Source: Verrucomicrobium sp. BvORR034 (GTDB lineage: Bacteria; Verrucomicrobiota; Verrucomicrobiia; Verrucomicrobiales; Verrucomicrobiaceae). Taken from it: a stretch of 48,837 nt of DNA. Positions 1-48,837 of the stretch are shown here, one piece after another (position 1 is the stretch's first letter; each line of letters begins with the position of its first letter). The position numbers and the translations under genes were made by a program. Where the stretch lies: NCBI RefSeq assembly GCF_000739635.1, contig NZ_BATQ01000178.1, forward strand, positions 1 to 48,837, given 5' to 3'. The notes under the pieces were generated by a model. The model was not told the DNA's origin. It saw only the letters and a list, made by a program, of their open reading frames with translations, and did not search any database.

Positions 1-461
1 AGCTGCCCAAGACCCGGTCGCACAATGGCTTTTGTAGCTCTATTCGTGAGAATGCGGACCCGACGTCCAGCGGCTGGCGAAGCGATGGTTTACTCGAGCG
101 CTTCATTGGCTGATGCACCCACCGCGTTCTCACGAACGCGGCCACGAGCTGCCCAAGACCCGGTCGCACAATGGCTTTTGTAGCTGCATTCGTGAGAAGG
201 GGGTGGCGACGTCCAACGGCAGGCTAAGCGATGGTTTGCTCGAACGCTCCATTGGCTGATGCTCCCACCGCGTTCCCACGAACACAGCCACGAGCTGCCC
301 AAGACCCGGTCGCACAATGGCTTTTGTAGCTGCATTCGTGAGAATGCGATGGCGACGTCCAGCGGCTGGCTAAGCGATGGTTTACTCGAACGCTCCATTG
401 GCTGATGCACCCACCGCGTTCTCACGAACGCAGCCACTAGCTGCCCATACGCGGTCGCACA
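1..461. repeat. 146-bp tandem repeat, three copies plus a partial fourth
   Basis: Copies begin with AGCTGCCC at 1, 147, 293 and 439, so the period is exactly 146 bp; the fourth copy breaks off near 461. Each unit contains two small palindromes, GCATTC-GTGA-GAATGC type near unit position 37 and GCGTTC-TCAC-GAACGC type near position 123. These two are also nearly reverse complements of each other, so a unit can fold either as two hairpins or as one long cruciform. The array starts at the window edge and may be longer. Short open frames across it are not credible genes. The structure resembles REP/BIME-type palindromic repeats rather than a CRISPR. Confidence 0.85.
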
Positions 462-493
462 GGGGTGAAGCCATCTCTCCTCGTCCCCTTCAA

Positions 494-526
494 CAAAAAG
501 TGCCCCGTCCATTTTGGACGGGGCAC
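494..526 (-). terminator. Rho-independent terminator of the first inverse autotransporter gene
   Basis: An 11-bp perfect stem (500-510 with 516-526, GTGCCCCGTCC arm) has a 5-nt loop. Read on the minus strand it is followed by TTTTTG. It lies about 30 bp beyond the stop codon of the gene ending at 559. Confidence 0.85.
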
Positions 527-558
527 TCGCAATCAGTCTCTAGTCAATCCAAACCGAA

Positions 559-3500
559 TCAATCGATGTGGTAGCCGTTCAGACGGAAGTCGTAAGAGGG
601 CGAACCCCAGATGTCGAGGCGGTCGTCGGAGTTGTACACACGGTTCGTGGAACCGAAGCCGAACACGCGCAGATCGCTGCCCCAGCCCTCGAACAACAGG
701 ATGCCGCGGTCGGAGTCACCGTAGATGCGGTTGTTGTTGAAGCGGTACACGTTCAGCTCGCCATCGTTCTTGGTGCGGAAGGTGATGCCTGTGCCATCGA
801 AGTCGCCGGAGAGGCGGTTGTTCTGGACAAAAGCCTTCACCTCGGCGCGATCTTCGGCCTTGATGTAGATGCCATTGTCGAAGTCACCACTGAGGGTGTT
901 GCCGTCGATGTTCACTTCCAGTTCCGAACGGTAGCCGGAGTCCGAGCCCACCACGAGAATGCCGTACTCGTCGAACTCGCCGCTCAGGCGGTTCTTCTTG
1001 ATCGTGACATCCGCGTTGGAGCGGCCTTCCTTGTGCACCGCGATGCCAGCGTCATCGAAGTCGCCGGAAAGGGTGTTGTAGCCGATGAAGGCGTTGATCT
1101 CAGCATAGTCGTCGCTGTTGACTTCGATGCCGGTGTCAAACTTGCCAGCAAGCACGTTGCCAATCACCTTGGCGTTCAACTCGGAGCGGGACCAGGAGCT
1201 GTCTTCGCTCGTAAGGCGGATGCCCACTTCGTAGTTGTCACCAGGGATACGGTCGGACATGAGCCAGTTGTGGTAGATGCCCACTTCAAGCTCGGACCGG
1301 TCATGCTTGCGCACGTCGATGCCAGCGTCACCAAAGTAACCACGGAACACGTTGCCAGCGATCACAGCGTTAAGCTCGGATTCATCGTAGCTGTTCACGC
1401 CGATGCCATCGTTGCCGAAGTAGCCGGAGAAACGGTTGCCGATCACAGTCGCGATCAGTTCGGAATCGTTGCGCTCGCTGTCGCGGCTCACGAGATCCAC
1501 ACCACGGTTGTCGAAGTCACCCGAGAAGAGGTTCTGCTCGATGTTGATTTCCAATGTGGAGCGGTCGTTCTTCTCAGCGTAGACACCGGAGTTGTCGAAC
1601 TCGCCGCTGAACACGTTGCGTTTGATGTCAGCCTGGAGCCAGGAGCCATCGGAGCTTTCCACTTCGATGCCGTTGCTGTCGAACTCGCCCACGAGGTAGT
1701 TGCCCTTGATGGTCGTCCAGAGATCGGCACCATCGGAGCTCTTCACCTCGATGCCAGCGTCATCAAAGTCACCACGAAGCACGTTGCCCTTCACGTAGGT
1801 GTACATGGAGGATCCATGGGAGGCGTCGAGTTCGATGCCGGAGTCGTCATAGTCACCACGAAGCACGTTGCCGACGATGCCAGCGAACAGGGAGGAGCCA
1901 TGGAAGCTCTCCACCAGGATGCCGGAGTTGTCGAACTCACCACGCAGGGTGTTGCCCTTCACGAGAGCCCACAGGCCGGAGTTGTCGTCGTCGGAGCCGT
2001 AGCTCGCGAGGCGGATGCCTGCGTCATCGAAGTCCGAGCGGCGGCTGCCGATGAGGTTGTTCGTGATGATGGCGACAATTTTGGAGTCTTCCTCCTTCTC
2101 GATGTCGATACCGTAGTCGTAGTCGCCGTAAAAGCGGTTGGAGTCGATCTGCACCTTCACGAAGGAGTCGTCATCGCTGCTGACTTCCACGCCAGCGTCA
2201 TCGAAGTCACCGGCAAAGAGGTTGCCAATGATGTTGGCGAACACCTTGGAGCGGTCGTCGGATTCGATGTCGATGCCGGCGTTGTCGTAGTCACCAAAGA
2301 AGCGGTTGTCTTCGATGTTGGCGATGATCTTGGAGCGGTGGGAGCTGGAGAGCTTCACACCGGCGTCGTCCACATCACCGGCGAAGGTGTTGCCGGCAAC
2401 ATTGAGGTCCAGCTTGGAGCGCCAGAAGCTGGCAGCATCCACACCGGCGTCGAAGTCACCGCTGAAGCGGTTGTCCACCACGTCAACGAGGAGGTTGGAG
2501 CGGCCATGGGTGTGAAGTTTCACACCGGTGTTCACGTCGTCGAACGTGTTGTTGCTGACGAGAGCCGAGGCTTCAATGCCACCCTTGGTCTCGATGACCA
2601 CACCACGACGCATGTCGTCGAAGGTGTTGTCCTGCACGACGACCTTGGTCACGTTTTCAGCCTTGATGCCGTTGCCCCGATTCTGCCACCAGCCGGAGTC
2701 ATAACCGTTGATGAAGGAGTAGCCCGTCACGCCGAAGAAACCGACGTTTTCTGCGCGGATGCCGCCATCCACCACAGGACGGCTGGTGTCACCACCGAAG
2801 GTGTAGCCGTTCAGGCCGAAGAGCGGGTTCGCGGAGCTGATGAAGTTGGTGCTGCCCACCAGTTTCACACTTTCCTCATAGTTGAGGCCGGTGTTGGCCT
2901 GGGTGTACACGTTCCACACGCGGCCCATGTTGTTGCTGTTGGTACCAGCAGCATAGGAACCTTCCGTGAGAGTGTCGAACGGACGTTCAGCCGTACCATT
3001 GGCACCTTCGCCAAGGGCGGAGCCCTCTTGGATGCCATTGCCCACGCTGCCGCCGTTGTTCACGAAGATGATGTCGTCCGTAAGGATCACCTGGCCCTGT
3101 TTCTGAGCCACCACGCGGGTCACACGCTGCACATTGGTGGAGGTGCTGACCTTCTTCTGTTCCACGGTGCTGGCCAGTTTGACGGCCGCGTTCTGGCGGT
3201 AAACGTTCTGCGCCATGCGCTCAGCCAGGTGACGGCGGCGGGACTTGAAGGAGTCGCCAATGCGGCCCCAGAAGCCCTTGCCATCGCCCAGATCACCCAA
3301 TTCAAAGGGAACCTGAAGCTGCAGACCAGCCGTCCAGTCGCTGCCGGTAAGGCGGTCATCTTCATACCAGGTGCCGCTCAGCACCACGGCGGGCACTGGA
3401 CGGACTTCGAGTCCGGCCTTCCAACCCTCAACATTGCCCGTGCCACCGGTCTGGGGGCCAAAGGGCTGGTTGTCGAAGCTGTAGTAGCCGCCGGTCACAC

Positions 3501-4296
3501 GGACGTCCATGTACTTGTCCAGGCCGGGAATGAGGACGGCCAGCTCGGCGTCCCAACCTTCCATGCCTTCTTCATAACGACGGAACAGACGCTCGATCGT
3601 CGTTGTACGCGTCGTCGTCGTGCGCGTCGTGGCGAAGAGGGCATCCTGGGTGATGGTGTTGCCCGAGGCGTACGGATCATTGATCGGCGTCACGCTGTTG
3701 GCCGTGCTCGTACGGGAGCTCTGGCGGGTTTCCGTGGTGCGGAACTGCTCGGCGAGCTGCTTGTCAGACAGGGGGATGTAGTAGTTGCCTCGCACTTCCA
3801 CATAGCGGGTGCCAAACTCAACGCCCACGCCAAGCTGCCAGAACTGGTTGTTGGCCTCCGTGTCCAGCATGTCCACGAAGAGGTTGCCGCCTACGAAGAA
3901 ACCTTCCTCAAGGAAGCCAGCCTGGCGGCCGTCCTTGCTGGAAAGCGCCGAAACCGGCTGCGAACCAAACAGGTAGCGGTAGCCCAGGCCCAGGGAGGAG
4001 GCGATTTCACCACCCTCACCGTAGGAGACGTAGGGCTCCAGGAACAACACGCCGCCGCTCAGGGTGGCGTCGGCACCGAGGGTGCTCCAAACCGGCGCGA
4101 GGACGCTGAAGTTGCCCTCAACGTAAGCGTCGTTGACCTTGATCCCGGTGTTGACGGTTCCCAAATACATGGGGTGCGCCTCGGGAGCGACCACTTCCGG
4201 GGTTTTATCCTTGGTACCGCCAAACGAGGCGGCCACCGCGAATCCAGCTGCGCAAGCGGAGGCGCGTAATATCTGGTGAATGCTGCGTGTCATCAT
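559..4296 (-). CDS. Inverse autotransporter with 28-residue beta-helix repeats
   Basis: This 1245-residue protein is predicted to be a surface-exposed outer-membrane adhesin. A signal peptide (about residues 1-26) precedes an intimin/invasin-type inverse-autotransporter beta-barrel region (about 40-340), recognisable from stretches such as GGYYSFDNQPFGPQTGG and the TWYEDDR strand. A Thr-rich segment (TTRTTTTRTTT) precedes IERLF within the barrel region. Residues about 565-1222 hold some 22 imperfect repeats of about 28 residues with consensus I-x-V-x-S-x-D-x-S-x-L-x-A-x-I-x-G-N-x-x-x-G-D-F-D-D-A-G, typical of a parallel beta-helix. Family members usually carry Ig-like domains instead; no Ig domain or LysM is visible here. 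The paralogue at 7712 shares the barrel almost residue for residue. Start: first of two adjacent ATGs; no clear Shine-Dalgarno. Confidence 0.85.
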   Translation of the reverse strand: MMTRSIHQILRASACAAGFAVAASFGGTKDKTPEVVAPEAHPMYLGTVNTGIKVNDAYVEGNFSVLAPVWSTLGADATLSGGVLFLEPYVSYGEGGEIASSLGLGYRYLFGSQPVSALSSKDGRQAGFLEEGFFVGGNLFVDMLDTEANNQFWQLGVGVEFGTRYVEVRGNYYIPLSDKQLAEQFRTTETRQSSRTSTANSVTPINDPYASGNTITQDALFATTRTTTTRTTTIERLFRRYEEGMEGWDAELAVLIPGLDKYMDVRVTGGYYSFDNQPFGPQTGGTGNVEGWKAGLEVRPVPAVVLSGTWYEDDRLTGSDWTAGLQLQVPFELGDLGDGKGFWGRIGDSFKSRRRHLAERMAQNVYRQNAAVKLASTVEQKKVSTSTNVQRVTRVVAQKQGQVILTDDIIFVNNGGSVGNGIQEGSALGEGANGTAERPFDTLTEGSYAAGTNSNNMGRVWNVYTQANTGLNYEESVKLVGSTNFISSANPLFGLNGYTFGGDTSRPVVDGGIRAENVGFFGVTGYSFINGYDSGWWQNRGNGIKAENVTKVVVQDNTFDDMRRGVVIETKGGIEASALVSNNTFDDVNTGVKLHTHGRSNLLVDVVDNRFSGDFDAGVDAASFWRSKLDLNVAGNTFAGDVDDAGVKLSSSHRSKIIANIEDNRFFGDYDNAGIDIESDDRSKVFANIIGNLFAGDFDDAGVEVSSDDDSFVKVQIDSNRFYGDYDYGIDIEKEEDSKIVAIITNNLIGSRRSDFDDAGIRLASYGSDDDNSGLWALVKGNTLRGEFDNSGILVESFHGSSLFAGIVGNVLRGDYDDSGIELDASHGSSMYTYVKGNVLRGDFDDAGIEVKSSDGADLWTTIKGNYLVGEFDSNGIEVESSDGSWLQADIKRNVFSGEFDNSGVYAEKNDRSTLEINIEQNLFSGDFDNRGVDLVSRDSERNDSELIATVIGNRFSGYFGNDGIGVNSYDESELNAVIAGNVFRGYFGDAGIDVRKHDRSELEVGIYHNWLMSDRIPGDNYEVGIRLTSEDSSWSRSELNAKVIGNVLAGKFDTGIEVNSDDYAEINAFIGYNTLSGDFDDAGIAVHKEGRSNADVTIKKNRLSGEFDEYGILVVGSDSGYRSELEVNIDGNTLSGDFDNGIYIKAEDRAEVKAFVQNNRLSGDFDGTGITFRTKNDGELNVYRFNNNRIYGDSDRGILLFEGWGSDLRVFGFGSTNRVYNSDDRLDIWGSPSYDFRLNGYHID
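628..2610 (-). repeat. About 22 imperfect 84-bp coding repeats (beta-helix rungs)
   Basis: Each unit encodes one 28-residue rung ending in G(D/E)(F/Y)D-x-x-G, with a few units lengthened by 3 to 5 residues. The DNA copies are diverged, which argues for old duplication with selection on the protein pattern rather than recent slippage. Confidence 0.8.
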
Positions 4297-4646
4297 GAAT
4301 GTCTTGTTTGCTTAGGCCTGCCAGTTCAATGGGAGGAAGTGTGCGGACCGGCGGTTCTAATTTCTATGGCAAACGCATGGATGCAAATAGTTGTTTCCAT
4401 TAACAAAGAAAATACAGGGGTATTCCCTACCCCCTAAGATGTACGTAGTTTTATGCACACACGTTCATAACGCGGTTGAACGCTCCGCTTGAAGGATGGT
4501 CACACTTTCATGAAACCTTCAGTTTGCGGGAGTTGCAGACCGTTGGGGGGTCGCGGCGCCCGCTTCAAACTGTCAAGCTGAAGCAGGGCAGGTGCGGCGA
4601 TTTGCCTCACTGTCGGACAAAAAAAGTTATTGTATCCAACCTGACA

Positions 4647-4672
4647 CATTTGTCGCCATTTTGCGACAAATG
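4647..4672. promoter_or_regulatory. Perfect 10-bp inverted repeat
   Basis: CATTTGTCGC, six bases, GCGACAAATG. It sits between the divergent genes starting at 4296 (minus) and 4884 (plus). It could be a dimeric regulator site or a stem of the candidate small RNA. Confidence 0.4.
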
Positions 4673-4693
4673 GACAAAATCCCTAAATCCCTT

Positions 4694-4722
4694 CCGCTGA
4701 GGGGGGCTCAGCGGCTCTTTTT
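4694..4722 (+). terminator. Orphan intrinsic terminator
   Basis: An 8-bp stem (CCGCTGAG with CTCAGCGG) and a loop of five G are followed by CTCTTTTT. The T tract exists only on the plus strand, so it ends a plus-strand transcript for which no gene is visible. Confidence 0.65.
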
Positions 4723-4883
4723 GCGACATTGATGTCAAGTCGAGAAGGAGGGCAGATTCGTTTCCGGGGCGATTTTGGCGGTCACATTCGCCTTCCAGTA
4801 TCGTCACACGTCGTCCGTTGCCCGGGACCACGGGTGGAGCCACAGGTCGCGCCAGCGCCGGAGGACCGGTGCCCGCCCCCCTC

Positions 4884-5627
4884 ATGAAAGCCAGCACCCT
4901 CCTCCTGGTCTGTCCTCTTCTCATGCTCGGTCTCTGCGGCTGGATGTCGCTGGGCCGGGATAGCGCGACTCCAGGCGGTACGCCATCACAGACTCCGCGC
5001 TCCCCATCGGCCGCAGCCCTGGCATCGGCGCCCCCACAGTCGCCACCCGCTCTAGACCCGACCGTGGCAGGGACCTATGAAACCCTGGCGTTCCAGGAAC
5101 TCTTCGTCAGCCCAGTGGGTCCGCGTGGACTCGAGTACACCGCCAAGTCCCAGCGTCTGGCCGGGCAGAAGGTGAAAATGACCGGGCACATGGTGCGGCA
5201 TTACCACGATGACCCACGTGTCTTCCTCTTTACCGCCACGCCCAATACGCATGACCAGCGGGAATACATGCTGGCGGACAGCCTGCCGGTGAGCCTGGTC
5301 CACGTCTTCCTGGAGGCGCGGCCTGGTCAGGCCCCCGACTGGCGGCCCCGGTCCATCACCGTGTACGGCACGCTGGAGACAGGCCCCCAGCAGGAGGTGG
5401 ACGGTCGGGTCTCCCACGTACGGCTGCATGCCGAGCACGTGACGGAGGGAGCCACCACCAACCTCCTCGAACTGCGCCGCCCCATCGTCCTGCAGCGCAA
5501 TCGCATGAAGGCCGGCCAGACCGCGGCCACCACAAACCCCGGCGGGCGCCAGCCACACTTGAGGCCCCGTACCGACACCCCTTTCCCCCAAAGCAAACCC
5601 ACCCAAACGCCCTCATCCTCCTCATGA
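4884..5627 (+). CDS. Secreted OB-fold-like protein of unknown function
   Basis: From the ATG at 4884 the protein has 247 residues. It begins with a strong hydrophobic signal (LLLVCPLLMLGLCGWM); its Cys lacks a good lipobox, so a membrane anchor or Sec signal is likelier than a lipoprotein. A Pro/Ser/Ala-rich linker follows, then a globular part (about 75-195) built around an alternating pattern starting at KVKMTGHMV and ending near VRLHAEHV, which reads like an OB-fold barrel. The tail is rich in Pro, Thr, Gln and Ser. An in-frame upstream start at 4818 would add 22 residues ahead of the signal and is less likely. Its stop overlaps the phosphatase start (ATGA), so the two are probably translationally coupled. 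No specific function is recognised. Confidence 0.65.
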   Translation: MKASTLLLVCPLLMLGLCGWMSLGRDSATPGGTPSQTPRSPSAAALASAPPQSPPALDPTVAGTYETLAFQELFVSPVGPRGLEYTAKSQRLAGQKVKMTGHMVRHYHDDPRVFLFTATPNTHDQREYMLADSLPVSLVHVFLEARPGQAPDWRPRSITVYGTLETGPQQEVDGRVSHVRLHAEHVTEGATTNLLELRRPIVLQRNRMKAGQTAATTNPGGRQPHLRPRTDTPFPQSKPTQTPSSSS

Positions 5628-7621
5628 CTCCCAAGTTCCTTCAAAAGATCACCCTTGCCGCCGGCGGGCTTCTCGCCTGTGCAGCGCCGGCCCTCCACGC
5701 CGCGCCGACCGTGACCCGTCTGAACCCACCGAGCCTGCTCTTCAGCTTCGGTGACGCCCAGCCGCCGTACATCTCCCGCTTCGCCCAGGGGCAGCGCTTT
5801 GACCTTCAGGCCACCGTGACTGCGGACGCCGGCCAGACGATCATCAGCGCCTCCTTCAAGGTGAACAACGTCACCGTGCCCGGCACTGTGACCGTAACTC
5901 CTACCGGCAACCCGAGCCAGTTCAGCGTGGTGCTGCGCGCCTATGCCGATGCCGTTCCGGGCGTGAAGACGCTTTCCGTGACCGCCAATCAGATCGGCGG
6001 AGCGACCGCCTCCGCCACTGGCAATTTTGAGATCGTGGCCACCACTCCCTCCGGTGGTGCCCGCAAGGCCAAGAACGTCATCCTCTTTATTGGAGACGGC
6101 ACCGGCATCGCCCACCGCACCGCCGCCCGCATCGTCTCCAAAGGTGTGCAGATGGGCAAGGCGATCGAGCCCATGGCCATGGACAAGCTGCCCTACACGG
6201 GCATCGTGATGACCCCGTCCTTGAACTCCATCGTCACGGACTCCGCTCCCGGCGCAGCCTGCTACTCCACCGGCAACAAGTCCAACAACAACCAGGAAGG
6301 CGTCTTCCCGGATGACACGACGGACAAATGGGACAACCCGCGTGTGGAACACCTGGGCAGCTACCTGGCCCGTGTGCAGGGCAAAGCCCTTGGCATCGTG
6401 ACCACGGCGGATGTAGAAGACGCCACTCCGGCCTCCTTCGGCGTGCACACCCAGGATCGTGGAGCTGGCACGGGCATCTGCGACATGTTCCTGGATGAAG
6501 CCGCCGCGAAATCCAACCTTCGCGTGCTCATGGGCGGCGGTCGCAAGTGGTTCCTCCCCAACGGCACCCCGGGCACCGCTCGCGTCGGCAACACCACCTC
6601 CACTGGCGCAGACTACATGCTGCCCCAGGAACTCGCCACCGGATGGGGCGTACCCGTAGGCCAGGCCGACGCAAGTCGTGACCTGATCGGGGCCTTCCAG
6701 TCCGCTGGATTCGCCTATGCTCCCGATGCCACCACTCTGGGCAGCATCCCCGGCAACACCACCAAGCTGCTGGGCCTCTTTAACAACGGCAACATGGACG
6801 TGGCTTTTGACAAGATCACCGAGCGCCGCGGCGGCGCCTCAGTGGGAACCATCACCGACTTCCCTGACCAGCCCATGCTGGACGAGATGACGGAGAAGGC
6901 CCTCCAGGTGCTCAATCAGAACACGAAGGGTTTCTTCCTCATGGTGGAAGCCGCTTCTGTGGACAAGCAGGCTCACAACATGGACAGCGAACGCTGGATC
7001 CTGGAGGCCATCGAGCTCGACCGCGCCATCGCCAAGGCCGTGGCCTTCCAGCAGGCCAATCCGGACACCCTCATTGTGGTGACCGCCGACCACGAGTGCG
7101 CCGGCATCAACATCATCGGTGCCAGCACGGTGACCAACGCCGAACTGGTGACCCGCTCCACGCAGAAGGGCCCGGATGGCGTCAATGGAGCCATCAACGG
7201 GGCCTCGGGCAACTCCACCGACGGCCAGGCCACCCTGCGTACCGGCGTTGTCGGCACCTATGACGCGGCCCGCTTCCCAGAATACCAGCTTGAGAATGAC
7301 GGCTTCCCTACCACCATGGATGTGGACTACCGTGTGCTCATCGGTTACGCCGCCAACGGCGACCGCTTTGAAGACTGGCGCACCAACCCCAGCCCCAACG
7401 TGAGCCCAGCCATCCGGGACGTGGATGGCGACTTCTTCATCGCCGGCCAGGCCAGCGGCCCCGGAGCCTCCACCGCGGTGCACACCGCCTCCGACATCCC
7501 CCTCTCCGCAGGCGGCCGCGGCTCCAGCATCTTCACGGGTGTCATGGATAACACGGACGTGTTCTTCAAGATGGTCCAGGCGGCCATCGCGGGGGTGAAA
7601 CTCACCTCCCTGGAAGACTAA
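5624..7621 (+). CDS. Alkaline phosphatase, PhoA superfamily, secreted
   Basis: The product is 665 residues with a signal peptide (cut near AALHAAP, about residue 27). A beta-sandwich-like N-terminal domain of about 115 residues is followed by the PhoA-type catalytic domain. Visible motifs are NVILFIGDGTG (metal Asp), the nucleophile region VTDSAPGAACYSTG, a DATPASFGVHTQ segment matching the family's ATPA-x-x-x-H region, LMVEAASVDKQAHNMD (Glu, Asp and His metal ligands), VVTADHE, and a C-terminal VHTASDIPL with the last zinc His. It hydrolyses phosphomonoesters in the periplasm or outside. The family core is about 450 residues; the N-terminal domain is an addition, perhaps for binding or anchoring. 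It is coupled to the preceding gene by an ATGA overlap and followed by a strong terminator. No Pho-box was recognised. Confidence 0.92.
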   Translation: MTPKFLQKITLAAGGLLACAAPALHAAPTVTRLNPPSLLFSFGDAQPPYISRFAQGQRFDLQATVTADAGQTIISASFKVNNVTVPGTVTVTPTGNPSQFSVVLRAYADAVPGVKTLSVTANQIGGATASATGNFEIVATTPSGGARKAKNVILFIGDGTGIAHRTAARIVSKGVQMGKAIEPMAMDKLPYTGIVMTPSLNSIVTDSAPGAACYSTGNKSNNNQEGVFPDDTTDKWDNPRVEHLGSYLARVQGKALGIVTTADVEDATPASFGVHTQDRGAGTGICDMFLDEAAAKSNLRVLMGGGRKWFLPNGTPGTARVGNTTSTGADYMLPQELATGWGVPVGQADASRDLIGAFQSAGFAYAPDATTLGSIPGNTTKLLGLFNNGNMDVAFDKITERRGGASVGTITDFPDQPMLDEMTEKALQVLNQNTKGFFLMVEAASVDKQAHNMDSERWILEAIELDRAIAKAVAFQQANPDTLIVVTADHECAGINIIGASTVTNAELVTRSTQKGPDGVNGAINGASGNSTDGQATLRTGVVGTYDAARFPEYQLENDGFPTTMDVDYRVLIGYAANGDRFEDWRTNPSPNVSPAIRDVDGDFFIAGQASGPGASTAVHTASDIPLSAGGRGSSIFTGVMDNTDVFFKMVQAAIAGVKLTSLED

Positions 7622-7631
7622 TCCATCTCCT

Positions 7632-7668
7632 GGCGCAGGGATCCCAAGGCGGTCCCTGCGCCTTTTTT
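7632..7668 (+). terminator. Rho-independent terminator after alkaline phosphatase
   Basis: A perfect 10-bp stem (GGCGCAGGGA with TCCCTGCGCC) is followed by six T. It separates the phosphatase transcript from the second inverse autotransporter. Confidence 0.92.
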
Positions 7669-7711
7669 CCGACCGGATATTTCCTCCATCCCCATTCCTG
7701 TCCCTCTCAAA

Positions 7712-10594
7712 ATGAAGACTCCCATTTTCAAACCTCTGCCGCAGTTCGCCGCTGGCGTGCTTCTTACCACGGCCCTGGCCCCCGCCCTGCTGGCGGGCGA
7801 ACCGGCCACCGCGCCAGACAAGAACCCCAAGGCCGTTACCATTCAGGACCAGTGGAGCCTCCCTGGCATCCTGGGCGGCGGCGTCAAAACCACCGGTGAC
7901 TACACCGATGGCAATCTCTTCCTCGTGGTGCCGCTCTACAGCAGCCTGGGCCACGACAACATTCTGGGCGGCGACGTCCTCTATATTCAGCCCTACTCCT
8001 CCTGGGGCGAGGGCGGCGAGGTGGCCGCGAGCCTCGGCCTCGGCTGGCGTCACCTTTTCAATGACCAGCCCGTGACCGCCATCACCCGTCACGATGGGCA
8101 CCAGGCCGGGTTCCTGGAGGAAGGCGCGTTTATTGGCGCGAACCTCTTCATCGACATGCTCGATACCGAGGCCAACAACCAGTTCTGGCAGCTCGGGTTC
8201 GGCATGGAGGCAGGCACCCGCTACATCGAGGCCCGTGCCAACTACTACCTCCCCCTCTCCGACCGCCAGCTCGCCGAGGAGTTCCGCACCCGGGAATCCT
8301 TCCAGAACAGCCGCAACAGCACGAGCAACAGCGTCACCCCGGTGAACGACCCGTTTGCCACGGGCAACTCCATCCAACAGGACGCTCTCTTCGCCACCCG
8401 CCAGACCACCACGACGACCACCACCACCATCGAGCGGCTCTTCCAGCGCTTTGAAGATGGCATGGAAGGTTGGGACGCGGAGGTCGCCGTGCTGGTTCCC
8501 GGTCTGGACCGCTACTTCGACCTCAAGGTGATCGGTGGCTACTACAGCTTCGACAACCAGCCCTTTGGCCCGCAGACCGGCGGCACGGGCAATGTCGAAG
8601 GCTGGAAGGTGGGCGCCGAGTTGCGCCCCGTGCCCGCCATCGTGCTCAATGCCACCTGGTATGAAGACGAACGTTTCGTGGGAGATGACTGGCTCTTCGG
8701 CTTCCGCATGGAAGTGCCCTTTGAAATGGGCGACCTGGGGGATGGCAAAGGCTTCTGGAGCCGCATCGGTGATGCCTTCCGTCCCCGCCGCCGCCACCTG
8801 GCCGAGCGCATGGCTGAGCCGGTGCACCGCCAGAACGCCGCGATCAAGGTCGCGAGCGAGACAGAGAAGGCTGAGGAGAACGTCAGCACCCAGGTGAAGC
8901 GCGTGACTCGCGTTGTTTCCCAAAGCTCCCGCCGCCTCGTGCTCGCGGATGACATCGTGTTTGTGAACAACGGCAGCGCCACCGCCAACGGCATCCAGGC
9001 CGGCAGCAACACTGGTGACGGCACGGCGGAGAAGCCCGTGGACACCATCCAGGGCGGGGCCAACGTGGCCCAGACCAAGAGCAACACCAGCTCTCGCGTG
9101 TGGAACGTGTACACTCAGGGCACGGCAGCAGGTTATGCGGAGAGCGTTGAGGCCACCTCCGGCAGTGTGAACTTCATCGGCAGCGGCAAGCTGATCCAGG
9201 GCGTGGGCAGTACCACGTTTGGCACTGGCCCCGCCCCTCTCGTTACGGGCGGCTTCTACGCCACCAACATCGGGTTCTTCGGCCTCAATGGTTACGAAGT
9301 CACTGGCGGCTTCCAGTCCCAGATCGAGAACATGAACGGCGTACGCCTCTATAACGTGAGCCAATTCGTGATCGACAGCAACCACATCCACGACGTGGAA
9401 GTGGACGCCATCAACATTGAGACCGACGCCGACGTCGTCTCGGTGGGTGACATCACCAACAACACGATTGAGAACGCAGGCAACTTCGGTCTGCACCTCG
9501 ACTCCTACGGAACTTCCTGGTTGGACATCATGGTCGCTGGCAATGCGTTCACCGGTTCCGTCTCTGACCATGTGAATGCCACCAGCCACGACAACTCCAC
9601 GTTCGACCTTCTTGTTGAGGAGAACACCTTCGCCAGCGGTCAGGCCAACGCCCTCAGCATTGGCTCGGCAGACCTCGCCGAGTTCTACTTCACCGGTGGC
9701 GCGAACACCATTGATGGTGGCGTGGATGGCTACTTCTTCATCGCAGACGCCGGCTCCTTCATGGACGCCGCCGTCTTCGGCGACAGCATCTCCAACGTTA
9801 GCGATGATGGCGTCGAGGCGCAGTCCAACTCCACCGACGACACCGAGTTCGCCACGCTCTGGCTGACGCTGGAAGGCAACACCTTCAACGGTGCCGGAAA
9901 CAACTACGTGGAGACCAATGCCTACGGCTTCTCCGTCATGGACTTTGAGGCCACGGCCAACCAGTTCAACAGCGCGACCGGCGATGCGATCCGGGTGACT
10001 GCGGATGGCCAGTCTGACGTGACCTTCACGGCCGATGGAAACATCATCCGTGATCAACTCGGCAGCGGCATCCATGTGGTGCACACCACCGCCGCCAACA
10101 TGGATGCCACGATCATCAACAACGTGATCAGCAACAGCGCCCAGAACGGTATCCAGATCGAGAGCAGCAGCATCTACTTCGGCGTGGGCCCCATCCCCAC
10201 CCTGAACGTGACCATCACGGGCAACCAGATCAACGGAACCCTCGGCGGTTCCGCTCTGCTGCTGAGCACAACTGATGCGGGCAACATCCAGGGCACCATC
10301 AGCAACAACACCATTCAAAACGCCGCCTCCCATGGGGTGGAAGTGCTGGTGGACAACTTCACTGAAGGCACTGGAGTGAACGTCCTGTTCGACTCGAACG
10401 TCATTCGCAACAGCTTCAACGACGGCATCAACCTCACGAACAACAGTGACGGTGCGCTGAACCTGAGCGGCAGCCTGAACAACACCGTGACCGGTTCTGG
10501 AGACAACACCCTCCGCTCCACCGGCACGCTGACCACGCCATCCGGCATCCTGTTCATCAACGGGAGCCAGGTGAACCTGCCGGACAGCTTCTGA
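7712..10594 (+). CDS. Inverse autotransporter with beta-helix passenger, second paralogue
   Basis: The product is 960 residues: a signal peptide (about 1-28, ending ALLAG), then the inverse-autotransporter barrel (about 45-345) with the same signature stretches as the gene at 559-4296 (NLFIDMLDTEANNQFWQLG, SFDNQPFGPQTGG, TWYEDERF). A TTTTTTTIERLF segment is also shared. The passenger (about 530-930) has beta-helix-type repeats of I-x-x-N-x-I-x-x-A-x-x-x-G-I-x-V character. They are more diverged, Ser/Thr/Asn-rich and less acidic than in the paralogue. It probably sits in the outer membrane with the C-terminal passenger outside. The barrel is kept while the passenger has changed, which suggests different ligands. 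Confidence 0.85.
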   Translation: MKTPIFKPLPQFAAGVLLTTALAPALLAGEPATAPDKNPKAVTIQDQWSLPGILGGGVKTTGDYTDGNLFLVVPLYSSLGHDNILGGDVLYIQPYSSWGEGGEVAASLGLGWRHLFNDQPVTAITRHDGHQAGFLEEGAFIGANLFIDMLDTEANNQFWQLGFGMEAGTRYIEARANYYLPLSDRQLAEEFRTRESFQNSRNSTSNSVTPVNDPFATGNSIQQDALFATRQTTTTTTTTIERLFQRFEDGMEGWDAEVAVLVPGLDRYFDLKVIGGYYSFDNQPFGPQTGGTGNVEGWKVGAELRPVPAIVLNATWYEDERFVGDDWLFGFRMEVPFEMGDLGDGKGFWSRIGDAFRPRRRHLAERMAEPVHRQNAAIKVASETEKAEENVSTQVKRVTRVVSQSSRRLVLADDIVFVNNGSATANGIQAGSNTGDGTAEKPVDTIQGGANVAQTKSNTSSRVWNVYTQGTAAGYAESVEATSGSVNFIGSGKLIQGVGSTTFGTGPAPLVTGGFYATNIGFFGLNGYEVTGGFQSQIENMNGVRLYNVSQFVIDSNHIHDVEVDAINIETDADVVSVGDITNNTIENAGNFGLHLDSYGTSWLDIMVAGNAFTGSVSDHVNATSHDNSTFDLLVEENTFASGQANALSIGSADLAEFYFTGGANTIDGGVDGYFFIADAGSFMDAAVFGDSISNVSDDGVEAQSNSTDDTEFATLWLTLEGNTFNGAGNNYVETNAYGFSVMDFEATANQFNSATGDAIRVTADGQSDVTFTADGNIIRDQLGSGIHVVHTTAANMDATIINNVISNSAQNGIQIESSSIYFGVGPIPTLNVTITGNQINGTLGGSALLLSTTDAGNIQGTISNNTIQNAASHGVEVLVDNFTEGTGVNVLFDSNVIRNSFNDGINLTNNSDGALNLSGSLNNTVTGSGDNTLRSTGTLTTPSGILFINGSQVNLPDSF

Positions 10595-10646
10595 TCGCAA
10601 CGGCGGTCAGTTTGAGATTCCGCCCAAACGGAAATACGAAACCACT

Positions 10647-10688
10647 GCGCCCCCGGGAGGCTCTGCCTTCCCCGGGGGCGCTTCATTT
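10647..10688 (+). terminator. Intrinsic terminator after second inverse autotransporter
   Basis: An 11-bp GC-only stem (GCGCCCCCGGG at 10647-10657 with its complement at 10671-10681) has a 13-nt loop and is followed by TTCATTTT. The T tract is imperfect but the stem is very stable. Confidence 0.8.
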
Positions 10689-10717
10689 TGTCATCGCCAA
10701 GAGGAGCTGGGCAGAGG

Positions 10718-11101
10718 ATGATGTTCGTCATGACGGCCGGACGAATCTTCACCAAACACTTTGTGGTGCGCCCCCAGGACCTGAACCACGCCGGCACCGC
10801 CTTTGGCGGCACCATGATGGCCCATGCCGATGAACTCGCCTTCATCGCCGCCACCCTGACTTACCCCGGCTGCACCTTCGTCACCAAGGTATTCAGAGAG
10901 TTTAATTTCATCCACGGCGCGGTGGAGGGCGACATCGTCCAGATCGAAGCCGAAGTGCTGCAGAAGGGCCGGAGTTCTGTCAGGGTTGGCGTGAAGGCCA
11001 GTCATGCCATCACCCACCGCGAGTTGTTTCAAACCGAGGCCGTGCTGGTGAACGCGCGTGGCGGGAAGAGTGTGGCGATTCCGGAGGGGGAATTAAAGTA
11101 G
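10718..11101 (+). CDS. Acyl-CoA thioesterase, hotdog fold (YciA/ACOT-like)
   Basis: The product is about 127 residues, a single hotdog domain. The NHAGTAFGGTMMAHADE segment corresponds to the family's N-x-x-G-x-x-x-G-G-x-x-x-x-x-x-D active-site helix, and strands with REFNFIHGAVEGD follow. It is expected to hydrolyse acyl-CoA in the cytoplasm. ATGs at 10718, 10721 and 10730 are possible starts; GAGGAG at 10701-10706 favours the first. A TTG at 10688 would lie on top of the preceding terminator and is rejected. It stands alone between a terminator and a gene-free repeat island. Confidence 0.82.
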   Translation: MMFVMTAGRIFTKHFVVRPQDLNHAGTAFGGTMMAHADELAFIAATLTYPGCTFVTKVFREFNFIHGAVEGDIVQIEAEVLQKGRSSVRVGVKASHAITHRELFQTEAVLVNARGGKSVAIPEGELK

Positions 11102-11360
11102 TGGCGGGCTTTAGCCTGCCTTTGTTCGGTTCAGCGGAAGCAAAACGTCCTACGATTGACCAAGGAGCGGCGGTTTGTGTTGCACAACCGCCGATGGAGA
11201 ACGGAGCGATCGGCAAACCATTGCGATACTGCGCCCAACTGGCCATCAAGCCCATCGGGAAATGGATGTCTGGGGTGTTTGATTCTGTCGCCTCGCGGCC
11301 ATGGAGCAACCCTTGGACACTCGGTAGCACTCCACGGGAAACATTGCATACCGGGAACTT

Positions 11361-11385
11361 AGTGCCTCCTCACGTCGACAATTAC
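11361..11385 (-). repeat. 25-bp dispersed repeat, copy 1
   Basis: On the minus strand it reads GTAATTGTCGACGTGAGGAG followed by GCACT, with one mismatch to copies at 11511-11535 and 44519-44543. Similarity to the distant copy extends further (ACCGGT/CCGGTT and CACTAA). A GTCGAC palindrome lies in its centre. Confidence 0.85.
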
Positions 11386-11510
11386 GACCGGTGTGGTCAG
11401 CTTCACGACAGGAGGTATAGCCACAGACCCTCTGTGTCCGCATCCACCCCGATGGCTCACGCCTCAACTCTCACCCACTGGTGTTTGATCACCCACCATC
11501 CAGCGCCCCT

Positions 11511-11535
11511 GTAGTTGTCGACGTGAGGAGGCACT
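11511..11535 (+). repeat. 25-bp dispersed repeat, copy 2
   Basis: It is identical over 25 bases to 44519-44543 and lies in opposite orientation to 11361-11385. Copies 1 and 2 therefore bound a 175-bp segment as inverted repeats, like a small non-autonomous element, though no target duplication was identified. Confidence 0.85.
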
Positions 11536-11757
11536 CGCTGAAGCGCCTGCAAGCTTCGCCTTCTCGCCGACGTCACCAAGTTTCGACAGTCCCCTGGCCC
11601 TTCACGCGCACGACGAGGGAACATGCCATTGCCCAAAATCACTGCCCTGCTTTTGATCGGCTATCGACGCTGTAGGGCAAGCGCCCCGCTTGCCGTGAAC
11701 GGCTCCTGATGCAACATTCGGAGAGAAAACGAGGTCTACTTCACGTCAAGAGACACA

Positions 11758-11789
11758 CGACTGAGCGGGGCAGGGAACCCCCGCCTCCT
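11758..11789 (-). repeat. 32-nt dispersed repeat shared with 29128-29159
   Basis: The reverse complement matches 29128-29159 with one difference in 32 bases; the core is GGAGGCGGGGGTTCCC. Both copies lie in gene-free DNA. Confidence 0.85.
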
Positions 11790-11847
11790 TTATTGCAGGA
11801 AGGGCGTGCGAAAGGAGGTTTGGAAGCACGTCGCTTTGGCGGCCAGG

Positions 11848-11867
11848 CCGTCCCGCATGCGGGACGG
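11848..11867. repeat. 20-nt perfect palindrome
   Basis: CCGTCCCGCATGCGGGACGG is fully self-complementary with no loop. It may be a dimer binding site or the core of a repeat. No T tract follows, so it is not a standard terminator. Confidence 0.7.
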
Positions 11868-11929
11868 AACTCCAACAATCCCCACTCCGCCAATGCAATA
11901 GATACCTCGAACCCCCGCTGACGCACCAC

Positions 11930-12367
11930 CTAATCCCGCACTTCGCTCCACCGGATGTTCCGCCTCACGCCCACCACATGGAAGTGATCATCCGAGTTCT
12001 GAATGTAACCCTGGGCATCGATGGTCATGCCTTCTGCCACAAGGCGGCTGCGCTGCACATTGGACAATTCCGTCTCCATGTTCTGACTGATCCGAGCGTC
12101 GGCACTCACCACCCGATGCCAGGGCAGCACGGCGGACTCTTCTTCCGTCAGATGACTCATCACGGTGGCCACGTGTCTCGCCACCACATTCATGTGCACC
12201 GCGATGCTGCCGTAGGTGGTGAACTTCCCTGCCGGAATCAATGCCACCAGACGAATGACCTCCGCCCGGATCCGCGTAAACGCCGCGGACCGCGCCTTGG
12301 GTTTAGGCTTGGCCTTTTTCTTCGCGGGTTTGGATTCGGTATTGGGCTTGTCCTGACGTTTCGGCAT
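11930..12367 (-). CDS. Alkyltransferase-like (ATL) DNA-lesion binding protein
   Basis: The product is 145 residues: a Lys/Pro-rich N-terminal tail (about 1-27) and then the DNA-binding domain of O6-alkylguanine-DNA alkyltransferases. IPAGKFTTYGSIA and the ARHVATVM helix (Arg finger) are family landmarks. The active-site motif that should read PCHRV is PWHRV here (Trp83, codon TGG confirmed on the minus strand). That substitution defines ATL proteins, which bind O6-alkylguanine without transferring the alkyl group and are known to hand lesions to nucleotide excision repair. The basic tail may increase DNA affinity (inference). It lies downstream of the sigma operon, separated by heptamer repeats. 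Confidence 0.88.
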   Translation of the reverse strand: MPKRQDKPNTESKPAKKKAKPKPKARSAAFTRIRAEVIRLVALIPAGKFTTYGSIAVHMNVVARHVATVMSHLTEEESAVLPWHRVVSADARISQNMETELSNVQRSRLVAEGMTIDAQGYIQNSDDHFHVVGVRRNIRWSEVRD

Positions 12368-12413
12368 GTGTGTTGGGCAAGACTTTGCCGCATTACCACC
12401 CGCTCTGACAACC

Positions 12414-12448
12414 CTTATCCCTTACCCCTCTTCCCTTCTCCCTCTCCC
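12414..12448 (+). repeat. Heptanucleotide tract, five units
   Basis: Units are CTTATCC, CTTACCC, CTCTTCC, CTTCTCC and CTCTCCC, all in a strict 7-nt phase. It lies between two minus-strand genes. It belongs with similar tracts at 23295, 44383 and 44864. Confidence 0.6.
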
Positions 12449-12868
12449 CTACGGTACCGTCGCAGGCCCAAGCTTTTCCTTCCGGCCTGAAAGTTCCTTC
12501 CAGCGCCGATAGGTGTCCTGCTTGATCTTGTCGAACTCCGCGTTCTGCTCTGGGGTGAGGTGCTTGGCGATGTCGCTGTGCGTCACCTCGAGTTCGAGGA
12601 GGATGTTCTCCACCGCGTCGGCCACGATGCCATGGAAGCGCTCGCCGGTTTTGTCGAGAATGGGGCGGATCTCCTGCCGCTGCTCCGGAGTGAGCTTGAG
12701 CCGGCGTTGGAATTCGGCCATGCGAGCGTCACCCCAACGCTTCAGGGCAGAGCGCTCGGTCAGCGCCTTTTTCACCCCTTGGAGTGTGACCACAACACCG
12801 GACAGCGCACCGGCCCCAAAGATGGCGGTCATGCCGAGCACGAGTTTCCAGTGGCGGAGGAGTTTCAT
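12449..12868 (-). CDS. Spy/CpxP-like periplasmic LTxxQ protein, membrane-anchored
   Basis: The product is 139 residues. One N-terminal transmembrane helix or uncleaved signal (about 9-30) precedes a helical domain with two LTPEQ motifs (LTPEQRQEI and LTPEQNAEF), the hallmark of the Spy/CpxP/ZraP group of periplasmic chaperones and stress sensors. It is the third gene after an ECF sigma factor and a small membrane protein, separated from the latter by only 15 bp. That arrangement suggests it senses envelope or metal stress for the sigma factor, as CnrX does for CnrH in metal-resistance operons. The sensing role is inference. Confidence 0.7.
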   Translation of the reverse strand: MKLLRHWKLVLGMTAIFGAGALSGVVVTLQGVKKALTERSALKRWGDARMAEFQRRLKLTPEQRQEIRPILDKTGERFHGIVADAVENILLELEVTHSDIAKHLTPEQNAEFDKIKQDTYRRWKELSGRKEKLGPATVP

Positions 12869-12883
12869 GGATGAAGCGGCAAA

Positions 12884-13192
12884 TTAAGGAGCGGCAAACG
12901 TGTTCATGAAAGTACCCGCCAGGGCCGTGTCGCCGTTCCAAAGACCCAGGAGGAGGTCGTAGTTCAAAGCCACGGCAGCGAAGGTAATGGCCATGGCGAT
13001 GACGGCCCCGCGCCAGGCAAAGGTCTCCCGTGTGCGCCAGATGCCCGCCTCCAGTTCCGCCATGCCGGCCTGCCAGCCCGCCACCACGCGGGTGGCAAAG
13101 CCGTACGGCAGGGTCTCGTCCGCCGCCGGGGCCTGGGCCGCATGGCGGGCCAGCCGTGACCAAGGCGATGAGTTGCGAGGGGAGTCGTTCAT
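12884..13192 (-). CDS. Small single-pass membrane protein, putative anti-sigma factor
   Basis: The product is 102 residues with a soluble N-terminal half and one transmembrane helix (about 62-82, GAVIAMAITFAAVAL). A short periplasmic tail of about 20 residues ends in FAAP. There is no zinc-binding HxxxCxxC motif. It is transcribed directly after an ECF sigma factor (59-bp gap) and just ahead of the Spy-like gene. The position and topology fit an anti-sigma or sigma-operon membrane subunit such as CnrY; sequence alone does not prove this. Confidence 0.5.
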   Translation of the reverse strand: MNDSPRNSSPWSRLARHAAQAPAADETLPYGFATRVVAGWQAGMAELEAGIWRTRETFAWRGAVIAMAITFAAVALNYDLLLGLWNGDTALAGTFMNTFAAP

Positions 13193-13251
13193 AAAGTCTC
13201 TGTGTCTCTATTCTATATGGCGAATATCAATCTCAAGATCTGCGGGAGTTG

Positions 13252-13872
13252 TCAGACCACAGCCTTCTGTTGCCGGAGTTGGGGGGTGGATTCAAGTGCT
13301 TCCATGGCTTTGCGCAGCTTCCGTCGCGCACGAAAGGCTCGAACCTTCACAAGGGTGGCGCTCCACCCCGTGACGGCCTGCACCTCGGCCACTGACCGGC
13401 CTTCCATGTCTATCATGGTGAGCACCAGCCGATCCGCTGGCTTCAACGTTTCCAAAAGCTTATGCGCCAGCTCTCGTGCACTCACGGCGTCTCCTGAGCT
13501 GGCCTGGGAGTGGTCCTGCAAGACCTGATCCAGCACCTCCACCTCCTGCTCGCTGAGATCGGCCCAACGCAATTCCGGCCGGCGCTTCTGATGGCGCAAC
13601 GCATCCAGGCACGTGGTGACCGCCACTCGCGAAACCCAGTGCTCAAAAGGCATGGGTCCGCGCCATTGATCGATGCGGGCGAAGACCTTCATGAATACCT
13701 CCTGCGTGAGATCCTCCTCAGCGACGCGACGCGGCAAATGCCCGCGCACAATCCGAACCACTGCGGGATAGAGCAGTTCCACCATGGTGCGGGCCGCCGC
13801 CTCATCGCGATCATCCCGCACCCGTGCCACCAATGGGGCAAAATCGGGCGGAGTGTCACGAGCGGCAGGCAT
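13252..13872 (-). CDS. ECF RNA polymerase sigma factor
   Basis: The product is about 206 residues from the ATG at 13872; an in-frame ATG at 13896 would add eight residues. Region 2 is clear: LYPAVVRIVRG, then the EEDLTQEVFMKVF helix and WVSRVAVTTCLDALRHQKRR. Region 4 follows (LKPADRLVLTMIDMEGRSVAEVQAVTGWSATLVKVRAFRARRKLR), with the GRSVAEV/WSATLVKVR helix-turn-helix for the -35 element. It probably starts a three-gene operon with the membrane protein and the Spy-like protein. No autoregulatory promoter could be assigned. Confidence 0.88.
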   Translation of the reverse strand: MPAARDTPPDFAPLVARVRDDRDEAAARTMVELLYPAVVRIVRGHLPRRVAEEDLTQEVFMKVFARIDQWRGPMPFEHWVSRVAVTTCLDALRHQKRRPELRWADLSEQEVEVLDQVLQDHSQASSGDAVSARELAHKLLETLKPADRLVLTMIDMEGRSVAEVQAVTGWSATLVKVRAFRARRKLRKAMEALESTPQLRQQKAVV

Positions 13873-14056
13873 GGATGAACATGGGGCACGACCCATGAGA
13901 CGCCGCCGTCAGGTCGCCGGTTACGTTTCTCTGCGCGAACTCGCTGGGCCCTGCCATCAAGATCCTCGCCACCGCAGCCAGAGTGATTGCCTCACCCCAG
14001 CCTTCCCTCGCTGCCACCCACCTCCCCGCACCCAAGAAAATGGGCCAGGGAAGAGC

Positions 14057-14299
14057 CTACTCCATTTCACGGGCGACCTGCAGCGTGCGCTGCAAGGCAT
14101 CCAGAAACTCCTCGGCGTTCTCCATGGGCAGCATGATGGTATCGCGACGCCCTCGGACGTCCTCGGTGATCTTGATGAACCGACCCCGGTCGTTCTCCTT
14201 CAGGTCCAGGAAAAAGATTTTCCTTTCGCCGACGATTTTTTCACTGTGCAGCGGCGGAGCTCCGCGCTGCGGTTCTTCACCATAACCATACATGCTCAT
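14057..14299 (-). CDS. PUR-alpha-like single-stranded nucleic-acid-binding protein (DUF3276 type)
   Basis: The product is 80 residues. The segment SEKIVGERKIFFLDLKEN, followed by GRFIKITEDVRGRRDTIMLP and a C-terminal helix (EEFLDALQRTL), matches the bacterial PUR-alpha repeat. That repeat is a whirly-like fold binding ssDNA or RNA as a dimer (BpuR of Borrelia is an example). The start is well supported: GGAGG at 14306-14310 lies six bases ahead of the ATG. It sits upstream, in transcription direction, of the sigma operon and downstream of trpS on the same strand. A regulatory or RNA-binding role is likely. Confidence 0.85.
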   Translation of the reverse strand: MSMYGYGEEPQRGAPPLHSEKIVGERKIFFLDLKENDRGRFIKITEDVRGRRDTIMLPMENAEEFLDALQRTLQVAREME

Positions 14300-14305
14300 G
14301 CCTGT

Positions 14306-14310
14306 CCTCC
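14306..14310 (-). promoter_or_regulatory. Strong Shine-Dalgarno of the PUR-alpha-like gene
   Basis: GGAGG on the minus strand lies six bases before the ATG. It is notable because most genes in this window lack a clear Shine-Dalgarno, so it fixes this start. Confidence 0.75.
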
Positions 14311-14416
14311 ATAACTGCGAAATTCTTTCGTAATCAAAGAATTCGCTTATTTCGGCGAGTCTAGTGGGGCGCTCCCCAGTTTGTCCAACAAATTCGCATG
14401 GGCGCGACGCAGGCTC

Positions 14417-15382
14417 TCAGCCGAGTCCGACGGCGTGACGCACGCGATCCAGAGTGCGGCGGGCAACGACGCGCGCCTTGGTAGCCCCTGCCTGCAGCAC
14501 ATCATCCACATAGCCCGGCTGCGCCACAATCTGTGCACGACGTTCACGCGCCTCGGCGAAGAAGTCCCAGATCTTCTGGAATAACTGCTTCTTATAGTCG
14601 CCATAGCCGCGGCCGCCCTTCTTGAAATCCTCCACCAGCGCATCGTACTCTTCGTTCGTGGCCACCAGCTTGTAGAGCTTCAGGATGGAGCTGTCTTCCG
14701 TGGGCTTGGGGGCCTCCACGGGTGTGGCATCGGTGACAATGCGCTTCACTTTCTTGAGCAGCACTTTTTCGTCCTCGAAGAGGCCGATGGTGTTGTCATA
14801 GCTCTTGCTCATCTTCCGGCCATCCAGACCGGCCACCACAGCGGTGTCCTCCTGGATCAACGCCTCCGGGACTTTCAGCGTCCCTTCACCATAGGCGAGA
14901 TTGATCTTGGTGGCGATGTCGCGGGTCACTTCCAGATGCTGCTTCTGGTCCTTGCCTACAGGCACGCGATCACTGTCATAGATGAGGATGTCCGCTGCCA
15001 TCAGCACCGGGTAGGCGAAAAGACCGTGATTCGGCGTGAATCCATTGGCCACCTTGTCTTTGTAGCTGTGACAGTTCTCCAGCATGGGCATGGGCGTCAC
15101 CGTGCTCAAAATCCACGCCAGCTCCGTGTGCTCTGGCATGTCACTCTGGCGGAAAAAGACCGCTTTTTCAGGATCCAAGCCACAGGCCAGGAAGTCGATG
15201 GCGAGATTGCGCACGTTTTCCCGCAGCGCCTTCGCGTCCTGAATGCTGGTGAGGGAATGATAGTCCGCAATGAAGTAGTAGGCCTCCCCTTCGTACTGCA
15301 GTTGCAACGAGGGCTGCATCATGCCGAAGTAGTTGCCGAGGTGGAGCCGCCCGGTGGGCTGGAGGCCGGAGAGGATACGCAT
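14417..15382 (-). CDS. trpS: Tryptophanyl-tRNA synthetase
   Basis: The product is 321 residues, the usual bacterial length. It charges tRNA-Trp in the cytoplasm. Class I signatures are plain: SGLQPTGRLHLGNYFG (HIGH-type motif HLGN) at the start and GRKMSKSYDNTI (KMSKS). DRVPVGKDQKQHLEVTRDIA is the conserved Trp/ATP pocket segment. The start ATG at 15382 places the first strand (MRILSGLQPTG) exactly where the family starts. It is divergent from the lipoprotein gene at 15656 across a 273-bp spacer. Confidence 0.96.
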   Translation of the reverse strand: MRILSGLQPTGRLHLGNYFGMMQPSLQLQYEGEAYYFIADYHSLTSIQDAKALRENVRNLAIDFLACGLDPEKAVFFRQSDMPEHTELAWILSTVTPMPMLENCHSYKDKVANGFTPNHGLFAYPVLMAADILIYDSDRVPVGKDQKQHLEVTRDIATKINLAYGEGTLKVPEALIQEDTAVVAGLDGRKMSKSYDNTIGLFEDEKVLLKKVKRIVTDATPVEAPKPTEDSSILKLYKLVATNEEYDALVEDFKKGGRGYGDYKKQLFQKIWDFFAEARERRAQIVAQPGYVDDVLQAGATKARVVARRTLDRVRHAVGLG

Positions 15383-15655
15383 GGGATGGCGAAAGTGCTT
15401 GCGGACGAGGCAAAGTCAACCTACGGAAAACTCCGTAATGATGATCGCCCGCCAGCTCTGTGGCAGCACCATTCTCCCGGGGTCTTGCACTCCCCCGTGA
15501 TACGGTGACATTGCCCCATTCTGCCTGCAGCCCCGACTACGATCAGGCGCTGCGGCGGGTCTGTCTGCCGGTCAGACGACCTTTTTACCACGCTGAGCGC
15601 TCTCGACGCCGATACCCTGGCGAGACCGCCCCAATACATCGCCCCTCTTTTTAAA

Positions 15656-17860
15656 GTGCTGTTTATCCCCTGCTCCCTCCCGCTCCGCCGTTGCGTCCTC
15701 GCGGCCTGCACCCTGCCTGTACTCCTGCTCGCCTCCTGCAAAGACGAGGACAAAGGCAGCAAAGGCAAACCGGGCCAGATCAAGCTCAAGGAACTGGATA
15801 GCCCCAAAGACGAGCTGTCCAAAGAAGTGGAGGCCTTCACCGGCAATCACACCCGCATCGTCTGGACCCAGGCCCGCAAAAAAGGAGCGTCCGACACCTT
15901 CGCCGTCTCTGAGGACCTCGTCCTCGTGGGCATCGACACTCGCAACGGTCTGGGCATCCGCGAAATCCTGGAGAAGCCGGGTAACTACTCCCGTCCGCTC
16001 ATCAGCACAGATGGGAAGACCATTCTCTTCACAGACAAGAACACCGTACGCAAGGGCGGGAAGAAGCACTACAAGCCTTACATCTACAAGACGGACTGGC
16101 GGGGCACCAAGCCCGTGCGTGTGCTGGATGGCTATGCCACCCAGTGCTGGCGGGATCCCAAAACAGGGATTGAGTGGGTGTATGCCGTGAGAAATCTCCG
16201 CGCCACCAAGTGGCTGTCCCTGGAGGCTCAGCGACTGGTGCGCTTCCAGATAGAGGACCCCACCAAGGAAGAGCTTATCTACGACGACAGCTACATCACG
16301 CCGGACAACATTCAGTTCTCCCGCGATGGCACCCGGGCCAGCGCCCTCTTCCCCTGGCCGAACGCCGGCGTCCTGGTGCAGGAGAACGGTCAGTGGCAGG
16401 CCAAGAAGCTGCTCAACGGCTGTTGGACGGCTTATGCACCAGACAACAGCGGCCTGAGCTGGGTCTTCGATGGCGAGCACAAGAGCGTGACCATGTACGC
16501 AGATGACGGTGCCAAGTCGTGGTCCTTGAAGTTCAACGACGCCCCCGGCGTGAAGGGTCGGGAGATGTACCACCCCCGCTGGACGAACCACGCGCGTTTT
16601 ATCACGCTCACCGGCCCCTACTCCAAGGAGAAGAACTCCTCTGGAAACGTCATCAACAAAGGAGGCGGCACGGCAGAGATCTACCTGGGGAAACTCACCC
16701 CGCAGGCCGACAAAGTGGAGTCGTGGCTCCGCGTCACCAAAGACAAGCAAGGGGATGCGTACCCGGAAGTATGGATCGCTGGTGCAGGAGAAGCCGCCCT
16801 GGCGGGATACCAGATCGGCAGCGGTGCCCGCTCCGCTGCTACTGCAGGCAATTGGCCTGTGGAAAACAGCGGTCTGCTCCTGGTCTGGAGGGACCGCGAA
16901 GCGCTCAACACCTTCCGCGACCGCTCAGGGCAGAAGCTGGAAGCCCGGCTGGACAGCCAGGGCGCTGCCCGCTTTGGCCGTTGTAATGAGATGCTCCTAG
17001 ATGGTGGCAGTTTTGTCATGGAGGAGGAGGCCGCCGCACCAGCCATCGCGCACTTTCGAGATCACGCCCCGGCCAGTTTCGAAGCAATCGTTCTGCCAGC
17101 TGCTTTTGAGGCGACGAGCGGTAGTGCAAGTGAGCCCCCCGCAGACCAAGGCGCTCAGGTGTTCCGCGCGCCCGGGATGAATCTCCAACTGCGCAATGGA
17201 CAGCTCACTGTCTCCAAAGTCGCTGGTGAGGCTTGGAAATCCGCCCAACCCCTTCCCACCAAACCCTTCCACCTGATGGTGACACGCTCGGAGGCGGGTT
17301 TCACACTGTATGTCGATGGCCAGTCCGTGGAGCTTCAACCGTCTCCTGCCGACGCCGTTCCCGCACCAAGTGATTCCATCACCTTTGGCGGCGGCTGGCA
17401 GGGTGGCCTTTTGCAAGTGGCCCTGCATGACCATGCTCTGGCCGCAGACCAAGCCGCGGCGCATGGCGCCAGTGCCCAGGTGCGCATCAACAGCCTGCCA
17501 GCCACCCCGCCTCGCGTGCGGGTGAAAGCCCGCTTGGTGGAGACTTCCGCCATGCCCACTGCAGAGGGCATCGAGCCCTACACCAGCGCCCTGGTTGCCT
17601 ACGTGTATGAAGTGCAGGAGGTCCTGGAAGGCGACTTCCCCACCACGGAGAAACGGCTGCTCGTGAAGCACTGGGGCATGCTGGGTCGTGAACCGGTGCA
17701 GGGCTTTCCCCGTACCGAAGACCAGACCTACGAACTCGTGGTGGAACGGCAGTCCGCTCACGGTCACCTGAATGGTGAGCGAGTGATGGACGATACGACA
17801 GCCTTCGACCTTGAGTCGTGGTTTGACGTGTCCTCACCCAAGGTGACATCTGCCAAATAG
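15656..17860 (+). CDS. Large lipoprotein with propeller-like and LamG-like regions
   Basis: The product is 734 residues from a GTG start. The signal ends in lipobox LASC (Cys28), so it is a lipoprotein. Residues about 60-400 show the spaced D-G-x-x-I-x-F / D-x-S-G-L-S-W pattern of TolB/WD-like beta-propellers. Residues about 480-620 resemble a concanavalin/LamG domain (LQLRNGQLTV, FHLMVTRSEAGFTLYVDG, SITFGGGWQGG). The C-terminus is a further beta-rich domain. It is followed 89 bp later by an AlgX/AlgJ-like gene, and the two may work together at the cell surface. No enzymatic motif was recognised. Confidence 0.7.
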   Translation: MLFIPCSLPLRRCVLAACTLPVLLLASCKDEDKGSKGKPGQIKLKELDSPKDELSKEVEAFTGNHTRIVWTQARKKGASDTFAVSEDLVLVGIDTRNGLGIREILEKPGNYSRPLISTDGKTILFTDKNTVRKGGKKHYKPYIYKTDWRGTKPVRVLDGYATQCWRDPKTGIEWVYAVRNLRATKWLSLEAQRLVRFQIEDPTKEELIYDDSYITPDNIQFSRDGTRASALFPWPNAGVLVQENGQWQAKKLLNGCWTAYAPDNSGLSWVFDGEHKSVTMYADDGAKSWSLKFNDAPGVKGREMYHPRWTNHARFITLTGPYSKEKNSSGNVINKGGGTAEIYLGKLTPQADKVESWLRVTKDKQGDAYPEVWIAGAGEAALAGYQIGSGARSAATAGNWPVENSGLLLVWRDREALNTFRDRSGQKLEARLDSQGAARFGRCNEMLLDGGSFVMEEEAAAPAIAHFRDHAPASFEAIVLPAAFEATSGSASEPPADQGAQVFRAPGMNLQLRNGQLTVSKVAGEAWKSAQPLPTKPFHLMVTRSEAGFTLYVDGQSVELQPSPADAVPAPSDSITFGGGWQGGLLQVALHDHALAADQAAAHGASAQVRINSLPATPPRVRVKARLVETSAMPTAEGIEPYTSALVAYVYEVQEVLEGDFPTTEKRLLVKHWGMLGREPVQGFPRTEDQTYELVVERQSAHGHLNGERVMDDTTAFDLESWFDVSSPKVTSAK

Positions 17861-17949
17861 GGGCAACCCCGCGCTTTCTTCATTCGAAAGATGAAGACAC
17901 GTTCATTTTTCCCGTTAATTCATCTCCTGCTCTTTTGTGTAATTGCTGC

Positions 17950-18993
17950 ATGAAACTCCGCCTCACCTCCTCCACGCTTGCCCTTCTCTGCGCTGCCCTG
18001 CTTGCCCCCACTGGCACCCAGGCTGAAGACTTCACCACGGTCGTGAAAGGGGCTCTCGCCGCCTCGGCCCCCACCGATCTGTCCGTCCCCGGCAAGGGCG
18101 ACAGCAACTGGTTTTTCTTGCGCCGTGAACTGGAGCACTTGCAGCACGGAGATCTGGCTGCCGCTGACCTCGCCAAAGCCAACAAGGAAGGCACGGACCC
18201 GGTGCCGGTCATTGCCAAATACGCCAAGGAACTGAAGGCGCTCGGTGTGGAGCTTCTGGTGGTCCCGGTACCCGCCAAGGCCTCGATCTATCCCGAGAAG
18301 CTCGATGCCAAGGTCGATGCCGCCAGCGTGCCCGCCCTGGCCCCTTTCCTTGCCAAGCTGAAGGCAGAAGGAGTGGAGGCCCTCGATCTGGAAGCGGAGT
18401 TCAAGAAAGTCCGCACCGCTGAGCCTGCCAATCAACTCTACTGCGCCACGGATTCGCACTGGTCTCCTGCGGCCTGCCAGTTGGTGGCCAACCTCGTTGC
18501 GGCCAAGTACAAAGCGCTGCCGGAAGTGACCGCCGCCAAGGTGGCTGGCCTCACCACCCTGCCTGCTGAAACCCGTGAGTATCACGGCGACCTCCTGACG
18601 GACGCCCAGAAGGGTTCTGTAGCCAAAGAAAAACTCCCCATCTCCCGGGCCGGCCTGGGCGCAGGTAGCAGCGTGACCACCGTGGAAAGCAGCCCCGCCA
18701 GCCCCATCGTGGTGCTGGGAGACAGCCATCTGCAGGTCTTCCGCAAAGGCGGCAACATGCTGGACACCCAGGGCGGTTTTGTGGATCACCTCCAAGTCGC
18801 CCTTGGCACGCCGGTGCAGGAGTTCACCATGCAGGCCGGGGGTGCCGATGGCCCGCGCGTGGAAATCGCCCGCACCACGGCCAAAAACCCGGACTTCTGG
18901 TCCAAGAAGAAAGTCGCCATCTGGGTCTTCACCGCCCGCGAGTTCACGCAGGGCAAGTGGCGCGAGATTCCGGCGCAGGTGAAGAAAAAGTAG
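17950..18993 (+). CDS. AlgX/AlgJ-like SGNH-family protein, periplasmic
   Basis: The product is about 347 residues from the ATG at 17950; an in-frame ATG five codons upstream is less likely because it lengthens the signal n-region with Cys residues. The signal peptide is cut near TQA-ED. DSHWS (Asp168, His170) and VVLGDSH (Ser259) match the catalytic Asp-x-His and GDS motifs of alginate O-acetyltransferases AlgJ/AlgX. Such proteins acetylate secreted polysaccharide in the periplasm. No MBOAT (AlgI-like) partner is in the window, so the substrate is unknown. A terminator follows. Confidence 0.78.
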   Translation: MKLRLTSSTLALLCAALLAPTGTQAEDFTTVVKGALAASAPTDLSVPGKGDSNWFFLRRELEHLQHGDLAAADLAKANKEGTDPVPVIAKYAKELKALGVELLVVPVPAKASIYPEKLDAKVDAASVPALAPFLAKLKAEGVEALDLEAEFKKVRTAEPANQLYCATDSHWSPAACQLVANLVAAKYKALPEVTAAKVAGLTTLPAETREYHGDLLTDAQKGSVAKEKLPISRAGLGAGSSVTTVESSPASPIVVLGDSHLQVFRKGGNMLDTQGGFVDHLQVALGTPVQEFTMQAGGADGPRVEIARTTAKNPDFWSKKKVAIWVFTAREFTQGKWREIPAQVKKK

Positions 18994-19021
18994 CCAGTAA
19001 AAAGTGAAAAGTAGCGGTGAG
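18994..19021 (-). repeat. Heptanucleotide tract, four units
   Basis: On the minus strand the units are CTCACCG, CTACTTT, TCACTTT and TTACTGG in strict 7-nt phase. It starts at the stop codon of the AlgX-like gene and overlaps the terminator stem. Confidence 0.5.
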
Positions 19022-19053
19022 AGTGGCCTCTGGGGCTGCTTCACCGCTTTTTT
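19013..19053 (+). terminator. Intrinsic terminator after the AlgX-like gene
   Basis: AGCGGTGA (19013-19020) pairs with TCACCGCT (19041-19048) across a 20-nt loop, followed by five T. Confidence 0.75.
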
Positions 19054-19135
19054 GTGGATTCAGACCGCCGCATACCCTTCGATGAAAGGCTGGCCCCAGA
19101 GGGACGGCAAACCGGCCCGCTGCAAACTGAAACTT

Positions 19136-19447
19136 TTACTGCTGCATCGCAGCAAGCACTTCATTCGTGATGTTCTTCCCACCGCTGAAGTTGGTGATGA
19201 GGCTGCCGATGGAATAGATGGGTCCCCAAGGGATGCCCCACCAGCCGAAGAGGAACGTCAGGGCGGAAAAAGCCAGACCTTTGGCCACGGCGCTCTGTCC
19301 TCCTTTGAGAAAATAGATGTCGCTGGACCTTTTGAAGGTCATGATCAGCACGGAGAAAGTGTATTCGTAAATCACAAACCGGCCGCCCCGGTCCAGTTCA
19401 TGTCCCAACTCCTGGCCGGTCATGGATTCAATTCCGATGATTTTCAT
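19136..19447 (-). CDS. Small conserved membrane protein, function unknown
   Basis: The product is 103 residues. A polar N-terminus leads into GGRFVIYEYTFSVLIMTFKR and then SDIYFLKGG. A hydrophobic hairpin follows (AFSALTFLFGWWGIPWGPIY) and a Gly/Asn-rich end (TNFSGGKNITNEV). I recall similar short proteins as conserved hypotheticals in many phyla, with the same RFV-x-YEY and GWWGIPWGP signatures. It is convergent with the AlgX-like gene and divergent from acnA. Confidence 0.75.
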   Translation of the reverse strand: MKIIGIESMTGQELGHELDRGGRFVIYEYTFSVLIMTFKRSSDIYFLKGGQSAVAKGLAFSALTFLFGWWGIPWGPIYSIGSLITNFSGGKNITNEVLAAMQQ

Positions 19448-19653
19448 GCTGGAAATCTACGAGAAAAGAATCATCCAAAACAAGCCGATTTACCGTTACC
19501 TGCAAAAACTACGGGAGTGAAATCAAATTCCCGGCTTAGGAATGTAAAATGCTTGGCCTGAAATTTCCCGCCCACTGCAAACTGCGTTGCAGGCGGCACT
19601 TGCCCCTCTGTCCGCCTTTGCTAAGTTTTTATTCTCTTTAACCTCAGATTGCC

Positions 19654-22368
<2,715 letters not shown>

Positions 22369-22398
22369 GGCGAGAGAGATGATGTGAATTGTTCAAAA

Positions 22399-22427
22399 GG
22401 CCGCCAGGAGACTGGCGGCCTTTTTTT
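22399..22427 (+). terminator. Rho-independent terminator of acnA
   Basis: A 9-bp perfect stem (GGCCGCCAG with CTGGCGGCC) and a GAGA loop are followed by seven T. Confidence 0.95.
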
Positions 22428-22440
22428 GCCTGTCGGCGGA

Positions 22441-22575
22441 GGTTGGAGCGTAGTCCGGCTGTCCTCAGCCGGTTTGGGAGCGAAGGGTGAGACGTGCAAC
22501 GGCGGATCAATGTCGGCCCCGCTCGTCACCTCAGCGAACGTTCGTCCTGAGCCGCATAAATGCGGTACTCCAACC
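22441..22575. repeat. 135-bp element with inverted ends and nested hairpins
   Basis: GGTTGGAG (22441-22448) pairs with CTCCAACC (22568-22575). Just inside each end is a hairpin: CCGGCT/AGCCGG at 22455-22472 and CCGCAT/ATGCGG at 22552-22565. The architecture is that of a small palindromic mobile or REP-pair element. It lies between the acnA terminator and the end of rnpB. Confidence 0.65.
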
Positions 22576-22695
22576 CTGCCGTCACTGTCGTGGAAGAACT
22601 TCAAACCTTCGGGACCGATGCGGACAAATCGTCCAATCGCCCCCAGCCCTCCCCTGACCTCAAGTCTTGCGTCTTTCGTCTTGAAGTCTTGTGTC

Positions 22696-22710
22696 TCCCG
22701 CGAAGCGGGA
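22696..22710 (-). other. Hairpin just downstream of rnpB
   Basis: TCCCGC-TTC-GCGGGA lies about eight bases past the end of the rnpB P1 helix on the minus strand. It has no T tract, so it may mark processing or weak termination. Confidence 0.35.
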
Positions 22711-22717
22711 AGGGCCT

Positions 22718-23142
22718 GGGCCGGCCGGTGTAAGCCGGATTCTGTGCCTCCCGCGTTGCCGCAGAAGGTGGCGGTCATTTCTCTAGCCCGGGGCTTGCGT
22801 CCCGTGCTCCCCGCTTTGCGCGAGGTGCGACTAATACCCGGGGTTATCCCAACTCCTTGCGGAGCCGGTGCGGCCAGGGCGGGCCGTTTCCCCTGTTCTG
22901 TCTTGCACCGTGTGGGGTTTGTCCTGCCTCCTTCCTTTCAGTCGGAGCGGTGAGCTCTTACCTCGCCTTTTCACCCTTACCGCAGTTGCCCGCGGCGGTA
23001 TGTTTTCTGTGACACTTTCCGTGACCGGAAGCTTACGCCGCCAGCCCCCGCGTTTTCACACGGCACACTGCCCTGAGGTGTCCGGACTTTCCTCTCTCAA
23101 TTGCCTTGCGACATCTGACAGCGACAGCCTCCGACCGACCCA
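22718..23142 (-). ncRNA. rnpB: RNase P RNA, bacterial type A
   Basis: The catalytic RNA that matures tRNA 5' ends. On the minus strand the 5' part carries the conserved GAGGAAAGTCCGGAC (complement of 23079-23097). The 3' part carries GAAATGACCGCC and the tRNA-CCA-binding region ending ACAGAATCCGGCTTA (complement of 22731-22745). P1 pairs perfectly over 11 bp including G-U pairs: GGGUCGGUCGG (from 23141) with CCGGCCGGCCC (to 22718). This sets the ends and gives about 425 nt, a normal type A length. Open frames drawn across it are spurious. Confidence 0.96.
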
Positions 23143-23202
23143 GTTCGTAAAATAAGGCTGTTTTGAGCGAAGGAAAGGGAATCTTGGTCTTCGTTTACCG
23201 GT

Positions 23203-23223
23203 CCAGTGGTCAGTAGGCAGTGC
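23203..23223 (+). repeat. Short heptanucleotide tract CCAGTGG/TCAGTAG/GCAGTGC
   Basis: Three 7-nt units share CAGT at the same phase, with one further unit shifted by a base. It lies upstream of rnpB and of the OmpA-domain gene. Confidence 0.4.
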
Positions 23224-23294
23224 GTCAGTTGTCAAGGTGTTGGACGTTCAAGCCGAAATTGAGTGCTGACCCGGCCTTCGGGTTAATTCCACTG

Positions 23295-23322
23295 CTTACC
23301 ACTTACCTCTCACCATTTACCG
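23295..23322 (+). repeat. Heptanucleotide tract CTTACCA-type, four units
   Basis: Units are CTTACCA, CTTACCT, CTCACCA and TTTACCG. The 21 bases at 23301-23321 match 44870-44890 with two differences. It lies 45 bp before the OmpA-domain start codon. Confidence 0.65.
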
Positions 23323-23366
23323 AAATGCCGGTTTCCCGGCCTTCTGAACGTGCTACCCTAGTCACC

Positions 23367-24434
23367 ATGTCCACCCAGACCTATCCCTGGTCGAACAACC
23401 GCCGCGCGGCGTTCAAGTTTGAACGCTGGTCGTGGAGCCTGCGGTTGTGGCTGCTGTTTGCCTTCGTGCTGGCGGTCCTTTTCCATTGGTGGCTGTACTA
23501 CTTCTTCAGCACGGTAGATTTCGGCAAGAGCATGCTGCCGGTCACCCAGACCAAGGCCAAGGCGGATCGCATTGCCATCAATCCGGAGGCGCTCAAGGAG
23601 CAGCAGGCCATCCAGCACATTCCAGACCTGATCGCCCCCTCGGACAAGGCGGAGCCGCAGTTGAAGGCAGATCTGCAGGACATTGCGGAAATGATCCCCG
23701 AGGACAAGCCGCTGGACCTCACACCTGACGTGGACAAGGTGACCAACTTCCTGGCCCCCAAGTCCAACCCCAACGCAACAAATCCAGCCCACGCGCCCTC
23801 CATGGCGGCGATTGCGGACTTGGCCCCCGGTCCGGATCTGGCCAGCTCCATGGACGCCATCAAGAGCTCCGCCCTGCGGCAAGCTGTGTCTGACCAGCAA
23901 CTCGTGCTCCCCGCCAAGCCCCTGGACAAGGAGTTGGAAGGCATGGACGGCAAACTGCTGGACCGCATGAACAACCAGAGCAAGGCAGGTGACGGCTCCC
24001 CTCGCACCATGGCCGGGTACAGCAACCTCGAGGATCTGCTGGCCAAGGGTGGTGCGGTGAATGCCAGCACTGCGCCCATCATGCTGCCGACCGACCTCCT
24101 GTTCGAATATGGGAGCGACCAACTCGCCGAGAACGCCCGCTTGAGCCTCATGAAGCTGGGCTACCTGATCACCAAGAACCCGAACAGCCGCTTCATCATC
24201 GAGGGTCACACGGACACGATCGGCTCTGCGGAGTTCAACCTCGATCTAAGCCAGCGCCGCGCGAATGCCGTGGTGGGCTGGCTCATGCGCTCCCTCAAGC
24301 TGAGCAATGACCGCATCGATGCCGTCGGCATGGGTGAGTCCCGCCCCCTGTCCCGCGTGAACCCCAATGGCACAAAGGACGAACAGGCCCTGAACCGCCG
24401 CGTCGAGATCAAGGTGCGCCCGATCAGCCAGTAA
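23367..24434 (+). CDS. OmpA-domain, membrane-anchored peptidoglycan-binding protein
   Basis: The product is 355 residues from the ATG at 23367; earlier in-frame starts run through the heptamer repeats and are rejected. One transmembrane helix (about 25-47, rich in Trp and Phe) follows a short cytoplasmic N-terminus. A long Pro/Asp/Lys-rich spacer follows. The C-terminal OmpA-like domain (about 235-350) has GHTDTIGSAEFNLDLSQRRA and the closing ALNRRVEIKV. The topology resembles MotB or a cell-wall tether rather than an outer-membrane barrel. The MotB plug and TM Asp are not apparent, so a flagellar role is not supported. Confidence 0.82.
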   Translation: MSTQTYPWSNNRRAAFKFERWSWSLRLWLLFAFVLAVLFHWWLYYFFSTVDFGKSMLPVTQTKAKADRIAINPEALKEQQAIQHIPDLIAPSDKAEPQLKADLQDIAEMIPEDKPLDLTPDVDKVTNFLAPKSNPNATNPAHAPSMAAIADLAPGPDLASSMDAIKSSALRQAVSDQQLVLPAKPLDKELEGMDGKLLDRMNNQSKAGDGSPRTMAGYSNLEDLLAKGGAVNASTAPIMLPTDLLFEYGSDQLAENARLSLMKLGYLITKNPNSRFIIEGHTDTIGSAEFNLDLSQRRANAVVGWLMRSLKLSNDRIDAVGMGESRPLSRVNPNGTKDEQALNRRVEIKVRPISQ

Positions 24435-24544
24435 GCAGTTCATCAATTTCCCCCAGGAACGAAGAAACCGGCCTGTACATCCGTTCAGCCGGTGTCATTT
24501 ACGACCCACACACCAACGAACCAGGACACACTCACTCGCACTGC

Positions 24545-26116
24545 ATGGGGGACAAGGAAGCGGCGGCACCGCGCAAAAAAGACGACAGCTCAGGCCTTTT
24601 CCGATGGCTGAGCTTCATCCTGCTGACCATCCTCTTTGTGGTCGCGTACGTGAAGATGGGGGGGCTGCTCATTTCGCAGACCAACCACACCGCCCAGCAG
24701 ATCCTGGGAGGAGACCAGAAGCACAACATCCGCCTGGCGCTGGAGACCCGGGAGGATCTGAGCCCTGACTTCAACAAGGGTTTCACCAAAGCCCTGGCAG
24801 ATTTTTTCCCGCATCGCACGGACGGCGTGGTGAACCCCCTGTGGCCCTGGGTGGCAGCCTGGCTGGCCACCTCAGACCATCCCACCCCGACGGAGGCAGA
24901 TGCCGCCACGGTGACGGAGAAGGATGAGGATTACTTCAACCGAGGGCGCTGGTTCCATGTGTTCATGACCTGCACTTTCCTGGTCATGCTGGGCCTCTCT
25001 GCATGCCGCATCTTCTCCCTGCCCGCCTCGCTCAACCTCATGCTGCTGGGCGGCTTCGGCGCGCTGCTGCCGCGCTCCGCTTACTTCCAGCCGGAGCCGC
25101 TGTACTTTGTCTTCTTCTTCCTTACCTGGGTGGCGTGCATCTCCGCGCTATCTCATAATACCCTGTGGATCTACGGGCTGATCGGCGCGCTCTCCGGTAT
25201 CGCCTACATGGCGAAGGGCTCGGTCTCCCCCCTGATCATGGTCTTTGTGGGAGTGAGCACGTTGCGTTGTCTCTGGGAACTCGTCAGCGCCCGCCGTCGC
25301 GGTTTCGTACTGGCCAATGGCAACCTGTGGCACTGGCGAAATCACCTGATGGGTCTGCTCATCCTGGGCATGGTGCACCTGCTGACCATTGGCCCCCGCC
25401 TCACCGATGCGAAGGAAAAGTTCGGTGACTCCTTCCACTCCTACCCTGCCTACTGGATGTGGATGGACAAGTTCAACCCCGATTGCTACGAGTGGATGGG
25501 GCAGCACAACACGAAGGAGCGCCTCCAGGCCCTGCGGCCCGAGGACAAGCCCTCGCTCAAGAAGTACATCGACACGCACGGCACGGACGTCTTTGTCCAG
25601 CGACTCCAGGACGGCACGTGGAATCGCGTGAGTGAGTTCCTCTGGCCCAAGCAGACCAAGCGCAGCCAGAAGATTGAGAACCAGAAGCCCTGGAAATCCC
25701 TGCTGGAATGGCGTGGGGTGTACCTCATCTGGCTGGGTGTACTGCTGGTGGCATTGGTGGTCGTGCTGTGCAGCGCGGCCCCCAAGGCGGAGCACGCCGG
25801 GCATGTCGTCTTCCGCCATGGCACGGTCACCATTCTGCTGTTCGTGCTCGGCTCAGTGGCGATCTACTGTGTGGCCTATGGATTCTACGCGCCCATCGCG
25901 CGCGGCAGCGGAGATCGATTCATGCTTTCCTTGTACCTGCCGCTGGTCTTCTGCCTGATCTGGGGCGCGGAGTCCATCGTGCGCCGCCTGCGCCGCCGGC
26001 AGGGCTGCAGCCCTTGGATCACCCGCAGCTATCTGGCCGCCCAGTGGCTGCTGTTTGCCCTCGTCTCCTGGCGGCTCGTGGAGATCTTCCGCTTCCCCTT
26101 CTTCGACAACCGCTAG
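24545..26116 (+). CDS. Polytopic membrane protein, possibly GT-C-like
   Basis: The product is 523 residues with about nine or ten predicted helices: one near the N-terminus (about 20-40), a cluster at about 140-270, and a C-terminal cluster at about 390-515. A large extracytoplasmic loop (about 290-375) is rich in charged and aromatic residues (SYPAYWMWMDKFNP). The layout, with a loop after the first helix and PRSAYFQPEPLYFVFFF in a membrane re-entry context, recalls ArnT/PMT-type glycosyltransferases. No decisive motif was found. A HAD phosphatase follows 36 bp later on the same strand. Confidence 0.6.
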   Translation: MGDKEAAAPRKKDDSSGLFRWLSFILLTILFVVAYVKMGGLLISQTNHTAQQILGGDQKHNIRLALETREDLSPDFNKGFTKALADFFPHRTDGVVNPLWPWVAAWLATSDHPTPTEADAATVTEKDEDYFNRGRWFHVFMTCTFLVMLGLSACRIFSLPASLNLMLLGGFGALLPRSAYFQPEPLYFVFFFLTWVACISALSHNTLWIYGLIGALSGIAYMAKGSVSPLIMVFVGVSTLRCLWELVSARRRGFVLANGNLWHWRNHLMGLLILGMVHLLTIGPRLTDAKEKFGDSFHSYPAYWMWMDKFNPDCYEWMGQHNTKERLQALRPEDKPSLKKYIDTHGTDVFVQRLQDGTWNRVSEFLWPKQTKRSQKIENQKPWKSLLEWRGVYLIWLGVLLVALVVVLCSAAPKAEHAGHVVFRHGTVTILLFVLGSVAIYCVAYGFYAPIARGSGDRFMLSLYLPLVFCLIWGAESIVRRLRRRQGCSPWITRSYLAAQWLLFALVSWRLVEIFRFPFFDNR

Positions 26117-26152
26117 TTATAACGTCCTCCCCTGCCCCCGCTGTAGCCCCTC

Positions 26153-26944
26153 ATGGCCAAGCCCGCGCCCACGCTCCTGCTCTGTTTCGATTTCGACGGA
26201 ACTCTCATCAATCATGAGGGGGAGCCGGCCTTTCATCCGGCCATGGGGGACATGCTGCGCCATTTCAAAAGCCAAGGGGCGGCCTGGGTGGTGAACACCG
26301 GTCGCAGCTTGAGCCAGACCCTGGAGGGCATCGCGCAGCACCATCTCTTCATGCTGCCGGACTACATCATCGCGCAGGAGTGCGAGATTTACCGCCCCGG
26401 CTTCTTCAAGCCGTGGAAGGACTTTGGCTCCTGGAACTCCCGCGCCCGGCGTGCGCACGATCACTTCGTGGACAAGCACCGGCTGTTCCTCGCGGAGATG
26501 CGCCAGCATGTGGAGCAGAACACCCGTGCAGAATTCCTTATGGGTGACTTGGGCCAGGTGGGCATTGTAGCTCTGGATGAACTGGAGCTCGATGATATCT
26601 GCGAGCTCATCAATGTCCGCACCGCCCGGGATCCGGACATCGGTTACCATCGCAACGGTCGCTACCTGCGCTTCACCCACTCCTCCTACAGCAAGGGGAC
26701 CGCACTCCAGGAGCTGGCCCGCATGATCGGCGTGCCCCGGGAGCGCATCTTCGCCGCCGGCGACAATCACAATGACCTGCCCATGCTGGACGCGAGTGTG
26801 GCAGGCAACATCGCCTGCCCGAGCAACGCGCTGGATCCGGTGAAAGCTCATGTGCAGGCGCACGGTGGCTACCTCGCCAGCCGCCCTGCGAGCGAGGGTA
26901 TGATGGAAGCGCTGGAGCACTTCTTCCTCCGCACCCCTAGGTGA
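26153..26944 (+). CDS. HAD-superfamily phosphatase (Cof/sucrose-phosphatase-like)
   Basis: The product is 263 residues. Motif I is CFDFDGTLI (nucleophile and general-acid Asp), motif II is VVNTGRS, and motif III includes the Lys of SYSKGTALQEL. Motif IV is AAGDNHNDLPML. The C2-type cap lies between motifs II and III (about 75-185). Expected activity is hydrolysis of a phosphorylated sugar or similar metabolite in the cytoplasm. It may be co-transcribed with the preceding membrane protein. Confidence 0.85.
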   Translation: MAKPAPTLLLCFDFDGTLINHEGEPAFHPAMGDMLRHFKSQGAAWVVNTGRSLSQTLEGIAQHHLFMLPDYIIAQECEIYRPGFFKPWKDFGSWNSRARRAHDHFVDKHRLFLAEMRQHVEQNTRAEFLMGDLGQVGIVALDELELDDICELINVRTARDPDIGYHRNGRYLRFTHSSYSKGTALQELARMIGVPRERIFAAGDNHNDLPMLDASVAGNIACPSNALDPVKAHVQAHGGYLASRPASEGMMEALEHFFLRTPR

Positions 26945-27005
26945 AGCTGGAGCAACGTGCTCCGCAAGATGCTCCGCTCCGCCCCGTTTGAGCGGGATCA
27001 AACTC

Positions 27006-27590
27006 ATGGGCAGCTCCTACCCCAACTCTTCAAGCAGCAGCGGCGACTCTGATCGTGCGCCTGTGCAGAAGGAGGCTGAGGTTGAGTCCCGCACGTTTGA
27101 TGAAAACCTGGCTCTGCATGCGCTCGCCTTGAAGCAGTATGTTCGATCTCTGCTGCCCGGCTACCATGGAGCGGACGATGTGGCGCAAGAGGCCCTGGTC
27201 AAGATCTGGGAAAAGAAGCACGAGTTCACCTCGGGGACCAACTTCAAGGCCTGGATCTTCACCATCGCGCGGTTCTATGTGATGAACCAGCGCCGCAAGC
27301 TGGCCCGCTCTCCGGTGAGCAATCTGGACGATGAGCTGATGGACCAGATCGACCGCCGGTGGATGGCCGAGGAGATCCGCCAGCCGGAGGAGGAGCTCCA
27401 AGCCCTGCGGCAGTGCATGAGCTCGCTGAACGCCGCCGATCAGCAACTTTTGCACGTCCGCTACGCAACCAAGACCTCCCTCGAGACATATGCGCAGAAC
27501 GAAGGGCTAAGCAGCGGCTCCTTGAAGGCCCGTCTTTTCCGTCTGCGGGAAACGCTCCGGCGCTGCATAGAACTTCGCCTCCAAGCATGA
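27006..27590 (+). CDS. ECF sigma factor of the Rhodopirellula/Verrucomicrobium type
   Basis: The product is 194 residues from the ATG at 27006; a TTG six codons upstream is also open. Region 2 is seen as LKQYVRSLLPGYHGADDVAQEALVKIWEKK followed by FKAWIFTIARFYVMNQRRK. Region 4 is LNAADQQLLHVRYATKTSLETYAQNEGLSSGSLKARLFRLRETLRRC. The stop overlaps the start of the FecR-domain gene (ATGA), so the two are coupled as a sigma/anti-sigma pair. A Ser-rich N-terminal extension of about 30 residues is not part of the fold. Confidence 0.92.
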   Translation: MGSSYPNSSSSSGDSDRAPVQKEAEVESRTFDENLALHALALKQYVRSLLPGYHGADDVAQEALVKIWEKKHEFTSGTNFKAWIFTIARFYVMNQRRKLARSPVSNLDDELMDQIDRRWMAEEIRQPEEELQALRQCMSSLNAADQQLLHVRYATKTSLETYAQNEGLSSGSLKARLFRLRETLRRCIELRLQA

Positions 27591-29041
27591 TGAACAACAC
27601 CCCTCCCCAGGACTCGCCCGACATGGATCGGGCGCTGAATCTCCTCATCGAGGGCGAACTCTCTGCCGAGCAGGCTGCAGTCTTGCAGGAACGCATGAAG
27701 GCCGAGCCAGCGCTGCTGAAGCGCTATCTCGCCCTGGTGAGAATCGATTCATTGCTGCGTGATCGAGGCTGGAAGGATGCGGCGAATGAGCCCACTGCTT
27801 CCATCGTGTCAGTCCCCGCCTCGCGTTGGCGTTCCCCAATCGTCCGACGCACACTGCTTGCAGCGGCGGCATTGGCAGTGCTGCTGCTCGTGGCGGGCCT
27901 GTGGCAAGTCGGTCAAAATCAGCCCCCTGCGGTGGGCGTGGTCCCTTCGGTGAAGTTCTCACCCACCTCGGTCTTTGAGACGGTTGCCCCCCAGAGCACT
28001 GACGATGGGCAGTTGCGGTTCGGCGATGCCGTGGCCATGACGGACGGGTCCGTCTCCATTCGTCTGCCCAGCGGGGTCGAGGCGGTCATCAAGAGCCCAG
28101 CCCGCTTCTCCATCACCGGACAGAACAGCGTCCAGCTCGATAAGGGCTTTGCGTGGTTCCGGGTGCCACCTCAAGCCAAGGGCTTCAGCGTGGAACTGCC
28201 GTGGATGACAGTCGTGGATCTGGGAACGGTCTTCACGACCCAGGTTGAGGACCAGATCCATGAAGTGCGGGTGGATCAAGGCAGGGTGGAAGCCCGGTTG
28301 AAAGGAGCACCGTCCAGTGTGCAATCTCTGACAGCGGGGCAGATGCTGGTGCTGCGTGCTCCGAGTGATCAGCCTCTGGTGCAATCTTCTGCAACGCCAT
28401 CAACTCCCAACTCGCTCGCAGATGAAGGGCAGGTGGTCTTCAAGGAGATGCTCAAGCATGTGCCGGATCAATCGTTCGCTGACCGTCCCCCTCTGACCGG
28501 CACCTGGGAAGTGCTCCGGGGCGTTCCGATGATCCGGGACGGCAAGTTCAGCGCGGGCTCCAACTTCATTCACCTCATGGGGAGGTTTGCGAAGCCGGTG
28601 GAAAAGGATGCCCAGGCGGTGGTGATCCTGTCCTTCAAGTCCGTATCCCCCAAGTCGCTCTTCCACTCCAAGGGCTTCGCCGGCGTCAGCCTCTTTGACC
28701 GTAATGGTGAGATGTTTTTCCTGGGCGACAAGGGTTCAGACTCCTACTCCTGGGAGCTGCTGACCTTTGGGCAGAAGTTCCGCGGCCCTGCGGAGGTTCG
28801 CACTGCCTACAACCTCTCCATCCAGGGGAGCGAGGAAACATTCACCCTGCGCTACCGCCAGCGCACGGGCGAGTTCGACGTCTTCAAAGGCTGGGGCGTG
28901 GAAGGCCTGCCCATCCTCAAAGGACGCACCGATGCCAACATGCGGATCGATGGCGTGCGCATCGCCAACGGTGAAGGCGGCGATTTCTCGTTTGAGAACC
29001 TGCAGGTGACGGTGGTGAAGGATTCAGGGGCTGAGAAGTAG
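27587..29041 (+). CDS. FecR-domain transmembrane anti-sigma protein with lectin-like C-terminus
   Basis: The product is 484 residues starting at the ATG inside the sigma factor stop; the longer open frame upstream lies within the sigma gene. An N-terminal anti-sigma-like helical region (about 12-60, NLLIEGELSAEQ) is followed by a transmembrane helix (about 88-108). A FecR domain follows (about 150-265, SVSIRLPSGVEAVIKSPARF and WMTVVDLGTVFTTQV). Residues about 290-484 form a beta-rich domain resembling concanavalin/LamG folds. In this type the periplasmic part is thought to sense a surface ligand and release the sigma factor. The target genes are unknown; the PATR/GH5 gene converges on it downstream. 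Confidence 0.85.
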   Translation: MMNNTPPQDSPDMDRALNLLIEGELSAEQAAVLQERMKAEPALLKRYLALVRIDSLLRDRGWKDAANEPTASIVSVPASRWRSPIVRRTLLAAAALAVLLLVAGLWQVGQNQPPAVGVVPSVKFSPTSVFETVAPQSTDDGQLRFGDAVAMTDGSVSIRLPSGVEAVIKSPARFSITGQNSVQLDKGFAWFRVPPQAKGFSVELPWMTVVDLGTVFTTQVEDQIHEVRVDQGRVEARLKGAPSSVQSLTAGQMLVLRAPSDQPLVQSSATPSTPNSLADEGQVVFKEMLKHVPDQSFADRPPLTGTWEVLRGVPMIRDGKFSAGSNFIHLMGRFAKPVEKDAQAVVILSFKSVSPKSLFHSKGFAGVSLFDRNGEMFFLGDKGSDSYSWELLTFGQKFRGPAEVRTAYNLSIQGSEETFTLRYRQRTGEFDVFKGWGVEGLPILKGRTDANMRIDGVRIANGEGGDFSFENLQVTVVKDSGAEK

Positions 29042-29127
29042 GAGTGGGCTTCTCCCGGAAACGCGATACTGCAGGAGCGCCGCGTCTCATAGGATCACGA
29101 TAACACAGCGGAGATTTCACAGCATAC

Positions 29128-29159
29128 AGGAGGCGGGGGTTCCCAGCCCCGCTCAGTCG
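29128..29159 (+). repeat. 32-nt dispersed repeat, second copy
   Basis: It matches the reverse complement of 11758-11789 with a single difference. It starts about 85 bp after the FecR-domain stop. Confidence 0.85.
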
Positions 29160-29303
29160 CGGGGTGACTGAGGCGGCATGCGGTTTGATGAACCAACGGC
29201 GAACGTGAGTCTGCCGCTTCGGTCACCAGCGGGACCGGAGATCCCCCCTCCCTTACCGGCTGGAGGTGTATGAATGAATGTAGAAGAGCCGTCTCGGCTC
29301 TTG

Positions 29304-29356
29304 GGTGCGCTGGGTGATTCGAGGAACAAGAACCGGGACGGTTTTACTACAGTGCT
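29304..29356 (+). repeat. Direct repeat with AACCG-GGA-CGGTT palindrome, copy 1
   Basis: The 39 bases 29318-29356 match 29748-29786 with four differences, and weaker similarity extends upstream. The core AACCGGGACGGTT is a short hairpin. Copies 1 and 2 lie in direct orientation around the 274-bp inverted-repeat element. Confidence 0.75.
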
Positions 29357-29436
29357 TGCGCTGAAAAGTAGTCACAGGCTTCAGGCTGTTCAGTCGCGCT
29401 TCTCCTGAGCTTTGGCCGCCAATCTCGCATTTTCTC

Positions 29437-29710
29437 CACGCCAACGGCGTGATACAAAATAGCCCAGGGTCAGACCGCGAAGCGGTCGCCGCCCTGGGTA
29501 TCGACAGGAAAGTCTCGGAACTCCAAGGGAGTTCAACAAACTGCCCAAATCACCCGAAGGCCGCTGAACTGCATGCGGTGGACACCTCAGGGATACTGCC
29601 ACGATTTGTAGAACTCGCTTCGGAGTTCGGGTCAAACCGCCCGTGTACCCAGGGTGGCGGCTCGTGCCTGGCCTGACCCTGGGCTACATTGTTTGACGCC
29701 TTTGGCGTCA
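29437..29710. repeat. 274-bp imperfect inverted-repeat element
   Basis: The left arm is hairpin CACGCC-AAC-GGCGTG (29437-29451), then TAGCCCAGGGTCAG, then a closing CCCTGGGTA (29492-29500). The right arm is the mirror image: CCCAGGGTGGCGG from about 29648, CTGACCCTGGGCTA (29673-29686) and hairpin TGACGCC-TTT-GGCGTCA (29694-29710). Left CCCAGGG and CCCTGGG also pair within the arm around GACCGC-GAA-GCGGTC. This is typical of a small non-autonomous palindromic element. Confidence 0.75.
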
Positions 29711-29736
29711 GGCTGCTGGAATGAGGCGACGACAAG

Positions 29737-29786
29737 GTGCTTGGTGGTTCGATGAACAAAAACCGGGACGGTTCTTCTACAGTGCT
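29737..29786 (+). repeat. Direct repeat with AACCG-GGA-CGGTT palindrome, copy 2
   Basis: This is the second copy of the repeat at 29304-29356, about 430 bp away, ending 40 bp before the stop codon of the PATR/GH5 gene. Confidence 0.75.
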
Positions 29787-29825
29787 GGTGCCGAAATTTT
29801 CGTCCCGGGCGACCACTCCTCTTCC

Positions 29826-32800
29826 TCACCGCAACTTCCCATGCAGCTCAAACTTCTTCCCGGCGAGCGCCTCCTTGGCGGGTTGGCCCCAAACGGGCGT
29901 GGGCGTATAGTTCCAGTCCACAAGCATGCGGGGGCTGGCGCTGGGGTGGAAGCACCAGCCGGTCCAGTTCAACCGATGCTTCTGGATCAGCCCCAAAATG
30001 TCGGGCACCCAGGTCTCAGCATTCTCCTGCATCTCATGCGGCATGAAGTCCATCTTCTTGGCATCGGCACCCACTTCTCCCAACAGGATGGGATACTTCT
30101 CCGCGGCATCAAGCAGGTACTTCTGCCACCCGCGCTTCCAGGGATAAATATGACAGGCATAGATGATGCCCTGGCCACCTTCGTCTTTGAGGCCGAATCC
30201 ATTGATGATGCCATCCAGCTGATAGGCGTAGTCCAGACCTCCTACGAGCACCATGTTCTTGGCCCCGGTAGAGCGCACGGCGTCCAGCATGGCCTGCATG
30301 CCGGGTGACTGGAAACCATGCTTGTTGTGCAGCTTCTCCTCGGGAGTGAGGAAAGCATCCTCATCGCCGTCTTTGCGTTTCTCTTCCACGAACCCGCCAT
30401 CGCGCCAGACCTCCCAGGTGACGCCGTGAGGCTCGTTCATCAGGTCAAAAATCAAGGCGGGATGGTTTTTGTAGCGCTCAGCCGCATCCTTCCAGAAGTC
30501 CAGGAACTCCTTCCGCGGTGCGCGGTAGCGGTGCAAATCCAGCACCACATACGCGCCACGATTTGACGCCAGCGTGATGACTTGATCTACGACCGCACGA
30601 TAGGCTTTGCCACCGTCTTCGAGGTCTTTGCCAAACCAGTAGTCGTCTTTGATGGGCAGGCGGATCACGTTGCCCTTCCATTCATCAATTGCCACCACCA
30701 CGGACTTGTACACCTGCTCTCCGCGCAGGCTCCACTCCAGGCTGGGCACGTTCAGGCCCTGGAGCCAGACTTCCTTGCCTCCGTCCACCGTGACAATGCG
30801 GTTGCCCTCGGCACGGATCGCCGGGGGCCACTTGGCCTGGTTGGGCTCTTCAAGGGGCACACGAGATTTCTCCGCCAGGATCTCGCGCTCCTTTTGCTTG
30901 GCGAGGAGCACATTGGCATCGGTAGGCTTGAGCAGGATGTTATCGAGGTCAAAGCTGCCGCTCTTCACTTCAAACAACGCGGGCATGACCACTACGGATA
31001 CCGCTTCTGCGGGCACCAGGAACTCGGTCCGTTTTTCGACCCAGCCATCTGTGTCCTTTTGAGAATACGGCGGGGCGGGCTTGCTTGGCAGCGTCTTGCC
31101 GTCAGCGCCTTTGAACTCCAGCATGATGCGCGCATCAAACCAGGGCTTGGGGCCTTTCTTCAATCCGGTGATGCGTTGCTTCCAGGTCATCTCCAGGGCC
31201 GCCGCGCCTTCCGGCACCGGACAGTCGCGAAAGAGAAGCACGGTTTTGCCTGGCGTGAGACTGGTAAGGCGGATGAAGCGGTTCCCATCGCTCTCTTCCT
31301 TCTCCCAGGAGATGCCGCCGCCTTTGCCCCAGCCTTCGGGCGAATCCTTCTTTTTGTTCTCAGTCTCAAAGTTGCCGTTGCTGAGGAGGGTGCCTTCCTT
31401 GGCCAGCAAAGCCGCCGCCTGCTCACGACGTTTTGCCGCGACCTTGGCATCCATCTCCGCCTTCTTGGCGGCCCGTTCAGCATCGGCCTTCTTCAGCGCC
31501 TCAATCTGCTCCGGGTTCAATGGAACAACACGAATCTCGGCGAAATCGAGACGTCCCGACTCCGTCTGGAAGAGGCTGGGCATCATCTGCAGGGCCGCGA
31601 CGCCCTCTGGCACCATGTAAGTGCGACTGATCTCTGTCCACTCCGCCGCCCTGGTGGAGAAGACAATGGGGGATGGCGTGGGTTTCACCTGCTCCCGCGC
31701 CTGGTTCAGGAAATGAAACATGGCCCGTGCATCATTCCAGCTCTGCTTGCCCTTCTTGACGTCTGCGGTGCGATACTTGAAAGCCACTTCGATCCCCAGC
31801 ACGCCTGCCGGGATGGGGACTTCACGATAGGCAGAGAGCATCTTGCCGGACTCAGTGGCAGTGATGCGGAAAAATGGCTTGCCTGCCTCATCCTTCTCCC
31901 AGGAAAGACCTGTGCCCTTGCCCCAGCCATCCGGCCAGGAGTCGCCATCGGCATCGAGCGTGAAGTCGCCATTGCTAACGAGATTTGTCTTCGGCGCAGG
32001 TTCCTGGGCGTTCACGCCCATCACGCCCACACACATGAATGCAAGAAGCGCGGCGCACCACGCAGGTTGCCAGGAAGACCGCGTCCCCCTGGGCCGGCTC
32101 CGGCGAAAGGCGGCGGCAATCAAGGCCGCAAACGCCATCAAGGCCCGCGATGGCTCAGGAACCGCGGCGATGGAGATGGTGCCCTGCGAGTGCAGTTGGG
32201 AAGTGTCCCACGCCAGACCCATGCCCGCCAGGAGACCGTCCACACTGGAGCTGAAAGCGAAGCTCCCGGAGGTCCCGGAGACCTGCGACCAGTCGATCAG
32301 CTTCCAGGTATCCCCCACCGCCCAGGCGGTCATGGTATCGGCCGCGTCCACATGCAATGCCGCACCGGAAGCGATATCCACAAGGCCCTGACCGGTGCCG
32401 AAGAGCAGCAGGTCTGCATCCACCCCCACGATGTTATTTCCCAATCCATCGCCGCTGCCGCCAAAGAGGTCAAACTCCAGCCGGGAGGTGGAGCTAAAGG
32501 TGATGGTGTCCCCGCGCAGTTCGAAATCTGCTGCCGCAGGCGTGGGCAAGGTGGAATCGCCCACATCCAGCAAGCCGTGAAAAGTCAGGCTCTTGCCCGC
32601 AGCGGCGACCACGCGCCCCGTGCCTCCCAGAGTGGCCCCCGCACTCACGGTGAGGTTGCCCAACCCGGTGCCGGAACCCGTAGTGTTGTTCACCAGCAGG
32701 CGGCCTTGGTCCACCGTGGTGGCACCTGTGTAGGTGCTGTCGCCTTTGAGCGCGAGGGTGCCAGCCCCGGTCTTGTTCAAGCCTCCGGCAGCAGTGGCAT

Positions 32801-35066
32801 CCGTGAGGGAGGTTTCCACCGTGAGGTCGGCGGCGGCCGCACCATCGCCGATGTTGAAGGTGCGGGTGCCGTCGAGGCGTACCACCCCCTGATTGGCATC
32901 TGCAGCATTCGAAGTGGCGATCTTCACCGTCTCCTGGTTGCTGGTATTGCCGTTGAACGTGATGTCTCCGCCCAGCGTCAACTGGGCCCCTTTGTTGGTG
33001 GCATTGCTGTTCACGATAATGGCGGTGTAGGCACCAGAAGCAACGTTGTTGATGATCAGTTCCTTCAAGGAGGTGAGGCCGGTAAAGGTGGAGGTGCTGG
33101 AGGACTCCTTGGCGCGCAGCACTCCGCCGGACAGCGTGGTGGTGCCCAGCACGGTGATATCTCCTCCCGCATTCATGCCCAGCTCACCGTTGGTGAGGGT
33201 GGCATTGCCGTTGATGTTGAAAGTGGCATTGCTGCCGTGGTTGCCGAAGGAGCCGCCGTTCATGGTGAAGTTGTTGATCGTCTCGGTGTGGTTGTTGTTG
33301 CCGCTGCTTGAAGTGCTGTCCATCCAGAAAGTACCGGCGTTAATGGTGACACTGGCGGTGTCTGCGATGGCATTGCTGTTCTTGAGCAGGGTGCCGCCGT
33401 TCATCACCAAATCGGTCGTGAGACCGGTATTGGCCACGGATTTGTTGAGGCGAAGGATGCCGCTGTTCAAAGTGGTGGTGCCCGTGTAGGTGTTAGCCTC
33501 AGAACCGCCCAGCACAATCTGCCCGGTGCCGCCAAAGGTGACCCCCTTGCCGCCATCATTGGTGATGACGCTGTTGATCTGGAGAGGGGCGTTCGTATTG
33601 CTGTTGTTGACGCCGTTGGTGAAGGCCAGGATGACACCCTCCTGACCATTGAGGTCCAGGGTGGCCACGCTGAGGAGCATCACATCCGTTGCTGCGGCGG
33701 TGGTGACCGCTTGATTGGCGAAGATCACGCCGCTGTGAACCCGCAGGGTGGCACCAGCACCGGAGATGGTGACGCCAGTGTTGGTTCCTGCACCTGTGAG
33801 ATTGAACGACAGCGAGTTGATCGAGGTCACACCGGCCCCGAGAGTTATGTCCTGCGAGGCACTCCCCGAGGTGCGGGTGTACAGCACGTTGTCCTGCTGG
33901 GTCTGGCCGCTGACGATGGCGGCGGTGTATTCTGTGCTCGTGTTCAACAACCGCACACCCTTGTCGTCATCATAGGTGACCAGCCCCGTTCCAGAACCTC
34001 CCGTGGTGGTGGCACCGTACACGCCTTTCAGGATGCCAACGGTAGATGACCCCACCGCCCCGCTGCCAGCGAGATCAGGAGTTTCATCGAGCATGAGGTT
34101 CGAGGAGTCCGCCACGAGGTCTGCTGCAACGTTCACTCCGAGATTCTGCCCCCGGACCAGCAAGGTGCTGCCCGCCTCCCGCACCAGCGTGCCTGCAGTG
34201 AGCCGCGTATTCTTGGCCGCATTCGGAGTGAGGGTCACGACGGCGTAGCCCTCCTCCGCAGTGAGGGCATCGGTGATGGTGTCGTTTGAGTTCGCTCCGG
34301 CATTTCCTGAGACGGTCAGGAGGACGCCATCACTGCGACCGACTCCGTTCAAGGTCACACTTTTTGCCCGGGTGACGCCCGTGTTTCCACTGGTGCTACT
34401 GTTGAATCGAAGGGTGGTCTGGCTGCCCCCATTGAACTTCACCAGGAAATCAGAATTGGCGGAACTACCGGCAGCACCGTTCAGGGAGAAGGTGCCGGAG
34501 AGAATCGTGGTGGAACCTTCATAGGTATTGGCACCGGAGAAGTTCAGCGTTCCACCGTTGGCGATGATGCCTCCGTTTGATATCGCATTGACGAACCCCA
34601 GCGTGCGGCTTGCTCCCACCGTGAAATTGCGGACCACGCCGCCGAGGTCGATGTTAAGAGCCTCGTTCGTACCGGTGGATCCAAAGAGGATGGTCGCACT
34701 GGCACCGGCGGTGTGCACGATGTCCCCTCCGAGCTTGAAAGTGCGATTCCCTCCCGTTCCCCGTAGCGTGATCCCTGAGTTGCCCGTGTAGTTGAAGGTC
34801 AACCCATAGCCCGGTGCCAGATCCGAGTTCACAGTAATCGTCTGTCCACCCGCCACCGCAAGCGAACTGTGCCACACTCCATTGATGGTGCTGCCCGCCC
34901 AGTTGCTCGTGTCGGAGTAAGAGTACGTGCCACCGGCAGTCGGGCTCCAGCCCGTCGTGGCCTGACCGCGAGCTGTAACAGCCCATGCTGACACCACCAA
35001 GGTCAGCGGAATCCCCAGAGCACGGATCAGCGTCCGGCGGCGCATATCATTGGTCTTGCTGTTCAT
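29826..35066 (-). CDS. Autotransporter-repeat protein with internal PEP-CTERM signal fused to a GH5 glycosidase
   Basis: The product is 1746 residues in one open frame. It has a signal peptide (about 1-35, ending ARGQA). Residues about 40-960 are Gly/Thr/Asn/Leu-rich with autotransporter-associated beta-strand repeats (GGLNKTGAGTLALKGDSTYTG is the clearest). Residues 969-973 are VPEPS, followed by a short hydrophobic stretch and RRSRPR, a textbook PEP-CTERM sorting signal that normally ends a protein. A second signal-like segment follows at once (CAALLAFMCVGVMGVNAQ, cut near 1021/1022). Two related beta domains follow (LVSNGDF and LLSNGNF starts), separated by a Lys/Glu/Ala-rich helix. Last is a GH5 catalytic domain (about 1430-1740) with Glu1545 in NEPHG and Glu1664 in GEVGAD. 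GH5 enzymes cleave beta-1,4 glucans or mannans. An operator-like inverted repeat lies about 105 bp upstream. Confidence 0.85.
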   Translation of the reverse strand: MNSKTNDMRRRTLIRALGIPLTLVVSAWAVTARGQATTGWSPTAGGTYSYSDTSNWAGSTINGVWHSSLAVAGGQTITVNSDLAPGYGLTFNYTGNSGITLRGTGGNRTFKLGGDIVHTAGASATILFGSTGTNEALNIDLGGVVRNFTVGASRTLGFVNAISNGGIIANGGTLNFSGANTYEGSTTILSGTFSLNGAAGSSANSDFLVKFNGGSQTTLRFNSSTSGNTGVTRAKSVTLNGVGRSDGVLLTVSGNAGANSNDTITDALTAEEGYAVVTLTPNAAKNTRLTAGTLVREAGSTLLVRGQNLGVNVAADLVADSSNLMLDETPDLAGSGAVGSSTVGILKGVYGATTTGGSGTGLVTYDDDKGVRLLNTSTEYTAAIVSGQTQQDNVLYTRTSGSASQDITLGAGVTSINSLSFNLTGAGTNTGVTISGAGATLRVHSGVIFANQAVTTAAATDVMLLSVATLDLNGQEGVILAFTNGVNNSNTNAPLQINSVITNDGGKGVTFGGTGQIVLGGSEANTYTGTTTLNSGILRLNKSVANTGLTTDLVMNGGTLLKNSNAIADTASVTINAGTFWMDSTSSSGNNNHTETINNFTMNGGSFGNHGSNATFNINGNATLTNGELGMNAGGDITVLGTTTLSGGVLRAKESSSTSTFTGLTSLKELIINNVASGAYTAIIVNSNATNKGAQLTLGGDITFNGNTSNQETVKIATSNAADANQGVVRLDGTRTFNIGDGAAAADLTVETSLTDATAAGGLNKTGAGTLALKGDSTYTGATTVDQGRLLVNNTTGSGTGLGNLTVSAGATLGGTGRVVAAAGKSLTFHGLLDVGDSTLPTPAAADFELRGDTITFSSTSRLEFDLFGGSGDGLGNNIVGVDADLLLFGTGQGLVDIASGAALHVDAADTMTAWAVGDTWKLIDWSQVSGTSGSFAFSSSVDGLLAGMGLAWDTSQLHSQGTISIAAVPEPSRALMAFAALIAAAFRRSRPRGTRSSWQPAWCAALLAFMCVGVMGVNAQEPAPKTNLVSNGDFTLDADGDSWPDGWGKGTGLSWEKDEAGKPFFRITATESGKMLSAYREVPIPAGVLGIEVAFKYRTADVKKGKQSWNDARAMFHFLNQAREQVKPTPSPIVFSTRAAEWTEISRTYMVPEGVAALQMMPSLFQTESGRLDFAEIRVVPLNPEQIEALKKADAERAAKKAEMDAKVAAKRREQAAALLAKEGTLLSNGNFETENKKKDSPEGWGKGGGISWEKEESDGNRFIRLTSLTPGKTVLLFRDCPVPEGAAALEMTWKQRITGLKKGPKPWFDARIMLEFKGADGKTLPSKPAPPYSQKDTDGWVEKRTEFLVPAEAVSVVVMPALFEVKSGSFDLDNILLKPTDANVLLAKQKEREILAEKSRVPLEEPNQAKWPPAIRAEGNRIVTVDGGKEVWLQGLNVPSLEWSLRGEQVYKSVVVAIDEWKGNVIRLPIKDDYWFGKDLEDGGKAYRAVVDQVITLASNRGAYVVLDLHRYRAPRKEFLDFWKDAAERYKNHPALIFDLMNEPHGVTWEVWRDGGFVEEKRKDGDEDAFLTPEEKLHNKHGFQSPGMQAMLDAVRSTGAKNMVLVGGLDYAYQLDGIINGFGLKDEGGQGIIYACHIYPWKRGWQKYLLDAAEKYPILLGEVGADAKKMDFMPHEMQENAETWVPDILGLIQKHRLNWTGWCFHPSASPRMLVDWNYTPTPVWGQPAKEALAGKKFELHGKLR

Positions 35067-35162
35067 GGATGACGTGAGGAAGTGCGAAAGAAGGAGCGAT
35101 TGCTTCCACCCATGGGGATCAGGCAGAGACGGTTTAAAATTACCTTCCGGCAGGCGAACTGA

Positions 35163-35182
35163 CTACCTAGCCAATCGGCTAA
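35163..35182 (-). promoter_or_regulatory. Putative regulator site upstream of the PATR/GH5 gene
   Basis: On the plus strand CTACCTAGCCA, then GGCTAA four bases after TAGCC, giving inverted repeat TAGCC-AATC-GGCTA (35168-35181). The same block occurs at 41534-41553. It lies about 100 bp ahead of the start at 35066 and just after the cassette's last gene. A NarL-type regulator is encoded nearby. Confidence 0.6.
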
Positions 35183-35197
35183 ACCTTGATGTCATGC

Positions 35198-35860
35198 TCA
35201 CGGACGGAACACACGGGCACGACCGGTGACGGGATCCACCTGCACGGTGCCAAAGTTATAGGGGATGCCGGTTTCAGGATTTAACGGTTCATGCTGCGAG
35301 AAAAAGGTCATGAACCAGTTGCCCTCGGGCGGATCGATCGGGCCGAGGTTGGTGCCACCACTGGGGCGGAAGACAAATCCCAGGCCATCTGATTCAGTCG
35401 TTTGGCCCGGCAGCGTTTCCTTGGTGAGAAAAAGTCCGGATCGGTTGGGATTGCCGTAGTCGAACAAGGTGGAACTCTCTCCATCAGCGGCAATGATGAT
35501 CGACTCCGGCAGATACCGCACATCCCCCTGTGGTCTGCCCTGGCCGGCGGCACCCGGCTCCATGACGAAAGTGCGAAAGGCACGGAACTGGAGATCCTGT
35601 GTGGAGGTATCCGCTGCAATCTTGTAGAAGCGCACCTCCACCTCGCAGTTGCGCGTCATGGCAAGCTGCCGGGCCGCGTTCAGTTCATCCATGATCATGG
35701 TCGTCGCGCGATTCAGGCTGGATGCTCGCAGCACGGACATCCCCAGCGGTGCCGCCACGGCCAGGAGGACGGCCACGATCACGCAGACAAAGAGCAACTC
35801 CACCAGGGTGAAAGCGGCGCAACGCCTGTGGGGCTTGAGTTGATGATGGACTCGATTCAT
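35198..35860 (-). CDS. Verru_Chthon cassette protein D (pseudopilin)
   Basis: The product is 220 residues. The type IV prepilin N-terminus reads CAAFTLVELLFVCVIVAVLLAVAAP, with cleavage expected before Phe and Glu at mature position 5; the usual Gly at -1 is Ala here. The hydrophobic helix is followed by a GspH-like globular domain. It is the last gene of the four-gene cassette, its ATG overlapping the stop of protein A (ATGA). It should be inserted in the inner membrane, processed by a prepilin peptidase and assembled into a pseudopilus-like structure. Name given from the four-gene context. Confidence 0.85.
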   Translation of the reverse strand: MNRVHHQLKPHRRCAAFTLVELLFVCVIVAVLLAVAAPLGMSVLRASSLNRATTMIMDELNAARQLAMTRNCEVEVRFYKIAADTSTQDLQFRAFRTFVMEPGAAGQGRPQGDVRYLPESIIIAADGESSTLFDYGNPNRSGLFLTKETLPGQTTESDGLGFVFRPSGGTNLGPIDPPEGNWFMTFFSQHEPLNPETGIPYNFGTVQVDPVTGRARVFRP

Positions 35861-38800
35861 GGAGCAAATCGGGTGACGCTGCGAACACGGAACTTATAAG
35901 GCCCGACCATGCCTTCAGGATCCAGCTCATCTGTGGAGGTCTTGCCATCAGCCTTCACCAGGGAGTCGGCATTGGGCTCCAGGTAACGCTCAACAATGAA
36001 GGCACCCCGAAACTCACTGGTCACGAGATCCCGACCGTCCACAAACTCGCCGGCTGTGGTTCTCCGCAAGGTCTTCAGTGCCTGCGCTTTCACATGCACG
36101 GTGAAGACATTCGACTTGGTGGTGAGCCGTGGATAGATGTGGCCATAGGGCTGCTCACGCACATTGTCCCCGGTGAGCTGATAGTCCTTCCACCACGTCG
36201 CCATGTCCGCATACTTCACACTCGCAGCGGGCTGGGCCGGGTTCACGCTCTTCCCAGGCACCAGATAGATGTCGCAGATCTCCGAGGCGGACCGGAAGAT
36301 GTCGCCTGCGGCGAAGCGCCTCTCGAATCCCGCCAGGGTTCCCTCCCTTTCATCGAGGTTCAAGGCATAACGATAGTCCGGCGTGGGTGCAGCGGCGGTG
36401 TTGTATTTGTATTTACCAGCATCACTGGCAGGAATGGCCATGATGCTGGTGGATTTCAGCACTGCCCTGACCGCCGTGGCCCGGGTGACGTAGGCAAAGG
36501 GGACCATCTGGTAGTTCATGTTTACTTTTCCTGCCGTGGAGAAGGGGTCGCTGATGGCGTAGGGCTCCACGATGGGCATGGTGAAGAGGTCTAGAAAAGC
36601 GTGATCTGGCGGGGTGTCGTACGGCGGGCCGGCGGGAGGACCGGTTACACCCTGTTGTTTCCCGAACCCAGGATGGGTGTCGCCACCCAGGGGATTGCGG
36701 CAGAACAACAGAGTCTGCCAGGGTTTGGCATCGGCAGGCCGGGCCGGATCAATGCCCGTGGGCAGGGAACCGAAGGCCACCGCGGAGGCAATCTGTCGGT
36801 TGGGTGAGAAGGATGCTCCGCTCTCCACCACCCCTGCTCCATTCACATAGCCCCCCTTGGCATAGTAGAGTCCGGAGGAGGACTGGGACTTGTTGGCACT
36901 CGCCTGGTCCGCAATGTTGATGTAGGGGCCGTCTGCCGTGCCACCAATACCCGTGTCCCAGTCACCAAGAGTCACGCCATCGGCCATGTACGCGCCATTG
37001 AGCCCGCGTGGAGCGACCGGCGCGGTGCTGTTGCGCTTGTTGTCCCCGCGGTTGGGGTCCAGATAAGGAGCGTTGGGGAGAAGTTTGCCGCGCACGTCCC
37101 CCGAGCCCCCGCTGCCAGCATAGAATCCATTCTGATTGCTCGTGTCTCCCGGCCCGGTCTGGGCGTCGATACGCAGGCTGTGCACAAGATTGGTCTCCGC
37201 CGTGACCCCGGGAGCATCATAAGGTTTGCCACCCAAAGCGGTGTCTCGTTCCCCATGACCTTCGAAGTAGTCCTCCGGGACTTCCCGCAGAGAAGCATAG
37301 ACCCGTAGGTCCCCTTTGGCCGGGCCGCCGTAGCGGGCTTCCACACTGCGAACCGTGTCGGTGTTGGTGATCAGGGGGAGCGGATTGTGTTTGCCGTCTT
37401 CCAGGATGCCGAAGCGACCGTTCTTCACAGCGGGGTTCGCGTAGCGGGCAATGCGATTGTCAAAGTTGACGTAGGCCGCCGTGCTCATGGTCGGACGGGG
37501 AAGGCCGGTCACCGCAGGAAACTTCAGCTTCAGCGTCTGCACCGGAACATTGGGCGAGGAGGCTGCGGCGATCTCAATGGTGATGGTGCCACCGTTGAAG
37601 TCGAACTTGGTGGCATTCACCTTGAAGTCCGCGGAGCAGAACGTGTAGTTTGTTTCCTCGTCCCCCTGGCCCAGGACCTTGGCGTTGGTGAAGGCGCCGG
37701 AGGCACTGTAGTACTGGGTGGCCTGCTCCAGCCCGGTCAGGGCAGTGGCATTGGACTGACCATCGAGGCCGGTCACCAGATTCCCCGCCAGACTGGGGAA
37801 GACCATGGGCGTGGTACCAGCCATGAAGGCGTCCATCCCCTTCACGGTGTAGCGCACGTGGGACGACCACACCGGCGGCCCCGGCGCCGGATTGAAGGGT
37901 TCCAGGATCAACACCGCCCGCATCTGGGTGGGATCCGTGTCACTGGAGGCATAGAAAACCAGCGCAGCCTCCGTGACCGTGGGAAATCTTCCAAAGCCCC
38001 GGGTGCCGTTGGGCAGAACCAACGGCACAATCTGCGACTGCGCTGGAATGAGGCGGTTGGGGTTAAAGGGGGCGTAGTAGTACGCTGGGTTTCCCGCCGT
38101 GCTGAAGGTGTTCACATGGCTGCGGACGAAGTCGAACATCTCCGTCAGAATCTGGTCCCTCGTAGCAGGATACTTGCCCTGCAGGCTGCCGCCCAGTCCG
38201 GGGATCTGCGCTTGCGTCATGGCCTGCAAGTAGGCGTAGAGCTCTTGATTCCGTGGCACTTCATCCCAATCCATGATGGGGCTCTGACTGCTGGCTTGGG
38301 CAAGCTGGGCCGAGGTGGTGAAGGTGTTGTAGCGCTGGAAGTAGTAAGGCTTCGGCGTGGCGCTCTTGTTGCCCAGCGTGGAGCAGAAGGCGATCAGCTT
38401 GTCCTGCGCGTTGCGGTTCACCGCCTCATGCGGCTTGTTCACGTCCGTCGTGTTAGCCTGGAGCGGCCAAAGCGTGATCCGTGGTTTGTTGAAGAGATTC
38501 ACCTCCGGTGCCCGGCTGGTGGTGGTGAGAAGGAATCGGGTGCGCTCGATGTCCTGCTCTGCAAAGGGGATGAAGGCACCGCGGCTGTTCTCCTGTCGCG
38601 GCACCCCCACCGTGCTGAACATGAGCTCGTCCACCGAGGCGTAGAGGCGGTCGGCATCCGTCACCAGTGGCAGCGTGCTGCCGGTCACTGAAGCCGTACC
38701 ACTGCGGCTGCCGCCATTCACCACGCGGGGGATGTAGCTGTAGATCCTCGCATTGTAGGTCTCCAGCGACTCCTCAGTGAGCGGCGGAAACACCGTGCTC

Positions 38801-39753
38801 AGGCAGGTCATGGCGGGGTGCCCGGGATAGCGCTGAAATTCGTTCTGCGCCGGCATGCGCAGGGCCAACTGCCGCTCGTAACCATCGGAGGTGCCTGCGC
38901 TGCCTGTTACCGATACCGTCCAGGGACGATCCCAGAAGGTGCCCTCAGAGGCGGTGTTGAGGTTGATCTTGCAGCTCTCATCGTCCGTCCAGAAAGCGAT
39001 GCGGCCCACGATGTGATTCAGCGTCCCATCCGGCAGCGGATCCCCGGCACCGGTCACCTTGCGTGACGTGGCATCCATCACTGCCATACGGCCGTCCTTC
39101 AACACGTAGAGCCAGCGCACCGGCATGGGCAGGGGATTGGTCTGGGAAGTGCTGGTGGCCACGATGGCGGCTCCAGAAGGAATGGTGGAATCGAGGTAAC
39201 AACCCTCCACCGGGGCCACCGTGCCCACGAGGGCCTCCGTCGCACCGTGATCCCGCGCGACCGCCCCGGGATGAATGACGGGGTAGTGGGCCACGGCTGT
39301 GCTCCCCCGCCCCACCCACACAGGAGCATTGAGATCCGTGTAGAGCGGAGTGTTCGTGGAAGCAGCCCAGTCCGCGGGAACCTCTTCGGCCAGCTTGGAG
39401 ACAGGATCGAAGGCTCCCCCCACTCGCATCTGACTGGAGGAATAGAGCTTGTAGGCAGCGGTGGCGTTGCCCGTGGCGTCAAACGTGCGGATCATCCCCG
39501 GCTGGGAGGCCCAGGCGAGAGAAGGTGCGCTGGTGGCATTCTGGACCTGGGTCACTACCATGCTGGCAGCGGAGTCTGCGAGCATACGGGCATCCGACGA
39601 GTACTCCTGGCTCTTGGCGGATTGATACTCCGTGGAGACGCTGGCCAGAAAGGTGACTACTAGAATGGTCAGCAGGGCAATGAGCGGCAGCACCACCACC
39701 AGGGCCAGACCACGCCGGGATAATCGCCGACGCGTGGAAGATCTCAATTTCAT
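35857..39753 (-). CDS. Verru_Chthon cassette protein A, very large PilX/GspK-like component
   Basis: The product is 1298 residues. The start at 39753 (MKLRSS) is chosen because the preceding gene's stop lies one base upstream; an ATG nine codons earlier lies inside that gene. The N-terminus has a basic patch (STRRRLSRRG) and one hydrophobic helix (LALVVVLPLIALLTILVVTFL) as in PilX/GspK minor pilins. The rest is a long beta-rich, Pro/Gly/Asn-containing periplasmic or extracellular region with no catalytic motif that I recognise. I recall the A protein as the biggest member of this lineage-specific cassette. It may form the tip or a substrate-binding part of the pseudopilus (inference). Confidence 0.85.
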   Translation of the reverse strand: MKLRSSTRRRLSRRGLALVVVLPLIALLTILVVTFLASVSTEYQSAKSQEYSSDARMLADSAASMVVTQVQNATSAPSLAWASQPGMIRTFDATGNATAAYKLYSSSQMRVGGAFDPVSKLAEEVPADWAASTNTPLYTDLNAPVWVGRGSTAVAHYPVIHPGAVARDHGATEALVGTVAPVEGCYLDSTIPSGAAIVATSTSQTNPLPMPVRWLYVLKDGRMAVMDATSRKVTGAGDPLPDGTLNHIVGRIAFWTDDESCKINLNTASEGTFWDRPWTVSVTGSAGTSDGYERQLALRMPAQNEFQRYPGHPAMTCLSTVFPPLTEESLETYNARIYSYIPRVVNGGSRSGTASVTGSTLPLVTDADRLYASVDELMFSTVGVPRQENSRGAFIPFAEQDIERTRFLLTTTSRAPEVNLFNKPRITLWPLQANTTDVNKPHEAVNRNAQDKLIAFCSTLGNKSATPKPYYFQRYNTFTTSAQLAQASSQSPIMDWDEVPRNQELYAYLQAMTQAQIPGLGGSLQGKYPATRDQILTEMFDFVRSHVNTFSTAGNPAYYYAPFNPNRLIPAQSQIVPLVLPNGTRGFGRFPTVTEAALVFYASSDTDPTQMRAVLILEPFNPAPGPPVWSSHVRYTVKGMDAFMAGTTPMVFPSLAGNLVTGLDGQSNATALTGLEQATQYYSASGAFTNAKVLGQGDEETNYTFCSADFKVNATKFDFNGGTITIEIAAASSPNVPVQTLKLKFPAVTGLPRPTMSTAAYVNFDNRIARYANPAVKNGRFGILEDGKHNPLPLITNTDTVRSVEARYGGPAKGDLRVYASLREVPEDYFEGHGERDTALGGKPYDAPGVTAETNLVHSLRIDAQTGPGDTSNQNGFYAGSGGSGDVRGKLLPNAPYLDPNRGDNKRNSTAPVAPRGLNGAYMADGVTLGDWDTGIGGTADGPYINIADQASANKSQSSSGLYYAKGGYVNGAGVVESGASFSPNRQIASAVAFGSLPTGIDPARPADAKPWQTLLFCRNPLGGDTHPGFGKQQGVTGPPAGPPYDTPPDHAFLDLFTMPIVEPYAISDPFSTAGKVNMNYQMVPFAYVTRATAVRAVLKSTSIMAIPASDAGKYKYNTAAAPTPDYRYALNLDEREGTLAGFERRFAAGDIFRSASEICDIYLVPGKSVNPAQPAASVKYADMATWWKDYQLTGDNVREQPYGHIYPRLTTKSNVFTVHVKAQALKTLRRTTAGEFVDGRDLVTSEFRGAFIVERYLEPNADSLVKADGKTSTDELDPEGMVGPYKFRVRSVTRFAP

Positions 39754-39754
39754 A

Positions 39755-40930
39755 TCAGTTCGCACTCCATTTGGCCTCACGCATCATGATCTCCGTGGAG
39801 AAGATCCGGTAGGTGAGGCGCGTGGTGTTTTTCGTGAGGTTGCCGGGCTCGGCATTGCAGATGTCCTCCACCGCACGGAGGTCGGCCTCCAGCGCGGCGG
39901 CATTGCGGAACAGGCCCGCGCCGGAGAAGTCGAGCACCGCAGGAGAAGTTATGCTGTCACCCTGGAGCCGGGTGGCAGAGGCTTCATCCAGCACCACCAT
40001 GACCACACGCATCAAGGGCGGCAGTTGATGATGACGGGAGGCATTCACCGATTGAGGGGGCAGCCCTGGGGCGGGTGCAGGCGGATGGGTGGTGAAGGTG
40101 TCACCGGGAAACGACGGATCTGCTCCGGCCCAGGCAGCATCATCGGTGGCGCTGCGGGGCACACGCGAGTTGTAGTTGTACTGCGGTGCCAGGGAAACTC
40201 CGTCTCCCTTGCCTGTGGGGGAATCTTCACGCGGAGACAGCTTGGGCAGCAGCACCAGGGCAATCACATTTTCCGCCAGCACCCGGCCCGTGGCCTCTGC
40301 ATGGTTCACGAACCAGTCCTGGGGTTTTCCCGTCCCAGTTTGATAGACGCCCAGCCGCTCCGTGCGCTGGGTCATCTCCATGAGGCGGTAGCGATAGCGC
40401 GGCCTGTAGCCGGCCGCTTCCCGCACCGGCTCAGGCACTGAGGCCTCATCACTGCCAAACTTTAGGAAATAACCACAGGCATTGAGAGAGGCGCGCAGGG
40501 ACTCGTGGGCTGCCGAGTGCCCCAGCGGGGCCTGGAAAAAGACGGCCTGCGTCTGGGTGGGCACCGCCTGCGGGCTGGCGGCCAGCAAGGTGCGCGCCTG
40601 TCCGGAGATGAAGTGCAGGTCCGAGAGGCGGTCGTACACCTGGGGCACAAACGCCGCCCGATCGGCCGCCGTCAGTACGGTGCGCGGACGGTTGGCGCTG
40701 TCGTAGTAGTCGTAGTAGGTGTTCAGCGTGGCCTGGCTGAGGGTGCGCGTCATGGACTCGAACGCTCCCCGCGCCTCCTGAAAGGACTGAATGCGCCCCA
40801 TGGAACTCTTCCAGACCTGGCTGGTCTGCTGCGTCATCTGGGCAACCACCGCCACCACCAGGGCAAGCACCACCACGGCGAGCATGAGCTCGACAAGCGT
40901 GAAGGCCCGGATGGAACGTCGATGGGGCAT
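39755..40930 (-). CDS. Verru_Chthon cassette protein C (pseudopilin)
   Basis: The product is 391 residues from the ATG at 40930; a TTG eleven codons upstream is also open. The prepilin signature is IRAFTLVELMLAVVVLALVV with Ala at -1, as in protein D. A GspJ-like minor-pilin body follows, with a helix (FQEARGAFESMTRTLSQATLN) characteristic of GspJ-type proteins. It is second in the cassette; its stop is one base before the start of protein A. The consistent Ala at the processing site in C and D, against Gly in B, may reflect the local peptidase or assembly order. Confidence 0.85.
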   Translation of the reverse strand: MPHRRSIRAFTLVELMLAVVVLALVVAVVAQMTQQTSQVWKSSMGRIQSFQEARGAFESMTRTLSQATLNTYYDYYDSANRPRTVLTAADRAAFVPQVYDRLSDLHFISGQARTLLAASPQAVPTQTQAVFFQAPLGHSAAHESLRASLNACGYFLKFGSDEASVPEPVREAAGYRPRYRYRLMEMTQRTERLGVYQTGTGKPQDWFVNHAEATGRVLAENVIALVLLPKLSPREDSPTGKGDGVSLAPQYNYNSRVPRSATDDAAWAGADPSFPGDTFTTHPPAPAPGLPPQSVNASRHHQLPPLMRVVMVVLDEASATRLQGDSITSPAVLDFSGAGLFRNAAALEADLRAVEDICNAEPGNLTKNTTRLTYRIFSTEIMMREAKWSAN

Positions 40931-40963
40931 GGCTTGGGTGCTAAAAATTGGGTGGAGGTGCAA

Positions 40964-41500
40964 CTACCGGCCGTTGTCGGGTACGAGGAAAGAAACTCTC
41001 CTCGCATCCGGGTTCTTGAGGATGTCCGCCTCCTTGCTGGTCCGCGGCCCCTGAGTGCCAACGACGCTCACCGTCACCAGCGCCAGCCGTGAGGCACCGC
41101 CTCCGGTGGGGAGGGCAGCCGATGGGGCTACCTGATAGGCCGCCTTGTACCGGGTGAAGGCGGGATTCGCGGAGCGCCCCCCTTGATCATCAAAGCACCA
41201 GGGCTCGGAAGCGGAGTCGGACTGCAACTGGGTCAGGCGGGAGAAGTCCGTCTGTTGCGCCGCATGGATCATCTGCTGAGTGATCTGACTGCACACGGTG
41301 GTGTCGATGGCCTGACGCGAAACATCCAGCCCCACCGGCAACAGGCCGAAGATGGTGACCATGGAAAACGAGACGATGCCCAGCGCAAGCGTCACCTCGA
41401 CCAACGAGAAACCCAAACGGGCACGACGGGAGACGCCTGGCCGGAAGGGCAGTCGCATGGCGCAACGTTTTACTTCATGGAATGTCACTGTGGACTTCAT
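40964..41500 (-). CDS. Verru_Chthon cassette protein B (pseudopilin)
   Basis: The product is 178 residues. The prepilin motif LGFSLVEVTLALGIVSFSMV has the canonical Gly at -1 and Glu at +5; this is GspI/PilV-like. The leader is long (about 29 residues from 41500); an internal ATG at 41458 would shorten it to 15, which is nearer the usual length. It is the first gene of the cassette. The 62-bp region upstream, shared with the divergent sensor kinase, carries the TAGCC-N4-GGCTA inverted repeat. Confidence 0.85.
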   Translation of the reverse strand: MKSTVTFHEVKRCAMRLPFRPGVSRRARLGFSLVEVTLALGIVSFSMVTIFGLLPVGLDVSRQAIDTTVCSQITQQMIHAAQQTDFSRLTQLQSDSASEPWCFDDQGGRSANPAFTRYKAAYQVAPSAALPTGGGASRLALVTVSVVGTQGPRTSKEADILKNPDARRVSFLVPDNGR

Positions 41501-41533
41501 GCTCGCAGTATGACATCCACACCCCGCTGCTGC

Positions 41534-41553
41534 CTACCTAGCCAGATGGCTAA
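41534..41553. promoter_or_regulatory. Putative regulator site between cassette and sensor kinase
   Basis: CTACCTAGCCA (11 bases identical to 35163-35173) runs into inverted repeat TAGCC-AGAT-GGCTA at 41539-41552. It lies about 40 bp ahead of cassette gene B and about 10 bp ahead of the annotated kinase start. Read on the minus strand it has the same orientation relative to cassette B as the other copy has to the PATR/GH5 gene. Confidence 0.6.
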
Positions 41554-41562
41554 TTATTTTGC

Positions 41563-43752
41563 ATGAGTTATGCAGATATGATGACGCACATGAAATATTC
41601 TGAAAGACTGGTGCGTCATGAAGCCGCTCGTCGTATGGCGGACTCCCGCTCGTGGCATGTCACTGGAATGATCGCATCTGTCTCTGCAACTGTATCTCGC
41701 ACTCTGTTCGTCTGGCTGGCCATGCTGCTGGTCGTGCCTTGGAGCGGGCAGATTGCGCACGGGGCGGAACCGCCTCTCACCTCCATCATCAGCATTCGTG
41801 CGCTGACGGCTGAACAGGCCGCGAAGCGACTGCCGGTGTTGGTGGATGCCACCGTGACTTTTCGCAACTCACGCCAGTCCAACTTGATCGCCAACGATGG
41901 CCGCGAGGGCATCTATGTGGCTGTGCCAGAAGGAATGGGCACCGAACTCAAACTGGGCAGCCGCATCCGCATTGAGGGGGTGACTCAGCCCGGCGGATTC
42001 CTGCCCATCATCGAATGCCGCCACATCACCCATCTGGGCGATGGTGCGCCGCCACCGCCAAAACGCATCGATGCTGCAGAACTCTTTTCGCCCTCGTTGG
42101 ATTGTCAATGGGTGGAGGTGGCAGCGGTGATGACCGGCGTGTTGTGGCATGACAACTCGCTGGTCATCACCGCGGAAATTTCAGGTTGGACCGTGCGACT
42201 CCTCGTCCCCACGGGTGAAGATGCCGTGCAAAAAGCCTCCCAGCTGATGCAGCGGCCCGTGACCATCCGCGGCGTGGTGGGCAGTGTCTTCAACAGCCAG
42301 CGGCAGCTTGCCGGACGGCATTTCTTTGTGCCCAGTTTTGATCAGATCGTCCCCTCTGAGGCTCCTGCTCCAGAGGGAGAACCCCGGCTGAGCCCGGTGA
42401 ATGAACTGCTGCGCAGCGACTCCAACTCGAGCACGCGGGTGAGGGTGCGCGGCGTGGTGACGCACACCACGGATGACGGCCTCTACATGCGGGGGGATGG
42501 CGGGAGCATCTTTGTCCATACGGCGGCAAAGGGCATCGTACTGGGCACCCGGGTGGAGGCGGAAGGTTTTGCCGCAGTGGCCCCGTTCCGTCCAGTGTTG
42601 CGCGCCACCAGGGTCACGCCACTGAGCATCGCGATCCCGCCTCAACCTCAGGTGCTGAACCTGAATGACCGGCAGCTCGGCACCCAGCAGGCAGAGCTGG
42701 TCACCGTGGATGCAACGGTGCAGGCGCAGCGGGACGGACCCAACCATGAAAGCACGCTGCAATGCCGCACGGGAGATTGGTTCTTTGAAGCAACACTCCC
42801 GCCCCGCAGTGATCCGTATCCCCGGTATGCACCGGATACACGGCTGCGGCTCACGGGCATCTGTGAACTGACGACCACACGCCCCCTTCCCTTCAGCGAG
42901 AGCGTGGACGGCTTCCGTCTGCATCTTCGTGGCGGGAACGATGCAGCCATCATCCAGCACCCGCCCTGGTGGACGCTACGGCGCACGCTCTGGGCCCTGG
43001 GCATTCTGGGTGCGGCGTCGCTGGTTTTCCTGGGCTGGGCGGCCTTGCTGCGCCAGCGGGTGACGGAGCAGACGCGCATCATCGGCACCCAGATCGAACG
43101 CTCTGCCGTGAAGGATGAACGCGAGCGCATTGCGCGAGAACTGCACGATACCATTGAGCAGGAGCTGGCCGGACTTTCCATCCAGCTTCGCAATGCACGG
43201 CAACGCATCGCCACAGCCCCGGAACAGGCCAGTCAATCGCTGGGCCTGGCAGAGCAGATGCTACGGCACTGCCGCGAAGAGGCACGCACCTCCATCCGCG
43301 ATCTGCGAAGCACCGCCCTGGAGCTGCGCGGTCTGCATGGAGCACTGGAGGAGATGCTCACCCCCCTGGCCACCGAGGCGGGGGCGCACTTCTCCCTGGA
43401 GGTGAAGGGAGAACCTTACCATCTGGCCGGGCCTTCGGAAATTCACCTGCTGCGCATCGCTCATGAAGCCGTGGCCAATGCGGCACGCCATGCCTCTCCC
43501 CGTCTCATTCAGGTGAAGATACAGTTTACTCCTGAAACCGTATCCCTGGAGATTGAGGATGATGGCTGCGGCTTTGATACCAACGCCCCTGCGCCGCGGG
43601 GTCACTTTGGCATGCTGGGCATTCGCGAACGCGTCAACAAGCTGCAAGGCACGATCCAGACGCATTCTGAACCCGGCAAGGGCACCCGCATTCACGTGGT
43701 GGTGCCTTCTGAAGTCGCCAAACGCTCCAACGGTTCCACTCCCCACTCATGA
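41563..43752 (+). CDS. NarL-family sensor histidine kinase with large periplasmic domain
   Basis: The product is 729 residues. A signal/anchor segment at about 46-64 (LFVWLAMLLVVPW) is followed by a periplasmic region (about 70-465) of three beta-rich, OB-like modules (RVRVRGVVTHTTDDGLYMRG is one). One transmembrane helix follows (about 475-498), then the HisKA_3 box ERERIARELHDTIEQEL with phospho-acceptor His528. The HATPase domain has HEAVANAARHA, DDGCGFD and GMLGIRERV. Starts at 41635 or 41668 are plausible alternatives that would clear the operator. It overlaps the response regulator by ATGA and diverges from the cassette. Confidence 0.9.
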   Translation: MSYADMMTHMKYSERLVRHEAARRMADSRSWHVTGMIASVSATVSRTLFVWLAMLLVVPWSGQIAHGAEPPLTSIISIRALTAEQAAKRLPVLVDATVTFRNSRQSNLIANDGREGIYVAVPEGMGTELKLGSRIRIEGVTQPGGFLPIIECRHITHLGDGAPPPPKRIDAAELFSPSLDCQWVEVAAVMTGVLWHDNSLVITAEISGWTVRLLVPTGEDAVQKASQLMQRPVTIRGVVGSVFNSQRQLAGRHFFVPSFDQIVPSEAPAPEGEPRLSPVNELLRSDSNSSTRVRVRGVVTHTTDDGLYMRGDGGSIFVHTAAKGIVLGTRVEAEGFAAVAPFRPVLRATRVTPLSIAIPPQPQVLNLNDRQLGTQQAELVTVDATVQAQRDGPNHESTLQCRTGDWFFEATLPPRSDPYPRYAPDTRLRLTGICELTTTRPLPFSESVDGFRLHLRGGNDAAIIQHPPWWTLRRTLWALGILGAASLVFLGWAALLRQRVTEQTRIIGTQIERSAVKDERERIARELHDTIEQELAGLSIQLRNARQRIATAPEQASQSLGLAEQMLRHCREEARTSIRDLRSTALELRGLHGALEEMLTPLATEAGAHFSLEVKGEPYHLAGPSEIHLLRIAHEAVANAARHASPRLIQVKIQFTPETVSLEIEDDGCGFDTNAPAPRGHFGMLGIRERVNKLQGTIQTHSEPGKGTRIHVVVPSEVAKRSNGSTPHS

Positions 43753-44378
43753 AAAGAAAAATCCGCGTTCTGGTTGTCGATGATCACGCGATGATGCGCC
43801 TGGGCCTGACCGAGGCCATCTCTGGCGAACGTGACATGACCCTGGTGGGTGAAGCCAGCAACGGTACCCAGGCAATCCAGCTCTACCGTGAGCATCAGCC
43901 CGATGTGGTAACTATGGATTTCAAGATGCCAGGGCAGGATGGAGCGGAGATCACAAAACAGCTGCGGTTGGAGTTCCCCGATGCTCGCGTCGTCCTGCTG
44001 ACCGTATTCGAAGGCGAAGAAGACATCTGGCGGGCCGTCCAAGCGGGCGCGTCAGGCTATGTCTCGAAGTCCGCCGAGGTGGAGGAACTGCTGGAGGTGG
44101 TGCGGAGAATTTTTGCCGGGGAACAATACTTCTCCCCAAACGTGGCGGCGAAGCTTGCCGCCCGACAGGCGAGAAATGCGCTCACGCCGCGTGAGCTCCA
44201 GGTGCTGCGCCACATTGTGGCGGGGTACAGCAACAAGGAAATCGCAGCGAAGCTGCACATGTCCGAAGCGACGGTGAAACTGCATATTTCAAACACCCTG
44301 GACAAGCTAAATGTCGCCGACCGCACTCAAGCGGCCATTGAAGCCGTGAAACGGGGGATTGTGCATCTGGATGACTGA
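43749..44378 (+). CDS. NarL/FixJ-family response regulator
   Basis: The product is 209 residues. The receiver domain has Asp11/Asp12, phospho-acceptor Asp57 (VVTMDFKMP), Thr85 and Lys107, all as in active receivers. The LuxR-type HTH at about 145-205 reads LTPRELQVLRHIVAGYSNKEIA and ATVKLHISNTLDKL. It is coupled to the sensor kinase. By position it should control the divergent pseudopilin cassette and, through the shared inverted repeat, the PATR/GH5 gene (inference). Confidence 0.93.
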   Translation: MKRKIRVLVVDDHAMMRLGLTEAISGERDMTLVGEASNGTQAIQLYREHQPDVVTMDFKMPGQDGAEITKQLRLEFPDARVVLLTVFEGEEDIWRAVQAGASGYVSKSAEVEELLEVVRRIFAGEQYFSPNVAAKLAARQARNALTPRELQVLRHIVAGYSNKEIAAKLHMSEATVKLHISNTLDKLNVADRTQAAIEAVKRGIVHLDD

Positions 44379-44382
44379 GGTC

Positions 44383-44424
44383 GGTAGGTGGGGGATCGGC
44401 AAGCGGTAAAAAGGGAAAGGTAAG
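44383..44424 (-). repeat. Heptanucleotide tract, six units, minus orientation
   Basis: On the minus strand the units are CTTACCT, TTCCCTT, TTTACCG, CTTGCCG, ATCCCCC and ACCTACC in strict 7-nt phase. It starts four bases past the response-regulator stop. Confidence 0.6.
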
Positions 44425-44518
44425 TGCACTGCACGCAACGCGGCGCGAAGCCGTCCGCGTGCCTCAGCCCCATCAGCTCCAGCACGTTCCCTTCTGCTGA
44501 AGGAGTGCAAGGCCGGTT

Positions 44519-44543
44519 GTAGTTGTCGACGTGAGGAGGCACT
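44519..44543 (+). repeat. 25-bp dispersed repeat, copy 3
   Basis: It is identical over 25 bases to 11511-11535 and 24/25 to the reverse complement of 11361-11385, 33 kb away. Both settings are gene-free. Confidence 0.85.
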
Positions 44544-44863
44544 AATTGAAACGTCTTCGGTGACGCCATCTCTACTGACATTCGGCTACACACGGCGCCG
44601 GCACCATCCGTTCCAGTGGATGCCCTAGCTCCTTGATCCTTTGAACAACCGCAACGTCATAGACAGGGAAACTAACGCCTGCCAGGGAACCTTGAATGCG
44701 ACAGACAATCAGACCGCCCCAACACCTTCGGAGTAAAAGACCGATACCCCATACCCAACGTAGGCTCGCGCGAAGCTCGCCAACGTTGGGCTTTTGGCCG
44801 CATCCTCTTCGAGGAAGAGCTTCCACTGAACGACACGGAAGCATCGGCTGTTCGGTGACTTGA

Positions 44864-44898
44864 TCTGCCACTCACCTCTTACCATTTACCTCTTACCA
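44864..44898 (+). repeat. Heptanucleotide tract, five units, plus orientation
   Basis: Units are TCTGCCA, CTCACCT, CTTACCA, TTTACCT and CTTACCA. It ends 11 bp before the stop codon of the DUF58 gene. Confidence 0.65.
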
Positions 44899-44909
44899 AT
44901 CCCCCCTCC

Positions 44910-45785
44910 TCACCCCAACCATCCCCTCAACGTCGCCACCAGAGACTGCTCCGTCGTCGTGCTGTACCAACGAACATCCTGTGCCCCTGCCAGCCGGCGC
45001 AATCCTTCCCTCCACTCGGCCACGCGTTGGGCGTAGGCCACACGGATGGGTTCCGCGGCGGTGCGAAGATGACCGCCGGTTTCGGGTTCAATGAAATCAT
45101 AGTCCCCGCCCTCCGGCAGGGAGACCTCGACGGGATCGAGCACCTGGAGGGCAAAGACATCATGACCCTGGGCTCGGAAGGCGGCGAGTTCGGCAAAGAC
45201 CGCCTCTTCCTGTTCCATGAAGTCGGAGATGAACAAGATGAATCCCCGCTGACGGCAAAAGGGTCGCATCTCAAGCAGCGCCGTCGCCATGTCCCCTGCC
45301 CCCTCGGCAACACAGCCGCTGAGGGCTGCACAAATGCCAGAAACATGGTCCCTGCTGCTGCGCGGTGGCAGGCTTGTCGCATGGGTCAGATGCAACGCCG
45401 GAGCATCGCCCTGTCTGCGGGCAAGATGCGCCGCTCCCGCGAGGGCCCGCTTGCCATACTGGTGCTTCGAGCTGGGCCCATGCTGGATGGACATGGAGGC
45501 ACTGCTGTCCAACACCAGATAGACAGGGCGCCTTGATTCAGCACGGCTCTCGCGCACATAAAGCCGCCGTTGCCGCGCCAGGAGGGACCAGTTCACGCGA
45601 CGCAGGTCATCGCCCGGCTGATAGGGCCGATGGCTGTGAAACTCCACCCCGGGTCCGCGCATGAGGCTCTGGTGCTGCCCGTGCCACACCGCATCCGCCA
45701 GGCCCCGGCCCACCAGATCCAGATCTTCCATCGCGAGGAAGACCTCCGGATCTTCCACCGTCATTGATGCCGCGACCGCGTTCAT
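44910..45785 (-). CDS. DUF58 / von Willebrand A-like protein
   Basis: The product is 291 residues. The diagnostic DUF58 segment is GVEFHSHRPYQPGDDLRRVNW followed by SLLARQRRLYVRE. A vWA-like fold starts at VYLVLDSSASMS (MIDAS-type DxSxS) and continues with ILFISDFME. Such proteins are partners of MoxR ATPases, thought to act in metal insertion, folding or assembly of cell-envelope complexes. It overlaps the MoxR gene by ATGA. The transmembrane vWA proteins often found downstream of such pairs are not seen, because the operon ends here. Confidence 0.9.
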   Translation of the reverse strand: MNAVAASMTVEDPEVFLAMEDLDLVGRGLADAVWHGQHQSLMRGPGVEFHSHRPYQPGDDLRRVNWSLLARQRRLYVRESRAESRRPVYLVLDSSASMSIQHGPSSKHQYGKRALAGAAHLARRQGDAPALHLTHATSLPPRSSRDHVSGICAALSGCVAEGAGDMATALLEMRPFCRQRGFILFISDFMEQEEAVFAELAAFRAQGHDVFALQVLDPVEVSLPEGGDYDFIEPETGGHLRTAAEPIRVAYAQRVAEWREGLRRLAGAQDVRWYSTTTEQSLVATLRGWLG

Positions 45786-46783
45786 GCTTTCTCCTGAGAC
45801 ACCTGTTGCAGCAGCTTTGCGACAATCGCGTCCGCATCCACCTTCTCAGCGCGGGCGCGGAAGTTCAGGACCAGACGGTGGCGAAGCACAGCCGGTGCAA
45901 GTGCCCGGATGTCTGCAAAGTCCACGTGGGCCCGCCCATTGAGCAGGGCCCGCGCCTTGCCCGCGAGCACCAGCGCCTGGGAGGCACGGGGACTGGCACC
46001 GCATTCGATGAATTCCGTGACGCCCGGTACATTGCTGGTTTGTGGCCGCGTCGCTGAGGCAAGCCGAACCGCATAACGTCCCACGTCAGTAGAGATGGGG
46101 ACCGCTTGCACGCTCTCCTGCAGGGCTTTCAGGGCCTCTGCATCCAATACGGCATTCACCGCCGCAAGCGCGCTGCCCGGGGCGTTCATGGCGATGGCCA
46201 GCTCATCTTCCTGATCCGGGTAGTTCACCCGAATGCAGAAGAAGAAGCGGTCGAGCTGCGCCTCCGGCAGCGGATAGGTGCCTTCCATCTCGATCGGGTT
46301 CTGCGTGGCGAGTACGAGGAAAGGACTTGGCAGGGTGTAGGTTTCACGACCAATGGTCACCTGCCCCTCCTGCATCGCCTGGAGCAGGGCAGCCTGGGTT
46401 TTGGGTGGAGTGCGGTTGATCTCATCCGCGAGCAACACGTTGGCGAAGAGAGGTCCCGGCATGACGATGCGTTGGTAGCGACCGGTGGAGGGGTCCTCCT
46501 CCAGCACCTCGGTGCCGGTGATGTCGCCCGGCATGAGATCTGGCGTGAACTGCACACGGTGGAACTCCAGATGCAACGCCTTGGCCAGAGCTGCGCTCAT
46601 GAGCGTCTTGCCCACACCTGGCACCCCGAGCAGGAGCGCATGGCCCCGACAGAGCAGCGTGAGCAGCAGGAGCTCGGCGGTCTCCTCCTGGCCCACCACA
46701 CATTTTTTCATTTCACTGCGCAGCGCCTCGCGGGCGGCAAACAGTCGGGCAGCGGGATCGTTGGAAGTGGCTGGAGTGGACAT
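45782..46783 (-). CDS. MoxR-family AAA+ ATPase
   Basis: The product is 333 residues. Walker A is LLLGVPGVGKT (about 50-60). Walker B is VLLADEINRTPPKTQAALLQAMQEGQVT (the MoxR signature). Sensor 1 lies in LVLATQNPIEMEGTYPLPEAQLDRF, and the C-terminal lid includes GASPRASQALVLAGKARAL. It is a chaperone-like ATPase that acts with the coupled DUF58/vWA partner. It starts 25 bp after the caspase-like gene, so the four minus-strand genes from the window edge are probably one operon. Confidence 0.95.
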   Translation of the reverse strand: MSTPATSNDPAARLFAAREALRSEMKKCVVGQEETAELLLLTLLCRGHALLLGVPGVGKTLMSAALAKALHLEFHRVQFTPDLMPGDITGTEVLEEDPSTGRYQRIVMPGPLFANVLLADEINRTPPKTQAALLQAMQEGQVTIGRETYTLPSPFLVLATQNPIEMEGTYPLPEAQLDRFFFCIRVNYPDQEDELAIAMNAPGSALAAVNAVLDAEALKALQESVQAVPISTDVGRYAVRLASATRPQTSNVPGVTEFIECGASPRASQALVLAGKARALLNGRAHVDFADIRALAPAVLRHRLVLNFRARAEKVDADAIVAKLLQQVSQEKA

Positions 46784-46808
46784 GATTCAGGGGAAGTAAG
46801 GGGTCGTG

Positions 46809-47654
46809 TTATTCGAACTTAGAATTACCGCCTCCGATAGCGAGGCCGATGCGGGATGCCGGCTCCGCATCCTCCTCCGCCGGGCGTTGCGTGGCCTTGC
46901 CATCGCCGTTGCCATCGAGCTGGGCATGCTCCTGCACGATGTAGCCGCCCTGTTTGTAGAGAGCGAGCACGGCCTCATTGGTGGCGAGATAGAGTTCCGA
47001 CAGGCTGAGCACCCCGTCCTGGTTGGCATCGCTGGTCGGAGCGGCGAGCACTTGGGCCAGGGCTTTAGGAAACTCCGTCTCGCTCTCTTTGTCCCCGGCG
47101 GTGGTGGCAGTGATGACATAGCGGCCGGGGCCCGAGATCCGCCGGACCAGATCCGCACTGACCGTGGTGGTGCCCAGCACCACCAGGGGCACCTGCGCGG
47201 CACACTCCTTCAGGGCATCCCCCATTTCACGGAAGCTCACATCCGGCCCCGGCAGGTTGAACATGGCCCCGCCCGTGACGGGGTTGGCATGTCCTTGCAA
47301 GATGATCCATGCGGGTCCGGCTCCGGCGGTCTTGGTGTGCGCCACCACCTTCGCCAGCTCATCCAGCAGGGCCTCCCGGGTGCAGGGGCCGTCGTAGCCA
47401 GCATTCTTGGGGCCGTACAAGACGGTGATGTTCCCTGCCGGCACCCCGAAGCGCCCCGTCAGGGAGCGTCGCAACGACTCCAGATTGGTTTCATAGAACT
47501 CGTGGTGTCTGTCGTCTCCCGGTGTCCCGTTGAAGATCCAGACTTTGGGCACGGCCGCGTTGATGGAGGGCCGGGCAGCCGGCTCCTGGGCAGAACCCTT
47601 TGGAGCTGCCAGAAGGCAGATCATGCTGCAGAGGATCAGGCGGATACTGGGCAT
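46809..47654 (-). CDS. Secreted caspase-fold-like protein with EF-hand loops, catalytic Cys missing
   Basis: The product is 281 residues from the ATG at 47654, one base after the upstream stop; an earlier in-frame ATG lies inside the preceding gene. A signal peptide ends near GSAQ (about 23). KVWIFNGTPGDDRHHEFY, then a GHA motif (ILQGHANPV) after an alpha/beta run, recalls the His block of C13/C14 peptidases. The strand where the catalytic Cys would sit reads VPLVVLGTTTVSADL, with no Cys. C-terminal DANQDGVLSLSELY is a good EF-hand loop and DGNGDGKATQ a partial second one. I infer a calcium-binding, probably non-proteolytic fold. It lies in the MoxR operon. Confidence 0.6.
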   Translation of the reverse strand: MPSIRLILCSMICLLAAPKGSAQEPAARPSINAAVPKVWIFNGTPGDDRHHEFYETNLESLRRSLTGRFGVPAGNITVLYGPKNAGYDGPCTREALLDELAKVVAHTKTAGAGPAWIILQGHANPVTGGAMFNLPGPDVSFREMGDALKECAAQVPLVVLGTTTVSADLVRRISGPGRYVITATTAGDKESETEFPKALAQVLAAPTSDANQDGVLSLSELYLATNEAVLALYKQGGYIVQEHAQLDGNGDGKATQRPAEEDAEPASRIGLAIGGGNSKFE

Positions 47655-47655
47655 G

Positions 47656-48837
47656 TCAGCGGGCAGAGGGTGAAACACGTTTCTTCCAGATCAGGATGCG
47701 GTTGTCGAAGGTCTTGGTCGCGAAGCGGTCCGGCCCAAGCAGCGTCAGGTGGTAACAGCCCATCGGAGACGGTGGCGCCGTCCAGATCTCTGTGCCATCC
47801 GGCAGGGCCAGTTGGCGCACCGGGGCGTTCGCGCGTGCCGAGGTGATAAAGGCGCTCTTGTAATCAAGAGCGTAGGCCACAGAGGTGAGGTCGTCGATGG
47901 AGCGGCTGATGGTGATGGCCTGAGGGGCATCCGCAGCGCAGCGGACCACGCCGCGTTCCCGCATGGCCACGAGGGCTTCAGAGCCGTCGTGGTTCACGGC
48001 AATCCAGCGGGGGGTGACGGAAATCTGGGAGACCCAGGAGACGCTGAAAGTGGGCAGCGAAATCATGGCCACCAGATCCTCCTCCGGGCCGGGCACCTCA
48101 AAGGCCACCCCTACGGCCTTGCCATCCCGGGACACGGCCATGGACTGCGCCAGGATATTCCGGGTGATCTCAGGGAAGATCTGGGCCACCGACATCTTCC
48201 GAGGACTGGCACCGCCGCTCGCATGGACGGTGAGACCAGCGTTTGAAAACACCAGCAGGTCATGGGTTCCAGGAAGAAACTCTGCAGCGACAGGCGGGGC
48301 ATTCTGCGTGACTTCACGAGGCACGCCGTCGGGGTTGACGGTTGTTTTTCTGATTTCCACAGGCACCGTCAAGACGCGCTGGCCATTCTCGTCCTCCACC
48401 ATCACGGCACCGGACTGGTTGGAGAAAGCGATTCTTCGTCCATCCTTGGACCAGGCGAGCATGCGCAGGGTGAGCGTGCCCGTGGTCGAGCGGCCCAGCG
48501 TGCGCACCGTGGTCAGGTCTTCGGTCTCCACAAGGTCGATGCCCCGGCTGTGCAAGCTGGCGAGGTGGGCTCCGTCCGACGTGGCCCGCATGGGTCCCCG
48601 CTCGGGACCGGTGGTAACCTCGGCCTGCTGGGCCTCGGTGGTCCAGAGTCCGTCATGAAAACCTTTGAGGATCCGCTTGAGCCGCAATCGCGCCTCCTCA
48701 CTGGGATGCGTCTCCATGGCCGCACGCAGCTGTGGTTCCGCTTCCAGCATCTGGGCCAGCGCTTGCTGCGCCTCATCCCGCAGACGGACCTTGGGCGCAG
48801 CCAGCTGCTCCACCAGCGCTGGGACGCGGTCTGCATT
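47656..48837 (-). CDS. WD/propeller-like protein with HEAT-like N-terminal segment, truncated by window edge
   Basis: The frame stays open to the last base, so the true start lies outside; at least 393 residues are present. The visible N-terminal part (VPALVEQLAAPKVRLRDEAQ ... EEARLRLKRIL) resembles the short helical repeat that precedes WD domains in many planctomycete and verrucomicrobial proteins. The remainder (about 90-390) has propeller-type blades (MLAWSKDGRRIAFSN, SMAVSRDGKAVGVAF, WIAVNHDGSEALVAM, DNRILIWKK). It is the upstream gene of the MoxR operon. Localisation cannot be judged without the N-terminus. Confidence 0.75.
   Translation of the reverse strand, partial: NADRVPALVEQLAAPKVRLRDEAQQALAQMLEAEPQLRAAMETHPSEEARLRLKRILKGFHDGLWTTEAQQAEVTTGPERGPMRATSDGAHLASLHSRGIDLVETEDLTTVRTLGRSTTGTLTLRMLAWSKDGRRIAFSNQSGAVMVEDENGQRVLTVPVEIRKTTVNPDGVPREVTQNAPPVAAEFLPGTHDLLVFSNAGLTVHASGGASPRKMSVAQIFPEITRNILAQSMAVSRDGKAVGVAFEVPGPEEDLVAMISLPTFSVSWVSQISVTPRWIAVNHDGSEALVAMRERGVVRCAADAPQAITISRSIDDLTSVAYALDYKSAFITSARANAPVRQLALPDGTEIWTAPPSPMGCYHLTLLGPDRFATKTFDNRILIWKKRVSPSAR

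Follow-up and report, generated by a model that had tools for sequence, protein, structure and literature searches.

A shared inverted repeat as a candidate operator linking a pseudopilin cassette and a PATR/GH5 gene to a NarL-type regulator in Verrucomicrobium

In a 48,837-nt stretch of the Verrucomicrobium sp. BvORR034 genome (contig NZ_BATQ01000178.1; hereafter, the window), a giant exported-looking PATR/GH5 protein, a pseudopilin cassette and a two-component pair are encoded next to one another, and one short inverted repeat precedes both the giant gene and the cassette (Table 1). Does this repeat place the two under the control of the adjacent regulator, as an earlier note on this DNA had proposed? 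Our comparative analysis makes it likely that the two 20-mers are operators for the neighbouring NarL-type regulator, through which the cassette and the GH5 protein would be induced together.

The two copies of TTAGCC-N4-GGCTAGGTAG were found where the earlier note had reported them, and its description of their setting agreed with a mechanical ORF list: both fall between ORFs, in gaps of 131 bp (site 1, D to the giant gene) and 62 bp (site 2, B to the kinase ORF), and both point the same way relative to the minus-strand gene downstream. They are the only exact copies in the 8.58-Mb genome, one at each promoter of the locus, and the next best match has two mismatches; the motif is therefore not common. 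Allowing up to three mismatches gave 21 matches (2 exact, 1 with two mismatches and 18 with three), compared with 71 for the reversed pattern, and the two exact copies in the window compare with none in each of 100 dinucleotide shuffles. Across a 387-genome sample of the phylum, pairs of the motif were limited to this genome (G000) and one from another genus (G004), with one singleton (G573); the reversed control gave five singletons. Single matches in G278 and an archaeal MAG lay inside mechanical ORFs, that in G573 between ORFs, and no cassette, kinase or regulator was recognised around them (within 6.5, 8 and 3 kb, respectively).

Table 1. Features of the locus, in window coordinates
Feature	Position	Strand	Basis or remark
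PATR/GH5 protein, 1746 aa, exported-looking	29826..35066	-	PF12951, PF00150, TIGR02601
-10-like TAATTT at site 1 (putative)	35137..35142	-	17 nt past the -35-like hexamer; 3/6 letters of TATAAT
-35-like TAGTCA, overlapping the end of site 1 (putative)	35160..35165	-	4/6 letters of TTGACA; GTCAG also before the G004 GH5 gene
Site 1, proposed operator upstream of the PATR/GH5 gene	35163..35182	-	TTAGCC-GATT-GGCTAGGTAG
Cassette protein D, pseudopilin	35198..35860	-	TIGR02596 above cut-off
Cassette protein A, 1307 aa	35857..39780	-	TIGR02600, 1570 bits
Cassette protein C, pseudopilin	39755..40963	-	TIGR02599 above cut-off
Cassette protein B, pseudopilin	40964..41500	-	TIGR02598 above cut-off
-10 position TCATAC at site 2 (putative, weak)	41508..41513	-	17 nt past the -35-like hexamer; 2/6 letters
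-35-like TAGGCA, overlapping the end of site 2 (putative)	41531..41536	-	4/6 letters of TTGACA; GGCAG also before G004 B
Site 2, proposed operator ahead of the B-C-A-D cassette, in the gap separating the divergent genes for B and the kinase	41534..41553	-	TTAGCC-ATCT-GGCTAGGTAG
Sensor histidine kinase, NarX/NarQ type (HisKA_3 + HATPase_c)	41563..43752	+	PF07730, PF02518
NarL-type response regulator, proposed activator	43749..44378	+	PF00072, PF00196; VraR/NarL relatives of solved structure
Recognition helix of the regulator	44256-44309		HMSEATVKLHISNTLDKL

We then compared the locus between genomes. Orthologues of cassette protein A (at least 69% identity) occur in 4 of 68 genomes of the family, and each of these four genomes, three of which are closely related, carries the two sites together with the NarL-type pair. 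The sites are unchanged across the three Verrucomicrobium genomes. Outside the genus they are found in one genome of one other genus, G004, whose orthologous locus keeps the Verrucomicrobium gene order with 62% identity in the kinase and 69% in cassette protein A. Here TTAGCCATTTGGCTAGATAG stands at both equivalent places, about 6.4 kb apart as in our genome, and these are the only exact copies of the palindrome genome-wide. Between the genera the site blocks are 85% (B site) and 81% (GH5 site) identical, and their flanks 15% and 25%. A promoter-specific letter is also kept in both genera, giving GGCAG before B and GTCAG before the GH5 gene, and the two sites have therefore been conserved separately. 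The persistence of both sites across genera lends comparative support to the earlier proposal that the regulator controls the cassette and the large exported protein. Two outcomes that the earlier note had named as refuting it, a motif common across the genome and one missing from orthologous cassettes, are both contradicted by these results.

The genome has one more exact match to the bare palindrome, TAGCC-N4-GGCTA (G000:C157:11052). This third copy of the core, a point against our reading, lies after uppS and before a sigma-54-type response regulator, and is orthologous in the three Verrucomicrobium genomes; G045 has one more, inside an ORF. Both were left out of the proposed regulon because they lack the GGTAG flank and G004 shows no exact copy of this sort. 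The scheme was also considered as a general property of the cassettes in this genome and rejected: in 19 of 21 other stretches no dyad was common to the intergenic gaps, in a non-exhaustive survey that took its gaps from mechanical ORF calls and included two overlapping stretches (L066 and L068). One cassette stretch (L069) has a single CCCGC dyad pair, and in another (L061) an 18-bp perfect palindrome occurs in two copies, separated by 414 bp, beyond the cassette.

If the sites are operators, which protein binds them? The genes beside site 2 encode a complete NarL-type pair, as the earlier note had read them: a regulator with a receiver and a LuxR-type HTH, and a HisKA_3 and HATPase_c kinase, all four domains scoring above their Pfam gathering scores. 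Among the NCBIfam matches listed for the regulator (25 of 120 models matched), none reaches its cut-off, and relatives of the kinase in other families reach at most 45% identity. The kinase probably starts near 41668 (M36), since a 22-bp deletion in G045, where the ORF is 690 aa, shifts the frame upstream of M36. The recognition helix SEATVKLHISNTL is identical in the four regulators of site-bearing loci. In the alignment of 26 rows, another 21 (20 genes) have a different helix and one was unreadable. Within the genome, where 37 regulator matches were found and 30 with loci were aligned, the closest helix among the 29 others shares 11 of 18 residues.

These observations bear on the alternative that we take most seriously, though we consider it unlikely: that the sites are real operators bound by another DNA-binding protein or a global factor. 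Linkage is the main ground for naming the neighbouring regulator, and because the four genomes represent two lineages (three are close, with intergenic identity of 90-94%), co-occurrence is unable to separate the regulator from any other co-inherited factor. A global factor, however, would be expected to have many sites, and the genome has two exact copies; the correspondence between helix and motif, and the location of site 2, next to the divergently transcribed genes of the two-component pair, also favour the neighbour. A case that tells against our reading is G206, where a related pair is divergent from a GH5 orthologue. No TAGCC palindrome was found in the gap between them, and the recognition helix of that regulator differs.

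In a class II activator promoter, the operator would touch or overlap the -35 element and keep a constant spacing to the -10. A generic promoter scan found no consensus promoter at site 1 or site 2. When the four promoters of the two genera were aligned on the palindrome, the best shared -10-like column lay 33 nt from its centre (TAATTT, TCATAC, GATAAT and TAACAT; 3, 2, 5 and 4 of 6 letters of TATAAT), with matches at 14 of 24 letters (for a range of our own choosing, p 0.015 compared with mononucleotide shuffles) and a runner-up at 31 nt (13 of 24). The one-sided CTACC flank may be a -35 element (TAGKCA). The -35 and -10 assignments at both sites are weak.

We envisage the following sequence of events. 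The stimulated kinase would phosphorylate the regulator, a dimer of which would bind TAGCC-N4-GGCTA abutting the poor -35 element TAGKCA and recruit RNA polymerase, so that transcription starts from the weak -10, some 33 nt away from the centre of the palindrome. The pseudopilin cassette B-C-A-D would be transcribed from one promoter and the gene for the neighbouring GH5 protein (PATR-GH5 in this genome) from the other, so that part of a machine and its presumed cargo are produced together. The divergent genes for kinase and regulator may also come under the influence of site 2. We infer activation rather than repression, and likewise that the GH5 protein is cargo of the cassette.

The same arrangement could in principle act as RNA: the 5’ leader would contain a 5-bp hairpin whose tetraloop varies, and the conserved GRTAGKCAG would come next. 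The orientation is equal relative to both genes, the hairpin is present in both predicted folds, and the leader at site 2 has a better predicted fold than shuffled sequences (z -2.61); the site 1 leader, however, does no better than its shuffles (z 0.49), and no Rfam family reached its gathering score there. Across all four promoters the stem keeps the same letters and shows no compensatory change, whereas its loop is variable, a pattern expected from base-specific recognition, and the weak -10-like column downstream argues mildly in the same direction. We regard an RNA element as improbable. Transcription terminators are more improbable still: site 1 starts 15 nt past the D stop codon and site 2 is terminator-like on the plus strand, but the genes on either side of site 2 point away from it, which leaves no gene of the locus running into the site, and neither hairpin has a T-run behind it when read along the minus-strand genes; the conserved GRTAGKCAG flank would also be left unexplained. 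Coincidence, or a recently copied promoter fragment without function, scarcely merits belief even for a motif noticed after the fact, given that, within the genome, the sequences flanking the two sites share 21% identity and that the pair recurs at both cognate places in the other genus, where the flanks have diverged to background level.

We return to the products that the proposed operators would co-induce. The 1746-aa protein looks like a fusion; at the equivalent place the other genus has only the GH5 half. It carries PATR repeats and a GH5 domain, with an internal PEP-CTERM-like segment and a second signal-peptide-like stretch recognised by eye; no PEP-CTERM model was among its matches (Pfam E up to 0.001, NCBIfam E up to 0.01). 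GH5 orthologues occur in 16 of 386 genomes of the order, our own included. In 11 further GH5 neighbourhoods searched with profiles, some on short contigs, no kinase-regulator pair or complete cassette was recognised, and the association was therefore seen in the three Verrucomicrobium genomes and G004, with G206 having the pair and GH5 only. One of these neighbourhoods (L169) has a lone D-like ORF.

The cassette itself belongs to a named family. All four window proteins, in tandem, score above the curated cut-offs of the Verru_Chthon A-D models (TIGR02600, TIGR02598, TIGR02599 and TIGR02596), and the genome has 21 cassette A loci above cut-off. Protein B probably starts at M15 (41458), a residue invariant in 14 aligned B proteins. 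A literature search found no paper on the Verru_Chthon cassette, and no regulator or operator for it. The proposed sites would provide a regulatory handle on this family, and the joint control of a pseudopilin set and one adjacent glycoside hydrolase would suggest a separate cargo for each cassette.

Among the Gsp models, members of the family match those for the minor pseudopilins of type II secretion: D members GspH (16/16), C members GspJ (13/18, with the competence pilin ComGE in more, 16/18), A members GspK (16/19; residues 23-93 of the window protein) and B members GspI (3/14, with PilV in more, 6/14). The window proteins nevertheless score far below the curated cut-offs (GspH, 19.0 bits against 80; GspJ, 17.1 against 64.85; GspK, 28.4 against 130), the GspI model had no match among them, and A is about four times the length of the GspK model (1307 residues versus 307 positions). 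When profiles were compared with solved structures, C and D had N-terminal pilin matches, whereas B had no match and A no meaningful one. Tentatively, and with more doubt than conviction, we picture the cassette as an exchangeable pseudopilus tip, in which A, B, C and D take the places of GspK, GspI, GspJ and GspH, the enlarged A (~1300 residues) acts as cargo receptor, and each cassette adapts a common type II secretion core to a single giant exported protein encoded next to it. The NarL-type pair would then co-induce tip and cargo through matched operators, and the 21 loci would form a rack of cargo-specific cartridges.

With its receiver and LuxR-type HTH, the regulator resembles the NarL/VraR/RcsB class, whose operators are short dyads near -40. 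We know of no characterised member of the class for which TAGCC-N4-GGCTA has been described. The proposed operator is new, while its kind, an inverted-repeat site for a NarL-type regulator, is known. A close parallel is PrsK/PrsR of Proteobacteria, likewise a two-component system with a DNA motif upstream of exported-protein genes, which Haft et al. (2006, PMC1569441) tied together by phylogenetic profile. As described there, the PEP-CTERM cis-regulatory motif contains a sigma-54 -24/-12 element, works with an NtrC-like regulator, is found upstream of 99 of 167 proteobacterial PEP-CTERM genes and, of the species discussed, occurs in Proteobacteria only. The present regulator is NarL-type, has no sigma-54 interaction domain, and is paired with two exact sites, one of them before a pseudopilin cassette. 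The same authors expected more regulators and DNA motifs for PEP-CTERM/EpsH systems to be found (PMC1569441); if the PEP-CTERM-like segment of the giant protein is real, the proposed operator would be a candidate for such a case in Verrucomicrobium.

The earlier note had claimed an inverted repeat, CTACCTAGCC-N4-GGCTAA, at two places in the window; both copies are exact, and the observation is confirmed. On the strand of the target genes they read TTAGCC-GATT-GGCTAGGTAG at site 1, between cassette gene D and the PATR/GH5 gene, and TTAGCC-ATCT-GGCTAGGTAG at site 2, between cassette gene B and the kinase gene. None of 100 dinucleotide-shuffled windows contained the pattern. It was also rare across the 8.58-Mb genome of BvORR034, where a search allowing up to three mismatches gave 21 matches (two exact, one with two mismatches and 18 with three), compared with 71 for the reversed-pattern control. 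A third copy of the palindrome core, with 7-bp arms and without the GGTAG flank, follows uppS and is kept in three Verrucomicrobium genomes; this ACTAGCC-N4-GGCTAGT lies between the uppS-like gene (named by eye), which ends ~10 bp before it, and a gene for a sigma-54-type response regulator. The terminator-like score of site 2 is on the plus strand, and the leader of site 2 folded better than its shuffles (z -2.61), while that of site 1 did not (z 0.49). The kinase side of site 2 holds two further dyads, neither seen by eye in G004, a genome from another genus of the family.

Coordinates of the sites and neighboring features (window positions unless a genome and contig are named)
Feature	Location	Strand
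Site 1, before the PATR/GH5 gene	35163-35182	-
Site 2, before cassette B-C-A-D	41534-41553	-
Kinase-side dyad TGCAT-GAGTT-ATGCA	41560-41619	
Kinase-side dyad ATGACGCAC...GTGCGTCAT, one mismatch in G045 and G136	41560-41619	
Apparent PATR/GH5 fusion, junction at ~residues 968-1027	29826-35066	-
Bacterial RNase P class A RNA gene	22713-23142	-
uppS-side palindrome, BvORR034	G000:C157:11052	
uppS-side palindrome, G136	G136:C26:6835	
uppS-side palindrome, G045	G045:C1:1789129	
Palindrome pair CGTCCCGCATGCGGGACG (L061, G000:C160:10300-30200)	15523 and 15937	
Cassette with divergent kinase and regulator (L062, G000:C189:1-18000)	439-13292	

Both sites are unchanged in two other Verrucomicrobium genomes, G045 (presumably V. 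spinosum DSM 4136) and G136, each within a longer invariant block. The fourth member of the genus searched (G179, 76% complete) had no match to cassette A and no copy of the motif. Cassette A matches with E up to 1e-250 occurred in 4 of 68 family genomes, and all four carry the kinase/regulator pair and both sites. Exact TAGCC-N4-GGCTAGGTAG was found in 4 of 288 order genomes, twice in each of three Verrucomicrobium and once in G278, another genome of the order; this pattern cannot detect G004, which reads GATAG. The reversed control matched once in each of four genomes (our own count from the table). Phylum-wide, TTAGCC-N4-GGCTAGNTAG was likewise uncommon, occurring in 3 of 387 genomes as pairs in BvORR034 and G004 and a singleton in a third genome (G573); the reversed control gave five singletons (own count). 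In a collection of 84,980 species, which may omit records near the window, TAGCC-N4-GGCTAGRTAGKCAG matched the two sites of Verrucomicrobium sp. BvORR106 and a single ORF-internal position in an archaeal MAG.

The most informative comparison came from G004. A kinase search of 68 family genomes found this one outside the genus at 62% identity, the remaining outside-genus rows being at most 44%; among 386 order genomes the others reached at most 45%. In G004 the regulator-kinase pair comes first, then the divergent B-C-A-D cassette and, after it, a GH5 protein of 739 aa (GH5 by PF00150). As the shared-operator reading would have it, the motif precedes the orthologous cassette: both equivalent gaps contain TTAGCCATTTGGCTAGATAG, and the ~5.9-Mb genome has no further exact copy of the palindrome. 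Between the genera, identity over the 27-nt block surrounding the palindrome is 85% at the B site (15% in the flanks) and 81% at the GH5 site (25% in the flanks). A single letter distinguishes the promoters, GGCAG before B and GTCAG before GH5. Both genera retain this difference, an argument for separate conservation of each site over copying.

Conservation of the flank is confined to the gene side of the palindrome. The best shared -10-like column in the four promoters begins at position 33 from the palindrome center (TAATTT, TCATAC, GATAAT and TAACAT), matching 3, 2, 5 and 4 letters of TATAAT; the total of 14/24 is a modest result (p 0.015), with position 31 the runner-up at 13. If the spacer is 17 nt, the hexamer before it would be TAGTCA or TAGGCA, the same flank that the earlier note described. 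The dyad center would then lie near -44, the layout of a class II activator with a poor -35. A general promoter scan reported nothing at either site; this is unsurprising for an activator-dependent promoter, yet is no evidence for one.

A complete pair lies divergent from B on the plus strand, as previously noted: a kinase with HisKA_3 and HATPase_c domains and a NarL-type regulator, whose top solved-structure matches are VraR and NarL. The three Verrucomicrobium regulators and that of G004 share one recognition helix, SEATVKLHISNTL, with the HTH region 86% identical; 21 other rows (20 genes) of the 26 regulator rows aligned have a different helix, the L128 row being incomplete. Within BvORR034, 37 stretches match the regulator; among the 29 others aligned (30 with loci), no helix has more than 11 of 18 residues in common with it. 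In another genome, G206, the pair and a GH5 orthologue are divergently arranged, with no cassette beside them; the helix there reads SESAVKLYISNML, and the gap searched between them has no TAGCC palindrome. A local regulon would be expected to pair a rare motif with an unusual helix in this way, but with two lineages the match remains a correlation. These comparisons support the neighboring regulator as the candidate binder of both putative operators. Relatives of the pair occur in other genera (L118, L121, L126 and L128; 39-43% kinase identity), adjoining very large proteins with GSDH, PA14 or Big domains in L118, L121 and L128, a PATR protein also in L128, and a tricorn-like peptidase and cassette in L126.

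From 41500 down, the minus strand encodes Verru_Chthon B, C, A and D (TIGR02598, TIGR02599, TIGR02600 and TIGR02596, each above cut-off), followed by a PATR-repeat protein of 1746 aa that also has a GH5 domain. Residue M15 of B is invariant in 14 of 14 aligned B proteins, so B probably starts at 41458, with a leader of ~40 nt. Upstream of kinase M36, G045 has a 22-bp deletion, and its kinase ORF is 690 aa; the kinase start is therefore probably near 41668. The 1746-aa protein has the appearance of two proteins fused in frame: a PATR protein with a PEP-CTERM-like end (by eye: VPEPS, a hydrophobic stretch, RR) and a separate secreted GH5 protein, which retains its own signal-peptide-like stretch. 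The junction frame is open in BvORR034, G045 and G136, where differences show a third-position excess, and G004 has the GH5 part alone. Pfam and NCBIfam PEP-CTERM models gave no match to the protein.

The cassette itself was compared with secretion and pilin models. A matched GspK (16 of 19 members); B matched PilV (6/14), XpsI (4/14) and GspI (3/14); C matched ComGE (16/18), GspJ (13/18) and HpsC (11/18); and D matched GspH (16/16) and ComGD (15/16). The window proteins were all below the curated cut-offs of these models, and Pfam gave nothing decisive for A. Given the 15 secretin and 14 T2SSE-type stretches of BvORR034, other parts of the genome could provide a secretion core. The genome contains 21 cassette A loci that score above cut-off (same-frame pieces counted as one), several of which (e.g., in L059-L077) adjoin very large or PATR proteins; the orders seen are A-B-C-D, B-C-A-D, B-C-D-A and D-B-C-A. 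A dyad common to the gaps was absent in 19 of the genome's 21 other cassette stretches; L069 has one CCCGC dyad pair. L061 has two copies of a perfect 18-bp palindrome, spaced 414 bp apart and flanking a 132-aa ORF downstream of another cassette. In L062, a cassette is accompanied by a GH16 enzyme, a PATR-like protein and, in divergent orientation, a HisKA_3 kinase with a NarL-like regulator; the L062 gaps had no shared dyad of the kind sought.

The earlier interpretation of the two sites as shared putative operators is thus supported by comparative sequence data. Compared with GspHIJK of type II secretion, the cassette offers a suggestive likeness only, as competence and other pilin models fit C and D about as well as the Gsp models. 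A local two-component regulon is a known kind of system; what is new, as far as literature searches show, is the proposed operator with its pair of targets, together with the coupling between a Verru_Chthon cassette and the gene next to it.
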